Source: Volvox africanus (taxonomy: Eukaryota; Chlorophyta; Chlorophyceae; Chlamydomonadales; Volvocaceae). Taken from it: a stretch of DNA of 64,000 nucleotides. The position numbers and the translations under genes are program-made. The stretch is from contig BSDZ01000078.1 in the NCBI GenBank assembly GCA_030268105.1, positions 6,457,501 through 6,521,500 of the forward strand. Direction: 5' to 3'. The notes beneath the pieces were generated by a model. That model did no database searches, had not been told where the DNA came from, and worked only from the letters and a program-made list of their open reading frames with translations. Every line of letters starts with the position of its first letter. The first letter of the stretch is position 1. Below, piece by piece: positions 1-64,000 of the stretch.

Positions 1-3000
1 AGGCCAACATGTCACAAACCTTATGTAGGGAGAGGTTGCCCGGGGGAAGGGGAGGGGGGGGAGGGGGAATGCAGTGTAAAGGCACAGAGAAGGGAATTTA
101 AGGTAAAACGACTCGTCGGAGAACGTGATCCCGAAATAAGAGGACGCAGAGCGGGCGCGTACAGACATGACGGGGTGCGGGACCGACTGAGACGACCAAA
201 CGCACGAGGAACACTTGGCCTGGAAGGGGGGAGGGCAATCCCGAGGAAGGGGGAGGGCACCGTAGGCTGCCTCACCACCCGCCCATCCCCACCTCACCTG
301 CTTGCAATGCTGCTGCGTATTGGGGGAGCCCGCACCGAAGGCGTCGTGCAGAAAGATCACTCCGAGGCCCTGTGGCGGCGCGGGCGCGGGCGCACCGGCC
401 GGGTCCTCCACCAGCAGCTCAGCAGACCCACGGGTCAGATACCCATCGGTACCCTGCAGGGCCACACCGCGACGAGGGAGCGACCGGGTCTGCGGTGTGC
501 AATTCATTGAGTGCTCTGCGCACAATAGGCCCACCATCCGTCGTGTCCGCACACACAGCTTGCCCCGAGTGCGGCGTGGATTCCTGGAAGAGGGTTAATC
601 TGCGGTTCTGGCCCCACCCCTGTGACATGCGGTGGCGCATAGGAAGCGCGTATCGACTTGGAGCGGGACGTGTGCTGTCAAACGATTTGAAGGTGGGCCG
701 GTGACGTCGTGTCGCGGAGTTGAGTGGAATCGCATGCTACCATACGCTAATGGTAAGTGCAGCTTTTCCCCCTCCCCTTCCCCCTCCCCCTCCCAGCTAG
801 GTACAATATTACCTGTTTCGCCTGATCCCCGTTACAACACACACCTGTGGCAACGTAACCTTCTGTCCAAGCAGTGGCTGCTTGGCCGATAGTTCCTGGA
901 AATAAATGGGCACCTCCGTCTTGCCCAGCAGCTCTTCTTTAAGTTTACCGGCTGGTAAGGGAAGGGGAAATGGGGCGGCGCACATTCAATTAACGACTGA
1001 GTTTTAAACGCCCAAGAAGCAGTAAATCCTCCACCATTCCGTCCCCCAAACCTTTATCCTGCTTGAACGTTTGGCCCCTCCCCTCCCCCACCCGTCCCCC
1101 TCTCCTTTCCCCTGGCCTCCACCCCACTCACGTTCAGACGGCGTGTAATCCTCTCCGCGGTACACCCAGATGGAACGGCCCGAGCGCCACACCACTACAC
1201 CGCCAGAGCGGGACTCAATCAAATCGCAAACCTGCAGACCCATGGGTCATACATACAGTGGCGCCCAACCAAGGATTAAAATGAGGGGGCTGTAGAAGGA
1301 GATACATGTGACTGGCAATTGTGTCTGGCAGTGGAGCACCAAGGAAACGTCGTGAGCTCGCAAAACCCACTCCCACGAACACATGCGTATATGCATGCGA
1401 CATATGCAAACGCGGCCCGTGAGGTGTCAACGTGCAGACTAGGCCTGAAGACATGGAGGGACAGAGGTTAGAAGCCGCGGCCAGGACCCGGACCCGGACC
1501 CGGACCCGGCGGAGAGATGTCAGGGCGGTGAATGAGTGAGTGACGTAGTGAGGGAGTTCACGGCGCCAAACAAATCTCACGGGATACCCGTAAGGGGAGG
1601 GACGGAATATGCCCTCAGGATGCATCTCGGAGTCTTTGGAAACGTCTTTGGAACGCTGACGCTGACCGCACGCGGGGTGAAACACACGGCCCCACACACG
1701 CCCCCCTCCGTACCTCCAATACCTGGAGACACACAGGATGATCGTCTGTCCCCCTCATTTTCCTTTCTAACTTTTCCTTCCAGGCAGACGGACTGCCCTC
1801 TCCAAGGTCCATCTCCCGCCAATCTCTCTAGCCCCTGTGTCCCCTAGTGCTGACTTTCCGCGTCCTCAAACGTGACAATTATATTATCCCCAGCTGTCCA
1901 ACTCACACCGCAAATACCTGGCGGATGTAGGGCAGATACTTCTTGGCAACTTTACGCTTGTCCCGCACTCTCAGCTTGACCAGCTCGTTGCCCCTCCATG
2001 CCAAAAACATGGCGTTGATGACACCGTTGGTGATGCCCGAGGTGCCTGCCGGGCGGAGGCGGGAGCAGCGCGGAGCCAGGAAAGTGCGGACGGGTTATAT
2101 CCTTGTGCGAGGAGGTTGTACAGGAGGATATACGAATGGCAACTGGCAGTCAGCACGCAACCGAAACTCACAGCGTAACTTCAAAAAACATAGTTCCAAA
2201 CTTCCGTTCACCTTAACCTTGCAGTTTCTTGCTTGATGGGCACACGTATCACACACTAAGGGCGAACTAGTCGGTGTCGGTGTGAAATGCCGTCGGTCAA
2301 TCCGGGGATTTAAAACGGCAACCACCGCTTGGGCGCAGCTTGTTGGCGGTTCTGGAAAGCAACAGACCCAGCGGCGGTGGGAACGGCACAGTTGTGGCGG
2401 GCCTTACCTAATGGAATCTCCGGCATGCTGGCGTTTCTAGATCCCATCAGGATGGTCTGCAGCAGCCGCAAATTCACCTCCTGTGCAGTTGTGAGGTACG
2501 GGGCGGCGGCGCGAGCTGAGCAAAATGTAGGAGCGGGGTCTTGAAGACGATACACCAGGAGAGGGTCGAGTCAAAGAGGACGGATCTGAAATGACGGATC
2601 GTGCGCTGCCCTGCTGAGTAAAAACAGGCCGCCTCAGCTCCAGGTTTTCATGCGGTTGCTGCGACTACGGAGCTCCGCCCAGCCAGGGTGTCAGGGGTGC
2701 TGCCAGAGTGCGATATCCCCATCATCTACATCCTTATGGCGGCATGAGAAGCCCCTCTTCCGTCTTCCCTATTGCGCGAGAGTTGGTCTTTGCGTTCGGG
2801 TGCAGGGTTAGGTGCCATTTGCCTCTCGATATAGTACACATCTCGTATGCCTTTCCTTAGACGGATACACCATCCGCGAGCAGCGAGCGTAAGTACACAT
2901 CAACGTCACACGAGAACACCTCCGCGTAGGACGGGTGGTCGGAAGGTCCGAGGATCGGAGCGTGGGCGTTCTCCCCGCTATCCATCCAGCAGAGGCAAGC

Positions 3001-5470
3001 CGTCACATGGCAGCGGAGTCCTCAGTCTTCAAACCTCACGGAGCTAGCCATGCGCGCAGGAATCACCCTCCATCGTGCTCGACTCACCGGCGGCAGGTCG
3101 TGGGTGAGCTTAGGCCCCTGGAGCGGACCTCCTTCCTCGGTGAAGTCGCGCTGCCTCCCCCGGCCGCCGGGCTGCCCCTGGTACGGTACGCAGGGAAGGA
3201 GACGGTGAGGGGTGAAACGGGGCGGCAGTCCACCTAGGTAGGTGGAGACTATGTGGCCCGCGTCCACTATTCGCTGAGTGCTGCCGGGCTGCCAATTGGA
3301 TTGGTAAGGTCCACCACGGATCTGTACATCAGCGATGTACGAAGGGGAGCATTAGCAGTTAGGCAGTCCTATTAACTGCATATCCAAGCCGGACCCGCAC
3401 GGAAAGCCGTCTGTAAGCCACGAGTCTCCGACCAGGGTTCAGATCACACGGCTCAAGGCCACTGATTCCTCATCTTCGATCTGTTCTGATCTCTGTGCGG
3501 AATCCCACACCACGCTTCCGTCCTGGAGCTCTGTTTTGATGCCCCTGCTCCCCACAGCCGCCCTGAAGCAAATCCCTAAATCCGGGGACACAAGGACACA
3601 AGGCCTCCGAGCCTAGCCTCCACCTGCAGGTCCCTGATTTGGTTCTCCAACGAAAATATCTCCTCGCCCTCCATCTCCCCCTCCGGCGCATCCTCTTCGT
3701 CGTCATCACCATCGTCGCTTCTCGCCGCCGCTGCCGCTGCCACCGCCTTTTGGCGCTTGTACGCGGTATGTGCCGCCACGTACCTGGCTGCGTTCCTGGC
3801 CGCAACCTCGGCGGCCCTCTCCTTAGCCTCGGGGGACTGCAGGAAGGAATGGGGCCCGGCAGGTTAGACACGCCCATCCCTTAGGAATGCGAGCCGTAGG
3901 CCACATCAACGACCTGGCGGCACAACACACTGCATGAAGGACGACCCGCACGCGAGCGACCCCCTCTAGTTGCACCTCTTCTGCTTGTCTGATGAGATCC
4001 TGTCTGACCCCTGCGGCTGTTGGTCGCCGGAAGGTCTGAGACGAAGCCCTGATCAAAACAGGCCGGGGTGCAGCCGGCACACGTTAAAAACGCGCCGTCC
4101 GCCCCCGTCTCCCCTAGAACGCAATCCTGAATTCCCCCCCTTTTACCACGCCCCTAATCCCACTCCCTCTCAATAATTTGGCGACTTAGACCCAAGGCGT
4201 CTTCAAAAAGCATTCTCGTGGGAATATCACGCTTGATGCCGCCTACCGGTTCCTTGGACTTCTTTCTATTCGTTGTCTTCGGCCTCTTCGGGCTCCACAT
4301 CCCGTCTCCGTACTCCTTCGCTGCCGCCGCCACCCACTGCTGCCGCTGCTGCTGTCGCCCTCCGAGATGATCTTCCCCTGCCTCCGTCTCCACCTGCTCC
4401 TCCTGTCGTGGCCGTCGCACTGAGCTATGTAGCCGCCGCTCTGCTACCCGGAACTCCCGGCTGACGGCCGCACGCGCCGGCCCCCGGGTTTCCCGACGCA
4501 GTGATGTCCGCACCGAGTGCAGTCGGTTCTCCTGGATCTCCAGAGGGCTCTGGACGTGGAGGTCCCAATGGGTTGGAATGATGGGGAGTCTAGTCTCCTA
4601 AAGTGGGTGCGTAAGTACCGGGGGGGGGGAACCTCACCAGGAACGCACCCCGTGGCACCAGAACCACCGGACCGCTACCCAAAGGCCACAGACGGGTTGC
4701 ACGGGGGTTTGTACGGGGGGTTTAGCCCCGATCCGCACTAGCAATTAATTGCCAAGTCAACCCGTTAGATTAGCGGCGGCCAGCCCTAATAGAGCTGAGT
4801 GGCCAGTTCGGGCGGTTACGTCTAGCAATGAGAGGCTTCGATGATCATTGAAGAAGAGGTCCTTCCCTCAAATGCATCGTCATTTGATGCCAGCTGGATT
4901 AGATTTGAGGGCGATGATTTGGCCGTCGGGCATTGGCTGAGTTTTATGTTCCTAGGGTAGGCGGGGGTGTTGGTACATGGCATCTATGTGGTCGTGGAGG
5001 GCCCTCACACAACTCTCATGTTCATGGAACCAAGTTGCATGTCATTATGCGCGGAGCATATGGAACCAGAGGAATGCATATCCTGACGAGAGGCACGGAA
5101 GAGGTGGGATGGTAAGGGACGGCGGTCTTTGTCTCTTTGGGGGCCCCAGCAGTCGCGTATTCAGCCTTCACCTCGCACCTACCAAGTTAGTGCCTGAATC
5201 TTGAAGGGATTGCGCGTGGATGTCTAGCAACTCGCGCATGCTGGTCGTGGATTCGGTCGGAGCCGGCGGCGCGGCGTCCTGAAAGAGCGTCCGCCGGGAC
5301 CCCGGCACCCGTGCTTCTCCATGCTCCTGCTTTGGAAGGTCATCCGAATTTCCGTCAGCGGCGACGCAGACTCTGACTATGCGTGATGGTGTGAGGCGAG
5401 ACGCAAGGAAACGTCTGGCACCGAGGTTCAAGGAGGCAAATCCACGAGGGAACAGACGTCCAAGATGCAT
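1..5470 (-). CDS. CRM-domain RNA-binding protein, probably chloroplast (3' end beyond left edge)
   Basis: Exons in transcript order, all in phase with GT..AG borders: 5470-5183, 4597-4247, 4035-3976, 3836-3624, 3177-3088, 2480-2408, 2045-1918, 1231-1132, 951-845, 489-298; a further exon may start near base 19. About 530 residues are visible. The N-terminus (MHLGRLFPRGF..., Arg/Ser-rich, ending near VRVCVAA) looks like an organelle transit peptide; an in-frame Met at 5590 would add 40 residues. A charged coiled-coil stretch (exon 3836-3624) precedes a CRM fold: GITNGVINAMF, W..NELVKLRV and GGVVVWRSG, the family's hallmark segments. CRM proteins bind group II introns or pre-ribosomal RNA in plastids and mitochondria, so a role in organelle intron splicing or ribosome assembly is inferred. 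Domain identity is strong; exact target is unknown. It is divergent from the cyclin gene. Confidence 0.8.
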
Positions 5471-5866
5471 TTTGAATAGAGACCTATTAATTATGAATTT
5501 AGCTCCAGTGGAAGCTCTAATACCGGAATCCACCAGCGACAGGAGATTGCGCAATCCATAATTGGTGACGATCCTCCACGATAAAGGCACAATTACTATT
5601 TACTTTCGACCTTTTTCACTGTGTACCTCCTAGTTGCATTTGCCATTCGTGGAGTCATGCAGTCGTGGACCCGTGCTCACGTCAAAGACGTTGGCCGTTG
5701 GTCGGTTAATCCAAGCACAGTATTGAATGCGAGGCTGTCGCACGCTTGTCATTACGCAATATTTTCTGGAAACGTGCATGTCAAATAACTGGGTTTTACT
5801 GGTTGATTCCTGCAATAATTACCGGTAACGAGCCCTGATATCGCATTTCGCTAGGCTGGTCACACA
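5471..5866. promoter_or_regulatory. Intergenic region between divergent CRM and cyclin genes
   Basis: About 400 bp between the putative start codons of two divergently oriented genes. It must contain both 5' UTRs and promoters and may be a shared bidirectional promoter. No clear TATA box or repeat was recognised. The in-frame upstream extension of the CRM first exon (to 5590) overlaps it. Confidence 0.4.
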
Positions 5867-7368
5867 ATGGAGGACTTCAAGACAAAAATTAATGCTGTGC
5901 CCTACTTCCGAACTGTATGCCTTTTAAAGTCTTGCGCGTCGCTGCTTAGGATGCCGCCTCGGTCCTTAGCCACTGCACTAGCATATTTACACTCTTGGCA
6001 CCGGGCAGCTAATGCAGGCGACTTCGAAGATGTAGGTAACCTCTCCTGTGTTATGTTTTTCCAACGTCTTAGATATGCTGCCTTCGATACCGGAGTTTTC
6101 GCACTCGTACGACACCTGCCTGCCCCTTTTTTTCAACGTGTGGCCCATTCAACTTTGTCAGGACGCAATGCTGGCGGCCTGCCTGCTCCTTGCATCCAAA
6201 GTTGAAGAAGTGGGTGACAGGGGGTTATACTATGCTTTGTCTTTGTTGACAGTGATGTGGGGGGTTTGTTTGGCGTGGGCGTCCGTCAGACAAGCTGCAT
6301 ATATATGCTTGATGTCGTAACTCACATGAAATCCCGTATTTTCATATCAATGTCGTAACTTTATCGGTTCTCTTTTGAATCACGATCGCACCCAGTTGCC
6401 TCGCTTTTCTACCTAAATAAATTGCTTTCCCTCTCACCTTCCAGGCGGCCACTTCAAATAACCACTTACTGAATGTTGTCAAGATAATGAGCCAATTGCA
6501 GCGAGATTGTTTGGACCCTAAGGACTACCGGGTGGGACCGATGTTCCAAGGCCAGGAAGTTCAGCTGCACAGGCAGGAGGCTGAAGAGGAGGCTGAAGGC
6601 GCTGCCTTGCGGTCGCGGCTGCACGGCCAGCGACAAGCGCAGGAGCAGCCTGCAGGCGACCGGTGCCGGGGCTGGGGTTCCGGCGCCAGGATCGGCTCCA
6701 GCGCTGGAGCTCACCCAGCACCAGGCAGGCAGATCGAGGGTGGTACTGGAGGCAGCAGCCCTGATGCCACTGCTGCAGCGGCTGCTGCCTCGCTGCTGTT
6801 GTTGCAGCCAGATGCGGCGCCGCCTGATGCCCTCCGCGCATGTGTGTTGAACTGTGAGGTGCTGGTAGGGTCAGCTTATTATGCCGCCAAGCAGGCCATG
6901 CTAGATGCGGAGCAGCGACTACTGCGAGCGCTGCAGTTTCGTGTCAGAGTGGTGCAGCCACACGCACTACTGCTGAATGCGGCGCGCTGCCTGCGCATGC
7001 CGAGCGGCGTGCAGCGTCTGGCCCTGGCAATACTGAACGACTTGTGGGCTTACACGGACTTTTGCATGCTGCTGGTGCCTTCGCCGTCATCACCATCGCA
7101 CGATAGAAATGGCGGCATGACGTCTGGGGGCATGGAGGCGACAATGGCTGTGTTGGAGGCGGCGACGAGGCTGTCTGGATGGCAGGTGTGGGTGCCAACC
7201 CGCGCACGGGATATGGGGCTGCAGTGGTGGCAATTGCTGGGATTGGCACGGGATGACGCAGCCATGGCGAACTTGGTGACGGTGGTAATGCAGGCGTGTG
7301 CCGACTGCCATCAAGCCACAGCGGCGACGAGCAAGGCAAGCAAGCAAGGGGAACTTACAAGGAAGTAA
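5867..7368 (+). CDS. Cyclin Q-like protein (CCNQ/FAM58 family)
   Basis: Three exons in phase 0: 5867-6031, 6162-6209, 6445-7368 (stop TAA), about 378 residues. Exon 1 begins the cyclin box (LLKSCASLL.MPPRSLATALAYLHSW), exon 2 gives DAMLAACLLLASKVEE, the K-V-E-E of cyclin-box helix 3. Exon 3 continues with YYAAKQAMLDAEQRLLRAL then FRVRVVQPHALLLNAA, the region where cyclins Q/L/T carry E..LL..L.F....HPH..L. The C-terminal LQWWQLLGLARDD resembles the WWQVF segment of animal cyclin Q, which is why Q is preferred over L or T. A Gln/Ala/Gly-rich insertion (about residues 105-190) separates the two halves and is unlike animal homologues. Cyclin Q activates CDK10 in animals; an equivalent partner here is inferred. 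Confidence 0.75.
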
Positions 7369-10149
7369 TGGCAGAAATTAAGAGGAAGAATAAATGACCC
7401 AGACATTGTTGCGTGTGAAATGGATATTGCAAGGACCTAAGTACGCAGGTCCGCCATCGGATCAGCGATTGGGTGCCAGCTCGCGGTTTGGGTTTAGGGG
7501 TTTATGGTTTTAGAGGCCACGGTTGCAGCGGTTGCAGCCCTAAGTACTGCAGTCGGGTTGCCGGAGCAGTCGAGGCCTAACGAATGTTGCTCAATAGGGG
7601 TCTTGATGCTGCTGGATGGTTGGTTTTGTTTCGGGGTGAAAGCGTAAGGGCAAAAGCGCGTACAGAGACTGACATCTTGACATGACTGACTGTGAATTCT
7701 TCGGAAGGACCGCAGGACAGCTGCTTAGGACAGGACAGGTGAAGACTCTGCTGTTCAAGTGGGTGCTGATAAGTTGGTATAGTGAACAAGGCTGCGGTGG
7801 CTAGGGCACAACCCGCTAGTAAGATCTACGAGGTTACATGCGTCCGCGATTGGCGCGTCATGGGCAAAAACTATGAAGTAATGGGCATCATTGTAGCGGG
7901 TGTATCCCTGCGCCCCCCTCTGAGGTTTGGCCACGCTCATGATGTCTGCTATGCGGGGTGCGCTCTCGGGATTGTGGCGTATTACAGGACCTAAGAAGAA
8001 GGGGAAGGGGGCGGAAACAGCCAACATGTGCCAGGGACTAATGCAATTGAAGCAATCGAAGCGACGCAGTTTTGAACGGTGCTTAATCCATTTCAATGGG
8101 ACCATACTTGATAAGGCCTGCTGCGATCTGGGTAAATTGCTGACAGACGCCAGCCACTTGATATCCCCTAGGCTGCGTACAGATAATGGAGCTACGGAGC
8201 CTAACAGCTTTGGACATTACTTAGAACGGCCCTAGAACAGTTACGGGTTTCAAATTGTATACACGGCACACGTGGGAAAGCAGCCTTCGTCATGTTCATA
8301 CGGTTTATTAAGGAGTTTTCTTCAATACGGACACGAAATGATATTAGTGTATCAGTGGCTAACAGTATATACTCATAAAGGCCATTTCACCAGAATCTCC
8401 ATTGTCCCATCCTCCTTCCCGTCCGGTCTGCGCTCTGCTGTCTCGACCCTCCTCCTGCGCGCTCGGCTGTTTCTGGCGATTGCATCTCCTATATATTCCC
8501 ATCTATGGCACCCAGAGCCTGCTGGTGATCCGGGCAGTACATCAAAATCCTTATTCGCACGGAAACTGATATCACTCCGGCCTTTCCATTCCCCAGAGTC
8601 CCCAGAGTCCTTCCGTCCTTCGCCTGCAGACTGCTGCTACTCTGGAGCCTCCTTCAAGAGGCCCCTGGGGCCACTCCCCAATCCTCCGGAAACCGCTGCT
8701 GCTCCGGCCATTCCCACAGAATTCCCAGGTGTTCCTTTTCGCCTTTCCTTTCCGTAACTCCTCTCAACTTGCCTCAGCCCGCAAGTGTGGCGTCATATGG
8801 CTACCAATCGTATAGAGGCTGTGTTCGCTATAGGTCACTTTACAACCATAGGTAATAAATAGGAACATCACGAGCTTCTAGCTGTGGGTGCCGGGTGTAT
8901 GCACAGTTGCACGCGTTTATGGCAAATTGCACGTTTTTTGCACAGTTGCGTCTGACTCCCCTGGGAATGCTTTCGGTTTATCTTCTAAAGATGTCGCGTA
9001 CTTTTTGCCCTTGCGCTACTAGGAGTTTAAAAAGTAGTTCCCTTGGACATTTTCGGTAGGTTAGTGCCGTCGTCCTGTTGTGTATGTCGGCCGTTAATGC
9101 TACAATTACCGTTGTATTTGATAACCTCTGCCATTCATCTGTGATTATACCTCATTTAATTGCATCTTCATTCAAACTACTTGCAATGCCTTTCGCCCGC
9201 TAGCCATCTCCTTGGGATTCCTGTCATCGCTATCTTTCAACTTCTTTCGCAATCAGATGCAACGGTCGCATCCAGCAGCAATGCTGGCGCCAGCGCAAAA
9301 CAAGACTACTCGATTACCCCTGGCTTGCCTGTCGTCGCAGAATAGACCCTAAATGGATGTTATTTGTCTAGAAGTTCAATTATGATTTTGTCCTCCTTCT
9401 CAAACTTAAATGGCCCCTTTTGTTTAGGAGTTTCATTTGCCCCTTTGGCGAAATCAATTGTCATTGCTTTGCGTGGACGTGCTTCAGGCTGTCTTGCGGG
9501 ATAATGAAAGATATGATGGTCCAGCCGAAACCTAGCCACGTTCCCAGATTTGCGGGAGCGAACATAAATTTTACGACTTGTTTCCTGCATGCCTCGGTTG
9601 TTGGATCCATCGTACGTTCGATGAATTACATCCCTAACAGAGCAGATCTGCTCTGATTTCAAGCTATGGCCCAACTTTCTGTTGCATATCATTGCAATAG
9701 GTAGACAATAAGAAAGTTGCACTATGTAAACATTAGCTCCTATGATCCTGTTTTCCGTCAAAGAACGATGGGGCGAAAAGAAGGTGCTGCTATCCGCTCC
9801 TCAGGACGGAGCCGTAATAAAACCAGGAGTTCTGCAGCAACGATAATGCAAGCGAGATGTGCCGATTAGAACCCTTTGCGTTCACCGACCCTGAGCCTCG
9901 CCGGAAGCGCGCCAAGTCCGCTAATTCAGGTTTTCCAGGTATTTTTGGGCTCGCATGCTCATCTAGTTGCATGTAGTAATACTGGGCAACGGATATGAGA
10001 TCAGTCGTCCCCACACAGGCGGTTCGTTTCCTGCTGGCGCTGCACCAGCGGCGTCAAGAGGGCGCCAACCTACGCAAGTACATTCCAACCCTTCAGGTGC
10101 GGGATTACCTCCTTCGGGACCTCTTCGCAAGCTCGGCATTAAACACATC
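7369..10149. other. Region without a convincing gene
   Basis: No ORF here has recognisable domains or convincing splice signals. A degenerate telomere-like run (ggtttagggg tttatggttttag) lies near 7490-7515. A 133-codon minus-strand ORF (9360-9761) and a plus-strand ORF entering the AT-rich patch at 9995 look better than random but match nothing I know. Composition falls steadily towards the AT-rich patch that begins near 10150. Confidence 0.4.
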
Positions 10150-11338
10150 TTCTTGCGTAACAAATGACATTTCAATATCGAGCTGGGAAAAGTTTTTAGA
10201 GTCTGTAACCAGCCAGTTTATTGATACTCTTTCTCATTCAAATTATAAGAAAACAAAAGACGGTGCTATAATAAAGCGTAAACAGTTGAAATGCATATTT
10301 GCTTGAGAAAAGATCTCAAATAATAAAGAATTCGTTACCAAAGGGCTAGAAAGGTTAATTAAAAATCGAGAGCTTCTTGGGAATCAGCAATTAGTGTTTT
10401 TATTTTTATCAAAAAAACCCAAGCTATCTGAGTTAAAATTGCCGCTGCACCTACAATTCTATCTGATATATAACCGTCTATCTCCTCGGAAATAATTTTT
10501 TGATCAACTTTAACCTTACGAAAGTAGTATGTTCTACTACGACTAATTTATAATTCCGAAAAAATATTTATTGGGTTTCGCAATAAACATTAAAATGATT
10601 CCCCAGTTTCCGAAAACATCAAGCAAAATACTCCTGAAATGTTTGCATCAGTGGTAAATGAAGTGAAGTGAAGAAAGTAAAGTCAAGAAGTTGGAGGAAT
10701 CTTCATCAAATGTTGGCTCTACTACAGGTTCTAAATGGATTTTGTGATGTCTTTTTCGAGCCAGGAACTATCTTCCGGTTTTTGATACATGTGTTCCGCC
10801 GCAGAGTTCAAGAGATTTAGGAAACTGAATTTAAATAAATACTTTTGACTCAAAAATTTCGTCTAAGACTTGAGTTTCCCTGGCATCACGATCAAATGGT
10901 TTAGCTGTTATCCTTAAAAATACTGTTCTATTTTTTACCTCGATATTACCGTAATTATTCTAACTTTCTTAGCAAACTTGTCTTCCATAGCTTGGTTTTT
11001 ATGCGTTTCTTTTAGAAGAATTTGAAAGTCTAGACTTAAAAAGAGAAAAGATAGTTCTTTTTAATAGTTCCCGAAATCTCAGATTTTGCCGGTATGCAAG
11101 TTTTGAAGCGGATGACAAAGGTAACTAAGAAAGCAGCCAAAAATGAGAACCGGATGGGATGATAATACAAGAAACGCTCCTACATGATTTCATTAATTGG
11201 TGTCTATGTTTAGATCTAATGTAGCCTTTTTCGCAAAAAAATATTGATTTGTTTCAGAACAAGATATTTTGCGAGGAAATTTTACTTCCCAAAGTCATAA
11301 GCCAAGTCGCAAAATGTCTTTATAATATCCGGGATATC
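10150..11338. other. AT-rich patch of bacterial-type gene debris (patch 1a)
   Basis: Composition switches abruptly to AT-rich sequence and stays so until the copia LTR at 11339. Short reading segments of bacterial style appear on both strands, broken by stops; one is an alanyl-tRNA synthetase piece (10768-10831). Another plus-strand run (about 10150-10495, Lys/Asn/Ile-rich, with one internal TGA) and a minus-strand run next to it are unidentified. Interpreted as decayed horizontally acquired endosymbiont DNA by comparison with the other patches. Confidence 0.6.
10768..10831 (-). pseudogene. alaS: Alanyl-tRNA synthetase fragment (C-terminal SAD domain)
   Basis: Minus-strand translation reads SLELCGGTHVSKTGR followed by a stop. 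ELCGGTHV..TG is the signature of the second catalytic/editing (SAD) domain of AlaRS, which contains a zinc-binding Cys and His. Only about 20 residues remain and both sides run into unrelated or frameshifted sequence, so this is a gene fragment within AT-rich DNA. A short motif match, but a very specific one. Confidence 0.6.
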
Positions 11339-11580
11339 TGTTGAGACGTAGACTATCAGAGATTAGGAAGCCTGACGTAATAACGAGAAAATTACGTTAC
11401 ATAGTATCTGATAGTAAAAAGGTCTGAATTGTTCGCTCTGGAGTCGGCACTGAGACTTGCGCGTATAGCAATACAATCTGTACGAGCACGGGTCGATAGT
11501 GTACTGCTGAGTACAGCTACAACAGCACGATTGTTGCTAGTACGGATCGTCATATCCAACCGATATCTCACTTCATAACA
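11339..11580 (-). repeat. LTR of copia element A (3' LTR)
   Basis: A 242-bp LTR running from TGTTGAGACGTAGACTA to TTCATAACA (TGTT...AACA ends). Its start recurs at 16408 and 20684, and its end recurs at 16501. It marks the left end of the Ty1/copia cluster and directly abuts AT-rich bacterial-type DNA at 11338. Confidence 0.8.
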
Positions 11581-12011
11581 CGCCCCCTCGAGATGTGCCT
11601 AGCAACAATTGAAAGACGTTAACTCCAACCAGGGACTCTTCTTGAAACCAAAAACTAAGCCAAACGAGCTCACCCTAAGCAAACTCTGAATGCTTACTCG
11701 GCCAAGCCCATTGCCATAATGCACTACCTTAACTTGATCTCTCCAAGTGCCTTAGTTCATCTGCTACCATATCCTCCGTCGAACAATGAGACAAGGCAAC
11801 TTCCTTCCTCGAGACCCGCTCCCATACATGCTTTTCTGTCTAGTGGCACTTATATTTAATTAAACCTTTTCTCTTTTACTGAAGATAAGCACTTTTAGGA
11901 CACAAACATAACTAGGAACCAATATATAATAATTTCACCAGTCAACAGGAATGAACCATCCTTACCAATTATTTGCTTTAAAAATAACCATATTGACAAA
12001 CTGTTGCTGCT

Positions 12012-12300
12012 ATGCAAGTAAAACAGCCAAATTCAGAACCTAAACCCAACTTAGATATGCAAATAACTCAGTCACAAGAGGCGCATTTACCTCTAGCTCA
12101 AGACAAAAAAATTGCTTCTAAAGAAAATAAGACGACTGAAATTCAGTCGGAACGTTTTTGCTTTTGTCTTAGGGATTTTAGCAGCTCTTTTAACGGCTGT
12201 TTATTCTTTAAAAATCATTATGGCTACTTTTCATGGTAAAACCACTCTTTCTGAGGATATTTTTAGCCATGCAAAAAATCGCATACAGTTTTTTATCATC
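12012..12300 (+). pseudogene. Bacterial-type small membrane protein, frameshifted
   Basis: A start-codon ORF gives a hydrophilic Gln/Lys-rich N-terminus (MQVKQPNSEPKPNL...) to about 12155. The reading then continues in another frame with a membrane helix (FAFVLGILAALLTAVYSL), followed by KIIMATFHGKTTLSEDI. One frameshift between 12150 and 12170 restores a plausible single-pass protein. AT-rich codon use is unlike the algal genes around it. The family is not recognised. Confidence 0.45.
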
Positions 12301-12420
12301 GTTATCATATAGTGTGGATAACGAAATATCGTTATAAAGTACTTACTCACGACATAAAGAAACGTGTTCGGGAACTAGTTTTACAGTTAGCTGAGGAAAC
12401 GGGTATAAAGCTAGAAAACG
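12267..12420 (+). pseudogene. tnpA: IS200/IS605-family transposase TnpA, N-terminal fragment
   Basis: Plus-strand frame reads SHTVFYHRYHIVWITKYRYK, then VLTHDIKKRVRELVLQLAEE. H.VW.TKYRYKVL at the N-terminus is typical of IS200/IS605 Y1 transposases. About 50 residues remain; the later HUH motif and catalytic Tyr are absent because copia element A resumes at about 12421. This is a prokaryotic insertion-sequence gene broken inside a eukaryotic retrotransposon. No IS ends or hairpins were recognised. Confidence 0.7.
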
Positions 12421-12423
12421 GGT

Positions 12424-12960
12424 GATGTTGCACATCGATGTGCCTAGAACGAACCGACGTTATCAGGTTGTTCCCAGTGCTCATCGCCCCCTGGGAATCG
12501 GTCTGGATCTTTATCACCTCTGTCCCCAGACCCAAATCTCCGGCCAACTTGCAAAGCCAAAGCGCCTCCCATACTGCAGCTGCCGTGGCCTGGTATTCCG
12601 CCTCCGAAGTTGCCACTGTGCGCTGCAATTGGCTGTTCCAGCTGATAGCTGCTCCACCTAGCAGAAACACGTAACCGGTTGTGGACCTCTTAGTGGCTGG
12701 ATCTCCAGCCCAGTCGGAATTGCTGTAGCTCACCACGGCTAGATCGCCATCTCCACCAAAGCACAGTCCGAGCTCCTTAGTACCCGCCAGATATCGAAGC
12801 ACCCCCAAAGCCAAGCCCAGGTGAGCCTTGGACGGCTTCCCCATAAAACGTGCCAAAACACTTATTGCCTGTGCAATGTCGGGTCTTGTACTCGTCGCCA
12901 GGTAGTTTAGTTCGCCGACAAGCGCCCTGTACTTAGTGCTGTCTGCGAGCCCCTTGTTCT
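12424..12960 (-). pseudogene. Copia A RNase H domain
   Basis: Minus-strand translation contains YSNSDWAGDPATKRSTTGYV, the acidic SDWAGD motif opening copia RNase H, then SWNSQLQRTVATSEAEYQ with the catalytic E of SEAEY, and TDSQGAM with the third acidic residue. The C-terminal end (after HIDVQHH) is lost in the bacterial insert. Frameshifts break it. Confidence 0.8.
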
Positions 12961-13850
12961 AGTCTTCTGCTGGCAGGACTCTAGAACCGGGAGGTAGTGG
13001 GGTCGTTCGAGGCTTTGGGTTGACGAGTTGATGCTGCTGCAGCAGCCTATCAATGTAGCGCTGCTGCGATAGCTTTACCTCCCCGTGTGCTCCCCGGCTT
13101 ATCTCCATACCCAGGAAGACTTTTGCCTCTCCAAGATCTCGAATCTTGAAGGCTCTTCCTATTGCCGCCTTTACTCTCCTGATGCGTACTGCGTCATCTG
13201 AGGTGATGATGATGTCGTCCATGTGCACCAGCAGGTAGACGATCTCCTTCTCATCCCTCTTGACGAACAGTCCTGGGTCCGCTACTGATGGTGTGAACCT
13301 CAGCGTTTGTCCTGCTCCGCCGCTAGCTTCATAGACCAGCAGCATGGGGCTATTTCAGCCCGTAGATTGAGTGTAGGAGCTTGCACGCCTGCTCAGGATC
13401 CGCTGACTCGTAGCCAGGCGGCTGCTCCATCCAGAGCTCCTCCTCTAGCTCCCCATTCAGGAAAGCTGTCAAGACGTCTAGCTGATGGATCGGCATTGCT
13501 TTAGCCGCAGCCACCACCAGGAGCATACGAAGCGAAGCAAAATGTGAGGTTGGAGCGAATAGCTCCCCATAGTCAATCCCGGCCCGCTGCTCGTAACCCT
13601 TCACCACCAAACGTGCCAAGCGTTCGATCCCGCCATCCTCTGCACGTTTGACCTTATACACCCACCGGCAAGGCAATATCCGCGCACCAGCCGGCGGTTT
13701 TGCTAGCTCCCAGGTCCCGTTCGTGAGCTGCGCCGTGATCTCCTCGTCCATGGCACGACTCCACTCTTCAGCATCTGGGCCATTGGTGGCCTCCTGATAC
13801 GAAGCTGGCTCCGGGATCTCGTCCACGATCACAGCATTGATTCGCCCAAA
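12959..13850 (-). pseudogene. Copia A reverse transcriptase
   Basis: The palm motifs are visible: PCRWVYKVKRAEDG, HQLDVLTAFLNGELEEELWM and YLLVHMDDIIIT, in which the metal-binding MDD box replaces the usual YVDD (element B reads VDD). The two halves lie in different frames near 13345, so the gene is broken. Upstream, DAEEWSRAMDEEI is the conserved W..AM.EE region that precedes RT in copia Pol. Confidence 0.8.
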
Positions 13851-13885
13851 CGGGACCCTGCCATTGGGCCCGTGCCTCCACTCAA

Positions 13886-15060
13886 TCAGTCGCTTTCTTT
13901 CACGTAGTGGATAGCGACGTTCCTTCCTTCGCCTCTCATAGCGTCTCCACTGTTGCCTCCACGGGACTGCTCTGTATTTTGCGTCTGGGGAAACGGTGTT
14001 GCTGGCATGCCTCCGTGCCTCTGTGGCGCCGCTGTCTGGCCGCTGCTGGTGGATGCACCACGGTTCACTTCAGCAAGTCCCCGGCCCACGTCAGTGTTGA
14101 CCGGCGTATCTCCGTCGCCCCCTGGCAACGGAACGCTGCCAGCCTCCTCAACATCCTCCACAAGGTCATCGTCGGAATCCTCATAGCGATCTCCAACTGT
14201 TGACTCGTCGAACTTGACTGCCGAGTGAATGCTAATGACATTGTTGATCAGGATGCGATACTGCCTCCCTTGTTCGTATCCGACCAGCACACCCTTTTTA
14301 CTCACGGGTTGCAGCTTTTTCCGCTTCTCCTTTGGCACGTGTGCATATGCGGTACAGCTGAAAACCCTAAGTGGCTTATGTCCGGCTTCTCCCACATGAA
14401 TGCCTCATAGTGCGTTACTGACGCCCCCACGACCAGTGAAACGTTGCGCAAAAGATTCACCGTAGCCATGGCTTCTGCCCAGAGCATCTGTGGCAGTCCT
14501 GACTCCGCCAGCATTGCCCAGGTCTTTGCCAATAGCGTCCTCTTGGGGCGCTCTGCCGCCCCATTCTGCTCCGGTGAATACCCAACGGTCGTACCGTGGA
14601 TGATTATCCACGGTACGACCGTTGGGTATTTGCCTTTTTCGCCGAAGTAGGCGCCCATGAATGAATTGAGGAACTTGGTCCCACGATCTGTGTGCGCCTC
14701 TTTCACGCGACGGCCAGTCATGTTCTCCAGCGCCTCGGTCATTGTCTTAACCTTCTTTCGAACTGCGCCCTTGGTGTCCGTGAACAAAACAGTTGTAAAT
14801 CCCATGCAGTCGTCTGGCAGAGTAGTTACATACCGGGATCCACCCAACGAGGTCTCAGACATGGGTCCGCAGACGTCCAGGTGTATAAGGCTTAGAGGTT
14901 TCATAAGTTTCTGCCTTGTGCCCAGTGGATGGGAGTGGTCCACGTGTCTGCTTTGTGTACATGCAGGGCTCACAGATCCGCGAGCTGGCTGCCTCCAGGC
15001 TCATGCGATCCAACTCCATGCCGGTTACCATGTTCTCCGGGCACATTCATCCCAGGCTTG
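13886..15060 (-). pseudogene. Copia A integrase, interrupted by palindrome
   Basis: The core begins with LIHLDVCGPM (first catalytic D), then TDRGTKF (second D). The stretch with the third acidic residue (YSPEQNGAAE) follows a 54-bp inverted duplication at 14577-14630 that inserts extra codons. Further downstream WAEAMATVNLLRNVS and the C-terminal VFSCTAYAHVPKEKRKKL match copia integrases. Elements B and C lack the duplication. Confidence 0.8.
14577..14630. repeat. Perfect inverted repeat, 25-bp arms, 4-nt loop
   Basis: Left arm 14577-14601 (starting aatacccaacggtcgtaccg) and right arm 14606-14630 are exact reverse complements around the loop gatt. Element B at the same place (about 18907) has only one arm. 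Element C carries the equivalent of the right arm in its own orientation (near 22733-22760). Confidence 0.9.
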
Positions 15061-16320
15061 TGTAGCCCAGGTGTCCCAAGCGCTGATGCCACAGCGCTGC
15101 CTTTGAGTCTCCTGACCCGCCCTCCACACATGATCGGCCTTTGCTGACTGGTCGCCATACTGTGTGATGGTAAAGAGCATACAGCCGTCCCACCTTTTCT
15201 CTTAGGATCGTCCTCCCTTTTGCCTGCACAAGTGCCTTGTCATGGCCCAGCAGAATCGTGGCGCCACGCTCATCATAGATGCCTGCTGAAATCAGCTTTA
15301 CGGTCGCCTTAGGTACCACCACGTAGTCGTTCTTGAGGTGGATCTGCAGCCTTTTGACGGTGTTACTCCACATGGTGTAACGGCCCACGTGCGTCAGCTG
15401 ATGCCTAGAGCCATCGTAGCCCACCACCATGAACTTCTCTTCAGGCAGCACAGCTTGCACTTCCTTCAGCTCTGATGCGTCGTAGGTGATGTGCCATTCT
15501 GACGCTGAGTCCAGGTGCCATGCGTCTGATCGTGACTCTCTGCCAACAGCATACGCTATTTTGGTGGGCTCCCTGTGCTGAAGGTTGCCCCCGCCGCGAC
15601 CATTGTTTTGTTGCTGTTGATCCGCCAAACGCTTCTTGCACACTCCGATGAAGTGACCTGGCTTACCGCAGTAGTGGCAGATGGCGTTTGGTTTACTCCT
15701 CTGCTTACTTGTCTGATTACTGCTTGTAGAGTTGACGTTGCCACCACTTCGGTGCGTGATGAATGCCGATGATGACTCGCTGTTGTCATCGTCGGGTAAC
15801 ACACATGTCATGAGTCATGCGACCACTTGTGTGAAGCTCCCCTTCTCGCATTGTGAGAGCTATTGTTACTACATGATACTTGCTCAGTAGTCCTTTTATG
15901 ACTATTGTTGAGAGCTCCGTATCAGAGACTACGTGTCCCACATCCAGCAAGTCGGACTGCAGCTGTCACACGCGGCTGATATTTATTGGCAGCTCCTCTC
16001 CATTGGCCATTTTGAAGTCACTCAGATCCTGTCGATGTGCTACCTTTCTCGTATTGCAGATCAATGCGAACGTAGCCACCAAAGTGTCCCAGGCGGCCTT
16101 TGCATTTGCCACCCGAACAATTGTTTGGAGGTGATGATTCTTGACGTTCTTGGCCATCATGCTCTTGACCTTGTCGGACGTGGTAACATCCGCCTCTGCA
16201 AATGGTGCTTGTAGCAGGGTGCGACTGTATCCAAGCTCCGCGCACAACAATTGGAATCACAACTTCCAAGTAGACTAGTTGTGCAGGTCCAGCGGCTCGT
16301 CCAGCCTATCCTTTCCCATT
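15047..16320 (-). pseudogene. Copia A gag, CCHC knuckle and protease
   Basis: From the right: a UBN2-like gag segment (LCAELGYSRTLLQAPFAEA), an in-frame UGA after LPINISRV, then the zinc knuckle CHYCGKPGHFIGVCKKR. A protease-like site WHLDSASEWHIT follows, in which the copia DSG triad appears as DSA. The GAG-pre-integrase segment LWHQRLGHLGYTSL ends it. Element B has the same UGA; element C has CGA (Arg) at that position. Confidence 0.75.
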
Positions 16321-16407
16321 GTGAAGACCTATAAACACGAAGATCAACTCTAGAAATGGGCAAACGACGTCAGGCTTCACGGTCAACGTTGACCAGGGCT
16401 CAAAACC

Positions 16408-16501
16408 TGTTGAGACGTAGACTACCACTGAGTACAGCTACAACAGTGAGATTGTTGCTAGTATGGATCGCTGTATCCAACTGATATACCATTTTATAAC
16501 A
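16408..16501 (-). repeat. Shortened LTR shared by copia A and B
   Basis: It starts TGTTGAGACGTAGACTA and ends CATTTTATAACA. It is 94 bp against 242 bp for the LTR at 11339, because about 150 bp of the interior is missing. It serves as the 5' LTR of A and the 3' LTR of B, an arrangement typical of unequal exchange between LTRs. Confidence 0.8.
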
Positions 16502-16600
16502 CGCACCCTCGAGACATGCCTAGCAACAAGTGAAAGAAGATAATTCCAACCAGGGCGGTTCTTGAAACTGATAAGCTGAAGCCAAACGAGTTCATCCCCA

Positions 16601-17221
16601 TCACCGTAATGCACTTCCTAAATTTTTATCTCTCCAAGTGCCTTGGTTAGCACATCTGCCACCATATCCTCCGTCGAACAGTGAGACAAGGCTACTTCCT
16701 TCCGCAGGAACTAGTTCCCGCACTAGGTGATGTTGCACGTCGATATGCTTAGAACGAACCGACATTATCGGGTTGTTCCCAAGGCTCATCGATCCCTGAG
16801 AATCCGTTCGAATCTCAATAGCCTGTGTCCCCAGACCCAAGTCTCTGGCCAGCTTGCGAAGCCAAAGTGCCTCCCGCACTGCAGCTGCCGTGGCCTGGTA
16901 CTCTGCCTCCACTGTTGAAGCTGCCACCGTGCGCTGCAATTGGCTGTTCCAGTTGATAGCTGCGCCGTTTAGCAAGAAAACGTAGCCGGTTGTGGGCCTC
17001 TGAGTGGCTGGATCTCCAGCCCAGTCGGAATCGCAGTAGCCCGCCATGGCAAGATCGCCATCTCCGTCAAAGCATAGCCCGAGCTCCTTGGTACCCGCCT
17101 GGTATCGAAGCACCCCCAAAGCCAAGCCCAGGTGAACCTTAGATGGCTTGCCCATAAAGCGCGCCAGAACGCTCATTGCCTGCACGATATCCGGTCTTGT
17201 GCTCGTCGCCAGGTAGTTCAA
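16601..17221 (-). pseudogene. Copia B RNase H and Pol C-terminus
   Basis: A single open stretch of about 206 codons. It contains YLATSTRPDIVQAMSVLARF (the copia segment before RNase H), SDWAGDPATQRPTTGYVF, VEAEYQATAAAVREALWL and TDSQGSMSLGNN. All three RNase H acidic positions are present. The C-terminus extends past HIDVQHHLVRELV, where element A is interrupted. Confidence 0.8.
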
Positions 17222-17344
17222 TTCACCGACAAGCGCCCTGTACTTGGTGTTGTCTACGAGCTCCTTGTTGTTGTCTTCTTCTGGCAGGGCTCTAGTACCA
17301 GGAGGTAGTGGGGTCTTTCAAGGCTTTGCATTGACGAGTTGATG

Positions 17345-18190
17345 TCACTGCAGCAGCTCCTCAATATAGCACCACTGCGATAGTTTTACCTCCCCGTGCA
17401 CTCCCCGGCTGATCTCCATACCGAGGAAAACTATTGCCTCTCCAAGATCTCGAATCTTGAAGGCTTGTTTGATTGCTGCTTTCACTCTCCTGATGAGTGC
17501 CTCGTCTTCTGAGGTGATGATGATGTCATCCACGTGCACCAGCAGATAGACGATCTCCTTCTCGTCCCTCTTGATGAACAGTGCTGGGTTCGCTATTGAT
17601 GGTTTGAACCCCAGCTTGTCCAGTCCCGCCGCTAGCTTCATATACCAGCAGTGTGGGGCCTGTTTCAGCCCGTAGATTGAGCGTAGAAGCCTGCACGCCT
17701 GCTCAGGATCCGCTGACTTGTAACCAGGCAGTTGCTCCATCCAGAGTTCCTCCTCTAGCTTGCCATTCAGGAAAGCTGTCAAGACATCTAGCTGGTGGAT
17801 CGGCACACCTTTTGCCGCAGCCACCGCCAGGAGCATATGAAGTGAAGCGAAGCGCGAGGTTGGAGCAAATAGCTCCCCATAATCAATCCCCACCCGCTGC
17901 TCGTAGCCCTTCGCCACCAAACGTGCCTTGTAGCGCTCGATCTCACCATCCTCTGCACGTTTGACCTTATACACTCACCGACAAGGCAGAATCCGCGCAC
18001 CAATCGGTGGTTTTGCTAGCTCCCAGGTCCTGTTTGTGAGCTGTGCTGAGATCTCCTCATCCATGGCACGTCTCCACTCTTCAAAATATGGGCCGTCAGT
18101 GGCCTCCTGGTATGAAGCTGGCTCTGGTACTTCTTCCTCGATTGCAGAATTGATCCGCCTGAACGTGACCCTTCCATTGGGCTCATTCAA
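17345..18190 (-). pseudogene. Copia B reverse transcriptase
   Basis: Contains RAEDGEIERYKARLVAKGY, QLDVLTAFLNGKLEEELWME, SIYGLKQAPHCWY and YLLVHVDDIIITS. VDD is the standard catalytic box. A stop near 17975 splits the extreme N-terminal part (EEWRRAMDEEISAQLTN) from the rest. Confidence 0.85.
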
Positions 18191-18418
18191 TCAGTCGCTT
18201 TCGCTCACGTAGCGGATAGTGACGTTCCTGCATAGTTGCATCCGTACCGCCATTGTTGTGGTCCTGCTGCTGTACCGGTCCTACTCCTCTTGTTGAGTCT
18301 CCACCATTGCCTCCACGGGACTGCTCTGTATTTTGCGTCCGGGGGAACTGTGCTGCTGGAATTCCTCCGTGCCTTTGTGGCGCCGCTGTCTGGCCACTGC
18401 TAGTGGATGCACCATGGT

Positions 18419-19405
18419 TCACTTCAGCAGCTTCCTGGTCCATGTTGGTGTTGACCGGCGTATCTTCGCCCCCCCTGGCGACGGAACGCCACCAGACCCC
18501 TCGACATCCTCCTCGTCGAAGTCCTCATAGTGATCTCCAACTGTTGACATGTTGTGGGTGCTGATGACATTGTTGATCAAGATGCGGTACTGCCTCCCTT
18601 GCTCGTATCCAACCAACACACCTTTTTTACTCACGTATTGCAGCTTGTCCTGCTTCTCCTTCGGCACGTGTGCACATGCGGTACAGCCGAAAACCCTCAA
18701 GTGGCTTATGTCCGGCTTCACCCGCATGAACGCCTCATAGGGTGTTACTGACGCCCCCATGAATGGCGATATATTGCGCAATAAATTTGCCGTAGCCATG
18801 GCTTCTGCCCAGAGCTTCTGCGGTAGTCCTGACCCCGCCAGCATTGCCCGGGTCTTCTCCAATAGGGTCCTGTTGAGGCGCTCCACCGCCCCACTCTGCT
18901 CCGGCGAATACCCAACGGTCGTACTATGGATAATCCCTTTTTCGCCGAAGTATGCGCTCATGGCTGAGTTAAGGAACTCGGTCCTACAATCCGTGCGTGC
19001 CTCCTTCACGCGACGGCCAGTCATATTCTCCAGCACCTCGATCATTGTCTTGACCTTCTTTCGAACTGCGTCCTTGGTCTCTGTGAACGCAACAGTAGAA
19101 AATCCCATGCAGTCGTCCAGCAGTGTATCGAAGCCTCGGGCATATGTCCGCAGATGTCCAGGTGTATCAGGTTCAGAGGTTTCGCCGCCTTGTGCCCAGT
19201 GTACGGGAATGGTCCACGTGTCTGCTTTGCATAAATGCAGGGCTCGCAGATCCGCGACCTGGCTGCCTCCAGGCTCGCGTGATGCAACTCCAAGCCGGTT
19301 ACCATGTGTTCCCGGCACATTCACTCCAGGCTCGTGTAGCCCAGGTGCCCCAAGCACCGATGCCACAGTGCTGCCTTCAAGTCTTCTGACCTGACTGCTG
19401 CGCAT
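18419..19405 (-). pseudogene. Copia B integrase
   Basis: An uninterrupted 328-codon stretch holds the integrase catalytic segments: TDCRTEF around the second acidic residue (usual TDRGTEF, with C-R for R-G), YSPEQSGAVERLNRTLLEKT carrying the third, and RVFGCTACAHVPKEKQDKLQ downstream. The first catalytic segment LIHLDICGHM lies in an overlapping frame (19042-19320), so one frameshift separates it. The hinge region after VLVGYEQGRQYRIL is also conserved. Confidence 0.8.
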
Positions 19406-20595
19406 GAGCGGCCTTTCTTGGCTAAACGCCCTGCTGTGTGTTGGCGAACAACATAGAGGCGTCCCACCTTGTCTGCACGTAGAATTGTCCTCCCCTTTGC
19501 CTGCACAAGTGCTTTGTTGTGGCCCAGCTGAATGGTAGCTCCACGCTCATCAAAGATCCCTGCTGAGATCAGCTTTGCTGTCGCCTTGGGCACCACATAG
19601 ACGTTCTTGAGCTCAATTTGCAGCCCCTTGATGGTGTTACTCCACATGGTGTAACGTCCCACGTAGGTCGGCTTATACCTGGAGCCATCGTAGCCAACCA
19701 CCGTGAACAACTCTTCTGGCTGCACAGCTCTCATGTCCTCCAGCTCTGACGCGTCATAGGTGATATGCCATTCTGACACTGAGTCCAGGTGCCAGGCGTT
19801 TGACCGCGACTCATTTCCAACTGCATATGCCATTTTTGTGGGCTCCCTGCGCTGCAGGTTGCCCCCGCCGCGTCCATAGTTTTGCTGTTGGTCTGCCAGG
19901 CGCTTCTTGCATACTCCGATAAAATACCCTGGCTTGCCGCAGTAATGACAGATAGCGTTTGACTTACTCCTCTGCTTACTTTGTTGATTACTGCTTGTAG
20001 AGCTTGCGTTGCCACCACTTCGGTGCGTGATGTATGCGGATGATGACTCCCTGTTGACATCGTCCGGTATCACATACGACATGAGTTGCGCAACCACTTG
20101 CAAGAAGTCCAGCTCTCCTTCTCGCATTGTCAGGGCTGTGGTGACTACATGGTACTTGCTTGGGAGTCCTTTTATGACTATTGTTGAGAGCTCCGTATCA
20201 GAGACTACGTGTCCCACATCCAGCAAGTCGGACTGCAACTGTCACACGCGGCTGATATTTATTGGCAGCTCCTCTCCATTGGCCATTTTGAAGTCACTCA
20301 GATCCTGTCGATGTGCTACCTTTCTCGTATTGCAGGTCAATGCAAACGTAGCCGCCAAAGCGTCCCAGGTGGCCTTTGCATTTGCCGCCCGAACAATTGT
20401 TTGGAGGTGGTGGTTTTTAATGTTCTTGGCCATCACACTCTTGACCTTGTCGGACATGGTGACATCCGCCCCTGCAAATGGTGCTTGTAGCAGGGTGTGA
20501 CTGTATCCAAGCTCCGCGCACAACAATTGGAATCGCAGCTTCCAAGTTGAATAGTTGTGCAGGTCCAGCGGCTCGTCCAGCCTATCCTTTCCCAT
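19321..20595 (-). pseudogene. Copia B gag, CCHC knuckle and protease
   Basis: The Met at 20595 (MGKDRLDEPLDLHNYSTWKL) is the likely Gag start. A UGA at about 20240 follows LPINISRV; reading resumes with QSDLLDVGHVV and IKGLPSKYHV of the UBN2 domain, CHYCGKPGYFIGVCKKR, WHLDSVSEWHIT (protease DSG changed to DSV) and LWHRCLGHLGYTSL (the histidines of the integrase zinc-binding region). Confidence 0.8.
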
Positions 20596-20683
20596 TGTGA
20601 AGACCTATAAACGCGAAGATCAACACTAGAAATGGGCAAAAGTTGTCAGGCTCTGCGGTCAACGATGACCGGGGGTCATAACC

Positions 20684-20955
20684 TGTTGAGACGTAGACTA
20701 TCAGACATAAGGAAGCCTGACGTAATTACGAGAAAGTATAAGTTACATATTTTCTGATAGTAAAAGAAGTCCGAATAGTTCATTCTGGAGTCGGCACAAG
20801 TATATGTGCCTATAGCACTACAAACAGTATGAGCGTGGGTTGATAGCCTACCACTCAGTACAGCTACAACAGTGGGATTGTTGCTAGTATGGATGTCTAT
20901 ATCCAACTGATAGACCATTTATAAAATGGTATATCAGATAGTCAACATCTCATCA
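20684..20955. repeat. Head-to-head LTR junction of copia B and C
   Basis: An LTR in minus orientation starts at 20684 (TGTTGAGACGTAGACTATC). At about 20922 it runs into a short remnant of element C's LTR in the opposite orientation, ending at 20955 (catctcatca). The boundary forms an imperfect palindrome (ctgatagaccatttataaaa / tggtatatcag). Internal sequence of C (ggttttgagccctggtcaac) follows directly. Confidence 0.7.
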
Positions 20956-21057
20956 GGTTTTGAGCCCTGGTCAACATTGACCGTGGAGCCGGACGTCGTT
21001 TGTCCACTTCTAGTGTAGACCTTCACGTTTATAGGTCTTCACAATAGGAAAGGATAG

Positions 21058-22200
21058 GCTGGGCGAGCCTCTGGACCTGCACAACTAGTCTACTTGGAAG
21101 CTGCGGTTCCAATTGTTGTGCACGGAGCTTGGATACAGTCACGCCCTGCTACAAGCACCATTTGCAGAGGCGGATGTCACCATGTCCGACAAGGTCAAGA
21201 GCGTGATGGCCAAGAACGTCAAGAATCATCACCTCCAAACAATTGTTCGGGTGGCAAATGCAAAGGCCGCCTGGGACACTTTGCATCGACCTGCAATACG
21301 AGAAAGGTAGCACTTTGACAGGAGCTGAGTGACTTCAAAATGGCCAATGGAGAGGAGCTGCCAATTTACATCAGCCACGCACGACAGCTGCAGTTGGATT
21401 TGCTGGATGTAGGACACGCAGTCACAGATGCGGAGCTCTCAACTATAGTCATCAAAGGACTCCCAAGCAAATACCACATGGATACAACAGCCCTGACAAT
21501 GCAAGAAGGAGAGCTGGACTTCTCGCAAGTGGTTGCGCAACTCATGTTGTATGTGATACCGGAAGAGAACAACAGGGAGTCATCATCCGCATACATCACG
21601 CACCGAAGTGGTGGCAACGTCAACTCTACAAGCAGTAATCAGAACGCAAGCTCTACAGGCCGTAATCAACAAGGTAAACAGAGGAGTAAGTCAAATACCA
21701 TCTGCCATTATTGCGGTAAGCCAGGACATTCAATTGGAGTGTGTAAGCAGCGTCTGGCAGACCAACAGCAAAACTATGGACGCGGCGGGGGCAACCTTCA
21801 GTGCAGGGAGCCCATCAAAATGGCGTACGCTGTTGGAAATGAATTGCAGTCGAACACCTGGCATCTGGACTCAGCGTTAGAATGGCATATCACCTACGGC
21901 GTGTCAGAGTTGGAGGACATGAGAGCTGTGCAGCCTGAAGAGAAGTTCACGGTGATAGGCTACGTTGGCTCTAGGCATCAGCCGACACACGTGGGTCGTT
22001 ACCCCATGTGGAGCAACACGGTCAAAGAGCTGCAGATCCACCTCAAGAACGTCTACGTGGTACCTAAGGTGACCATAAAGTTGATTTCAGCAGGCATCTT
22101 TGATGAGTGTGGCACCATGATTCTGCTGGGCCACAACAAGGCACTCATGCAGGCAAGGGGACACAACAGAGATACAACAGGACAATCCTTAGAGCAGTAA
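21058..22200 (+). pseudogene. Copia C gag, knuckle and protease
   Basis: The UBN2 part is broken near 21110 and 21290. The long frame 21340-22200 then runs from MANGEELPIYISHARQLQLD through IKGLPSKYHMDTTALTM, the knuckle CHYCGKPGHSIGVCKQR, and WHLDSALEWHIT in place of the protease DSG site. Unlike A and B, the codon after SHA is CGA (Arg), so the shared UGA of A and B is not present here. Confidence 0.75.
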
Positions 22201-22390
22201 AGGTGGGATGGCTCTATGCTATTCACCATCATGCAGTATGGCGACCAGCTAGCAAAGGCCGCTCATGTGCGGCGGTCGGATCAGGAGGGCTTGGAGCACC
22301 TGGGCTACACAAGCCTGGGATGAATGTGCCCGGAGAACATGGAGTTGAAACCGGCATGGAGTTGGATCGAGTGAGTCAGCTCGTGGATCT

Positions 22391-23041
22391 GTGAGCCCTG
22401 CATATACGCAAAGCAGACTCATGGACCACTCCCATCCACTGGGCACAAGGCAGAAACCTATGAAACCTCTAAGCCTTATACATCTGGACGTCTGCGGACC
22501 CATGTCTGAGACCTCGTTGGGTGGATCCTGGTATGTAACTACTCTGCTAGATGGCTGCATGGGATTTACTACTGTTTTGTTCACGGACACCAAGGACGCA
22601 GTTGGAAAGAAGGTCAGGATAATGATAGAGGTGATGGAGAACATGACTGGCTGTCGTGTAAAGGAGGTGCGCATGGATCGTGGGATTGAGTTCTTCAACT
22701 CACTCATGGGCGCCTACTTCAGCAAAAAAGGGATTATCCACGGTACGACCGTTGGGTATTTGCCGGAGCAGAATGGGGCGGTGGAGTGCCTCAACAGGAC
22801 CCTATTGGAGAAGACCCAGGCAATGCTGGCGGAGTCAGGACTTCCACAGAAGCTCTGGGCAGAAGCCATGGCTACGGCAAATTTATTGCGCAATGTATCG
22901 CCATTCATGGGGGCGTCAATAACACCCTATGAGGCGTTCATGCGGGTGAAGCCGGACATAAGCCACTTGAGGGTTTTTGGCTGTACCGCATGTGCACATG
23001 TGCCGAAGGAGAAGCAGGACAAGCTGCAATACGTGAGTTAA
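22391..23041 (+). pseudogene. Copia C integrase core
   Basis: One open stretch contains LSLIHLDVCGPMSETSLGG, MDRGIEFFNS (second acidic residue; the usual TD is MD) and YLPEQNGAVECLNRTLLEKT (third). It ends in YVS followed by a stop at about 23039. The RT N-terminal segment (EEWRRAMDEEITAQL) reappears at about 23527 before truncation at 23619. Confidence 0.8.
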
Positions 23042-23636
23042 AAAGGTGTGTTGGTTGGATACAAACAAGGGAGGCAGTATCATATTCTGATTGACAATGT
23101 CATTAGCATTCACTTGGCAGTCAAGTGTGACGAGTCAACAGTTGGAGATCGCCTGTCAACACCAACATGGGCCAGGGAGTTGCTGAAGTGAACTGTGGTG
23201 CATCCACCGGCAGCGGCCAGACAGCGGTGCCACAGAGGCACAGAGGCATGCCAGCAGCACAGTTTCCCCGGACGCAAAATACAGAGCAGTCCCGTGGGGG
23301 CTTACCGAGAAGGGGCAGGGCCGGTACAGCAGCAGGACCACAACAATGACGGTGCAGATGGAATCATGCAGGAACGTCGCTGTCCGCTACGTGAGTGAAA
23401 GCAACTGATTGAGTGGAGGCACGGGCCCAATGGCAGGGTCCCGTTTGGGTGAATCAATGCTGTGATCGTGGACGAGATCCCAGAGCCAGCTTCGTATCAG
23501 GAGGCAACTGACAATCCAAATGCTGAAGAGTGGAGACGTGCCATGGACGAGGAGATCACGGCACAGCTCACGATCAGGACCTGGGTGCTAGCAAAACCAC
23601 TGGCCGGTGCGCGGATATTGCAAAAATAGTATGTGT

Positions 23637-23905
23637 AAAAACGATTTTTAGCTATGGGTATAGTTTCTTTGTCTACCTTTTGTCTGTTTTCTTTTTGTTT
23701 AATTTTTTCTAATTTTGTGGCAAAATCGTTGCGTTTTGGTGTGGACAAATTGGACAAGTATAATAGCATTTACAAAAATGTTATTGCTAATACTATTATT
23801 GTAGTTAGGAAATTGGCAGCTGAACGTCCACTAATTATTCCCATATTATTACCACTGCCACCAATGCCGTTTAAACCATCGGTACTAGTTTTTAGAAAAC
23901 ATTTT
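23637..23905 (-). pseudogene. secG: SecG fragment (protein translocase subunit)
   Basis: Minus-strand frame reads TDGLNGIGGSGNNMGIISGR then SAANFLTTIIVLAITFL, a TAA, and MLLYLSNLSTPKRNDFATKL followed by a Lys-rich tail. The G-rich loop, SGR.AANFLT and the second membrane helix are the SecG pattern. SecG is a membrane partner of SecYE in bacterial protein export. The internal stop within the second helix and the missing first helix make it a pseudogene. Confidence 0.75.
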
Positions 23906-24026
23906 GATATATTCCTATTTTACATAAAATTTAGAATAGTGATGATTTGCTGAATGAAAAAATAACAAATAACGAAAAAATTATACTTGAACCAGGTTAA
24001 TAAACATGAGAATAGACAGTCTATTT

Positions 24027-24199
24027 TATCATTTTTTTACCTTCATCGGTGAAATATTTTTAAACAATTTCCATCGATAATTTATTCTGATCGATTGATC
24101 TACTTGTTCTTTAGTAGGCACTTGAACAGCTCTTTTATCTAACATCTTATCTAGATGCCAACCGAACTGAGTTATTACAGGGTCAGAAACCTCATTTTT
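24027..24199 (-). pseudogene. Unidentified bacterial-type fragment
   Basis: It is open in one minus frame from directly after the sucC stop. It reads NEVSDPVITQFGWHLDKMLD, then KRAVQVPTKEQVDQ and a basic tail ending at a TGA. Lys/Ile/Asn-rich codon use matches the neighbouring bacterial fragments. I do not recognise the family. Confidence 0.4.
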
Positions 24200-24382
24200 T
24201 CAGGGTAAAAGCTTTTCCTTTATATTCATGCTAATTAATGCAGCGATTTCTGGATGTCTAAACAAGCCATTATCATCAAAATTGAGTTTTGCATCAAGGG
24301 CAAGTAAATTTCCTTCTGTATTAACTCCCAAGGGGTTTATCTCTATTTGCAATGCATCAGTTCCTATAAACGTGTATGCCTA
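24200..24382 (-). pseudogene. sucC: Succinyl-CoA synthetase beta subunit fragment
   Basis: Minus-strand translation reads [20 protein letters not shown] then [20 protein letters not shown] and PEIAAL. EINPL...G.L.ALDAK.NFDDN..FRHPEI is the highly conserved ATP-grasp core of SucC. About 45 residues of a roughly 390-residue enzyme remain. The N-terminal side is fused to gyrB and the C-terminal side soon ends in TGA. Confidence 0.85.
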
Positions 24383-24540
24383 AAGAAAAAGTCAGTAGTA
24401 AGGTCCTAATATGAAAACCATCAACATCAGGATCGGGCATGATAACAATTTTATAATAACGCAGTTTTTCGATATCAGTAAACGGCAAGTTTTTGAAAGA
24501 TTTAAGCTGGTCTTCCATAAAGATCTATCCATAAAGCTTT
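24383..24540 (-). pseudogene. DNA gyrase/topoisomerase IV subunit B fragment (TOPRIM)
   Basis: Minus-strand frame reads [20 protein letters not shown], then [34 protein letters not shown] is the metal-binding TOPRIM motif of GyrB/ParE; here the first acidic position is intact, but the usual T-D-A is changed to P-D-P. A TAG lies just upstream. It is fused after LTF to the sucC piece. GyrB and ParE cannot be told apart from 45 residues. Confidence 0.85.
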
Positions 24541-24545
24541 GTCTG

Positions 24546-27500
24546 ACGTCGTCTGCTTGGAGTAGCGATCTCCAGGTATGTAAGCAGCTCCAAACAACGG
24601 CCGCCTTGGAGCTGCCGACGTATCTGCGAAGGACGCAGCTGGTGTCGGCGATGCCGCTGGCTTGAGTCATGCCCGTACAAGGGCCAACGGCCGCACCTGC
24701 CCAAGCTCCTATGCATACCGGGACAAGCAAGACACCACGCAGATGGGCAGGCAGATGGGCCAAGAAGATGCGAAGACGATTGCAAAGGCAGATTACACAT
24801 GGGTGCGGTCCGATCGGAAGCAGAATGTGCAATAGGGCGGCTCTCTCAGTGAACCTCACCAGGCGGCAACTGCTTGTGGTTCACACGCTTCAGCAGCCAG
24901 TACAGGGGGCGGGGCAGCGCCAACCACAGTGGCAGAATGGGCACGCAAGAGGCAGGCTTGGGGACGCAGCTCCTGGGCCGTTCGTAGCACCCGGCACCAT
25001 CAAGCGACCGTCAGAGGACCCTGTGTTGCGCACTCCAATTATAATCGGGGTCAGGGCAGAGGCAGCTGCCAACGCAGCAATGACCATGTCACGGTCCCTG
25101 CGGTCAGCTGCGAAAAATCCATCCAGCGCTACAGCACCTGATGGACAGAAACTGTCCTAAGAAAACGAGTAGGCGCCGGCAGGTCTCCAGGATGGTCAAG
25201 TTCGTGACAGCCGACCCCGTATCTGATGCTGCAGGGCTCACCATTGCAGCTCCCGGAGGGCCTGGAAAGGACCTCTGACGGAAAGGCTGCAGCCGGAGCG
25301 CCTTTCGGCAGGTCAACCCTCCAGCCAAACTCAAAGACCAGGTTTGGGACCCAGCGACACTGGGGAGGCTCAAGCCAGGAACATGCCCACGGCTGCTGCC
25401 AACAGAGCTCTCACGCTAGAGGCCCACCAACAGGGGCCCACCAGCAGGGCGGTGACGGACTTTCAGTGGCGAGCTTTCCGGGGCCATCCGACGGGACAAG
25501 GGTATCCAAACCTACACCCCGGAAACGTGTGACAGACCTAGGCATCAGACATACCCCCTTCTCGCCGCCTTGTCTCAGGAATGATCGTCTTTGATGATAC
25601 AATATACGCAACTACCTTACCTCCAAGTTTGCATTGTATGTGTGCGGCACGTACACACGTTATGGTCGGTGCTACTGGTGCATCACATAGCCCCGGGTGT
25701 GAGCCGGAGCGAATTCAGGTCGTGCCAACGGCAATACATGTCGTTTATAATGCCAGATGAAAGCCTAGGTGGCTTTGTCAGCGAGCTCCTTCGTGGAAGG
25801 CGTGTTGCTGTTTCCTCGCCCCACCTTCACGCCACCTTTCGCCTCACGGGGCGGCGGTGATGATGCCGGTTTTGTTGGAAGCCATCCCCAAAGCCAGCAG
25901 CTAGGATACTTGAAGCACTTCAATTTTTCCTTGGCTCAGTTATTCTTATACGAATACCTGCTTACTTCCTGTAAATGCTTGTGTGTGTCTGTGCGTTTGT
26001 CGTGTGTCGTGTGCCCATTTGCAGGATCCATACAAATTCGGCTGAACTGCCAGCTTGGTCCTTACGCCTTCCCTCGCCAGTTGCGTGACCGCGCTGACAT
26101 CTGTGTTGTGCTGTCGAACGGAGACGGCAAAGAAACGGATTGCGCTGCATGGAATAGTCTGGCGTCGGAAACGGCGGGGCGCTGGGGTAACTTTTCAGAA
26201 AGTCAGCATCAAGCCATGGCCGCCGAGAGCCCCCTCGTAACGCTGGTAGGTAGCTGAAGGCTGGGGAAAGGCACGGGTGTGCTCAGATTGTAATTACTTT
26301 GTGCGAATGCCTTCATTGCACGAACAAGCTGTTGTGTTGTTGATTACATCGGCTCTAGCATGTTGTAGGTTGCAGTGCAGTGGGACGTATTTCGCCACCT
26401 CGTCTGGCATGGACTGAGAAACAGTCGGTGATGTACTCTAAATGCGCGCCCATCGTATCCGTGATTGGCATGATACCTATCGAGCCTTCCACTGTGGGGG
26501 TGGGAGGGCTCCAACCGTAACGGTACGATGCTTTACTAACGGTACGATGTTTTACTAAGGTGCAACCTGAGTCTCCATTCCACTTCAATAACTGTCGTGG
26601 AGAGATTGCACCCAAGTGCTGGCAAGGCTGGCCCTGATGTGCACTTCCTGCAACGCAGGAGGTATGTGCGTGTGAGGGGAGGGTCCGAGAGTGCTCTTGT
26701 TCCGCCAGCTCCACGAGCGCTCTGATGATTGTTCATTACGAAATTCCTTGTACAGGCGGCAGGTTCGTATTCGTCCTACGTTTTGGAATTTGCGCGGTCA
26801 GCTATACGTTGTCGTCACCGTGTACTGTAATAAATTGCATAAATCAATGTGTGTTTCCGGCGATGACGCAGTTCGATAGATTTTGCACGAACCATAATCG
26901 GGACACTTAATCATGTCGAGTACACTCACAGAGTTCAAAGTACGGGAGGGAAGTCGAAAAAAACGAAACTGGTGCTGACACTCAAGAAACAAGAACTAAC
27001 CGTGAGGGTCGAATGATCGCTGACGCCGTCCAAAGTAGGAAAAGTGGAAACGAGGGTGAGGGTGTACGGGAGGTGAGGGTGGGGACCATGTTCTGATGCG
27101 GGACGCAGGGAGGATGGTGCCAGGGAAGCTGGGTCAGTTGGGGGGGAGGGGGAAAACAAAGTCAGTAAGATTTTATTATATGAGGGTTGATGGCCAGAGA
27201 GCCTGTCAGCGGGAGGATGCCAGCAGTGTGCACAACATGGGCACAGTAGTTGCTGTGTCATTTGCTTCGAGCCGCGGCCAAAACTGAAAAGGGCCAACAA
27301 GAGAGCACGAGGATTTTCCGAGCCTTGGAACTCTGCCCCTGCCCCTGCCCCTGCCCCTCTCGCCGCATCTTGTCGCCCAAAATGAGCACCTTGTCGATAC
27401 CTAGGGCTCGCAGCGCCACCGTCATCACCGCCTGCTCAGCAGTGATAGACGGGGGGTGAGGGAAGGGCGACTAAACAGGTTCTGGTGTTGGAGACGAGGA

Positions 27501-27981
27501 GAGATATGAGAGGAAGGTTGGTTGTCTGAGGTGTCAACTCAGCTGAGGAATTGAAACCATCCGGAGGTCGCCAAGACGGGATCGACCGCCCTTCCCCTGC
27601 AGCTCCATTCAGCTGCTGGGTGCGTGAGGGGATGAGCCAAATGCCGCCAGATGAGTCGGTGCGGTACGATAGCAGCCTGAGCAGCTCCCGGCGAACGAGC
27701 AACCAGTCAAGAAGGCAGGAAAAAAAGAGCCGTAAAGCGGGAGACGCCCTTGCGGTTTAGTCGCCATAAGCCTTGGGCGGTTGCATCAGGAGAGTACCTG
27801 CCAGGCCAGGGGGAAAGACCTACAGACCAAATAGCTGCTACAAGAGGGCACGACTGATGAGGATCATCCTGGATCCTGAATCCTGGTTGTCGCCCACCAC
27901 ATCGCCCTTACCTTACTGTAACTACGCCCTTGCCCAGACGGAGGCCAGCTCGTCGTTCCGCACTCCTGTAATGAACCAGCG
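24546..27981. other. GC-rich accessory region without a recognised gene
   Basis: Long GC-rich open stretches exist (for example 24669-25160 plus, Arg/Gln/Ala-rich) but none shows a known domain. They could be the worn gag-like part of the element that supplied the recombinase ORF at 27982. A (cccctg)n run lies at about 27335-27358. One minus-strand exon-like segment is listed separately. No RT motif was found between 25600 and 27900. Confidence 0.35.
27258..27441 (-). CDS. Possible terminal exon of an unidentified gene
   Basis: After an acceptor-like AG the minus strand reads AEQAVMTVALRALGIDKVLI then LGDKMRREG, a (GQ)n run coded by the cccctg repeat, and a short tail to TGA. The amphipathic first part looks like real protein, but I cannot name a family or find convincing upstream exons (27450-27700 is a weak candidate). 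Confidence 0.25.
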
Positions 27982-28830
27982 GTGTGGCGAGGGGGGCTGT
28001 GTGTATGTACTGCCGCTGCCGCTGCCAGGCTAGGCACTATCCAGGCGCGTACTGCTCAGCCATACTTCAGTGCTGTTAACACGATTCACGACCTTCTGGG
28101 TTACCCTAAGCCTTGTGCGGGAGACAATGCCTTGCTTGTAGCCTTCAGAAAGGGTTGGGAGCGTCTTCAGGTCTCCTATTCCCCCACCTCCTCTTTAGTC
28201 TTAGCCTTCAGTGCGGAGAGTGCTTGGATGCTGTATGAGGCGTTACCGTTAGTTTCGGTTAGCTCTCCTGTTTTCTTGCCGCTTTTATTTGTTGTAATGA
28301 GGTTTTGTTTGTTCCTGCGTCCTGATTGCCTCCTGTCGGTTTGTTGGGCACGTGTGGTGGAGTTGGGAGGTATCCCGGTTTTCCAGTACAAGCCCCTTAA
28401 CTGGAAAGGTAGGGTAGTGTCTGCTGAACGTGCCCCAGTACTGCACTTTCCTCTTTGTGGTCTTCCTTTTCTCCGAGTTGCCTTGTTGCAGCGTTTAGCT
28501 CAGGACCAGTCTCGTCTTTGGCCTGTCCGTCAGTCTACTCAAGGGGCAGAGCGTTGGTTCGACCTGGTGCTTGGTCAGTTTGGTTTGCAGAGCCTTCGGG
28601 GCGTGCACACTCTGTATAGTCTAAGGCGAGGTGGTGCCTTGGCGGCCCGTGCAGCTGGTGTTCCCATGGAGGTTGTGGAAGCCTTTGGTGGTTGGAGTAC
28701 TAATTCGTCGGCTTTGCGGGAGCATTATCTTGACTTAGGTGTTCGCGCCTGCCCTAAAGCCTTAGCGTTTTTTGGCCCTCTAGCGGTTGGCCGGGTCGCG
28801 CCGTTTGGAGTTCAGTACTTCAACCGTTAA
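27982..28830 (+). CDS. Tyrosine recombinase, DIRS/Ngaro-like
   Basis: An uninterrupted ORF of 282 codons; the first 15 may be spurious. The N-terminal helical domain reads QPYFSAVNTIHDLLGYPKP, a typical start of DIRS-type YR proteins. FLRPDCLL carries the first catalytic Arg. The C-terminal core is GVHTLYSLRRGGALAARAAG then VEAFGGWSTNSSALREHYLD, giving the second Arg, a Trp of the H/W box and a candidate nucleophile Tyr. In the usual H-x-x-R box the His position is Tyr (YSLR). No RT is adjacent, so it is either a remnant of a DIRS element (Kangaroo is one in Volvox) or a separate YR element. Confidence 0.65.
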   Translation: MWRGGLCVCTAAAAARLGTIQARTAQPYFSAVNTIHDLLGYPKPCAGDNALLVAFRKGWERLQVSYSPTSSLVLAFSAESAWMLYEALPLVSVSSPVFLPLLFVVMRFCLFLRPDCLLSVCWARVVELGGIPVFQYKPLNWKGRVVSAERAPVLHFPLCGLPFLRVALLQRLAQDQSRLWPVRQSTQGAERWFDLVLGQFGLQSLRGVHTLYSLRRGGALAARAAGVPMEVVEAFGGWSTNSSALREHYLDLGVRACPKALAFFGPLAVGRVAPFGVQYFNR

Positions 28831-29244
28831 GCGCTGGTATCTTTTCTTTGGCTTTTGTTCCGAGAGCAACAACTAATGCGGGCTTGCGTTAGGAAGCCGG
28901 GTTAGTTAGGCGTAAGGCCTCGGTAAGGCATTTAAACTAAGGGCCTTACCTCAGCCCTCCTCAGGGCTGTATTTATTCGCGTGCGTAGTCGTTCTTATTA
29001 TCTTATTTTTGTTGTTCAGCACGCGCTCGCCCGCCCATCCCTTGTCGCATCGCCCGAGGTGTTGCTGGTTTTTTTCCTTGGTTCGTCAGGCCTTCGGTTC
29101 TTGACCTAGGCCTTTATTAGCACAGTGCAATTATAACAGAAATGGCAATGGCAATCCCTCAAACGACAGTAGTCATCATTATTCCTAATGCTGCCCGATT
29201 CATTCCGAACCTGGGCCAGTCTTGTACCGTGCCTACCTGCACAG
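28831..29244. other. Sequence downstream of the tyrosine recombinase
   Basis: Contains short self-complementary runs (gtaaggcctcggtaaggc; agccctcctcagggct near 28950) that could be part of the terminal repeat of a YR element. Then ordinary sequence with no ORF of note. Element ends were not defined. Confidence 0.3.
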
Positions 29245-29659
29245 TCACACGGAGCCCTTCTCATCCCCGACCCTAACCTCATGGGCTAAGAGTGCAGGCC
29301 ATTCCGCAGCATCGTCCCGGACGTAGCCTCCTTCCATGCTGTTCTTTCCTCCCAAGCCAGCGCCCGCAGCTGCATGCCGGACACATTCAAAGCCAGCCAG
29401 CGCGTCCAATAGCAGCCCATGTAAGCCCACCACAGCCTCCAAGCCCACCCCCACAACGTATGACCCCACCCGCCTCCTCCTGCCAGGCCGGCGCGGCGGA
29501 ATGCAGTGAACCACCCGCCAACATCACCCGGTCGATAGCCTCCCGGTGATGAGGCCCCGTCCAGCCCCGCAGGTCCGGGGCCGGTCCATGGGGGCCGCCG
29601 CCGGGGCCAACAGGACTAGTCGGCATCACCGCCGCCCTGCGTGACTGCTCCGACTCCTC

Positions 29660-29700
<41 letters not shown>

Positions 29701-30103
29701 CACGGTCGGCTGCGCGCGTAGGAGTCCCAGGATGCTGTTGAAGATGTTGCTGCTGCCGCTGTTTGGCTCTTCGGCGCTTGAGCCGAGCCGCCATCTGCTG
29801 CGTCTCAGACTCCGTTGGAGATACCTTGAAACGGGAGACTACTCGGCTCCACCGCTCGGGGTTGAGTCCAGGGAAGAAACGGTCCTTGGGAAAGTGAGAG
29901 GGAAGGAGGAGGTGGCGACGGGGCCCGCATGCGTGGCTTGGGCTGAGGGACGGAGATGCGGTGCAGCAGGAGGGAGGCGAAGGCGGTGCCTGGCGCGGGA
30001 GGAGCGGGCGCTGGGGTCCCAGGACACCTACTGGAGTTGCTGCTGCTGCTGCTGCTGGGTAGGCGGGTACACAATGGCAGTGCTGTGAACTGATTGAAAT
30101 CAC
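29245..30103 (-). CDS. Possible Gln-rich protein, partial
   Basis: A minus-strand ORF (29387-30103) contains FFPGLNPERWSRVVSRFKVS then TESETQQMAARLKRRRAKQR and a polyQ run, which looks coding from about 29900 to 29540. After REAIDRVML a donor-like gtggtt may splice to an exon near 29370-29250 with an acceptor catgcag. Two phase choices give different C-termini, so the end is not fixed. No known domain; the basic helix plus polyQ would suit a nuclear protein, but this is weak. Confidence 0.3.
29655..29695. repeat. (GCT/AGC)n trinucleotide repeat
   Basis: About ten consecutive gct units (ttgctgctgctgctgctgct...). They encode the polyglutamine run of the minus-strand ORF. Confidence 0.8.
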
Positions 30104-30560
30104 ATCAGACTGGGCAAATGAGGCAACGGAAGCAGCGGCGGTGCCCTGGGGACAGGCCCTAGCGCATACCTATGGGAGCCCAGAGCCACTCGCGATACGC
30201 CATTCACCTCATGTGCATTTTGGATGCCAGCGGCCGCAGGTGCAGGCTTTGAAATATGGTTGTTGGAGTGTTTATTCCTCTAATGTCAAGGTGAATGAGT
30301 TGTGCACTCGTTTTGGTCAGCGCCAGCAACACGCTGCAATGTAGCACTTCGAGACCCATGGGGCTCCAAGGCTGATGAGTCATCAAGTTTCACGGAGTTA
30401 CCATCGTCCCACGAGAGTTCAGTCCCCCCAGGTGGGCAGGGTTGCAAAACGAGACACGGACAAGGAGAAAGATGCCGCTTTGTCGCCAAGTCACATCACG
30501 GTGGTCACGACAGCTTTACTGCTGTCGGAGTCCGCAACTTGAAGAAATACGATGAGGCGG
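30104..30560. other. Spacer between the Gln-rich ORF and patch 3
   Basis: GC-balanced sequence with only short overlapping ORFs and no domain or splice structure that I can support. Composition drops sharply at about 30545-30565. Confidence 0.4.
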
Positions 30561-30611
30561 CAATCATTTTCACATACACAATATTAACGAAGACATACAA
30601 AGTGTTGAACA

Positions 30612-30888
30612 CCATTTAAGAAATTTGGAGGACCAGCCTGCAACATACTCCAGAATTCGTTCTCCGGCATTATTAATATTGGACCCTACAAATATTGGGG
30701 ATCTTGTCATAAGATTTTCAGCTTTTAATGTTTGAAGGTTGTTATCTATACTTCTTCTTAGATCACCGTGCGTAATAACTCCTATTTAATTTGGGTTGTT
30801 ATCTATTACTATAGCACATCCTAGTTTTTTTCTGTTATGATTTCTGCTACCTCAGTAACGGAATAATCCGGGTTAACCAAACCTTTGG
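30612..30888 (-). pseudogene. kdsD: Arabinose-5-phosphate isomerase CBS-domain fragment
   Basis: Minus-strand reading gives GLVNPDYSVTEVAEIITEK, a one-base frame change at a run of A, then LGCAIVIDNNPN, a TAA, IGVITHGDLRRSIDNNLQTL and AENLMTRSPIFVG. GC.iViD....iG.ITDGDLRR...........MT..P is the tandem CBS region of KdsD/KpsF, enzymes of Kdo synthesis for LPS. The sugar-isomerase domain is missing. One frameshift and one stop show decay. Confidence 0.8.
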
Positions 30889-31030
30889 TTTTAAGAGAAT
30901 CAATAATATGCCTGTAATCAATGGCATAACCTTGATGAACCCTAGGCATCTTCTGTAAACATTTGTTACCATAATAGAGTTCTATTTCTTCAGCATAAAC
31001 ATATGCTATTGGATTTCTGGACATCATCAA
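30889..31030 (-). pseudogene. istA: IS21-family transposase IstA fragment
   Basis: The minus-strand ORF from 31030 reads NPIAYVYAEEIELYYGNKCL then QKMPRVHQGYAIDYRHIIDS LKTK before passing in frame into the KdsD piece. VE.Y..N.L....PR.......IDYRHVIDSL is the C-terminal region of IS21-like IstA transposases. Only about 45 residues remain and the DDE core is absent. Confidence 0.6.
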
Positions 31031-31132
31031 CCATCGGACCTGGTTTATTACTAACCCAATTTATAAGATTATGAAATGTATTATCCTATCAGGATTAGAA
31101 GGCTCCCAAACATATACTTTTTAGCCGGCTTT

Positions 31133-31533
31133 GGTAAAAAGAAATTAAACTGGCCCTTTATGTTACTCTTCAGCTGGATATTTTAATTCCCGTCAGAACT
31201 TAAATCATATTGGTGCCGGCTGTGAAATGTATAACTGCTTGTGAAATTGCTTTATCATTACCCTTCTTCGTATTTAATCGTTTTAAATTTAGATTTTGAA
31301 CATGTTTACCACTATTTGTGTGCTTTTCTAATTGCACTGCATTTCAGTTGCTAATACTCAATGTGGGCACTTTCTTGTGGTAAAATGAAATTAAACTGGC
31401 CCTTATTGTTTCTCTTCAGCTGAATATTTTAATTCCCGTCAGAACAGAAATCGTAATGGTGCCGGCTGTGAAATGTATAACTGCTTGTGAAATTGCTTTT
31501 GCATTTACCCTTTTTTGTATTTAATCGTTTTCA
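31133..31533. repeat. Direct duplication, about 150-bp units 246 bp apart
   Basis: The units at 31133-31285 and 31379-31533 share long identical runs (gtgccggctgtgaaatgtat, aactgcttgtgaaattgctt, ttttaattcccgtcagaac) with scattered differences. On the minus strand both encode a segment containing KAISQAVIHFTAGT, so an unidentified bacterial coding fragment may have been duplicated. Confidence 0.8.
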
Positions 31534-31560
31534 AGTAGTTTTACTTGAAAACGATTAAAT
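31519..31560. repeat. Perfect inverted repeat, 18-bp arms, 6-nt loop
   Basis: The arm atttaatcgttttcaagt (31519-31536) is exactly complementary to 31543-31560 around agtttt. The left arm is the end of the second direct-repeat unit. It could be a bacterial intrinsic-terminator-like stem, an element end, or a snap-back duplication like the one at 14577. Confidence 0.85.
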
Positions 31561-31860
31561 ATTTTGCGAATTTGCTCGCGACCTGAAATTTAAGGAGCAT
31601 TTCCTTGCTAGTAAGCAACGTAATACCCTATTATTTCTTTAGAGGGTTCCTTCTTTAGAGTTCCTTCTTTAGAGTTAGGGTTACTTCCTTAGAGCGTTCT
31701 CTAGCTTGTTCTTTGGTAATCCTATGGTACTTTAACTGTCACCTCTCCCATACCAATTTATATATTACGCTCAGTTTGTATACTATCAATTATTCTGCTT
31801 TCATTGACAACGTATAAAACTTCAGAGCGTAGGCGGGAGCTGCTGCGTCCTCGCCTCAGC

Positions 31861-32791
31861 CTTCGGCTGCTCTATGGCCACTGAAGCTGGAGCCCGCTTC
31901 ATTAAGACTCAGGGCAAATGCTCACGTCCTCGCGCCGTGGCAACAATCACTCATAGACGTCTGAAGCAGAAATGTTCAGAATTTCAAGTTTATTATCATG
32001 CTTATGAAAGGAAAGAGAGTAGGGCGGGCCGGGCAATAAATTGCGGCAGAAGGACTCACTACAAGACAGCGGCAGCAGTAACAGCGCTGATGCAGCTTTC
32101 AACCCCACTGAAGCGACCCAGATGGCCCTTTCCAGATCGCCACTTTGATCCTGGTTGGTCCAATTTATATGCATCCACGCCGTGCATATTGCGCGCGTGT
32201 ATGTGGCAATAAAGCCTCAAGCTGTATCAACGCCGCCGTGACCCCGTCCCTCTCCTCGCCCCGCCTGCCCCGGCGCGCCCCTGTATCGCCCTCTGGGCTG
32301 TTCGCACGTTGTCTCTCGCCCCCTCGACCAGACCCCCGAAGTTAGCCGACCAGGCCGCCCGCAGCTCCTCGTCACTGCTGCCAGCCGGCCTAACGAACGA
32401 AGTCGCTAACAGGGGCCCGCCTGCAGGCAGAGGGGCAATTCAGGGAGGAGGTGGGTAATTAAGTCCCGTACATCACCACGATGATGGGGATGGGGATGGG
32501 GTGACCTGAAACCGTTAAACTATGTTTAGTGTGGGTTAAGAATGTCAGATCTCGCGACTTGGTAATGGTAATAAGATGAGCGAATTGCGAGAGACACGCA
32601 CCGTTAGGAGGCATTTGAAAGCCTCCCGGCAGTGCGGGTGTTGCTCGCATTCTCAATCCCGCGCTGTCATCCGTTTCACGCTGACAGGACCGACCGCGGT
32701 TCGGTCAATCCACGCATCGTATCGATGCACAAGTAGAGCATCGACATTACTAATGACTCCCTGAACCTCCAGGTCGCGTCATCTGATGGAG
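31861..32791. other. Spacer downstream of the NOL8-like gene
   Basis: GC content returns to the local norm. ORFs are short and overlapping, with no recognisable domain. A (ggggat)n run (gatgatggggatggggatgg) sits at about 32480-32500. It must contain the 3' UTR and polyadenylation site of the minus-strand gene that ends at 32792; the signal was not identified. Confidence 0.4.
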
Positions 32792-35700
32792 TCATCTTCC
32801 TCTTGATGCACGAACGCACGTCCGCCTACCAGCCAGCCTTCGCGACACTGCCAGAGGCTGCCTGACGCGGTTTCTTTTGTACAGCACCACCATATGCCAT
32901 GTGCCATCATCACCCGCCCCGTACAGTACGTGAGCGGTGCGCATTACCGTGTACGCCACTTCAGCCCTGGAGATCAGGTCATACAAAAGCTTTATGTCCA
33001 CCAGAGCCCTAATTTGCACGTGCGCCCAGGGGCATGGACCCACAGTCGTGTGTCGCACCCCAATGTCTGTGCACCCACCACTCGCTGGCGGTTGCTGCTT
33101 CTGCCGCACCAAGAGGGACGCGGACGGTGCTGAGGCGGAGCGCTGCCTCTCCCTTACTGGGGCCTCCAAGGCCTCCGCATCTCGGGAGCCACCGCTGTTC
33201 TGACCGTCGCCCACATGGGGCTCCTCTGTGGGCGTGGGAGCTGGGGGCCCACCCTTACGAACGGAGTCACTTGCTGTGCGCGCTGGGGTCCCGATCCCGC
33301 GGCCGCCTCCTGCACGTCCCCTGCCACCGCCGCTCTGCCGCCGCTGACTTCCCCTGCCGCCTGAGCCGATCACCTTATGTTCGTACAACGTCATGCCACT
33401 CCTCCCCTTCCCGCTCCTTGCTGCTCTGGAGCCATCCTCCTCCACGTCGTCCAAGAAGCTCACCCAACCGGCGGAGGGCAGAACTGCTTGGAGGCGCTTG
33501 GAGGCAATCACTGCAGCTGCAGTGGCGGGAGCGCCGGGGACCATAGCGGCGGTGGTAGCGGCGGCACCCTGTACGCGGCCCGACACATCCTCCGTCTCCA
33601 AGTCGGTGCTGTCCACATCGTGAAACACCTCACAGTCGCTGTCATTGTCGCCGCCGAACCTGGCAAGAAGATCCTCCGCAGGGGCCCCGCCCCGCCGGCC
33701 CCCGGGGGCCCCACCCCTGTGCGGCCCGATGGGCACGAGGGGGGCGTCCGGAGCACTCAGCCGACGGGAGGGGGCGCTTCGGACAGCAGCTGCCGCTCCG
33801 TGACGAACACCACCCGCCTCCACCGCGTCGGAGAGTTCTCGTGATCGCTTTGAAGGCCGGGAATGCATACCAGGCGTCACCGAAAAAGGAGCGACCCGTG
33901 GGACCTTCGGCTCCGCCATTGGCGGTGCTGAAGGCGGGACGACCCGTGGGACCTGCGGCTCTTCCATAGGCAACGCTGAACGCGGGGCGACCCGTGGGAC
34001 CTTCGGCTCCGCCATTGGCGGTGCTGAAGGCGGGACGACCCGTGGGACCTGCGGCTCCCCGACTGGCGGCGCCGAAAGTGACACCGGTGGTAAAGTGTTA
34101 ATAATAGAGGATGCCTTCGCTGTCCTTCTTCTCGAAGTCAACTTGGCATCTCCCGTACCATTGCTGCCGCTGCGGCCTCGCATGGGCCTTGCCGCCAGCA
34201 CGGTGTGGCCCAGGGGCCCGCCACTGCCACTGCCCGCTCTTATACCGTGGAAATCGTCGCTATCGCTATCGCTGTCCGTAGACACATCTCCATCCTCTTC
34301 GCTCCTCCCGAGCTCATCCGAGTCGTCGAACTTATCCAGCATAAGCTGCTGCGTCTGCTGCTGCAGGTATCTGCTGCCAGCCGCTTCGTCCCTGTCCAAA
34401 AAGTTCACCACTCCATCGCCGCCTTCTTCCGAGCCTCCCGCCACCCCAGCCTTCACCGCAACTGACGCATTCGCCTGGCCCCTCAACGCCATCATCATCA
34501 TCATCTGCTGCTGCTGCTGCTGTTTCGCTCCCTTCGGGCCTTTCCAGGACCCGACTGCAGTGGTGGCCCGCGCCTCCATCACACGGGCCGCTGCCGCCTC
34601 CTCGGCACTTCGTTTGCGCGTCTCCGAATCAATGGCTTTGAGCACTTTGAACATCGACAACATCTCCCCACGAACCTCCCTCTTGGTGACGGGCACGGGC
34701 GCCGGTAGGGCTTGTTGCAGCTGGCGCGAGCCGGTGGCAGCGGACGCCGCACCCTCATTAGCGTCACCGTTTATAACGGCAGCAGCCCCAGCAGCCACTA
34801 CCGGGGCATCCTTGTCCTGCAGGCGCAGCAGCTTTGTGCTGCCCTTACCACCCGTTTCTGCTGTTGGAGTCCGCCCCTGTTCAATGTGCTGTTGCAAGAA
34901 GCCGGGCTGCTTTGAAGGTGGCATGTTGGCACTCACTCCATAATGCGAATTCATACTCCCCACGGCCTGAGCAACAAGGGGGCCCGCAGCAGCAGCGGAT
35001 TGGGTGTAGGGGCTCATTGGCTGCGCCCACACATGGTTAAGGTAGTAGAGAACGCTGGGTGCCCCCGCCGCGGCTGAGAGAGTGCCGGAGCGAGCTGCGG
35101 CAAGTGGCAGCTCAGTGCGGCTGCGCTTTCGTGGACGGGCCGCTGCGCCTCCATCCGTCGAAGGTGGAGTGTTCAAAGGAGGCCGATAAGGCCCGTTCTC
35201 TGTAATGCTGCCACCACCAGTCATGCTGTCATTGCCACCGTCAAAGTCATCCTCATCCTCTTCCTCATCGCTGAAGGCTCGCAGCAGCTCCCCGAAATCC
35301 TCATCCCGCTGCCACTCGAGGCGGGATAGCGGCAGTGGGGTGACGGCAGGAAACGAGCGCCGGGGAGGTTTGGCGGGCTGGGCCAGGTTCACTTCAATAG
35401 GGCGGCGGCGGTTGTGGGGATTGGGCAAGTTAAGCGGCTGGGACAAATCGGCGGGTGCGGGTGGAGGCACGGGGCCTGTGGGGCGGGAGGAGTGTGTCGC
35501 GGCTTTTGCACGCTTGGCTGCTGCGGCGTCAGCAGCTGCGGTGGCGGCAGCTAGCGAGGCAGCTGATACCTCGAGTGGAGGCAAGGGGTGCATTGATTGG
35601 GATGGCTTTGCACAAGGAGGCCTCGTGGGAGCTGCTGTTTCTTCTGATCTCGGCAGAAACCAGTTCCCAGAGTCAAATGACTGCTGAGCCGTTTGCAGAA

Positions 35701-36155
35701 CCTGCTGAGGCTGTTTTTCCTCAAGGCTTGCCTGCTCCTGCCATTCCACGTGCAGACGGGCCAGGTAGCTGGGTTTGGCCAGCTCGACACGGAGAACGTT
35801 TCCCCTCCATTTGCTGTGATTGTATACGCTTAGGCATTTGTGCACTGATGCCTCGTCCTGCGACGTCCATTTCAACCGACGGACAATCAAGAAGAAAAAA
35901 ATGCCTCTTTTAAGTTTCATATGAAATTGATGCTGCCAAATTTACCTTTGGATCTAGTTCTATGTAGGCGAAACCTCGGCATTTTTCCCCACTGAACGTT
36001 TGAGACGACATCTGAGCAACTGCCGTTTTGATTTGATGGTCCTTCGGGGGGATTATTTCAATAGTCTCAACCTTGCCGAAAGGACTAAAACGGGACCGCA
36101 GGTCGGCGGCGGAAATGTCATGCGGCAGGCCGCCAAGGAAAAGGCGAACAACCAT
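32792..36155 (-). CDS. NOL8-like nucleolar RRM protein
   Basis: Two exons: 36155-35946 and 35857-32792, joined in phase 0 across an 88-bp intron (donor gtaaat), about 1091 residues. The N-terminal RRM has RNP2 (RLFLGGLPHDI) and RNP1 (CRGFAYIEL), then CLSVYNHSKWRGNVLRVELA KPSYLARL. This KW.G..L...LAK.S...RL extension matches the start of NOL8 (yeast Nop8), needed for 60S ribosome biogenesis in the nucleolus. The rest is low-complexity and acidic (EEEDEDDFDGGND, STDSDSDSDDF), with SLD-rich islands such as GWVSFLDDVEEDG. A 15-residue unit (SAPPMAEPKVPRVAP) repeats about four times (33890-34080). RRM identity is firm and NOL8 orthology likely. It is divergent from the SET gene, 290 bp away. Confidence 0.75.
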
Positions 36156-36444
36156 TCTTAATGAACAGGTCCTGCATGCACGATAGTCGTGAGCAATATC
36201 GAATATTGATCAGCGTCAAATGTTTGAGGTGTCAGGGTATTAACTCCCGTACGGTATTACACAACCGGCGAAACAGAACAGGGGTAGAAGAGCCTAACTC
36301 GCATTAATAAGATTGCAGTAGTATATATAAGGAATAAATATGATTATATATTATTGGTGATGATCTGAAAGGCAATCCTCGTGCCCAGGCCGACGCAACC
36401 CTGCGGTCAGCGGCTGGAGTACATTCAGCCTGTTCCCCGAAACC

Positions 36445-39400
36445 ATGGCGCCAGAAGACTCTACATTGCAACATCGCTTACATCCAAGTGCTACATCGCC
36501 TCCCAGCCCCGCGCATGAGCCTCTCGCTCGGCTGCTGGTCTGGGCGGCAGAACGCGGAGCGGTCGCCCCAAAGCTTGCCCTTGACCCCGTTGACCCGCGC
36601 CGATTCCGGACCGCAGCGTCCACATCCCCCCTGGAGCCCATCATCACCCTGCCCCAGCACCTGCTCATGCACGCCGGCACCTCCCTCAACGACCCCACCT
36701 ACGGCCCAGCTTTCAGGGCCCTGAGGGCCGAAATGGCCTCTGCTTCAGCGGCCGGGCTGGTGGATCCATCGCCGGCTGCAAACCCAGCACCAGACCCCTG
36801 CATGGGGGCTAAGTCTCGCGAGGCTAGTGCCCCAGCTGCCACTGTACCATATTCGTACTGGGATAACGGAGGCCTCAGCGATCGCGAACTGCTCTGCATG
36901 CTGCTGATCGTTGAGCGTGCTCGCAGCGCCGCGTCAGACTGGGCACCATACATCGACATCCTCCCAGAGTCGTATGACGATCCATCCTGGTGGGATGCGC
37001 CCTCCCTGGAGCTGCTTCGCGGTACCCGCATCGCCCGCGCGGTAGTTGCATATCGTCCTGGACTCGAGCGGCTGGCGGCTGCGATGAGGCGGCTGCTGGA
37101 GATCCACAGCCGGGCCCATGCGGATAGGGCTCTGGCTGAAGCTGCTGTCGACCCCGCTGACGGTAGTCTTTCAGAACACGGTGCCGCGACGTCCAGCCCT
37201 GGCGACCCAGATCCCCTGCTGCTGCTGCGAGAGTGGGCATGCAGTATGGAGGCGGCCCGTTGGGCGAGGTCCGCTGTGTGGTCCAGGTCCTTCACCGTGC
37301 GGGGCCTGAAGGCGGATGGAGGCGCTGGCTGCAGACGCACGGAGGGTGGCGGCGGCGTTGAGAGCAGCATTGCTCACACCGCGGAGATGGTGCAGGAGCG
37401 CCGTCTACATGTATGCCAAGTACCAGGCGAGAGTGGGAATGGGAGGGCATATGCGAGTGGGCGTGTGGAGGGGACCAATGTAGTGCTGGGTGGGTTGGTG
37501 CGATGGTAGGGGCGGGTGGAAGCTATCCCCCCGGGCATGCAGTGCAGGCTGATGCAGGGACGGTTGCGGCCGGGCCTCTGTGTGGGTCAGGAAAATGTGC
37601 CTGGAAGGTTCAGCCCTGTTGTAGTAATGCATGCTCCAGGGAAGTTGGTCAAAGTTAGCCAAAGAAGAGAGCTCACGAGACCGGTCAGCAACCCCGCCAC
37701 TCCCCTCTCTCCAGTCCTGGACATGATTGACCACGTGGAGGGCTGCCAGGCGGTGTGGCACACGGGTCCTTGTGGTGCAGACGACTTCGTGTGGATGCGC
37801 AGGGAAGAAATGCAGCCGGTGAGAGAGGAGGGGGACATGATGAGGGCGGGGGTTGAAGTACCATAGGGCAACGTGTCATAGGATAACAACTTTCAGCATA
37901 TATACGCACATGCATGCGACACGGATGCCCCTGCTGATGCGTCCAAACATCAAACGATGAGTGCGATGGCCTTTGCTCTGCCAGGGCAACAGCATCTGCC
38001 AACCTCCCACAACAGCTGGGGAGAGAAGGGTCTGGTTGTGGTTGGGGCCACAGACCTGACCAAGTGGGACAGGGCCTAATGGGAAACGAGGCGTAGAGTG
38101 TGGAGTGTGGAGTTTGGGCCACAGCTGGGGAAGTGCTTTAAATTTGGGATGGGCGATTTGGAGTGTGCGTCTGGATGTGGGCACCATATGGCCCTTCGAG
38201 GCGAATGAGATATGGGAGAGGGGGATAAGGGGGGAGAGGCGAATGGGGTCCATCCATAACGAACTCCCTTCAGGTGAAGGACCTGAATCACCTGATGCGC
38301 GTCGGCGAGTTGATCTGTTCGTCGATCCGTCTGTCACCATTATCGGTTGTCGGATTGCGGCAGCTGGTCCATTCATCAACAGCCATTAACTCGAGCACCA
38401 CCACCCGCTCTACATTTCATGTGGAGCCCGCTAGGGTGCCGTACTGGGCAACAACTACGGCTCCAAGGACAATCAGGAGCTATTGCTAGCTTACGGCTTC
38501 GTACTGCAGCCCAACTGCCACGACTACGTCTCCCTGACACTGGCTCGTGGCGGCGGCGAAGGCGGCGGAACTCAGGACGGGGAAGTTGAGGAGACAGAGG
38601 AGGTGGTGGAGGAGACAGAGGTGCAGGTGGAAGGCGTTCAGGCGGCGGCGGAGACCGTTCAGCGGCGGCTGGTGGCGGCAGCGGCGGGGCTTCCCTCCGA
38701 ACTGCGGCTGACACTGGAGGACCCCCTGCCGGAGCAGATGCTACAGGTGGGGCTGGGCTTGTGGGGACAGGGGAGAGAGTTGAGGGGTATGGAGAGGGAG
38801 AGGGGGGGAGGGTTGAGGGATATGGGGAGGGAGAGGGGGGAAGGGTTGAGGGGTATGGAGAGGGAGAGGGGGAAGGGTTGAGGGGTATGGAGAGGGAGAG
38901 GGGGGAGGGTTGAGGGGGGTATGGGGAGGGAGAGGGGCAGGATTCAGGTCTTACGGAAGCTTGCTCTGTACGTCTGGTTTGGTTTCCTACAACCTGAACC
39001 ATCAGAAGGCCCAATCCGGAGAATCACTTCTCTGAACGCAGCCCACCCAATCGCCCACCCGCGCCGTTCCACGCGGTTACAGCCTGGGGCTCAACATGCG
39101 TCTTCCTTTCGTTGCCGCGCGTTCTTATTTTCTGATCGCACTTACCAGCCGTTCTGATCGGGCCATACGCCAATGACCAGGCGACACGCATCGCGCTGTG
39201 CTCCGGAGCCCGGCTCCACTTTGCCGCGTCAGAGGCCTTGGCGGCGCAGACAGTCCAGTTTCAACAACAAACGCGGGCTCCCCTCAAATCCGGTGACTCC
39301 AAAACACATGCTGTCGATCCCACCCTCAGCCGATATGTACCAGCCATTGGAGAGCGAGGTGTGGATGGAGCCACCGCCGCCTACTCCTCCACTCCTGGCA

Positions 39401-42400
39401 CTGAAGCCGCCACCACCACCACCACCACCAGGACGGTCAGAAGCCGGGATGAGACGCCCTCCGCCATTTCAGAGCTGCTGCAGCCGTACGACGCCCCTTC
39501 GGAGCTGCGCGTTTGGGGCACTATCGTACAGCAGTTGGAGAGTCGGTTGGCAGCGCTCATCGGCAGCGATGAGGAGGCATGCGACATCCTGGGGCTCAAA
39601 CCGCCGCCGTCGCCATCGCCGCCACCGCCAGGATACGCACCAGACAACCCCTTGGCGCCGGCCTCACTGCCTCCGCCGGGGTCATCCGCGGTATCAGCGA
39701 TCCGAACGCTGCAGCGCCCCAGACTGCTGCTGCCGTCAAACTGGTTGGAGAGTATGTACGGCGATGGCGGCGACGATGACGGCACTCTGAAGCTGCCGAC
39801 CGACCCATGGGGTGAACCGGGTCGAGGCGACGTGAACGACTGTTCGGTGGCTGTGGAGGGGGGCCCGGGGGTGGGGTCTGCGGCTGAAGGCGGTCGCGTC
39901 TCTATGGAACACAGGTGCTTTTTAAAGTGGCTGCATGAGTCAGAGGCGGCGGCGGAGTGGCTGGGGTTAGGACGCCATGCCCGAATGGCGTTGGCGGTTG
40001 TCAACGGCCAACGGGCGGTGCTAACGGCAGCACTGTGGCAAGCGCAACAACGGATGGCGGCGTTGCTCCAGGTGCGGACGTGTCAGCACTTGACGAGTGG
40101 GGGGATTCCCTTCAGATGCCCGGAAGCGGTTATGAGGGAAGGGGGGAACCGAGACAGGGGTAAGCTCACTATGGGCAGCTGATTGATCAGAGCAGCTGGT
40201 TGATCGTCCCAATATGGAGAAGGGAGGCCAACGATTAGCATTTTGATTTGGGTGTACACGGTAGGCCGTACATGGTGATGCTGTCTTCATCTGGGGAGCC
40301 GATGGGGCGCTGCGCCCCTAATACCAAGTGCTGGACGTGAAGAGCAAAGACGTGCACGCAATGAAAGAGGAGGTGAAGGAAAGTGCAACGGCTTCTGAAT
40401 CGATGTCAGCATCACACTACACACGGTTTCATGGGTTACAGCGTTTATTTAAAGCCCGGTTTCAAAAGCGAAACACCACCCGCTCCCCCTCCCTTTCACA
40501 ACCCCTTACCTTCCCCCCTCAGCCCCGAATTCATATGCCATGTACCCTCACCCGGTACCATGTCTCACCACATCCGCCATCTAGTTCTGTTGTTAAAGCT
40601 TATGTGTGTAGGATAGGGGGGTACATCACCCGTGGCCACTAACCTGGCAGTCCCTACCTTCCCCGGTGTTTCGGGGCACCCTCATCCAGTCTCCCATGCC
40701 GACTTCTCCGAAATCAGTGGTTTTCCCAGGTTCAGCACCCACCACCAGCATCCAGCGGAATCTGCCGAATCAACTAAGGCGTCAACTCCGCTACTGGTCA
40801 GCTCGTAGGTCACTTTAATTGGGGTCGTCACCGTCCATCGACATGGGGGCACCCTGCCCTTGACGTTAGGGGTCTTTGGCACGCTCTCGGTCGGGGTAGA
40901 ACCTGGAACTCCAGGGGCATGTTAGTCGTGCCGTAACAGTCGTGCCTGAACACTGTATATCTATTTTTGTCTGCTGCTACCTTGTCCCAACTTTCTAGAC
41001 CACCTGCGCCATCGCTGCCACACCTTCGCTCTGCTCGGAGACTATACTACATGCACCGAGGATCAACTCCTGCGGTAAGCCCTCCCTGGAGCTACTGTTG
41101 GCCCCGCACGAGTATCACCAAATGCATCGGCGCCATCAGCACCGTACGGAAGGAGCGGCGCTAGCAGCTGGCGAGCTTGGCGATATCGGGCCCCAAGCAA
41201 GTGAGGCAACGGCCGGGTCGAAGGGGGATAGCATGGGTGGTCGCGGAGGCGGGCGCAAGAGCATGCTGCTGCCGTACGGTGTAGCGGTACGCGTGCAGCG
41301 GTTCGTGACGGCAGGCGGTGAAGTAATGCGACTGCCCCTGGACCATTGCCTCTCCGCAACCACCTTAGAGCTGCTGGTGGCGCGGCTGGTGCTGCTAGCG
41401 GCAACCCAGCTATGGCCACAGCAGCTGCAGCCACCGTTGCCTCCCGTCCCCCACGGGCAGCAGCACCATAACCAACACCTACACCAACATCACCAACACC
41501 AAGAGCAGGAGCAGGAGCAGGAGCGCCTCTCACTGGGAGGGGCAGCCTGTGCTGTGAGCCGCGAGGTATGCACGGGGTTAACCCTACCACCCGGAAATCT
41601 TAATTAGCCCTGAGTATTGTTGCGGAAGGGAACGCGATGTCGGGTAAAGTGGTGGCCGCTGGCAGCGAATACCCGCGCGGCACATTGAAGTACTGCCCGG
41701 CATGACCCATGGCTCCGTGGAACCGTGGTTCCTTAAAGGCCACAGCTGCAAGGAACGGGTCACGAAGGAGCCATGGTATGGGTTGTCAAAAAAGGGGAGG
41801 AAAGGAGAGGAAAGGAGAGGAAAGGAAAGGAAAGGAAAGGAAAGGAAAGGAAAGGAAAGGAAAGGAAAGGAAAGGAAAGGAAAGGAAAGGAAAGGAAAGG
41901 AAAGGAAAGGAAAGGAAAGGAAAGGAAAGGAAAGGAAAGGAAAGGAAAGGAAAGGAAAGGAAAGGAAAGGAAAGGAAAGGAAAGGAAAGGAAAGGAAAGG
42001 AAAGGAAAGGAAAGGAAAGGAAAGGAAAGGAAAGGAAAGGAAAGGAAAGGAAAGGAAAGGAAAGGAAAGGAAAGGAGAGGAGAGGAGAGGAGAGGAAAGC
42101 AGAGGAGAGGAGGGGAGAGGAGAGGAGGGGAGAGGAGAGGAGGGGAGAGGAGGGGAGAGGAGAGGAAAGGAGAGGAGAGGAAAGGAGAGGAGAGGAAAGG
42201 AGAGGAGAGGAAAGGAGAGGAGAGGAGAGGAGAGGAGAGGAGAGGAGAGGAGAGGAGAGGAGAGGAGAGGAGAGGAGAGGAGAGGAGAGGAGAGGAGAGG
42301 AGAGGAGAGGAGAGGAGAGGAGAGGAGAGGAGAGGAGAGGAGAGGAGAGGAGAGGAGAGGAGAGGAGAGGAGAGGAGAGGAGAGGAGAGGAGAGGAGAGG

Positions 42401-45400
42401 AGAGGAGAGGAGAGGAGAGGAGAGGAGAGGAGAGGAGAGGAGAGGAGAGGAGAGGAGAGGAGACCTCAACAGAAGCTGGGAAAAGAGATCCGTAGAAAGC
42501 AGCTCACGGAAGCACTTCCTGACCCGCTACATTCCAGAAGTGAGAGGCGCAGCAAACTGCCGGCTCCAGGGGTGCGCGTTAGCTTGGCAACGTTTTTAAC
42601 TGGCACAGAGGTAGTTTCGATAAAGCTGGAATAGGAAAGACGGTTAGTTTAGATCTGGTCCTATCATGTTTGGCGCGCGCCTCACTGATCGGCTGCGTCT
42701 GGTAAAACACGTCCAGCAGCAGCGGCCAGTCCGGCACACGCGGCCTCACTGCCGCTGCAGCCCCGGGTCCCTTCTGTTCGCACTATTACATCCGCCCCCC
42801 CCTTTGAAACGCCAAGGGGCGCACTGAGCACTATCCGCCCTTATCCTCCCACTACCATCTTCTCCCCAACTGCTACCCGCTCCTGAGCACCTGTCAAAGA
42901 CCCATAACCCGCCTAGATGGTAGCTGTCCCGCAGTCCCAAGGCCCAGGCGATCTGGCCATGAGCCGTTGCACTTCTGGACTCAAAACTTCGCCCCTCTAC
43001 CCATCCCTTAGGAACAGGGACAGCAGCGCCAGCAGCATGTTGCGGTCGGAGGCGGAGGTGAGGATGCTGTGACGGAGGCGAGGGCGCAGTGGTGGTCAGA
43101 GCCGTACAGCACCCCTACCTTGCTGCTGCAGCAGCTGTTGCGATATGTGGGCCCTGCACCGCCCGTGCGTCTGATGCTGCCCCCTCCGCCAGCGAGTGGC
43201 CGTCAGCATAGCGGAGGCGGAGAGTGTGATGGTGGGGACGGAGACGAAAGCAGAGGTGGTGATGACTGGCATGGGCTTCAGTGTCTCAAGCTTTTGGAGG
43301 TGAATGGTAGCCGGGCGGGTGGGGTACGGGGGGCCAAGTTGCACACATTGCGTGACAGTTTCCATGCCACCCACTTATGCTGCATAGGGGTGTTGTGAAG
43401 GCCGATGTCGGCAGCTGCGCCACGTTCTGGAGGCAGAGGCGCATAAGGCGCCAGCAGCGCAGCGGGGGTTGGATGGCCGTAGCGCATTGAGATGGGCCAT
43501 TACGCCCGTGCAAGGCCAAGTCCTAACGCGCTGCTGTCTCAACCGCATCCCCAAAATTAGTGGTTTGGCGCACAGGTGGACTGCTGATGCTTCATGAAAA
43601 TACGTTATTTCGATGTCCTCTCTTATGTTCACACGGTTAGCCCCTTCGGGGTCTGGTTTCCTCCCTTAGTGCGAATGTCCTCAAAGAAATGATTTCCTTA
43701 TTGCTGCATGTGTGCTCTGTAACACCCCCCCCCTAGCGTGCTGCGACTATCACTTACTGGTGACTGCACCATCGTTCACTTGGGTTTAATACAACCGCCA
43801 ACACCGGTCCCTCTGTCTGCCACTACGGACCCTTCCTGGAGTTCTAAGGCAACGTTCGCCCCCGGGTCCCCTCTCGGACACATAACCGCCACACAACCGC
43901 CACACAACTGTCTGCTGGCGTGCAACTAACTGCTAGACATCACAATCGTCACACGATGCATCACCGCAACTGCGGGTTGCTGCAACCGTATCTTGGTTTG
44001 CACAGCATACGACGTAACATTTGCATAGTGCACACCAACCAGCCTTGTCATGTTTGTCGCCCCGCCCCGCCCCACCCCGCCCCAGGGCACCCCAGCGGGA
44101 TCTGAATATGAATCGAAGGCGGTGGAGCTGCAGGTTGCGGACATGCGGCACGTGTCGGGTTTTATGTTTTTATGGGCCCATTGGGGAAGGACGAGGGCCG
44201 TCAGAGGGCGGAAGGGGGCTTTGTCGGCACTTGAGCGGGGCCTTTGTGTGTGTTAGGAAGGCGTTAGGGAGGTAAGGACATGACGGAGGGCGACGACGAA
44301 TGAAATGACGTCGTGAGCGGGCGACAAAAAGCAACAGGGGTTCAGCACAAGCAACTCAACGCCATCAAAATGAATGTGAATTGCGATGGCTTTTTTCCCT
44401 TCGTGGTGGTTGATGTTATAGGCGTTAGTGATGACCCCTCCATTCCTCCCCCTCTCCCTCCCACTTCATCGTATGTACAGCATTCGTTGTGATCCCTGCC
44501 CGCATTCATGCCGCATGTGTGCCCCCAACTGGTTTTGGTATCGTTGTACAAACCCTAAAACCCAAAACCCCTAAAAACCCTAAAACCCTAAATCCAACCA
44601 AGCACTTCACCAACAACTCCCGCAATCTTCGTCCTCACCGTTTCACAGGATGACTTCAACGAATTTCGCCGGCGCCTCCCCTCCTTGTCCGAGTGCCTGT
44701 TCCTTTCCACGCCGGAACTACCATCACAGCCGGTCGCCGCTACACCAGCCGAGGATACCATGACGGATGATACCCGTCGTTCTCCCGCAGTGCGGTCCTT
44801 CCTCTGCGCCCAACCGCAGTCCGCATTCTGGCTGTACTGCTGGGCCCGGGAGGTGGTGGAGCGATGCAGCTTGGAGGTGGACGCCCCGAAAGGGATGGTG
44901 GAGGGGCCGTCTGTGCAGTCTGACTTACAAGATCATGACAAACAGGGGCAGCAGGAGCAGCAGCAGCAGCAACAGAAGCGGCAACAGGGGCAGCAGCAAC
45001 AGCGGCTCCATTTGGTGGTCCCTCAGCTGTGGCCACTGCCCAAGGTGAGGGTGAGGTGGCTGGGACTGGGTGGCTCGCTCAAATCACGGATGGGATGTAT
45101 GGCCGCATTCGGGCAGGACGACGAATGGTTCAGGGCCGCATAGTCAGGTGGCCGCATCCAGACGCCAATAAGCGTTACATAAAATAGCTGAAGATGTGAA
45201 ACGACGAAGAGGCGGATCAGGAACATCATAGTGCTCTGCGCGTGACGTGACGTGACGTGACGTGACATGACGTGACGTGACGTGACATGGGGGGAAAGTT
45301 CCGTTCCTTTTCGAACGCCAAAAATGCATTCCCTGACCTACGTTATGGTAGTGTTTAAATTTACATCACATAAGCATAATGTAAGGTGCATAAAACACCT

Positions 45401-47402
45401 CACTCCGCACGTGGAGAGGCCTTTGCGGCACTCTTAACTACTTCATACGGAGCTATGTAGGTTAGGGCTGCATTTCTCGACACCCAGTCGAGCGGCCTGG
45501 ATGGTTGGGCGGCTGGTCTCAATGCCCACAACTCCTGTTCCTCGTTTTGCTGGTGCCGAACGATTATCTGCATGTAACCACGGCATATGATATGGGTGTT
45601 ACACTGTGGGCGACTCGCCCTTCAAAGACGAGCACCGGGGGTCCTGACCGGACCGAGCCACAGCGCAGGGGAGGAACACGTGGCTTTGTCTGTCTGTCCT
45701 GCCACGTGCTACCCCTCTCACTAGGGCCAGCGAGCCCTCACAGGCTCTCGCCTGGCCACTCACAGAGCACTCAGGGCCACCAAGAAACCACAGAAAGGCA
45801 TATGTGGGTATATGTGTGGGCCACCAACTCGTGGCTTGCTAAGGACCTCAATAGCCGGTGGTCCTCCTCCTGGTGGGCCTTACGCATTCTCGTCTAGTCC
45901 TCAATTGGGCTGTGCCAAGGCGCAGCTTTTGTCTTTCTACTTCTATCCGACTTTGTTTTCATTTTGGAAACTTCCGAACACTCCGAACACTCCGAACACT
46001 CCGACCCCGCCCAGCTACCTATTACATCATTGCAACACGCCGTTGCGTTCTGCGTCCCCGGATGATTCACATGCGGTCAACCTTTGCCCGCAACCTGTTC
46101 TTGTTTGTGTGTGGTCATTGCCCACTGTTACGACACTGTTGAAACCACAGTAATCGTTAACGTCACAGGCATGATTACCTGTCAACTCCAGCCACCTACT
46201 CCCCTTCCTCTCTGCACTCCCCAACCTGTCAGGAGCTGCTCTCAGCAATATTGCGGTTCGAGTGCGCCCCTGGACCAAACCCTTACTCCAATCCATCAGG
46301 ACTGATCTCGGACCCAGACTCGGTAGGGGGCCCCACCTCCACAGGCGCCTCATCCTCGTCCCTGGATGCTCCAAAACCGTTATCAGGGAAGGTGGTTGGT
46401 CTCAGTTCACACCCACTGCTGGTGGTTCGGTCAGCCTGCCCCCTCCGTCCTGGCCTGCTGCTGCACCCGGGCTGCCTGCTGGGTTCCAGCCGCGACACGG
46501 AGGACCTCCTGGAGGTGTACGGCCCCGAGCCCCTGGCACTCCCAGCGGCAGCAACATCAGCAGCGGCAGCAACATCAGCAGCGGCAGCAGCAAGAAGGGA
46601 TGAAGTAAGCGGATCGTCGTCTGCTGTGGTCTCTTCTTTCACAGGCTCCCTGAGTCTTCCAGTGCACGCCCTGGAGTTGCTTCCCAGGGAAGATGACCCT
46701 CTGGGGGAGAGGAAGATGAAGCTGGCGGGATTGCTGGGTTTGGGCTGTCGACATTACCTGGGGCCGGGTGAGTGGCTGAGCGGGAGAGGGGCCCGGGGAC
46801 TAACCCACTATCGTTACTCAGTCGTGTGATCCACACAGGCTCCATCGGATTTCCCTCCCGTACCTTCATAGCTGCGTGCCTCTGCCGGACCGCGCTCCGA
46901 ACGCCGGCCCTCCTCAGCTGTGCTTTCCGCACCGCATGCAGGCGGCAGGGGTCGACATTTGTTGAGTGCAGCTCTCCGTTTGCTCTCAGTATCGACTGAG
47001 GAGGATGAGACAGCAGAGGGGCGGGTAGGGTTGCTGTGTGGTGAGCTGTGGCGGCTGGTGAAGGCGGAGTCGAAGGTGGAACTGCGGCAGCGACTGCAAT
47101 CGTATATGCTTCAGCTAGGTAGCCAAGTCGGAACTGGAGCTTCAACATGTGCGTCATCCGGTATGGGGCCAGCAGCTGCCGTCACCACAACCGCACCCTT
47201 CGCTGCTGCCTCGTCAGCATCCGATGTTCCCGCTGATATGCTGCTACTTGGCACAGCACCGCTTGGGATAACGTTGCCCGACAGCGTAGCTTTTAAGGGC
47301 GCCAGGTACGCAAGCACGCGAACACCTGTTTATGTTCTTATTAAGCCCAATAGCAAGACTATTACAGCTTATGCAAGTAAGCGATGGAAAGATTGTAGGT
47401 AA
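36445..47402 (+). CDS. SET-domain lysine methyltransferase (Rubisco-LSMT/SETD3 type) with long C-terminal extension
   Basis: Model: exons 36445-37410, 37591-37818, one unresolved exon near 38270-38390, 38435-38746, 39181-40071, 40999-41565, 43012-43299, 44649-45044, 46233-46767, 46942-47402. All but the unresolved one keep phase. SET features: ITLPQHLLM, ELLCMLLIVERARSAASDW and PYIDILPESYDDPSWW, SPVLDMIDHVEGC, and GNNYGSKDNQELLLAYGFV (cofactor-site NNYG and the catalytic Tyr region). Exon 39181-40071 continues with AISELLQPYDAPSELRVWG, typical of the Rubisco-substrate-binding domain. If unspliced at 40071 the gene would stop at 40182. Splicing instead joins in-frame exons of unknown family (DDFNEFRRRLPSLSECLF, PGLLLHPGCLLGSSRD), which have no start codon of their own. 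Substrate is unknown; such enzymes methylate lysine or histidine using SAM. Confidence 0.65.
38770..38940. repeat. G-rich minisatellite in an intron
   Basis: Four to five units of about 35 bp built on gttgaggggtatggagaggg agaggggg, with small variations. It lies in the intron between exons 38435-38746 and 39181-40071 of the SET gene. Confidence 0.8.
41797..42463. repeat. Purine-only microsatellite, (GGAAA)n passing to (GGAGA)n
   Basis: About 670 bp of nearly pure G/A on the plus strand. It is almost perfect ggaaa units to about 42073, a mixed zone to about 42210, then almost perfect ggaga units. The period of 5 leaves all three plus frames and one minus frame open, generating long false ORFs. 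It lies within the 1.45-kb intron 41566-43011 of the SET gene model. Confidence 0.95.
44550..44592. repeat. Interstitial Chlamydomonas-type telomeric repeats
   Basis: The run aaaccctaaaacccaaaacc cctaaaaaccctaaaaccct aaat contains near-perfect CCCTAAAA units, the complement of the TTTTAGGG telomere repeat of Chlamydomonas and Volvox. It sits in the intron 43300-44648, just upstream of exon 44649. Confidence 0.8.
45239..45290. repeat. (ACGTG)n pentanucleotide repeat
   Basis: About ten units of cgtga/catga (gtgacgtgacgtgacgtgac...), ending in gacatggggg. It lies in the intron 45045-46232. The motif contains repeated ACGT cores, but it is most simply a microsatellite. Confidence 0.8.
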
Positions 47403-47635
47403 AGGCTAAATGTGGGAGATTGAGTAGTCAACGTGGCCAGATGCTCGGGCGGAGACAGGTTGTAAACAAGCATGCGGGGAGGGGAGGAGTCTGACCGGAC
47501 CTGCTACTGTCATGAGAGGAAGATCACCAAACCATCTCGATATGTGAACTGGCGAGTGGGATGGTTCACGGCGTCCCACGGCTCACTCTGGAACGCTGCT
47601 TATCCGGACACATCCTGAAATGCGAAGCAGCTTTC

Positions 47636-48759
47636 GTCGGGAAATGTCATTTCTTGGTGGCGTCGTGAACGAACTAAGAGGCTAGGGGATGGCCACGGCG
47701 CCCGAAATGCTGCTAGTGTTTCTGCTGCGTCGGCTGTTGCTCCTGCTGCAGCTGCGGGGAGTCTTGCGCAGCGGCGGGGCAGCAGCTGATCTGCAACGGT
47801 GACGTGTTTTGGTGTTGAGACTGGAACCAGCACTAGCGACGCGGACATCGCACCCATACTTACCAGTGCTGTGGTAACGGCTGCAGGAAGTTGTTGCGAC
47901 GGGACCTGATGGACGCAGCAAAACTCATGGCAGCTGGAGGACGCGGGAGAGATATGGACACCACTTGCGGCGATGGTAAGACATGGGTCGAGTGGGCGCG
48001 TGGGTGGATGGTTGGGTGGTTGGGTGCTTGGGGCGGGTGTGGATACAGCACTGGTCTGGTAACAAGTGCTAAGGGCCGGCATAGCTTACCCCAGAAAACG
48101 TTTCCTGATTTGTTGGTTTGGAAGCAGCTGATAGGGAGTCTAAGCGTAAGCTGGATGTGTGTATCTTCACGCCTGATGACTAGCGACCGCCTGACTAGTT
48201 CATGCCGCTGGACCGTACCGTGCGCCGCGCTGCATATTTTGCATTTCCCTTTTTTCTCCTGTCTCAATCGCATCCTCTCATTCCAATCTCAGTGCCTTGC
48301 TAATATCTGTAAATGAGGTAGGTGGTCAGTTGCCATCAGCATATTTGGGTTTTATATGAGTTTTTGGACCCGTTATTAAGAGACGTTTTTGGCCCTATGA
48401 TTGAGTTCAACAACCGCCGCAGTACCCCATCACACCGCGTCCATGTCCCCTTGATCTGAGCAGGTGAGTTATCATTGGCGGGTGTACGTAAGTACCGCCA
48501 GATGTACGGCATCGTCCTGGATGAATGGTGTGTCCGGCTGAACTCAATGTCCCTGGAAATGGCTCCAGAGACGGTACTGGTTGGCAAGGGAACGAAGCGC
48601 TGCAAGGCCTCAAGCCAGAAGGAACACTCAGAAGGTAAGGTAAAGAGACGCGGTGGTGGTGGTACGAATGCAACGGCATGTGCGACTGCTGACAGGGGCC
48701 AGGTGCCGGGGCCCAGTGTTGAGCCGTCCAACTCCGGGAAACGCCGCCGCAGGGCCTGA
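47636..48759 (+). CDS. Small basic protein, family not recognised
   Basis: Exons 47887-47975 and 48464-48759 join in phase (G|GT) with donor gtaaga and acceptor gagcag. An upstream candidate begins near 47636 and reads SSGNVISWWRRERTKRL, ending in an Ala-rich run. Exon 2 reads KLLRRDLMDAAKLMAAGGRG. The last exon reads LAGVRKYRQMYGIVLDEWCV then RLNSMSLEMAPETVLVGKG, a low-complexity stretch and a nuclear-localisation-like end (GKRRRRA, then TGA). The W-W-R-R-E-R segment resembles the recognition helix of homeodomain-like proteins, but that is only a resemblance. A second donor-like gtaagg at 48634 could alter the C-terminus. Confidence 0.4.
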
Positions 48760-49479
48760 TACCTAGCTCGCATACTTCTCCTTGTGTCACGTGGGTTAGG
48801 ATCTCGAGAGCTGCAATGCTTGGGTGATCCTTGAGTAGTTGGAGATACGTGTGCAACCGAGGGTGCGGCATAGGCTACTTGGCAGGCCGGGGGTTGCATG
48901 CTCGTCCAGGACTGCATAGCTAGTCGTGGCGGAGCTCAATGCCAGCAGACTCATTGGCGCTAGCATTGTTCAGTGAAGGGGGCCGAAGACATTCAAGTTG
49001 CTTCGGCAGCCTGGCTTTCTTCCTTACGTTTCTCCTTACCGTATGGCGTGAGGGACCCCTGCGGAAGGTGTGTGTGTGGGGGGGTGTAGTATAACTATCA
49101 GATCATGTGGGAGTTGGGCAACGTCGCCTCTCTTCTGGCGACTTGTACATGCTTTGCCGGAGGCTGAGGGAGCTCTGTTCCACTCTGACGAGTGGACAAT
49201 TTGTGATACGTTGACCTATTAGCTGGCATCGCCGGTCTCCAGTAGGTCTCTAGGGTGTCCAAAATGTTCACTTCAGGACTACTGCCTAGTGTGTGTGGAT
49301 CGTACGTACCGGTTATCGGGGACCTGCGGACACAGAACAGATGTCGATATTGTCAAATCTTGTTTTGGTCAGCCAACTTGGCATTTAAGTGCAAATTGAC
49401 CTGTATGTGCAAAACGGGCGATCGAAAATGTCACCCTTCACTCTACATCATGAAAGCGCAGTCAGGGCAATCAGCGCAG
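48760..49479. other. Spacer with no gene seen
   Basis: Short ORFs only. A (gt)n/g-rich run (gtgtgtgtgggggggtg) lies near 49068-49086. No recognisable coding or repeat structure otherwise. Confidence 0.4.
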
Positions 49480-51190
49480 CGGCACTAAGTACCCATTACA
49501 TCACAATTAGTTATCGCCATACTTGCCTTGTCCATGACCTGCTTCCCTCCCCATGCCTCCATCCGCCCTTTCAGAACCTGGTCGGTACATGTCCCTGCCC
49601 ACTTGCCCGACTTCAGAAACAACTCCCACGTGCGGGCCACGTAGGGCTCCAACAGACTGTCTCGCGCCTCTGAATTATCCAAAACACACACAAACACATA
49701 CCCGTCAACTCTCTCCCGCCTCCAAACCCCGTTCCACCTCACTCCCCCGGTAGGCCCCAAAATCAGCCAAGCCGCATGTGATAGTCCCAGTCCACCAGGT
49801 TGTATTGAAAGTCTTCCCCGGCTCTGCTACACACACACGCACAAGACACCCTGCAGGAGTCCCGGTCCGAGCACAGCAGTCAGTCGGTTGGTTACTGGGG
49901 CGGGGTCCCCGAGGCCCCAGGCCCTGCTGGAAGATTGCGAAAGTAGAAAGGTGCATGTCGTTCACTTTGTTGGCCGCCTGGTCTTTATGCGAATTTCACT
50001 GCCTTCATTGGGCCTCACCTTGATGTAACTGCGGCATGTGCTGCTGCATGCCACATCCGCAAGGCCAGCGAAGCCGCACTTGGTCTCGCTCCTCCCGCAG
50101 CACCACCAGGACGCGCCGCAAAGTACGGTGCTGCAGAACGGCCCCTAGGACGGATCCCTTCGTTGCCATCTGAATGCAGTCGTCGGTGGCGAAATACGAT
50201 TTGGAAATCCCATACATCGATGAAAGCGCGAGGCGAACGTTGGGGCGGCCCAGGGGACGGTCGTCGACACGCGCAGGTGGATTTGGGTCTACTAGCGGAT
50301 GAGGGTTTACACAGCGAGTCCGTCAGGCTTCATGTCCAGCGGTTGTGTCACTCCAATCCTCACCCTGTGAATGCCTGTGTTGGTACCTTCCCTGGGGCCA
50401 CAAGGCCTGCATGTGCTCGCTCGCACTGGCGGGCGATGAAAAGATATCCCAGGAACCAATCGGACGTGTGCATCCGGACCAAATGAATGCGCGCATTCTG
50501 TTGCCTGGTTCCGGAGCGCTTCATTTTCCGCTTGAAGTGAACATGTCTAGTCCGTGTAACCTCACCTAGCCCTCACCATACATGATGTCCACAAAGCCAG
50601 TAATGGCAAGCTGCATTCCTTGAGCCGGGTATGGGCCCGGCTCCTCGAAAGGACCGGACAGACTACCAATGAGCACGACTCGTGTGACAAACCTGGGCCC
50701 ATTCTACACACCCCTAACCATCTATCGTGCAATATCCACATCTGTACATGTTGCACAGATGTGGATATTGAGGGCACTAAACCAGTGTGTGCCGAAGGGC
50801 CGGTCACGATCAGTCACAATGACGCCAAGTCGGCTGCATTGTCACACAGCCATCGATACGTTTCCTGCAGACCACGATGTGACGGGTTTCAGGTCACCGC
50901 TTGTATGGCAACTAACAGGACCTGTTGCTAAGTTGCCGGGGGATCAAATCAGCTGTCCACGTGAAGCGTGAAGCCGTCCTCATCAGCGTCATGTTCTTGT
51001 GTGCTGATTTGTGCTCGCCCCGCTCCGCAGCCTGCGTCAATACACGCACACACGTGCGCCTGCGCATAGCGTGTTCAACTCTCTATCCATCCAGACGTGT
51101 ACCATCTATCGAGTGGGGAAACGCCAACGGCGGGTGGGGAGACGAAAAGAGAAACACTGGACGAAGGGGAACGCTCTCCTCGACCTGCAA
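49480..51190 (-). CDS. Possible minus-strand multi-exon gene, unidentified
   Basis: Exon-like segments with usable splice borders are, in transcript order: about 51188-51106 (VEESVPLRPVFLFSSPHPPL, donor gtacac), about 50640-50578 (MQLAITGFVDIMY, donor gtgagg), about 50193-50023 (MATKGSVLGAVLQHRTLRRV then LVVLREERDQVRLRW, donor gtgagg) and about 49655-49520 (LLEPYVARTWELFLKSGKWA). Phases were not shown to be continuous and no family is recognised. The third segment has two open phase choices. Confidence 0.25.
50730..50770. repeat. Perfect inverted repeat, 16-bp arms, 9-nt loop
   Basis: caatatccacatctgt (50730-50745) and acagatgtggatattg (50755-50770) are exact reverse complements around acatgttgc. 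It lies between two candidate exons, so it is probably intronic or intergenic. It would form a strong hairpin in either transcript. Confidence 0.85.
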
Positions 51191-51834
51191 AGCGTAACAA
51201 GTCAGGTCTTCGGATACTACCTCTGACACGCAGGTTCACACGCATGATCATCCGGGCGCGCACAACCGCATTGGCATTGGGGCGTACGACCCTTTGTAAT
51301 CTGGCTCAACAGGCATCCGTGCACTTTCGACCGTCTGAGTGCGCGATAGGGGTACATGTCAGGCATCAACCCGCATCAAGTCGCATCGCCAGATCCATTG
51401 CCACTAACGGCCGCGGCTTCGGAGGCTAGGGTTCAATAAGTGCACAGCGCAGAATTCCCCTTACATTCCATGATTTCAGCGTTGCCTGGGGTCGTGGGAA
51501 ACCTATGAGATTGGCGGCCACAGGCACTTCCCCAAACGGCCTCACTTAGAGTCATCCCGGTGTAATTACCAAGGGTGACCTAGGATTTCTGAGGGGACTG
51601 GGATGGCTACCAGGGATGGCTACGCCGCGCCAACATGGAAAGATATGCACGCAAGCTCACTCATGCGTGTTTCGTATGCACGGTGGCCGAGGCCGGTCGC
51701 GCTGTTCCCCACGCCGATGTGCTCACATCATCAGCATTTCAGTTAGGAGCCTGGAACGGCAATTGTCTGCGAGTGAGCGACCAAACGTGCCTGCCTGACA
51801 AGGACTATGGTAAGATCAGGCGCCTAGGGGCATT

Positions 51835-51960
51835 CTACATTGCTGGTAAGCCATCGTAAGAAGCCCAGCGCTTGCAGTCCTGCATAATCCCCTTGAACGT
51901 ACACGGCCATCGCTCCGGTACGTTATAGTACATCTGGCACACGTCTGGCAGGCTAAGGAA
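51835..51960 (-). CDS. Possible terminal exon of an unidentified gene
   Basis: After an acceptor (ggctttgtggccag) the minus strand reads FLSLPDVCQMYYNVPERWPC then TFKGIMQDCKRWASYDGLPA M and TAG. The Cys/Trp/Tyr-rich composition is that of a real folded protein and differs from random frames here, but no upstream exons were found in 52000-52600 and the family is unknown. Confidence 0.35.
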   Translation of the reverse strand, partial: FLSLPDVCQMYYNVPERWPCTFKGIMQDCKRWASYDGLPAM

Positions 51961-51999
51961 CTGGCCACAAAGCCCCAATGGCGGTTGGAATGATGTTCG

Positions 52000-52663
52000 A
52001 CAATTGAAACGTAAGGTGCCGGCAATCTCGTAGCTAGCCCCATTCAGGCATATATGAAGCTTTATTACATCCCATCAGATCTTAAATACCTGGTGAGTCA
52101 GCGGTATACTCTACACCTGGTGAGGCATGGGGTCGCTAACCGAAGTTATTCGTCCGACCCAAGGGCCGCTAATAACAACTTAATCAGTTGCCAAGAGATG
52201 GGATGCAAAATTAAAGTTTAATATGTTTCTCAAGCATTTTGGTTATAAGCGGAACATCTGGAGCAATTCACAGTGAGCCAAGCTGCGAGGCATAGCACCA
52301 CACGATGGCAAGTTATGAACTGTTGCTTGGACTAAGGGCTATGCGCTATATTGCTTAATGTTATTTTTCTAGTCCTCGTTACATATCCCCTGGCATCGGA
52401 TTTGGAAAGAGTAAGGAAAATAGTAACAAGAACTGCAAACAGATCACAAGAGGCAACTGTTTGGCCTGTCATTTATGTCGCGTTATATTTTTAGTTAATT
52501 AATCTGTACAACATTATTTCCTGCCTGTCATATTATCGCCCTATACGTCTTGTCGATCGTCGACTGCTACACCTCTTGAAGCTATGTTGGTGCTGTCGCT
52601 CAAAATGTCCTACCCAGATAGCTGAATTGATAAGCTGAGGTCTAATTATAAAATTTTCAAGGA
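52000..52663. other. AT-rich spacer upstream of the XEG113-like gene
   Basis: Moderately AT-rich sequence without coding signals. It presumably includes the promoter and 5' UTR of the glycosyltransferase gene that starts at 52664. Unlike the bacterial-type patches, I could find no recognisable bacterial motif in it. Confidence 0.4.
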
Positions 52664-55600
52664 ATGGCGCGCTCGGGCCAAAGGCCTGCGGCTGGCCGCC
52701 GTGGTGGAGTGGCTCTGGGCGTGCTGGGCATAATGCTGCTTGCATTCTTTGCCATCGTATTCATGCTTGGGCGACCTGGATATTGGAAGTCCTTTAATGA
52801 TTTGGTGCACCACCCCTTTGACCCCCATCCCATCGGAATCGACAAGCGACATAAAGAGAACCCCAGTAAGTGTCCCGAATTAGTTAGACATCCAGTACCG
52901 AATTTAAAGATGCGATTACTGCGGCATACATGATGCCTGTTATTACCGGTCTGTTGCACACATTTTCTGTACGCAGTTGCACAGTCGTCTGGAGGAACAG
53001 GCGAACAGGCTTCGCCAATCATTGTGACAAAGACACAAGAAGAAGTTGTTGTGGAAGTTGTCGTGGCCCCATCGCCGTCGCCGCCCCCGCCCCTGTCACC
53101 CAAAGCGCCCCCCGTGCCAGTCCAATCGGTATCATCCAAAGCGAACGAATCCACAAAAAATGCTAATGTGGCCATCACATTAGCGAATCAGGGCGGCATT
53201 CAGGCAGCGACTGAGGACACGAAGCCAGGCCTTGAGGGGAAACCTACAAGGTAGGAATCACATTTTCGAGCATTGGCAGCGCGTATGCGCTCCATGTGCA
53301 GCCATTACCGAAAACCGATTGACAACAAAGCCACGGGGACCTCGAATACAATAAAGGAGGGCCAGTCCTATACCTGTTGACCGTGGGTCGTTTGGTGGCT
53401 GTGATCCAAGCCTAAGCCCAGTTTGTTTGTGTGCTTTTCGGGCTCTAGCGAAGAAAACTGCCCCAGTATTACAAATGAGAGGCTGTGTTGCCTACCCTAA
53501 TGGCACGGCAATACGGCAAGGACTCCATGACAAGTGTGCTCTTGTCGGTTTGGAGGGTGGGTGTCGCAGAGGGTTGCCGTATCCCCAGTTGCACGAAGGA
53601 TTGAGGAAAACCGCACTGGGAGAGATAGGATGTACCCATGTTGAAGGGTGTGCACATGTTTATGGAGGCGCTGGTGACCACAAAGAGACATGCTGGCAGG
53701 GATTTAGGGCCTGAAACGTCAACCCTGGAAACAACGGCGCGGCACATCACTATGTTGCTGCATTTCACGGCCCCCTTTGATGGTTCGGGCGTGGTGTGGA
53801 CGTGGTGTGCGGAAACACTTTTCATAGGCAGTGAACTTCGTGCATGGGTTGATCTCCGACATGTGACTCGTAATTGCCGTTGTCAGCTGCCTGTGGCTCA
53901 CACTCCTGTCACTGTTTCCTGCTTGTAGCGGGTTTGGCTGACACCAGATCCCGGACGCGGTTACGAGCTCATAACATAAACCACCTTGGTCTTCATGGCT
54001 TCGTGCTCCCTGCGTTCTGTTCCGCAGTGAGATCAAAGAGGGGTCCAAAGAGGTGTCGAAGCAGGAGGTCGCAGCGGAGGCTGCCAAGGAGAGCGCTGAG
54101 AAGCCCACAAATCAGGAAGGGAAGACAGATGGGGAGGACGACGATGGTGGGCTCACGAAGCTGGATAACGAATACAAGCCAACCAGGTATTCTAGGATGT
54201 GGGGCATACGGGGTGTGGCAGGGGACTCGCTGATGGCAGGAGATGCCTTGGGTGAAGGGGACGACCAGTCGTGTCTTTTGACAATGACAATGACAATGAC
54301 CAGGCACAGAGGCCTGTCATTACATGCAAGCGAGCTGCGGGGTTGGGGCTGGGCTTGGCCTTCCTTACTGCTCAGCAAGCGTCCGCTGATAAATTTGGTG
54401 GGAAGGTCCCTTAAACTGTCTGGCATGATGGGTAGGCTCATCCCCTGGGAATTTGGGACTGCAGGCAGGGGATCACTGTGTCGCCGGGATATCAACCCAT
54501 CACGCTATCCAGGGATGGTTAGCAGCTTTTAGTCGACCCTTATTTTTATACAGGATCCGTTAATGCCTTAGTGGCTACTCCAAAGGTTGGGCGGTTTAGG
54601 TTGATCACAAGGGCCGGACCACAAATTGGTTGGGTATTAGGTTTCGGTTGGGTTCCGATGGACCGGGGACAGTGGCATATGGCGGGCAGCTGCTGCTAAG
54701 AGGCGCAAAAAGGTTTGCTACAGGATTTCGGCTTCTGCATACGGACGCGACGTCTAACTGACGCCCCTTTTAGGACAACATGAGATTCGTTCCATTTGGG
54801 ACTGCCATTACTGTCACGACCGAAGCCTGCGCGGCATTAGCCGAGGAATCGAGCTTCAGGCTGTTGGTGATAATGAACGAGCTAACGAGTGCGGCTGGTG
54901 GATTGCGGTACATTATTTTGTACCATCTCCGCCACTCCAAGCCGTTGCCGGTGAACTGGCTTCTGAATCGGGAGTCACATTCGTCATCGTGGCCAATGTG
55001 GCATGAGTGGTCAGCAGGACATGGTCCCGAACGCTTCTTCACCTTGTCGGAAAGGGAGAGGCTTAATCCCGGGATCCAGGGCTCTTTGATTCGGCCATGT
55101 ATGCCCTTCGCTATGTGGTTGTGGCCAGGACGGGTAGATGTGCGCTCGGTCCTCCTGCTTCACAGCTGCCTTCACGGTGTACTGAAGGCCCTCCGGTGAT
55201 GTCCCTACAATGCCTCACAACGTTCCCTGACTCTGTTCGCCTTCCTCCAGAGAGATGGTCCAGCGAATTGCCCAGAACGGCTATCTGGTAGTCACGTGGG
55301 CGAACTACCACTACTTTGACTTCGTGCGCACCTGGGTCGATCACGTCGTCAGTGTGGGCGTGACGGGCTATATCGTGGGTGCCATGGACGACCACTTGCT
55401 GCGGGAGATGATTGCGCTCAAGTACAACTGCTTCTCCATGAAGTCAGGACTGACCCTGGGCGATTTCGGCTGGGGCTCGCCCACATTTGCCAAGATGGGC
55501 CGCGAGAAGATCCGGCTCATCTCCATCTTTCTCAATCTGGACGTCAGTGTAGTAATTGCGGATGTGGATGTACTGTGGCTGCGCAATCCGCTGCCCTACT

Positions 55601-58600
55601 TCGACCGCTACCCAGAAGCCGACATCCTCACTTCCTCCGACAGCACTTTCGCCACCGTGCCCGATGAGCAGCTTGAGCGTTGGCCAGAGGCAGGTGCTGC
55701 AGCTAACATCGGCATCATGTTGTTTCGCAAAAAGAGTCTTTCGTTTGTGGAGGACTGGATCCAGGTCATTGAGTCAGACGACAAGATCTGGGACCAGAAC
55801 GCGTTCAACGATTTGTTCCGAAGGTCAGGTGTGGCCAGCTGCGGCCGGAATCTTGGAAGCTGGGGGCATGCCTCTTCCTGGCTGTATGTCGTGAGCGCCT
55901 GAAGTTGCTGCAATCGCGATCTGTTGAAGGACACGAAACAGAGATTGGGGCGACAGTAGCCGGACCGCCTTTCCCCGGGGCTCACCTTAGTATTATAGCT
56001 CGTCAACCCTTACCGGCCACAACCTGCACCCCATTCGTTTCGTCTCCTCTCATGACAGGGGTTGGAAGACTCTGGAGCCGGCCAATAAGAACCTTTTCCT
56101 GGGCTACGACGGCTCCCTGACCATGGGCATCCTGCCTGTGTCGCTCTTCTGCTCAGGCCACACCATGTTTGTGCAGCGGCTGGGTTACACGTTGGGTTTG
56201 CAGCCGTACGCGGTGCACGCCACCTTCCAGTTCAGCGGTACCCCGGGCAAGCGCCACCGCATGCGGGAGTTCCAAATGTACAGCGACCCGCCGGAGTACT
56301 ATGATCACACAGTCGGCTTCGTCAGCTTCGATGTGAGCGGCAGATAGGGGCCGGGGGCCGGATAACGCGGGCTGGCATCAGCGTCCTTATCAAGGGGGTG
56401 ACTGGCCGGTGGGCAAGCCCGTCAGTGCTCCACATTGGCTGTGGAGTTTAGGGATCATGTACACCATGTGATTGATTTCAGTAAGAGGGCAGAAGGAGCA
56501 AAACGTGTGGATATGTGATTTAAGAGCGGATGGTGAGGTAGCTGAATCGTCCTGAAAGATGGCGGCAGACAGGGCTGGGCGGAGGCGTCCAGGATGGAAG
56601 TGAACCAATTTCCCATTTGACAAGAATTGAATAGGATTTGCGTACTGGCGGTTGCTTGTTAAAGCCGTACACCTAAACGGGATTTACTCCATAACCTGGA
56701 CAACAGCAATCACCACCGCCTGTTTCTGTGATGTCACCCTTCCTCCCGACGCAGTTTGACGGGCTTCAGGAGTTGCTGGAAACGGCGGGACCCGCTACTG
56801 ACAAAATGGACCTTGCCAACGTGCAGGTGGGTGGGTAGGATTAGGTGCGGGAGGTCTGCGGTCCTTCGGGTGACTTGCTCATTGTCGGCTGGCGAGCAGA
56901 ACCCGCATGTATTCCAGGCCATCCGATTCTCCAGCTCTTGGATGGGCGACACCTTGTTCCCGATGAAAGGGTGGCGACAGCGCGTCTGCGCACTGTCTGC
57001 TATTACGGTTCTTGTCGGGACGTGCACCATCGGCGTTTTTCCAATGCCCATTAAATTAGCCGCGCGTTTGCTTTCCTGAATACTGTTCCTCCTTTCGGTC
57101 TGGCCGCTTTTTTTACGGTGCTGATAGGGATATATTCACTCCTGTCCATCGCAGGGCCATTTCAAGCTGGTCAACCACCAGCTGTTGCGTCTGCGCACCG
57201 CCTTTGCCATAAGCAGCGTAGTCCTGCATCGGGCCCTGGTAATGCCACCCCTGTGGTGCGGGCTTGACAGGTGGTGGGCACCTCACGCAGGTGGGAGGGA
57301 GGGGAGAGTGTGTCGGGGACAGGGACACGTGAATGGGATATGCATGGCACGATGGCTTGGGAAAAGAAGCTCGTGTATATGTAGTCACGGGGCTGTGTTG
57401 AACAGCGGGACAGGCGGCCGGTTGGGAAATCAGCCATTGCGAATGGAGCAGCCCTAAAAAAATGAACACGAGACACTAGGGGTTAGGGTTACCGGCGTTG
57501 CGCCAGCTCATGCCTGGCGTGCCCAGTGTCTGAGCATGGGTGTCCCAGCGCAACGCCGCAGTCATCTGCTCTTGTTAAATGACATTGTTATAGAAAGAAA
57601 GTCTTCGCCGAATTCTCCCCGCCTTATTAGGCCGTATACCTGGAGCCACATTCAAGCTTCCCTTCCAATGCCCTCTCGACCACGTACTTGATCTGGAGAA
57701 TGGGGTGTTCAAGTAAGCGGTGGCCGTATGGCCCGGTCGGCTCCAGTGAAGCTTTGGTTTCATATGATCGGAATTAGGAGTTTTAACGGAAGAGGGCGGC
57801 ATGCTATGACCAGATAGGTGCGAGAGACACAAATACCTGTATTTCGTCCATGAAAGATGGACCGAGCAGGATGTCTGTGGGACATTGGACATATGTGCAT
57901 AATCTACAAAATGTGACATCTATGTGTGCAACGCATTTTGTGTGCATGGTCCGTGTGCTGATGTGCGTGACGCTGCAGTGGTCAGCCTGCGGCGGCCTGA
58001 GCCCAAACCCGTTAAAGCCATTGTTCTTCTTACCGCACGCATATGCTAGCAACCCGTACAGCCTTGCACCCAGCCGTCAACTCCTTTTTCATTTCATCCC
58101 AATCAACCAACTTTAGGACCTTGCCCGATGATCATTACGGTCCGCGCACTGAGATCCGCGAGTACACGTTTTTCAACAACTCCAAGATGACCCCGCGAGT
58201 TCGTGACGACCGCGTGGTTGTGGAGTTGTGCAGTCCAGGGGCAGCTGACTGCAGCGACGGCAGGGAGCCAGCAAAGCTGCAGGTGTGTTGGGGGTTGGAG
58301 TTGGAGGAGGAGAGGCGGCAGGCGGGGTTTGCTGTGGCCCTGGTCAGCAGCGACTTCGGGACGTGCTCAGGGAGTTCCCCGCGTTTTCACCCCCCGAGGT
58401 CAAGGGTTATTGGCAAGGGGCTGAGGAGGGTTGGTCTAGAATGGCTTTGCTAAGAGCCCGTCACAAGCTTCGTGGCTTGGTGTGATCCACCTCGCTTGCA
58501 CCTGCACCTTCCACTTATCCCCCCAATTCGTATCCCCCAATCTGTTCAACGTGCATCTTCTCGCAGATCGACGGTGGTGTGGCTAAGGTCCGCGTGCAAG

Positions 58601-58875
58601 CGGGTCTACCGTCCGCTCAGCTTGAGGCGGCGCTTTCCGCAGTCAAGGGCACCAAGGTACTTCACTTTACCACCATGGCCAACGCCATGGGCGATTTCTC
58701 CGAAAGTGCCGTGGCGACACGCTTCATAAGCCGCATGAAGTTGTACGGGAGCATCTGGTGCTGTGTATTGGCTCATCCGGGTCACATCCACTATGATTTG
58801 CTTTGGGATGTGCCCCATGTGGACAAATTCATGCGGCCTTGGAATGGCACCTGGAACACCGTGACCGGGCCATGA
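52664..58875 (+). CDS. XEG113-like arabinosyltransferase (GT77, type II membrane protein)
   Basis: Exons: 52664-52865, 52977-53250, 54028-54186, 55251-55823, 56059-56332, 56755-56826, 57155-57270 (or 57290), 58117-58282, 58567-58875; about 715 residues. The N-terminus has a short basic tail, one membrane anchor (LGVLGIMLLAFFAIVFML) and a Pro/Glu-rich stem. The catalytic domain shows NGYLVVTWANYHYFDFV, YIVGAMDD, GDFGWGSPTFAKMGREKIRL, VIADVDVLWLRNPLPYFDRY (the DxD-type motif) and NIGIMLFRKKSLSF. The C-terminus has EIREYTFFNNSKM and GSIWCCVLAHPGHIHYDLLW, matching plant XEG113, which adds arabinose to extensin hydroxyproline chains in the Golgi. A role in hydroxyproline-rich wall or matrix glycoproteins is inferred. 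The H.G...PF.CP.DHV segment expected between exons 7 and 8 was not found. Confidence 0.85.
57493..57558. repeat. Short inverted repeat in a glycosyltransferase intron
   Basis: cggcgttgcgc (57493-57503) pairs exactly with gcgcaacgccg (57548-57558) across a 44-nt spacer that can pair partly. A telomere-like ggggttagggtt directly precedes it at 57479-57490. It could be a tiny MITE-like insertion or structured RNA; it lies in the 846-bp intron where a coding segment seems to be missing. Confidence 0.5.
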
Positions 58876-60377
58876 AGGGGATAATTCCAGGAAAGAGGGG
58901 ACGCTGAAGGGGACGAAGATGCCGAAGGGAGAGAGCACAGCCTGCTATATTGGTCAAGCTACCTGACGAGACCTGATCCGACTGGTGTGCACGAAAATTG
59001 GGCACCGCGGTGGTCTACCCACTGCAGGTGATGTCCCTAGGCCGTGGACAGACTTACGTACACTACCACCACAGGTCATGTGGCCTGTCCGCACTTATGC
59101 ACTTTTGTTTTGCGCCCGCAAGTGGCTGCAGCCGCTAACTCAATCTAGGTCTCCAGGTGGACGATGACAGCCGTAGAACATGCGGCTTCTGGAAATGTGT
59201 TGCTGTATGGCGCACTGGTTGAGAGATGGACCGGACTTGTTTGTGAGGCTGAATAGTGTTCAGTCAGGTGCGATACGAAATATTTCTGATTCTCCTGAAG
59301 GCCTGCCGGGTCCGGCTGCCGAATATCTATGATTGGAAGGGGAAACTGACGGGCAGTGAGAATTCTTTATCCGTAGGATGGACGGATTGCCGACACGTCT
59401 CGTGGGTTTCTCCACCTCTGGTCGCTTGCCACATCAACGCGTGTTGAGCAGAGTAGCTACATACAGGAGCAACATAATAGGAATAGTCCCTTTCTGCCCG
59501 CTGCCCAGCACGTACGAGTCAGCGTGCACTTTGGGGTACAGCCTAAGAGTCGTATGGAGAAGAACTTTGGGGGCGGATTTATTTCTCCATTAATGGCCCG
59601 GGCCCATGGGACGCAATTCCTCCCTCGAAACGTTTTTAGGGCTGTGCTTCCTGATTCGTGCAAGAGGTAGCCAGGCGAATATTGTCTAGGAGTGTCGTGG
59701 TTGCGGGATTTAGGGGACCAGATCCAATCCCATGCCAGGATGTAGAACGGCCCTTAAGCTGTCTCCTGTGGGAGGGACAGGCAATTGTTTATTCATTTAT
59801 TCCGGCTTATACCAGAGTTGTTGCATAGTGATGACTTGCAACGGGAATATGATGAAACAAGTGCACAAAAAACATGATGATGCGGCAGCCGGGTGCCAAA
59901 GCCCCGAGGTGCAGCAACGGCATGCCTCACCCTCTTCTTCCCCAGGCTGGGTCAATCTATGTACGCATGTAACACGGCCTTCCCATGGGGCGAAATAGCA
60001 GTGTATCAGTGTGTGGTTTGGGTCCAGTTTAAGTCCCCCCATCCTCACGGCCCATAAGGCTGGTTTTGCAGTGAGTGTCAACCACCAGTCCTTCAGTCTG
60101 GCAAATAACCGCAAGACCCTCGCCCGGTGGGCTTGATGCAACGGCGTCGTAGCTTGCTACCTCCCATTTCACGTCTATATTGCCCAGGTCATCCGGTCCA
60201 GCTGCAAATAGGAGCCGTGTGCAGAGAATTACACAACGCCATGCTACTTGCAATAGCCAATTATGAGGTTCGCCTTTGCAAATGAATCGTATGACACGCA
60301 TAGGCGCAATGCTCCTTTCATTAACTTTCTCAAAGCTGCTGCATGCATAACTTAAACACAAATTTTATTTTTTGATT
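58876..60377. other. Region without a supported gene
   Basis: 3' flank of the glycosyltransferase gene and further sequence. A minus-strand open segment (60003-60361) reads GPDDLGNIDVKWEVASYDAV and ends RDDGGT-like before a stop. It may be the 3' UTR or an older exon downstream of the exon at 60378. No domain identified. Confidence 0.35.
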
Positions 60378-60557
60378 TCATAAAATTTCCGAATCTTCAG
60401 CTGCGGTATTCACAACTTGCACGAGCTGGTATCCGCCGGTCTTCAAGATGGCGCCAACAACCTTGACACTTGGTGCGAGATGCCGGCTCCTGCCGAATTT
60501 ATGGCAAGCAGGGTAAATCCATCTGCCCAAAGCCCGGGCTGTACTTCCAATAAAATC
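60378..60557 (-). CDS. Possible terminal exon of an unidentified gene
   Basis: A good acceptor (attgttcttttgcag) precedes DFIGSTARALGRWIYPACHK then FGRSRHLAPSVKVVGAILKT GGYQLVQVVNTAAEDSEIL and TGA. Upstream (60600-60680) a segment reading ILSRAIARGRPGSGAKAQAL with a gtatgt donor is a candidate first exon, but its phase would select a different, shorter reading of this exon. Family unknown. Confidence 0.35.
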   Translation of the reverse strand, partial: DFIGSTARALGRWIYPACHKFGRSRHLAPSVKVVGAILKTGGYQLVQVVNTAAEDSEIL

Positions 60558-60689
60558 CTGCAAAAGAACAATTTTTAAAGCGGAAAGCTCAAACATACAT
60601 CGCCAACGCCTGCGCCTTGGCCCCACTGCCCGGCCTCCCTCTCGCAATCGCGCGCGACAAGATGGGCCCTCGGCAATCATGGACGCAAA

Positions 60690-61983
60690 TGGACTATGTA
60701 CGTTGGACTAAGTACGCTACAATGGGCCTCTGCGCGACCTTGCTGAATTGAAGGTAATGCCAGGCAGGTCAAAACCAGACCTCCTATGTGGCTAACACTT
60801 CAAGATCATTGCCGAATGCGGTGTGCTAGTTGCCTGTGGCCATTCTGACGAATAAACACAGGCAAGTCGACCACTTCCCCTTCACACTCCGCAGCTCCTC
60901 CACCCATCATCGCTATATAAATACTTCGAACAGCGGCCGCTGGGATAATACTGCTGGTAAGCCGCGTAGCAGCCCTTCTCAGCAGAGTGCCACGTACGGC
61001 CGCCGGGCATGTAAGGGCCCGGCTAACGGGTGCGCTCATCTGCCAGCACAAGTACCGAGTACCCTGCACGTGGTATCGCGCGGATACCGTGACGCGACTG
61101 AGAGCAGGCGCAGGCTATGCATCCTGAATGGACGAAAGAGTGCGGCTAGTGAGTTAGGAAAGACCCGAGCAACACTTTCGGGGTCGCCCACCTTCTACCA
61201 GCATCAGCACGCAACGACTTTATCTCACTCGCCATAATGATTTGAAAGGTAATACCAACGCCGACATCAACATCAATACCCTTATACGGCGCAATTCGTG
61301 CGGCAACGGTGATGACCGACAAAGCAGTCACTTCCCAACTCTCGGAACAATGATTCTTGCCACGGAACGCAACAGGCAACCTCTTAAGGGTTACACCTTT
61401 CAATCCAACCCAACGGTTCTTCACACTGCCTCGCGCACGCTGGCTTTCTCCATCTCAGTTCACCATCCGATGCTCACTACATCAACGTCGTGTAGGGCAC
61501 GCCTCCCATCAGCTTCCTCAATCTCATCTCAATACATAATGGGACCACAAGTAACTGCAAGGTATTGAAACCTTGCTCTATTAGAACGCACCCGCTGTTG
61601 TGGACCACTCTTTCGGTCGCCCGCACACGCTCCAGGATTTTCGTCATGCCGTGGCGCGCAGCAGGAACAAGAAAAGAACAAGAACTGCAGCAAATGTAAG
61701 AAGCAAGATCCTCACCCGAATCCCTTTGCCCACCCATTGCCGACAAGTCTTCATACCTCCCAAACCGCCGTCTTTGAAATCATAACACATCGTGGGATTT
61801 GCCACGTCCGCCCCTCGCATAAGCTTTACGATGCGTTAACGCATATGTATGAGCGACGTGCTACCAGCGCCGGATGTCCACCCTCCAAGTTGCAGGTGCT
61901 TAGTCCCTCGCTTCCATAATTAAAACGCCAACACGGGGCCATTCACCAGCTGCCCGCCAAACTCGCCTGCGGCCCTCCTGGAA
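60690..61983. other. Region without a supported gene
   Basis: Only short ORFs on both strands and no splice-supported series. The part next to 61984 must contain the 3' UTR of the minus-strand membrane-protein gene. No repeats of note. Confidence 0.4.
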
Positions 61984-64000
61984 CTACTGTTTACATGCCG
62001 ACGCCGTCCGCACCCGGCTTCCCCATCCCTGCGACCGCGACGACATAAGCAGCAGCAACCCAAGGGCACACACCGTGAGTACAAATGGCCCACCCGAACA
62101 TAAAGAACTGTGCGCCAAGACGTTAAGCAGCATCAATAAGCGCCCCAAAATGTCCAATCCTAATCGCATCTGTACGATGGCGGCCACGCCAGCCCCCAGC
62201 CCAATCAGCAACGGCATTAGGACGCGCGGCGAGACAAGCATGCGAAAAATCCTTGCAGTGGCGGCGATGGATCGCGAGGCTGTTGACATGATTACCGCAG
62301 CCGGTGCGAACCCCCACCTCGGCAGGGCCTGCTCCTTCTCCGCCGTATTCGCAACCCTTACCTCAGGCTCCTCGGCTTCAATGGGCGACGACGAGCACCG
62401 TTTCAATTTTACACCCGCAACCGTAGGTGCAGCTCCAACCGCCGCTGCGAGTACCGAGTCTGGCCGCCGGGTCAGTGTGGCTTCTTGAGCTTCGGTCTCC
62501 TCTGGGAGAGTATGGATGAAGGAATTATCAAAACCGAATGTACAAATTTCTGCCATCTCTGCTAACGCCGCCTCTGCTTCGGCCGGAGGGGCTGATGGCA
62601 TTCCCCGCCGTCGTTGCTGCTGCAGGAGGCGCTGTTCGCCATTCACGGGAGGCCGTGCCCAGCAGGAAGCCTCCGTCGACAATGTCCACGGCTCACTGGC
62701 GCCAAGAGCTACCGCGATGGCTGCTGCTGCGTTGCGCACACTGCAACAAGTACTGTTGCTAGCACCGAAGCTACTAGTGCTGGCTACTGACTCCTCACCA
62801 CCACAGGCGCTGTCGTCGACACCGTCAACAGCGCGCTGCGCTATCACCGCCGCCAATCGCTCATCTGCAATCATAGACGTCACAAGCGCTTCTATCGGGT
62901 CGATCAAATGACCCGAAACACCGACTCTGCGGTTCCTCAAGACCGCTGCCGTCGCCGTATTCGACTCTTTACCCTGCACCGTCCATGCTTCTCCCTGTGC
63001 CTCCAAACGCATGGCGACCTCCTCGCCGGCACCCCCATTGCTAACATCCCCCCCAGTGCCGGCCGCCACAGCAACTTCATGCCCAGTCAGCTGCAGAAAA
63101 GAAGGCCAAGGAAGCGGATGCTTTAGGTCAGCCGATTGCTGGCCCCACGCTATCGCAGACGTCGCCGCTGATTCTGACGTCACTCCCACCAGGCGTGCGG
63201 TGGCGGTGCTGGTGCGAGTGCACGATACGGCCTCCGTGTTCCGGCGCCTGTTCATGCTGGGGCTGCCGCAAGCAGCGGCCTCCAGCATCGCGTGCGCCAT
63301 GGATGTCGGTGCTGTTGAGTAAGCCAGCTGCGATGTCTGTCGGCGTTCATATACTCGCTGCTGGCCCGGGACAGGGCGGCACCAGCTCAGCTCCGAAGGC
63401 CTCGTTGCCGCCGTTGCCAGCAGCGTGAGCTGCGAGGCAGCACTGCCGTCCGCATTTCTGGCGACCGTGTGCACGTCGCTAACCGTAGCTTCATTACTGC
63501 AATCCTGATTTCCGTCACCCTTCAAGAGATCATCGGCGGAGGGGGATACCTCCAGGTTCTTCATCAGGACAGCGGTCATTTCCCGCAAGGTGCGATGCCC
63601 CAACAGCACAGGCCGTGTTCGTCCTACAAGGCTTGGAACTTCCCGTATTGATGCAACTGAGTCACCCTGGGCCGCCCACGGCTCGCTCGGGGTGCCCAGC
63701 TCCGCGGTCGCTGCGGCAGCCAGGAGCATGTCCACGGGCAAGGCTGCGGTACCGGCGACCATACCGGGCAAGGGCGCATGCAGCCGCAGGGGTGCTGGCC
63801 CCGCGCCTGCGCCCGCGCCCGCGCCTGCGACAACAGACACGGTCCTCGACATGGATCCTTCTTCAACACGGGCGGGTGAGGGCAGTGAGGTGCCAGCACC
63901 TGCACCTGCACCTGTTTGTGACTCCACGCCGGCCATGTGCAATATCCGGTACAGCTGGAGCGGGGTCGTGCCGTCGTCCGCCGTGGAGCTATGTAGCGCC
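61984..64000 (-). CDS. Large protein with C-terminal membrane segments, 5' end beyond right edge
   Basis: Open on the minus strand from the window edge to a stop at 61984, about 672 codons. At the edge it reads LHSSTADDGTTPLQLYRIL, which resembles an ankyrin repeat (DG.TPL.L). The middle is Ala/Ser/Glu-rich without known domains, with a GAGAGA run. Near the C-terminus are two hydrophobic helices, VLMPLLIGLGAGVAAIV and GPFVLTVCALGLLLLM, followed by a short basic tail. Ankyrin repeats plus a C-terminal membrane anchor occur in some SBP/SPL-type plant transcription factors. That is a possibility only, since no SBP domain is in view. Confidence 0.6.
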   Translation of the reverse strand, partial: ALHSSTADDGTTPLQLYRILHMAGVESQTGAGAGAGTSLPSPARVEEGSMSRTVSVVAGAGAGAGAGPAPLRLHAPLPGMVAGTAALPVDMLLAAAATAELGTPSEPWAAQGDSVASIREVPSLVGRTRPVLLGHRTLREMTAVLMKNLEVSPSADDLLKGDGNQDCSNEATVSDVHTVARNADGSAASQLTLLATAATRPSELSWCRPVPGQQRVYERRQTSQLAYSTAPTSMAHAMLEAAACGSPSMNRRRNTEAVSCTRTSTATARLVGVTSESAATSAIAWGQQSADLKHPLPWPSFLQLTGHEVAVAAGTGGDVSNGGAGEEVAMRLEAQGEAWTVQGKESNTATAAVLRNRRVGVSGHLIDPIEALVTSMIADERLAAVIAQRAVDGVDDSACGGEESVASTSSFGASNSTCCSVRNAAAAIAVALGASEPWTLSTEASCWARPPVNGEQRLLQQQRRRGMPSAPPAEAEAALAEMAEICTFGFDNSFIHTLPEETEAQEATLTRRPDSVLAAAVGAAPTVAGVKLKRCSSSPIEAEEPEVRVANTAEKEQALPRWGFAPAAVIMSTASRSIAATARIFRMLVSPRVLMPLLIGLGAGVAAIVQMRLGLDILGRLLMLLNVLAHSSLCSGGPFVLTVCALGLLLLMSSRSQGWGSRVRTASACKQ

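Follow-up and report, generated by a model that had tools for sequence, protein, structure and literature searches.

Endosymbiont DNA fragments of Candidatus Megaira apparently joined end to end at a broken copia element in Volvox africanus

Introduction

How do fragments of unrelated bacterial genes come to lie end to end beside a broken copia element in an algal chromosome? The question is raised by a short patch within a 64,000-nucleotide stretch of Volvox africanus DNA (henceforth, the window), which corresponds to positions 6457501-6521500 of a 7.50-Mb contig (C75) in an assembly of 141 Mb and 126 contigs. The patch very probably consists of endosymbiont DNA that was shattered, end-joined at a break in the copia element and subsequently left to decay neutrally, as a nuclear mosaic without function. 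Elsewhere in the window, positions 55255-55902 hold an exon resembling arabinosyltransferase XEG113, with relatives in green algae (Haematococcus) and many land plants, and the open reading frames at 32792-35920 (1042 aa) and 61984-63942 (652 aa) have no Pfam match at E 0.001.

Extent and composition of the patch

The patch at 23618-24477 is a mosaic of five pieces of the chromosome of Candidatus Megaira (Rickettsiaceae), which account for 849 of its 860 bases; its GC content is 0.312, compared with 0.537 in the left flank and 0.606 in the right flank. The features are as follows, with identities referring to the Megaira genome MegNEIS296 and to a Megaira bin from Lake Erken.

23144..23621, plus strand: copia element, flanking the patch on its left; similarity to it ends at 23621 in six of six copies compared
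23618..23893, minus strand: piece 1, Megaira secG region; MegNEIS296 235531-235811; 84% to MegNEIS296, 83% to the Erken bin; TIGR00810, 1.3e-3
23896..24050, minus strand: piece 2, spanning the point where two Proton_antipo_M genes meet (NADH:quinone oxidoreductase/Mrp type), both typed by Pfam; MegNEIS296 near 538.3 kb; 84% over 23896-24015; right edge at 24015 in a stricter alignment and 24050 in a looser one
24045..24236, minus strand: piece 3, C-terminal part of a Megaira ppiC-type peptidyl-prolyl isomerase; MegNEIS296 1069894-1070090; 85%; NF008038 and NF000809, about 1e-5
24242..24370, minus strand: piece 4, Megaira sucC; MegNEIS296 807115-807243; 87% to MegNEIS296, 91% to the Erken bin; TIGR01016, 1e-14
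24375..24477 (end at 24475 or 24477), minus strand: piece 5, Toprim part of Megaira gyrB; MegNEIS296 1198830-1198931; 82% to MegNEIS296, 85% to the Erken bin; TIGR01059, 1.9e-11
24478..24540, no strand assigned: AT-rich right end of the patch; 63 bp, GC 0.333

The original prediction had described four fragments of 130-270 bp between 23620 and 24540, three of them named as secG, sucC and gyrB. Those names hold, and the fourth, unnamed fragment is real and belongs to ppiC, whereas the piece at 23896-24050 had been missed and the lengths are in fact about 101-276 bp. The Megaira pieces end at 24477; considered as a sixth piece, the remaining 24478-24540 matches neither of two Megaira genomes significantly (best E 0.066). 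As had been foreseen, no piece is a whole gene: each is a gene part or a gene junction, cut inside a gene or at a junction, and none carries an intact open reading frame. Being fragments, all of them fall below the NCBIfam full-length cut-offs in profile matches of their translations, which are strongest for sucC (TIGR01016, 1e-14) and gyrB (TIGR01059, 1.9e-11, with Pfam Toprim above its own cut-off), intermediate for the SurA/PrsA-type isomerase (8.8e-6 and 1.1e-5), and weak for secG (TIGR00810, 1.3e-3). A secG family search across the host genome gave no match; such family searches therefore miss short decayed pieces.

The pieces abut almost directly, with, in order, a gap of 2 bases, an overlap of 6 (in which one of the two sides departs from its reference at a single base), a gap of 5 and a gap of 4, where the edges are accurate to a few bases, the references being 9-18% diverged. 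Fragments that are not adjacent in the donor thus meet within 10 bp of one another, as in mosaic organelle insertions. The close meeting of gyrB and sucC had been noticed before; it lies between the end of sucC at 24370 and the start of gyrB at 24375, and not at about 24383. The copia element indeed breaks at the start of the patch, as proposed: its homology reaches only 4 bases into the secG piece (end 23621, piece start 23618), and in the 38 copia matches listed, from 40 candidates scored out of 115, it ends within 23616-23621. One copia protein encoded in the window shares 66-76% identity with five proteins of Volvox africanus and V. reticuliferus. The right flank (24478-26500) was also considered as remaining copia or repeat and rejected, with no match at E 1e-6 to six copia copies (parts compared), to sampled tiles of the host contig C36 (described below) or to the rest of the window.

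Donor lineage and source loci

The patch was compared with three Rickettsiales genomes, namely Ca. Megaira MegNEIS296 (closed chromosome CP084576.1, 1,448,425 bp), the Megaira bin from Lake Erken (ErkenSummer_bin-4287) and, as the third, another Rickettsiales bin. Against MegNEIS296, the DNA of 23600-24560 resolves into five pieces with E values from 2.3e-77 to 1.1e-21, whose source loci for secG, Proton_antipo_M, ppiC, sucC and gyrB lie at 236, 538, 1070, 807 and 1199 kb, respectively. The same five sources sit on five contigs of the Erken bin, and the third bin is matched by only two patch pieces, on different contigs. With identities of 81-91% to the two Megaira genomes, the donor is a Rickettsiaceae endosymbiont lineage, Ca. 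Megaira, in agreement with the predicted endosymbiont origin.

A natural bacterial locus is consequently rejected, since the sources are unlinked in MegNEIS296 and in the Erken bin, and the two pieces found in the third bin lie apart; five distant places on one 1.45-Mb chromosome bear out the earlier statement that the arrangement is not bacterial, and the same order and junctions, sought in all three Rickettsiales genomes, were found in none of them. The single orientation that had been reported stands for gene sense, which is minus in all five pieces (chance 1 in 16), but not for the donor chromosome, where the pieces lie on strands +, -, +, - and - of MegNEIS296.

Decay of the patch

Three-way alignments were made for the secG, ppiC, sucC and gyrB pieces, with the Proton_antipo_M piece left out for spanning a gene junction. 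Changes unique to the patch number 14, 17 and 28 at codon positions 1, 2 and 3, against 3, 3 and 28 unique to MegNEIS296 and 4, 4 and 26 unique to the Erken bin; the contrast of 31:28 in the patch with 14:54 in the Megaira genomes is significant (Fisher p 2.0e-4), the secG alignment taking in some non-coding ends. The pieces also carry stops and frameshifts. From the spread of changes over codon positions, it follows that the pieces are relaxed and non-functional; the patch has been released from purifying selection and decays neutrally. That the patch should represent horizontally acquired genes still in function, or a natural bacterial locus, is scarcely credible: the bacterial genes are recognisable and share one sense, yet the pieces are cut inside genes, unlinked in the donors, interrupted by stops and frameshifts, and relaxed at their codon positions.

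Further mosaics in the window

The window has four low-GC runs that exceed 500 bp; each contains Megaira pieces, and two further mosaics could be delineated.

10138..11311, no strand assigned: first part of the second Megaira mosaic, built of some 13-14 pieces (38-76 bp) whose donor loci are scattered
11338..11582, no strand assigned: host LTR-like repeat within the second mosaic; matches the 20683-20924 family and C36
11830..12271, no strand assigned: last part of the second Megaira mosaic, in which three pieces abut (11830-11996, 11987-12152 and 12153-12271)
30675..31727, no strand assigned: third Megaira mosaic, drawn from four or more source loci (421.5, 1297.5, 684.8 and 774.8 kb)

Across 10001-12500, many pieces of 38-174 bp are drawn from the whole Megaira chromosome, and each of the 16 source segments retrieved for the 10138-12271 mosaic matched back. 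The sources of its last three pieces lie at MegNEIS296 positions 1330507, 648493 and 1379763 (84, 93 and 91% identity); positions 11987-11996 are common to the first two of these, and the second and third abut at 12152|12153.

A young mosaic on contig C13

Another host contig, C13, is matched near 3.743-3.746 Mb by two Megaira segments that are about 260 kb apart. Many pieces of this 3-kb locus, C13:3742801-3745800, match the Erken bin, 16 of them with placed sources on 12 bin contigs, and these placed pieces make up about half of the locus. Eleven of the 16 are 100% identical to the bin, and the others reach 99.5, 99.0, 98.4, 93.5 and 92.3%. Blunt or microhomology joins, which can be recognised only approximately in the window patch, are present here: seven neighbouring pairs show overlaps of 2, 6, 1, 0, 1 and 1 bases and one 3-base gap. 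When joins are drawn at random from 12 kb of Megaira DNA, the mean overlap is 0.78 bases, under which the observed sum of 11 has P 0.025, an excess that rests on six joins, the pair with the 3-base gap being left out. As the match of the young mosaic to a present-day Megaira is exact, the joins in it can be resolved to the single base, and the route of transfer becomes testable with regard to lysis, fragment size, DNA or RNA as the material, and joining before or during integration.

Genome-wide load and nuclear setting

For an estimate of the load, three Megaira segments of 12,225, 3,102 and 3,129 bp (18.5 kb; 1.27% of the chromosome) were compared with the host. They gave at least 45, 8 and 14 matches, hence at least 67 (in one candidate list behind this count, 40 of 71 were scored), on at least 26 of the 126 contigs and at 78-100% identity; the segments were chosen around patch genes, so that each includes one patch match. 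Without contigs C26 and C36, at least 52 matches remain, with a median of 114.5 bp. Scaled to the chromosome from this thin sample, in which parts of the first segment are matched many times and may be mobile elements, the load would be about 4,100 pieces and 0.7 Mb without C26 and C36, or about 5,300 pieces and 1.3 Mb with all of the at least 67 matches. As a control, a stretch of 6,342 bp from the third Rickettsiales bin had 2 host matches, a figure that measures specificity and not sensitivity, this bin being also more diverged from Megaira.

Contig C36 (695 kb) carries a fuller isomerase gene that is 85% identical to the ppiC piece of the patch; a 75-residue part of it is 100% identical in MegNEIS296 and ErkenSummer_bin-4287 and 69% in the third Rickettsiales bin. 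Its DNA at 43,004-45,740 is 86.5% identical to MegNEIS296. The GC content shifts to about 0.33 near 38.4-39 kb, and among the sampled tiles it is low at 40-100, 150-160, 200-210, 250-260 and 350-356 kb, mixed at 300-310 kb, and host-like at 400-410, 450-460, 500-510 and 600-610 kb. The open reading frames at 38.8-78 kb, named by eye, presumably include many truncated bacterial genes. Beside the Megaira-derived tract, a 299-bp tandem satellite occupies the two tiles tested (1-9,894 and 30,001-33,329). Within the tract, which was sampled in tiles over about 38.7-356 kb, lie an LTR-like host repeat and a repeat that is 96.6% identical to window 40601-40953. It also holds recurring units of about 11.27 kb at 99.9% identity; given these host repeats and recurring units, the Megaira-derived DNA on C36 is nuclear and amplified. 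On C26, about 1.627-1.682 Mb, at least 11 matches to one 12-kb Megaira segment occur at 89-98% identity, some at regular-looking offsets, and this cluster may represent a mobile element or a further insertion that was amplified.

The patch itself appears nuclear from its surroundings, as it is embedded in a 7.5-Mb contig, with copia on one side and GC-rich DNA on the other, and has no other bacterial context. Library chimeras can give short abutting foreign pieces, and contamination or an assembly chimera would accordingly resemble the patch in form; against this stand its position within the long contig, its decay, the host repeats inside Megaira DNA elsewhere, and the similar pieces on at least 26 contigs, all of which render such an artefact extremely unlikely.

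Origin of the mosaics

In the preferred explanation, a Megaira bacterium in an ancestor of the Volvox-like alga would have been broken down, with lysis or digestion as the putative source of fragments, and its chromosome cut to pieces of roughly 40-280 bp. Unlinked pieces would have been joined end to end, bluntly or through microhomology of a few bases, by end joining of the non-homologous or microhomology-mediated kind. The resulting chain would then have filled a double-strand break in the copia element, presumably a single one at the copia end and in one event per mosaic, before the inserted mosaic decayed neutrally. The joins of the old patch and of the young C13 mosaic fit end joining, which supports the original view that small pieces were ligated; repair of a break at the copia end is a probable setting for this ligation. 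According to one paper, editing in Chlamydomonas relies mostly on end joining; no Chlamydomonas precedent for captured filler DNA was found in the literature searched. With respect to carriage by a virus, one 28-base pattern across the sucC/gyrB join had no exact match in viral_contigs, which is a weak test.

Gene sense bears on whether DNA or RNA was joined. Called under a strict open-frame rule in the mosaics, it is 0 plus and 5 minus in the patch, 4 and 4 in the 10138-12271 mosaic (8 of 16 pieces callable), 7 and 1 in the C13 mosaic (8 of 16 callable), and 0 and 2 in the 30675-31727 mosaic (2 of 4 callable). Alternatively, a reverse transcriptase, perhaps that of the adjoining copia element, may have switched between Megaira RNAs to give a chimeric cDNA that was then inserted. 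The single sense throughout the patch and the 7 to 1 lean of the callable C13 pieces are what this route predicts and speak against end joining of DNA, and an RNA intermediate has been proposed for Wolbachia pieces in Brugia (PMC3849323). Nevertheless, sense is evenly mixed in the 10138-12271 mosaic and not uniform even in C13; the mixture in the former favours DNA end joining over reverse transcription, although not decisively, and the RNA route is regarded as quite improbable.

In another alternative, the pieces may have been copied instead of ligated, through template switching during replication or break-induced repair; the template may have been Megaira DNA itself or DNA inserted earlier in the nucleus, for instance on C36. 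The observed joins, with their short overlaps, suit copying and the ligation of fragments alike, and a large Megaira-derived tract does exist on C36. However, the ppiC copy on C36, at 85% to the patch, is no nearer to it than MegNEIS296 is, so that C36 as now seen was not the template of the patch, and the young C13 mosaic matches a free Megaira genome exactly; copying is considered rather unlikely, and end joining of DNA fragments remains the preferred reading.

On a broader scale, there is a slightly better than even case that Megaira infections, occurring repeatedly, have left a continuing fossil record in the nucleus, in which DNA of dying symbionts (about 40-300 bp) was concatenated by end joining as break filler. 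Such a record would comprise several thousand pieces (4,100-5,300 by extrapolation; about 0.7-1.3 Mb) that differ widely in age and stem from more than one strain, one of these being near-identical to a present-day bacterium. Pieces of this kind would document past infections, and at the same time they form a trap for horizontal gene transfer surveys and metagenome binning.

Comparison with known systems

Rickettsial pseudogenes were reported in 2015 from one region of Volvox carteri (PMC4324946), and these inserts are cited as partial Megaira inserts in PMC9098888. As described in the former paper, that region resembles the present case in the kind of donor ('hydra group' there, Megaira in PMC9098888), in its volvocine host, in its incomplete genes, in a host transposon lying inside, and in a truncated 16S that adjoins a truncated murB. 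It differs in being a few kb long with genes of 0.7-0.9 kb, whereas here the pieces measure 40-280 bp, the mosaics are several and the load extends over the genome. The same paper describes the host lineage as non-phagotrophic; the lineage is also a model for multicellularity.

Among other systems, Wolbachia DNA in chromosome 4 of Drosophila ananassae (PMC4299567) resembles the long multicopy tract on C36 and not the small-piece mosaics. The nuwts of Brugia malayi (PMC3849323) are likewise many small endosymbiont pieces, most of 100-200 bp and of a range of ages; they differ in that the relevant passages describe no end-joined mosaics and favour RNA transfer, and in the animal host. Within the literature searched for nuclear insertions of Megaira or Rickettsiales DNA in algae, for organelle mosaics and for nuwts (subscription papers and preprints lying outside its scope), neither small-piece endosymbiont mosaics nor such a load was found. 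There is also a likeness to plant organelle mosaics (numins, complex numts and nupts), in which, according to PMC6215612, distant donor fragments also abut with blunt or microhomology joins; there the donor is a mitochondrion or plastid, and here it is a bacterial endosymbiont, Megaira, contributing short pieces. The patch thus works like mosaic organelle insertions while being nuclear endosymbiont DNA; what is new, here in a Volvox-like alga, is the shattered mosaic form, together with the abundance that it appears to have and the young examples among the mosaics. If true, this would extend organelle-type mosaic insertions to a bacterial endosymbiont.
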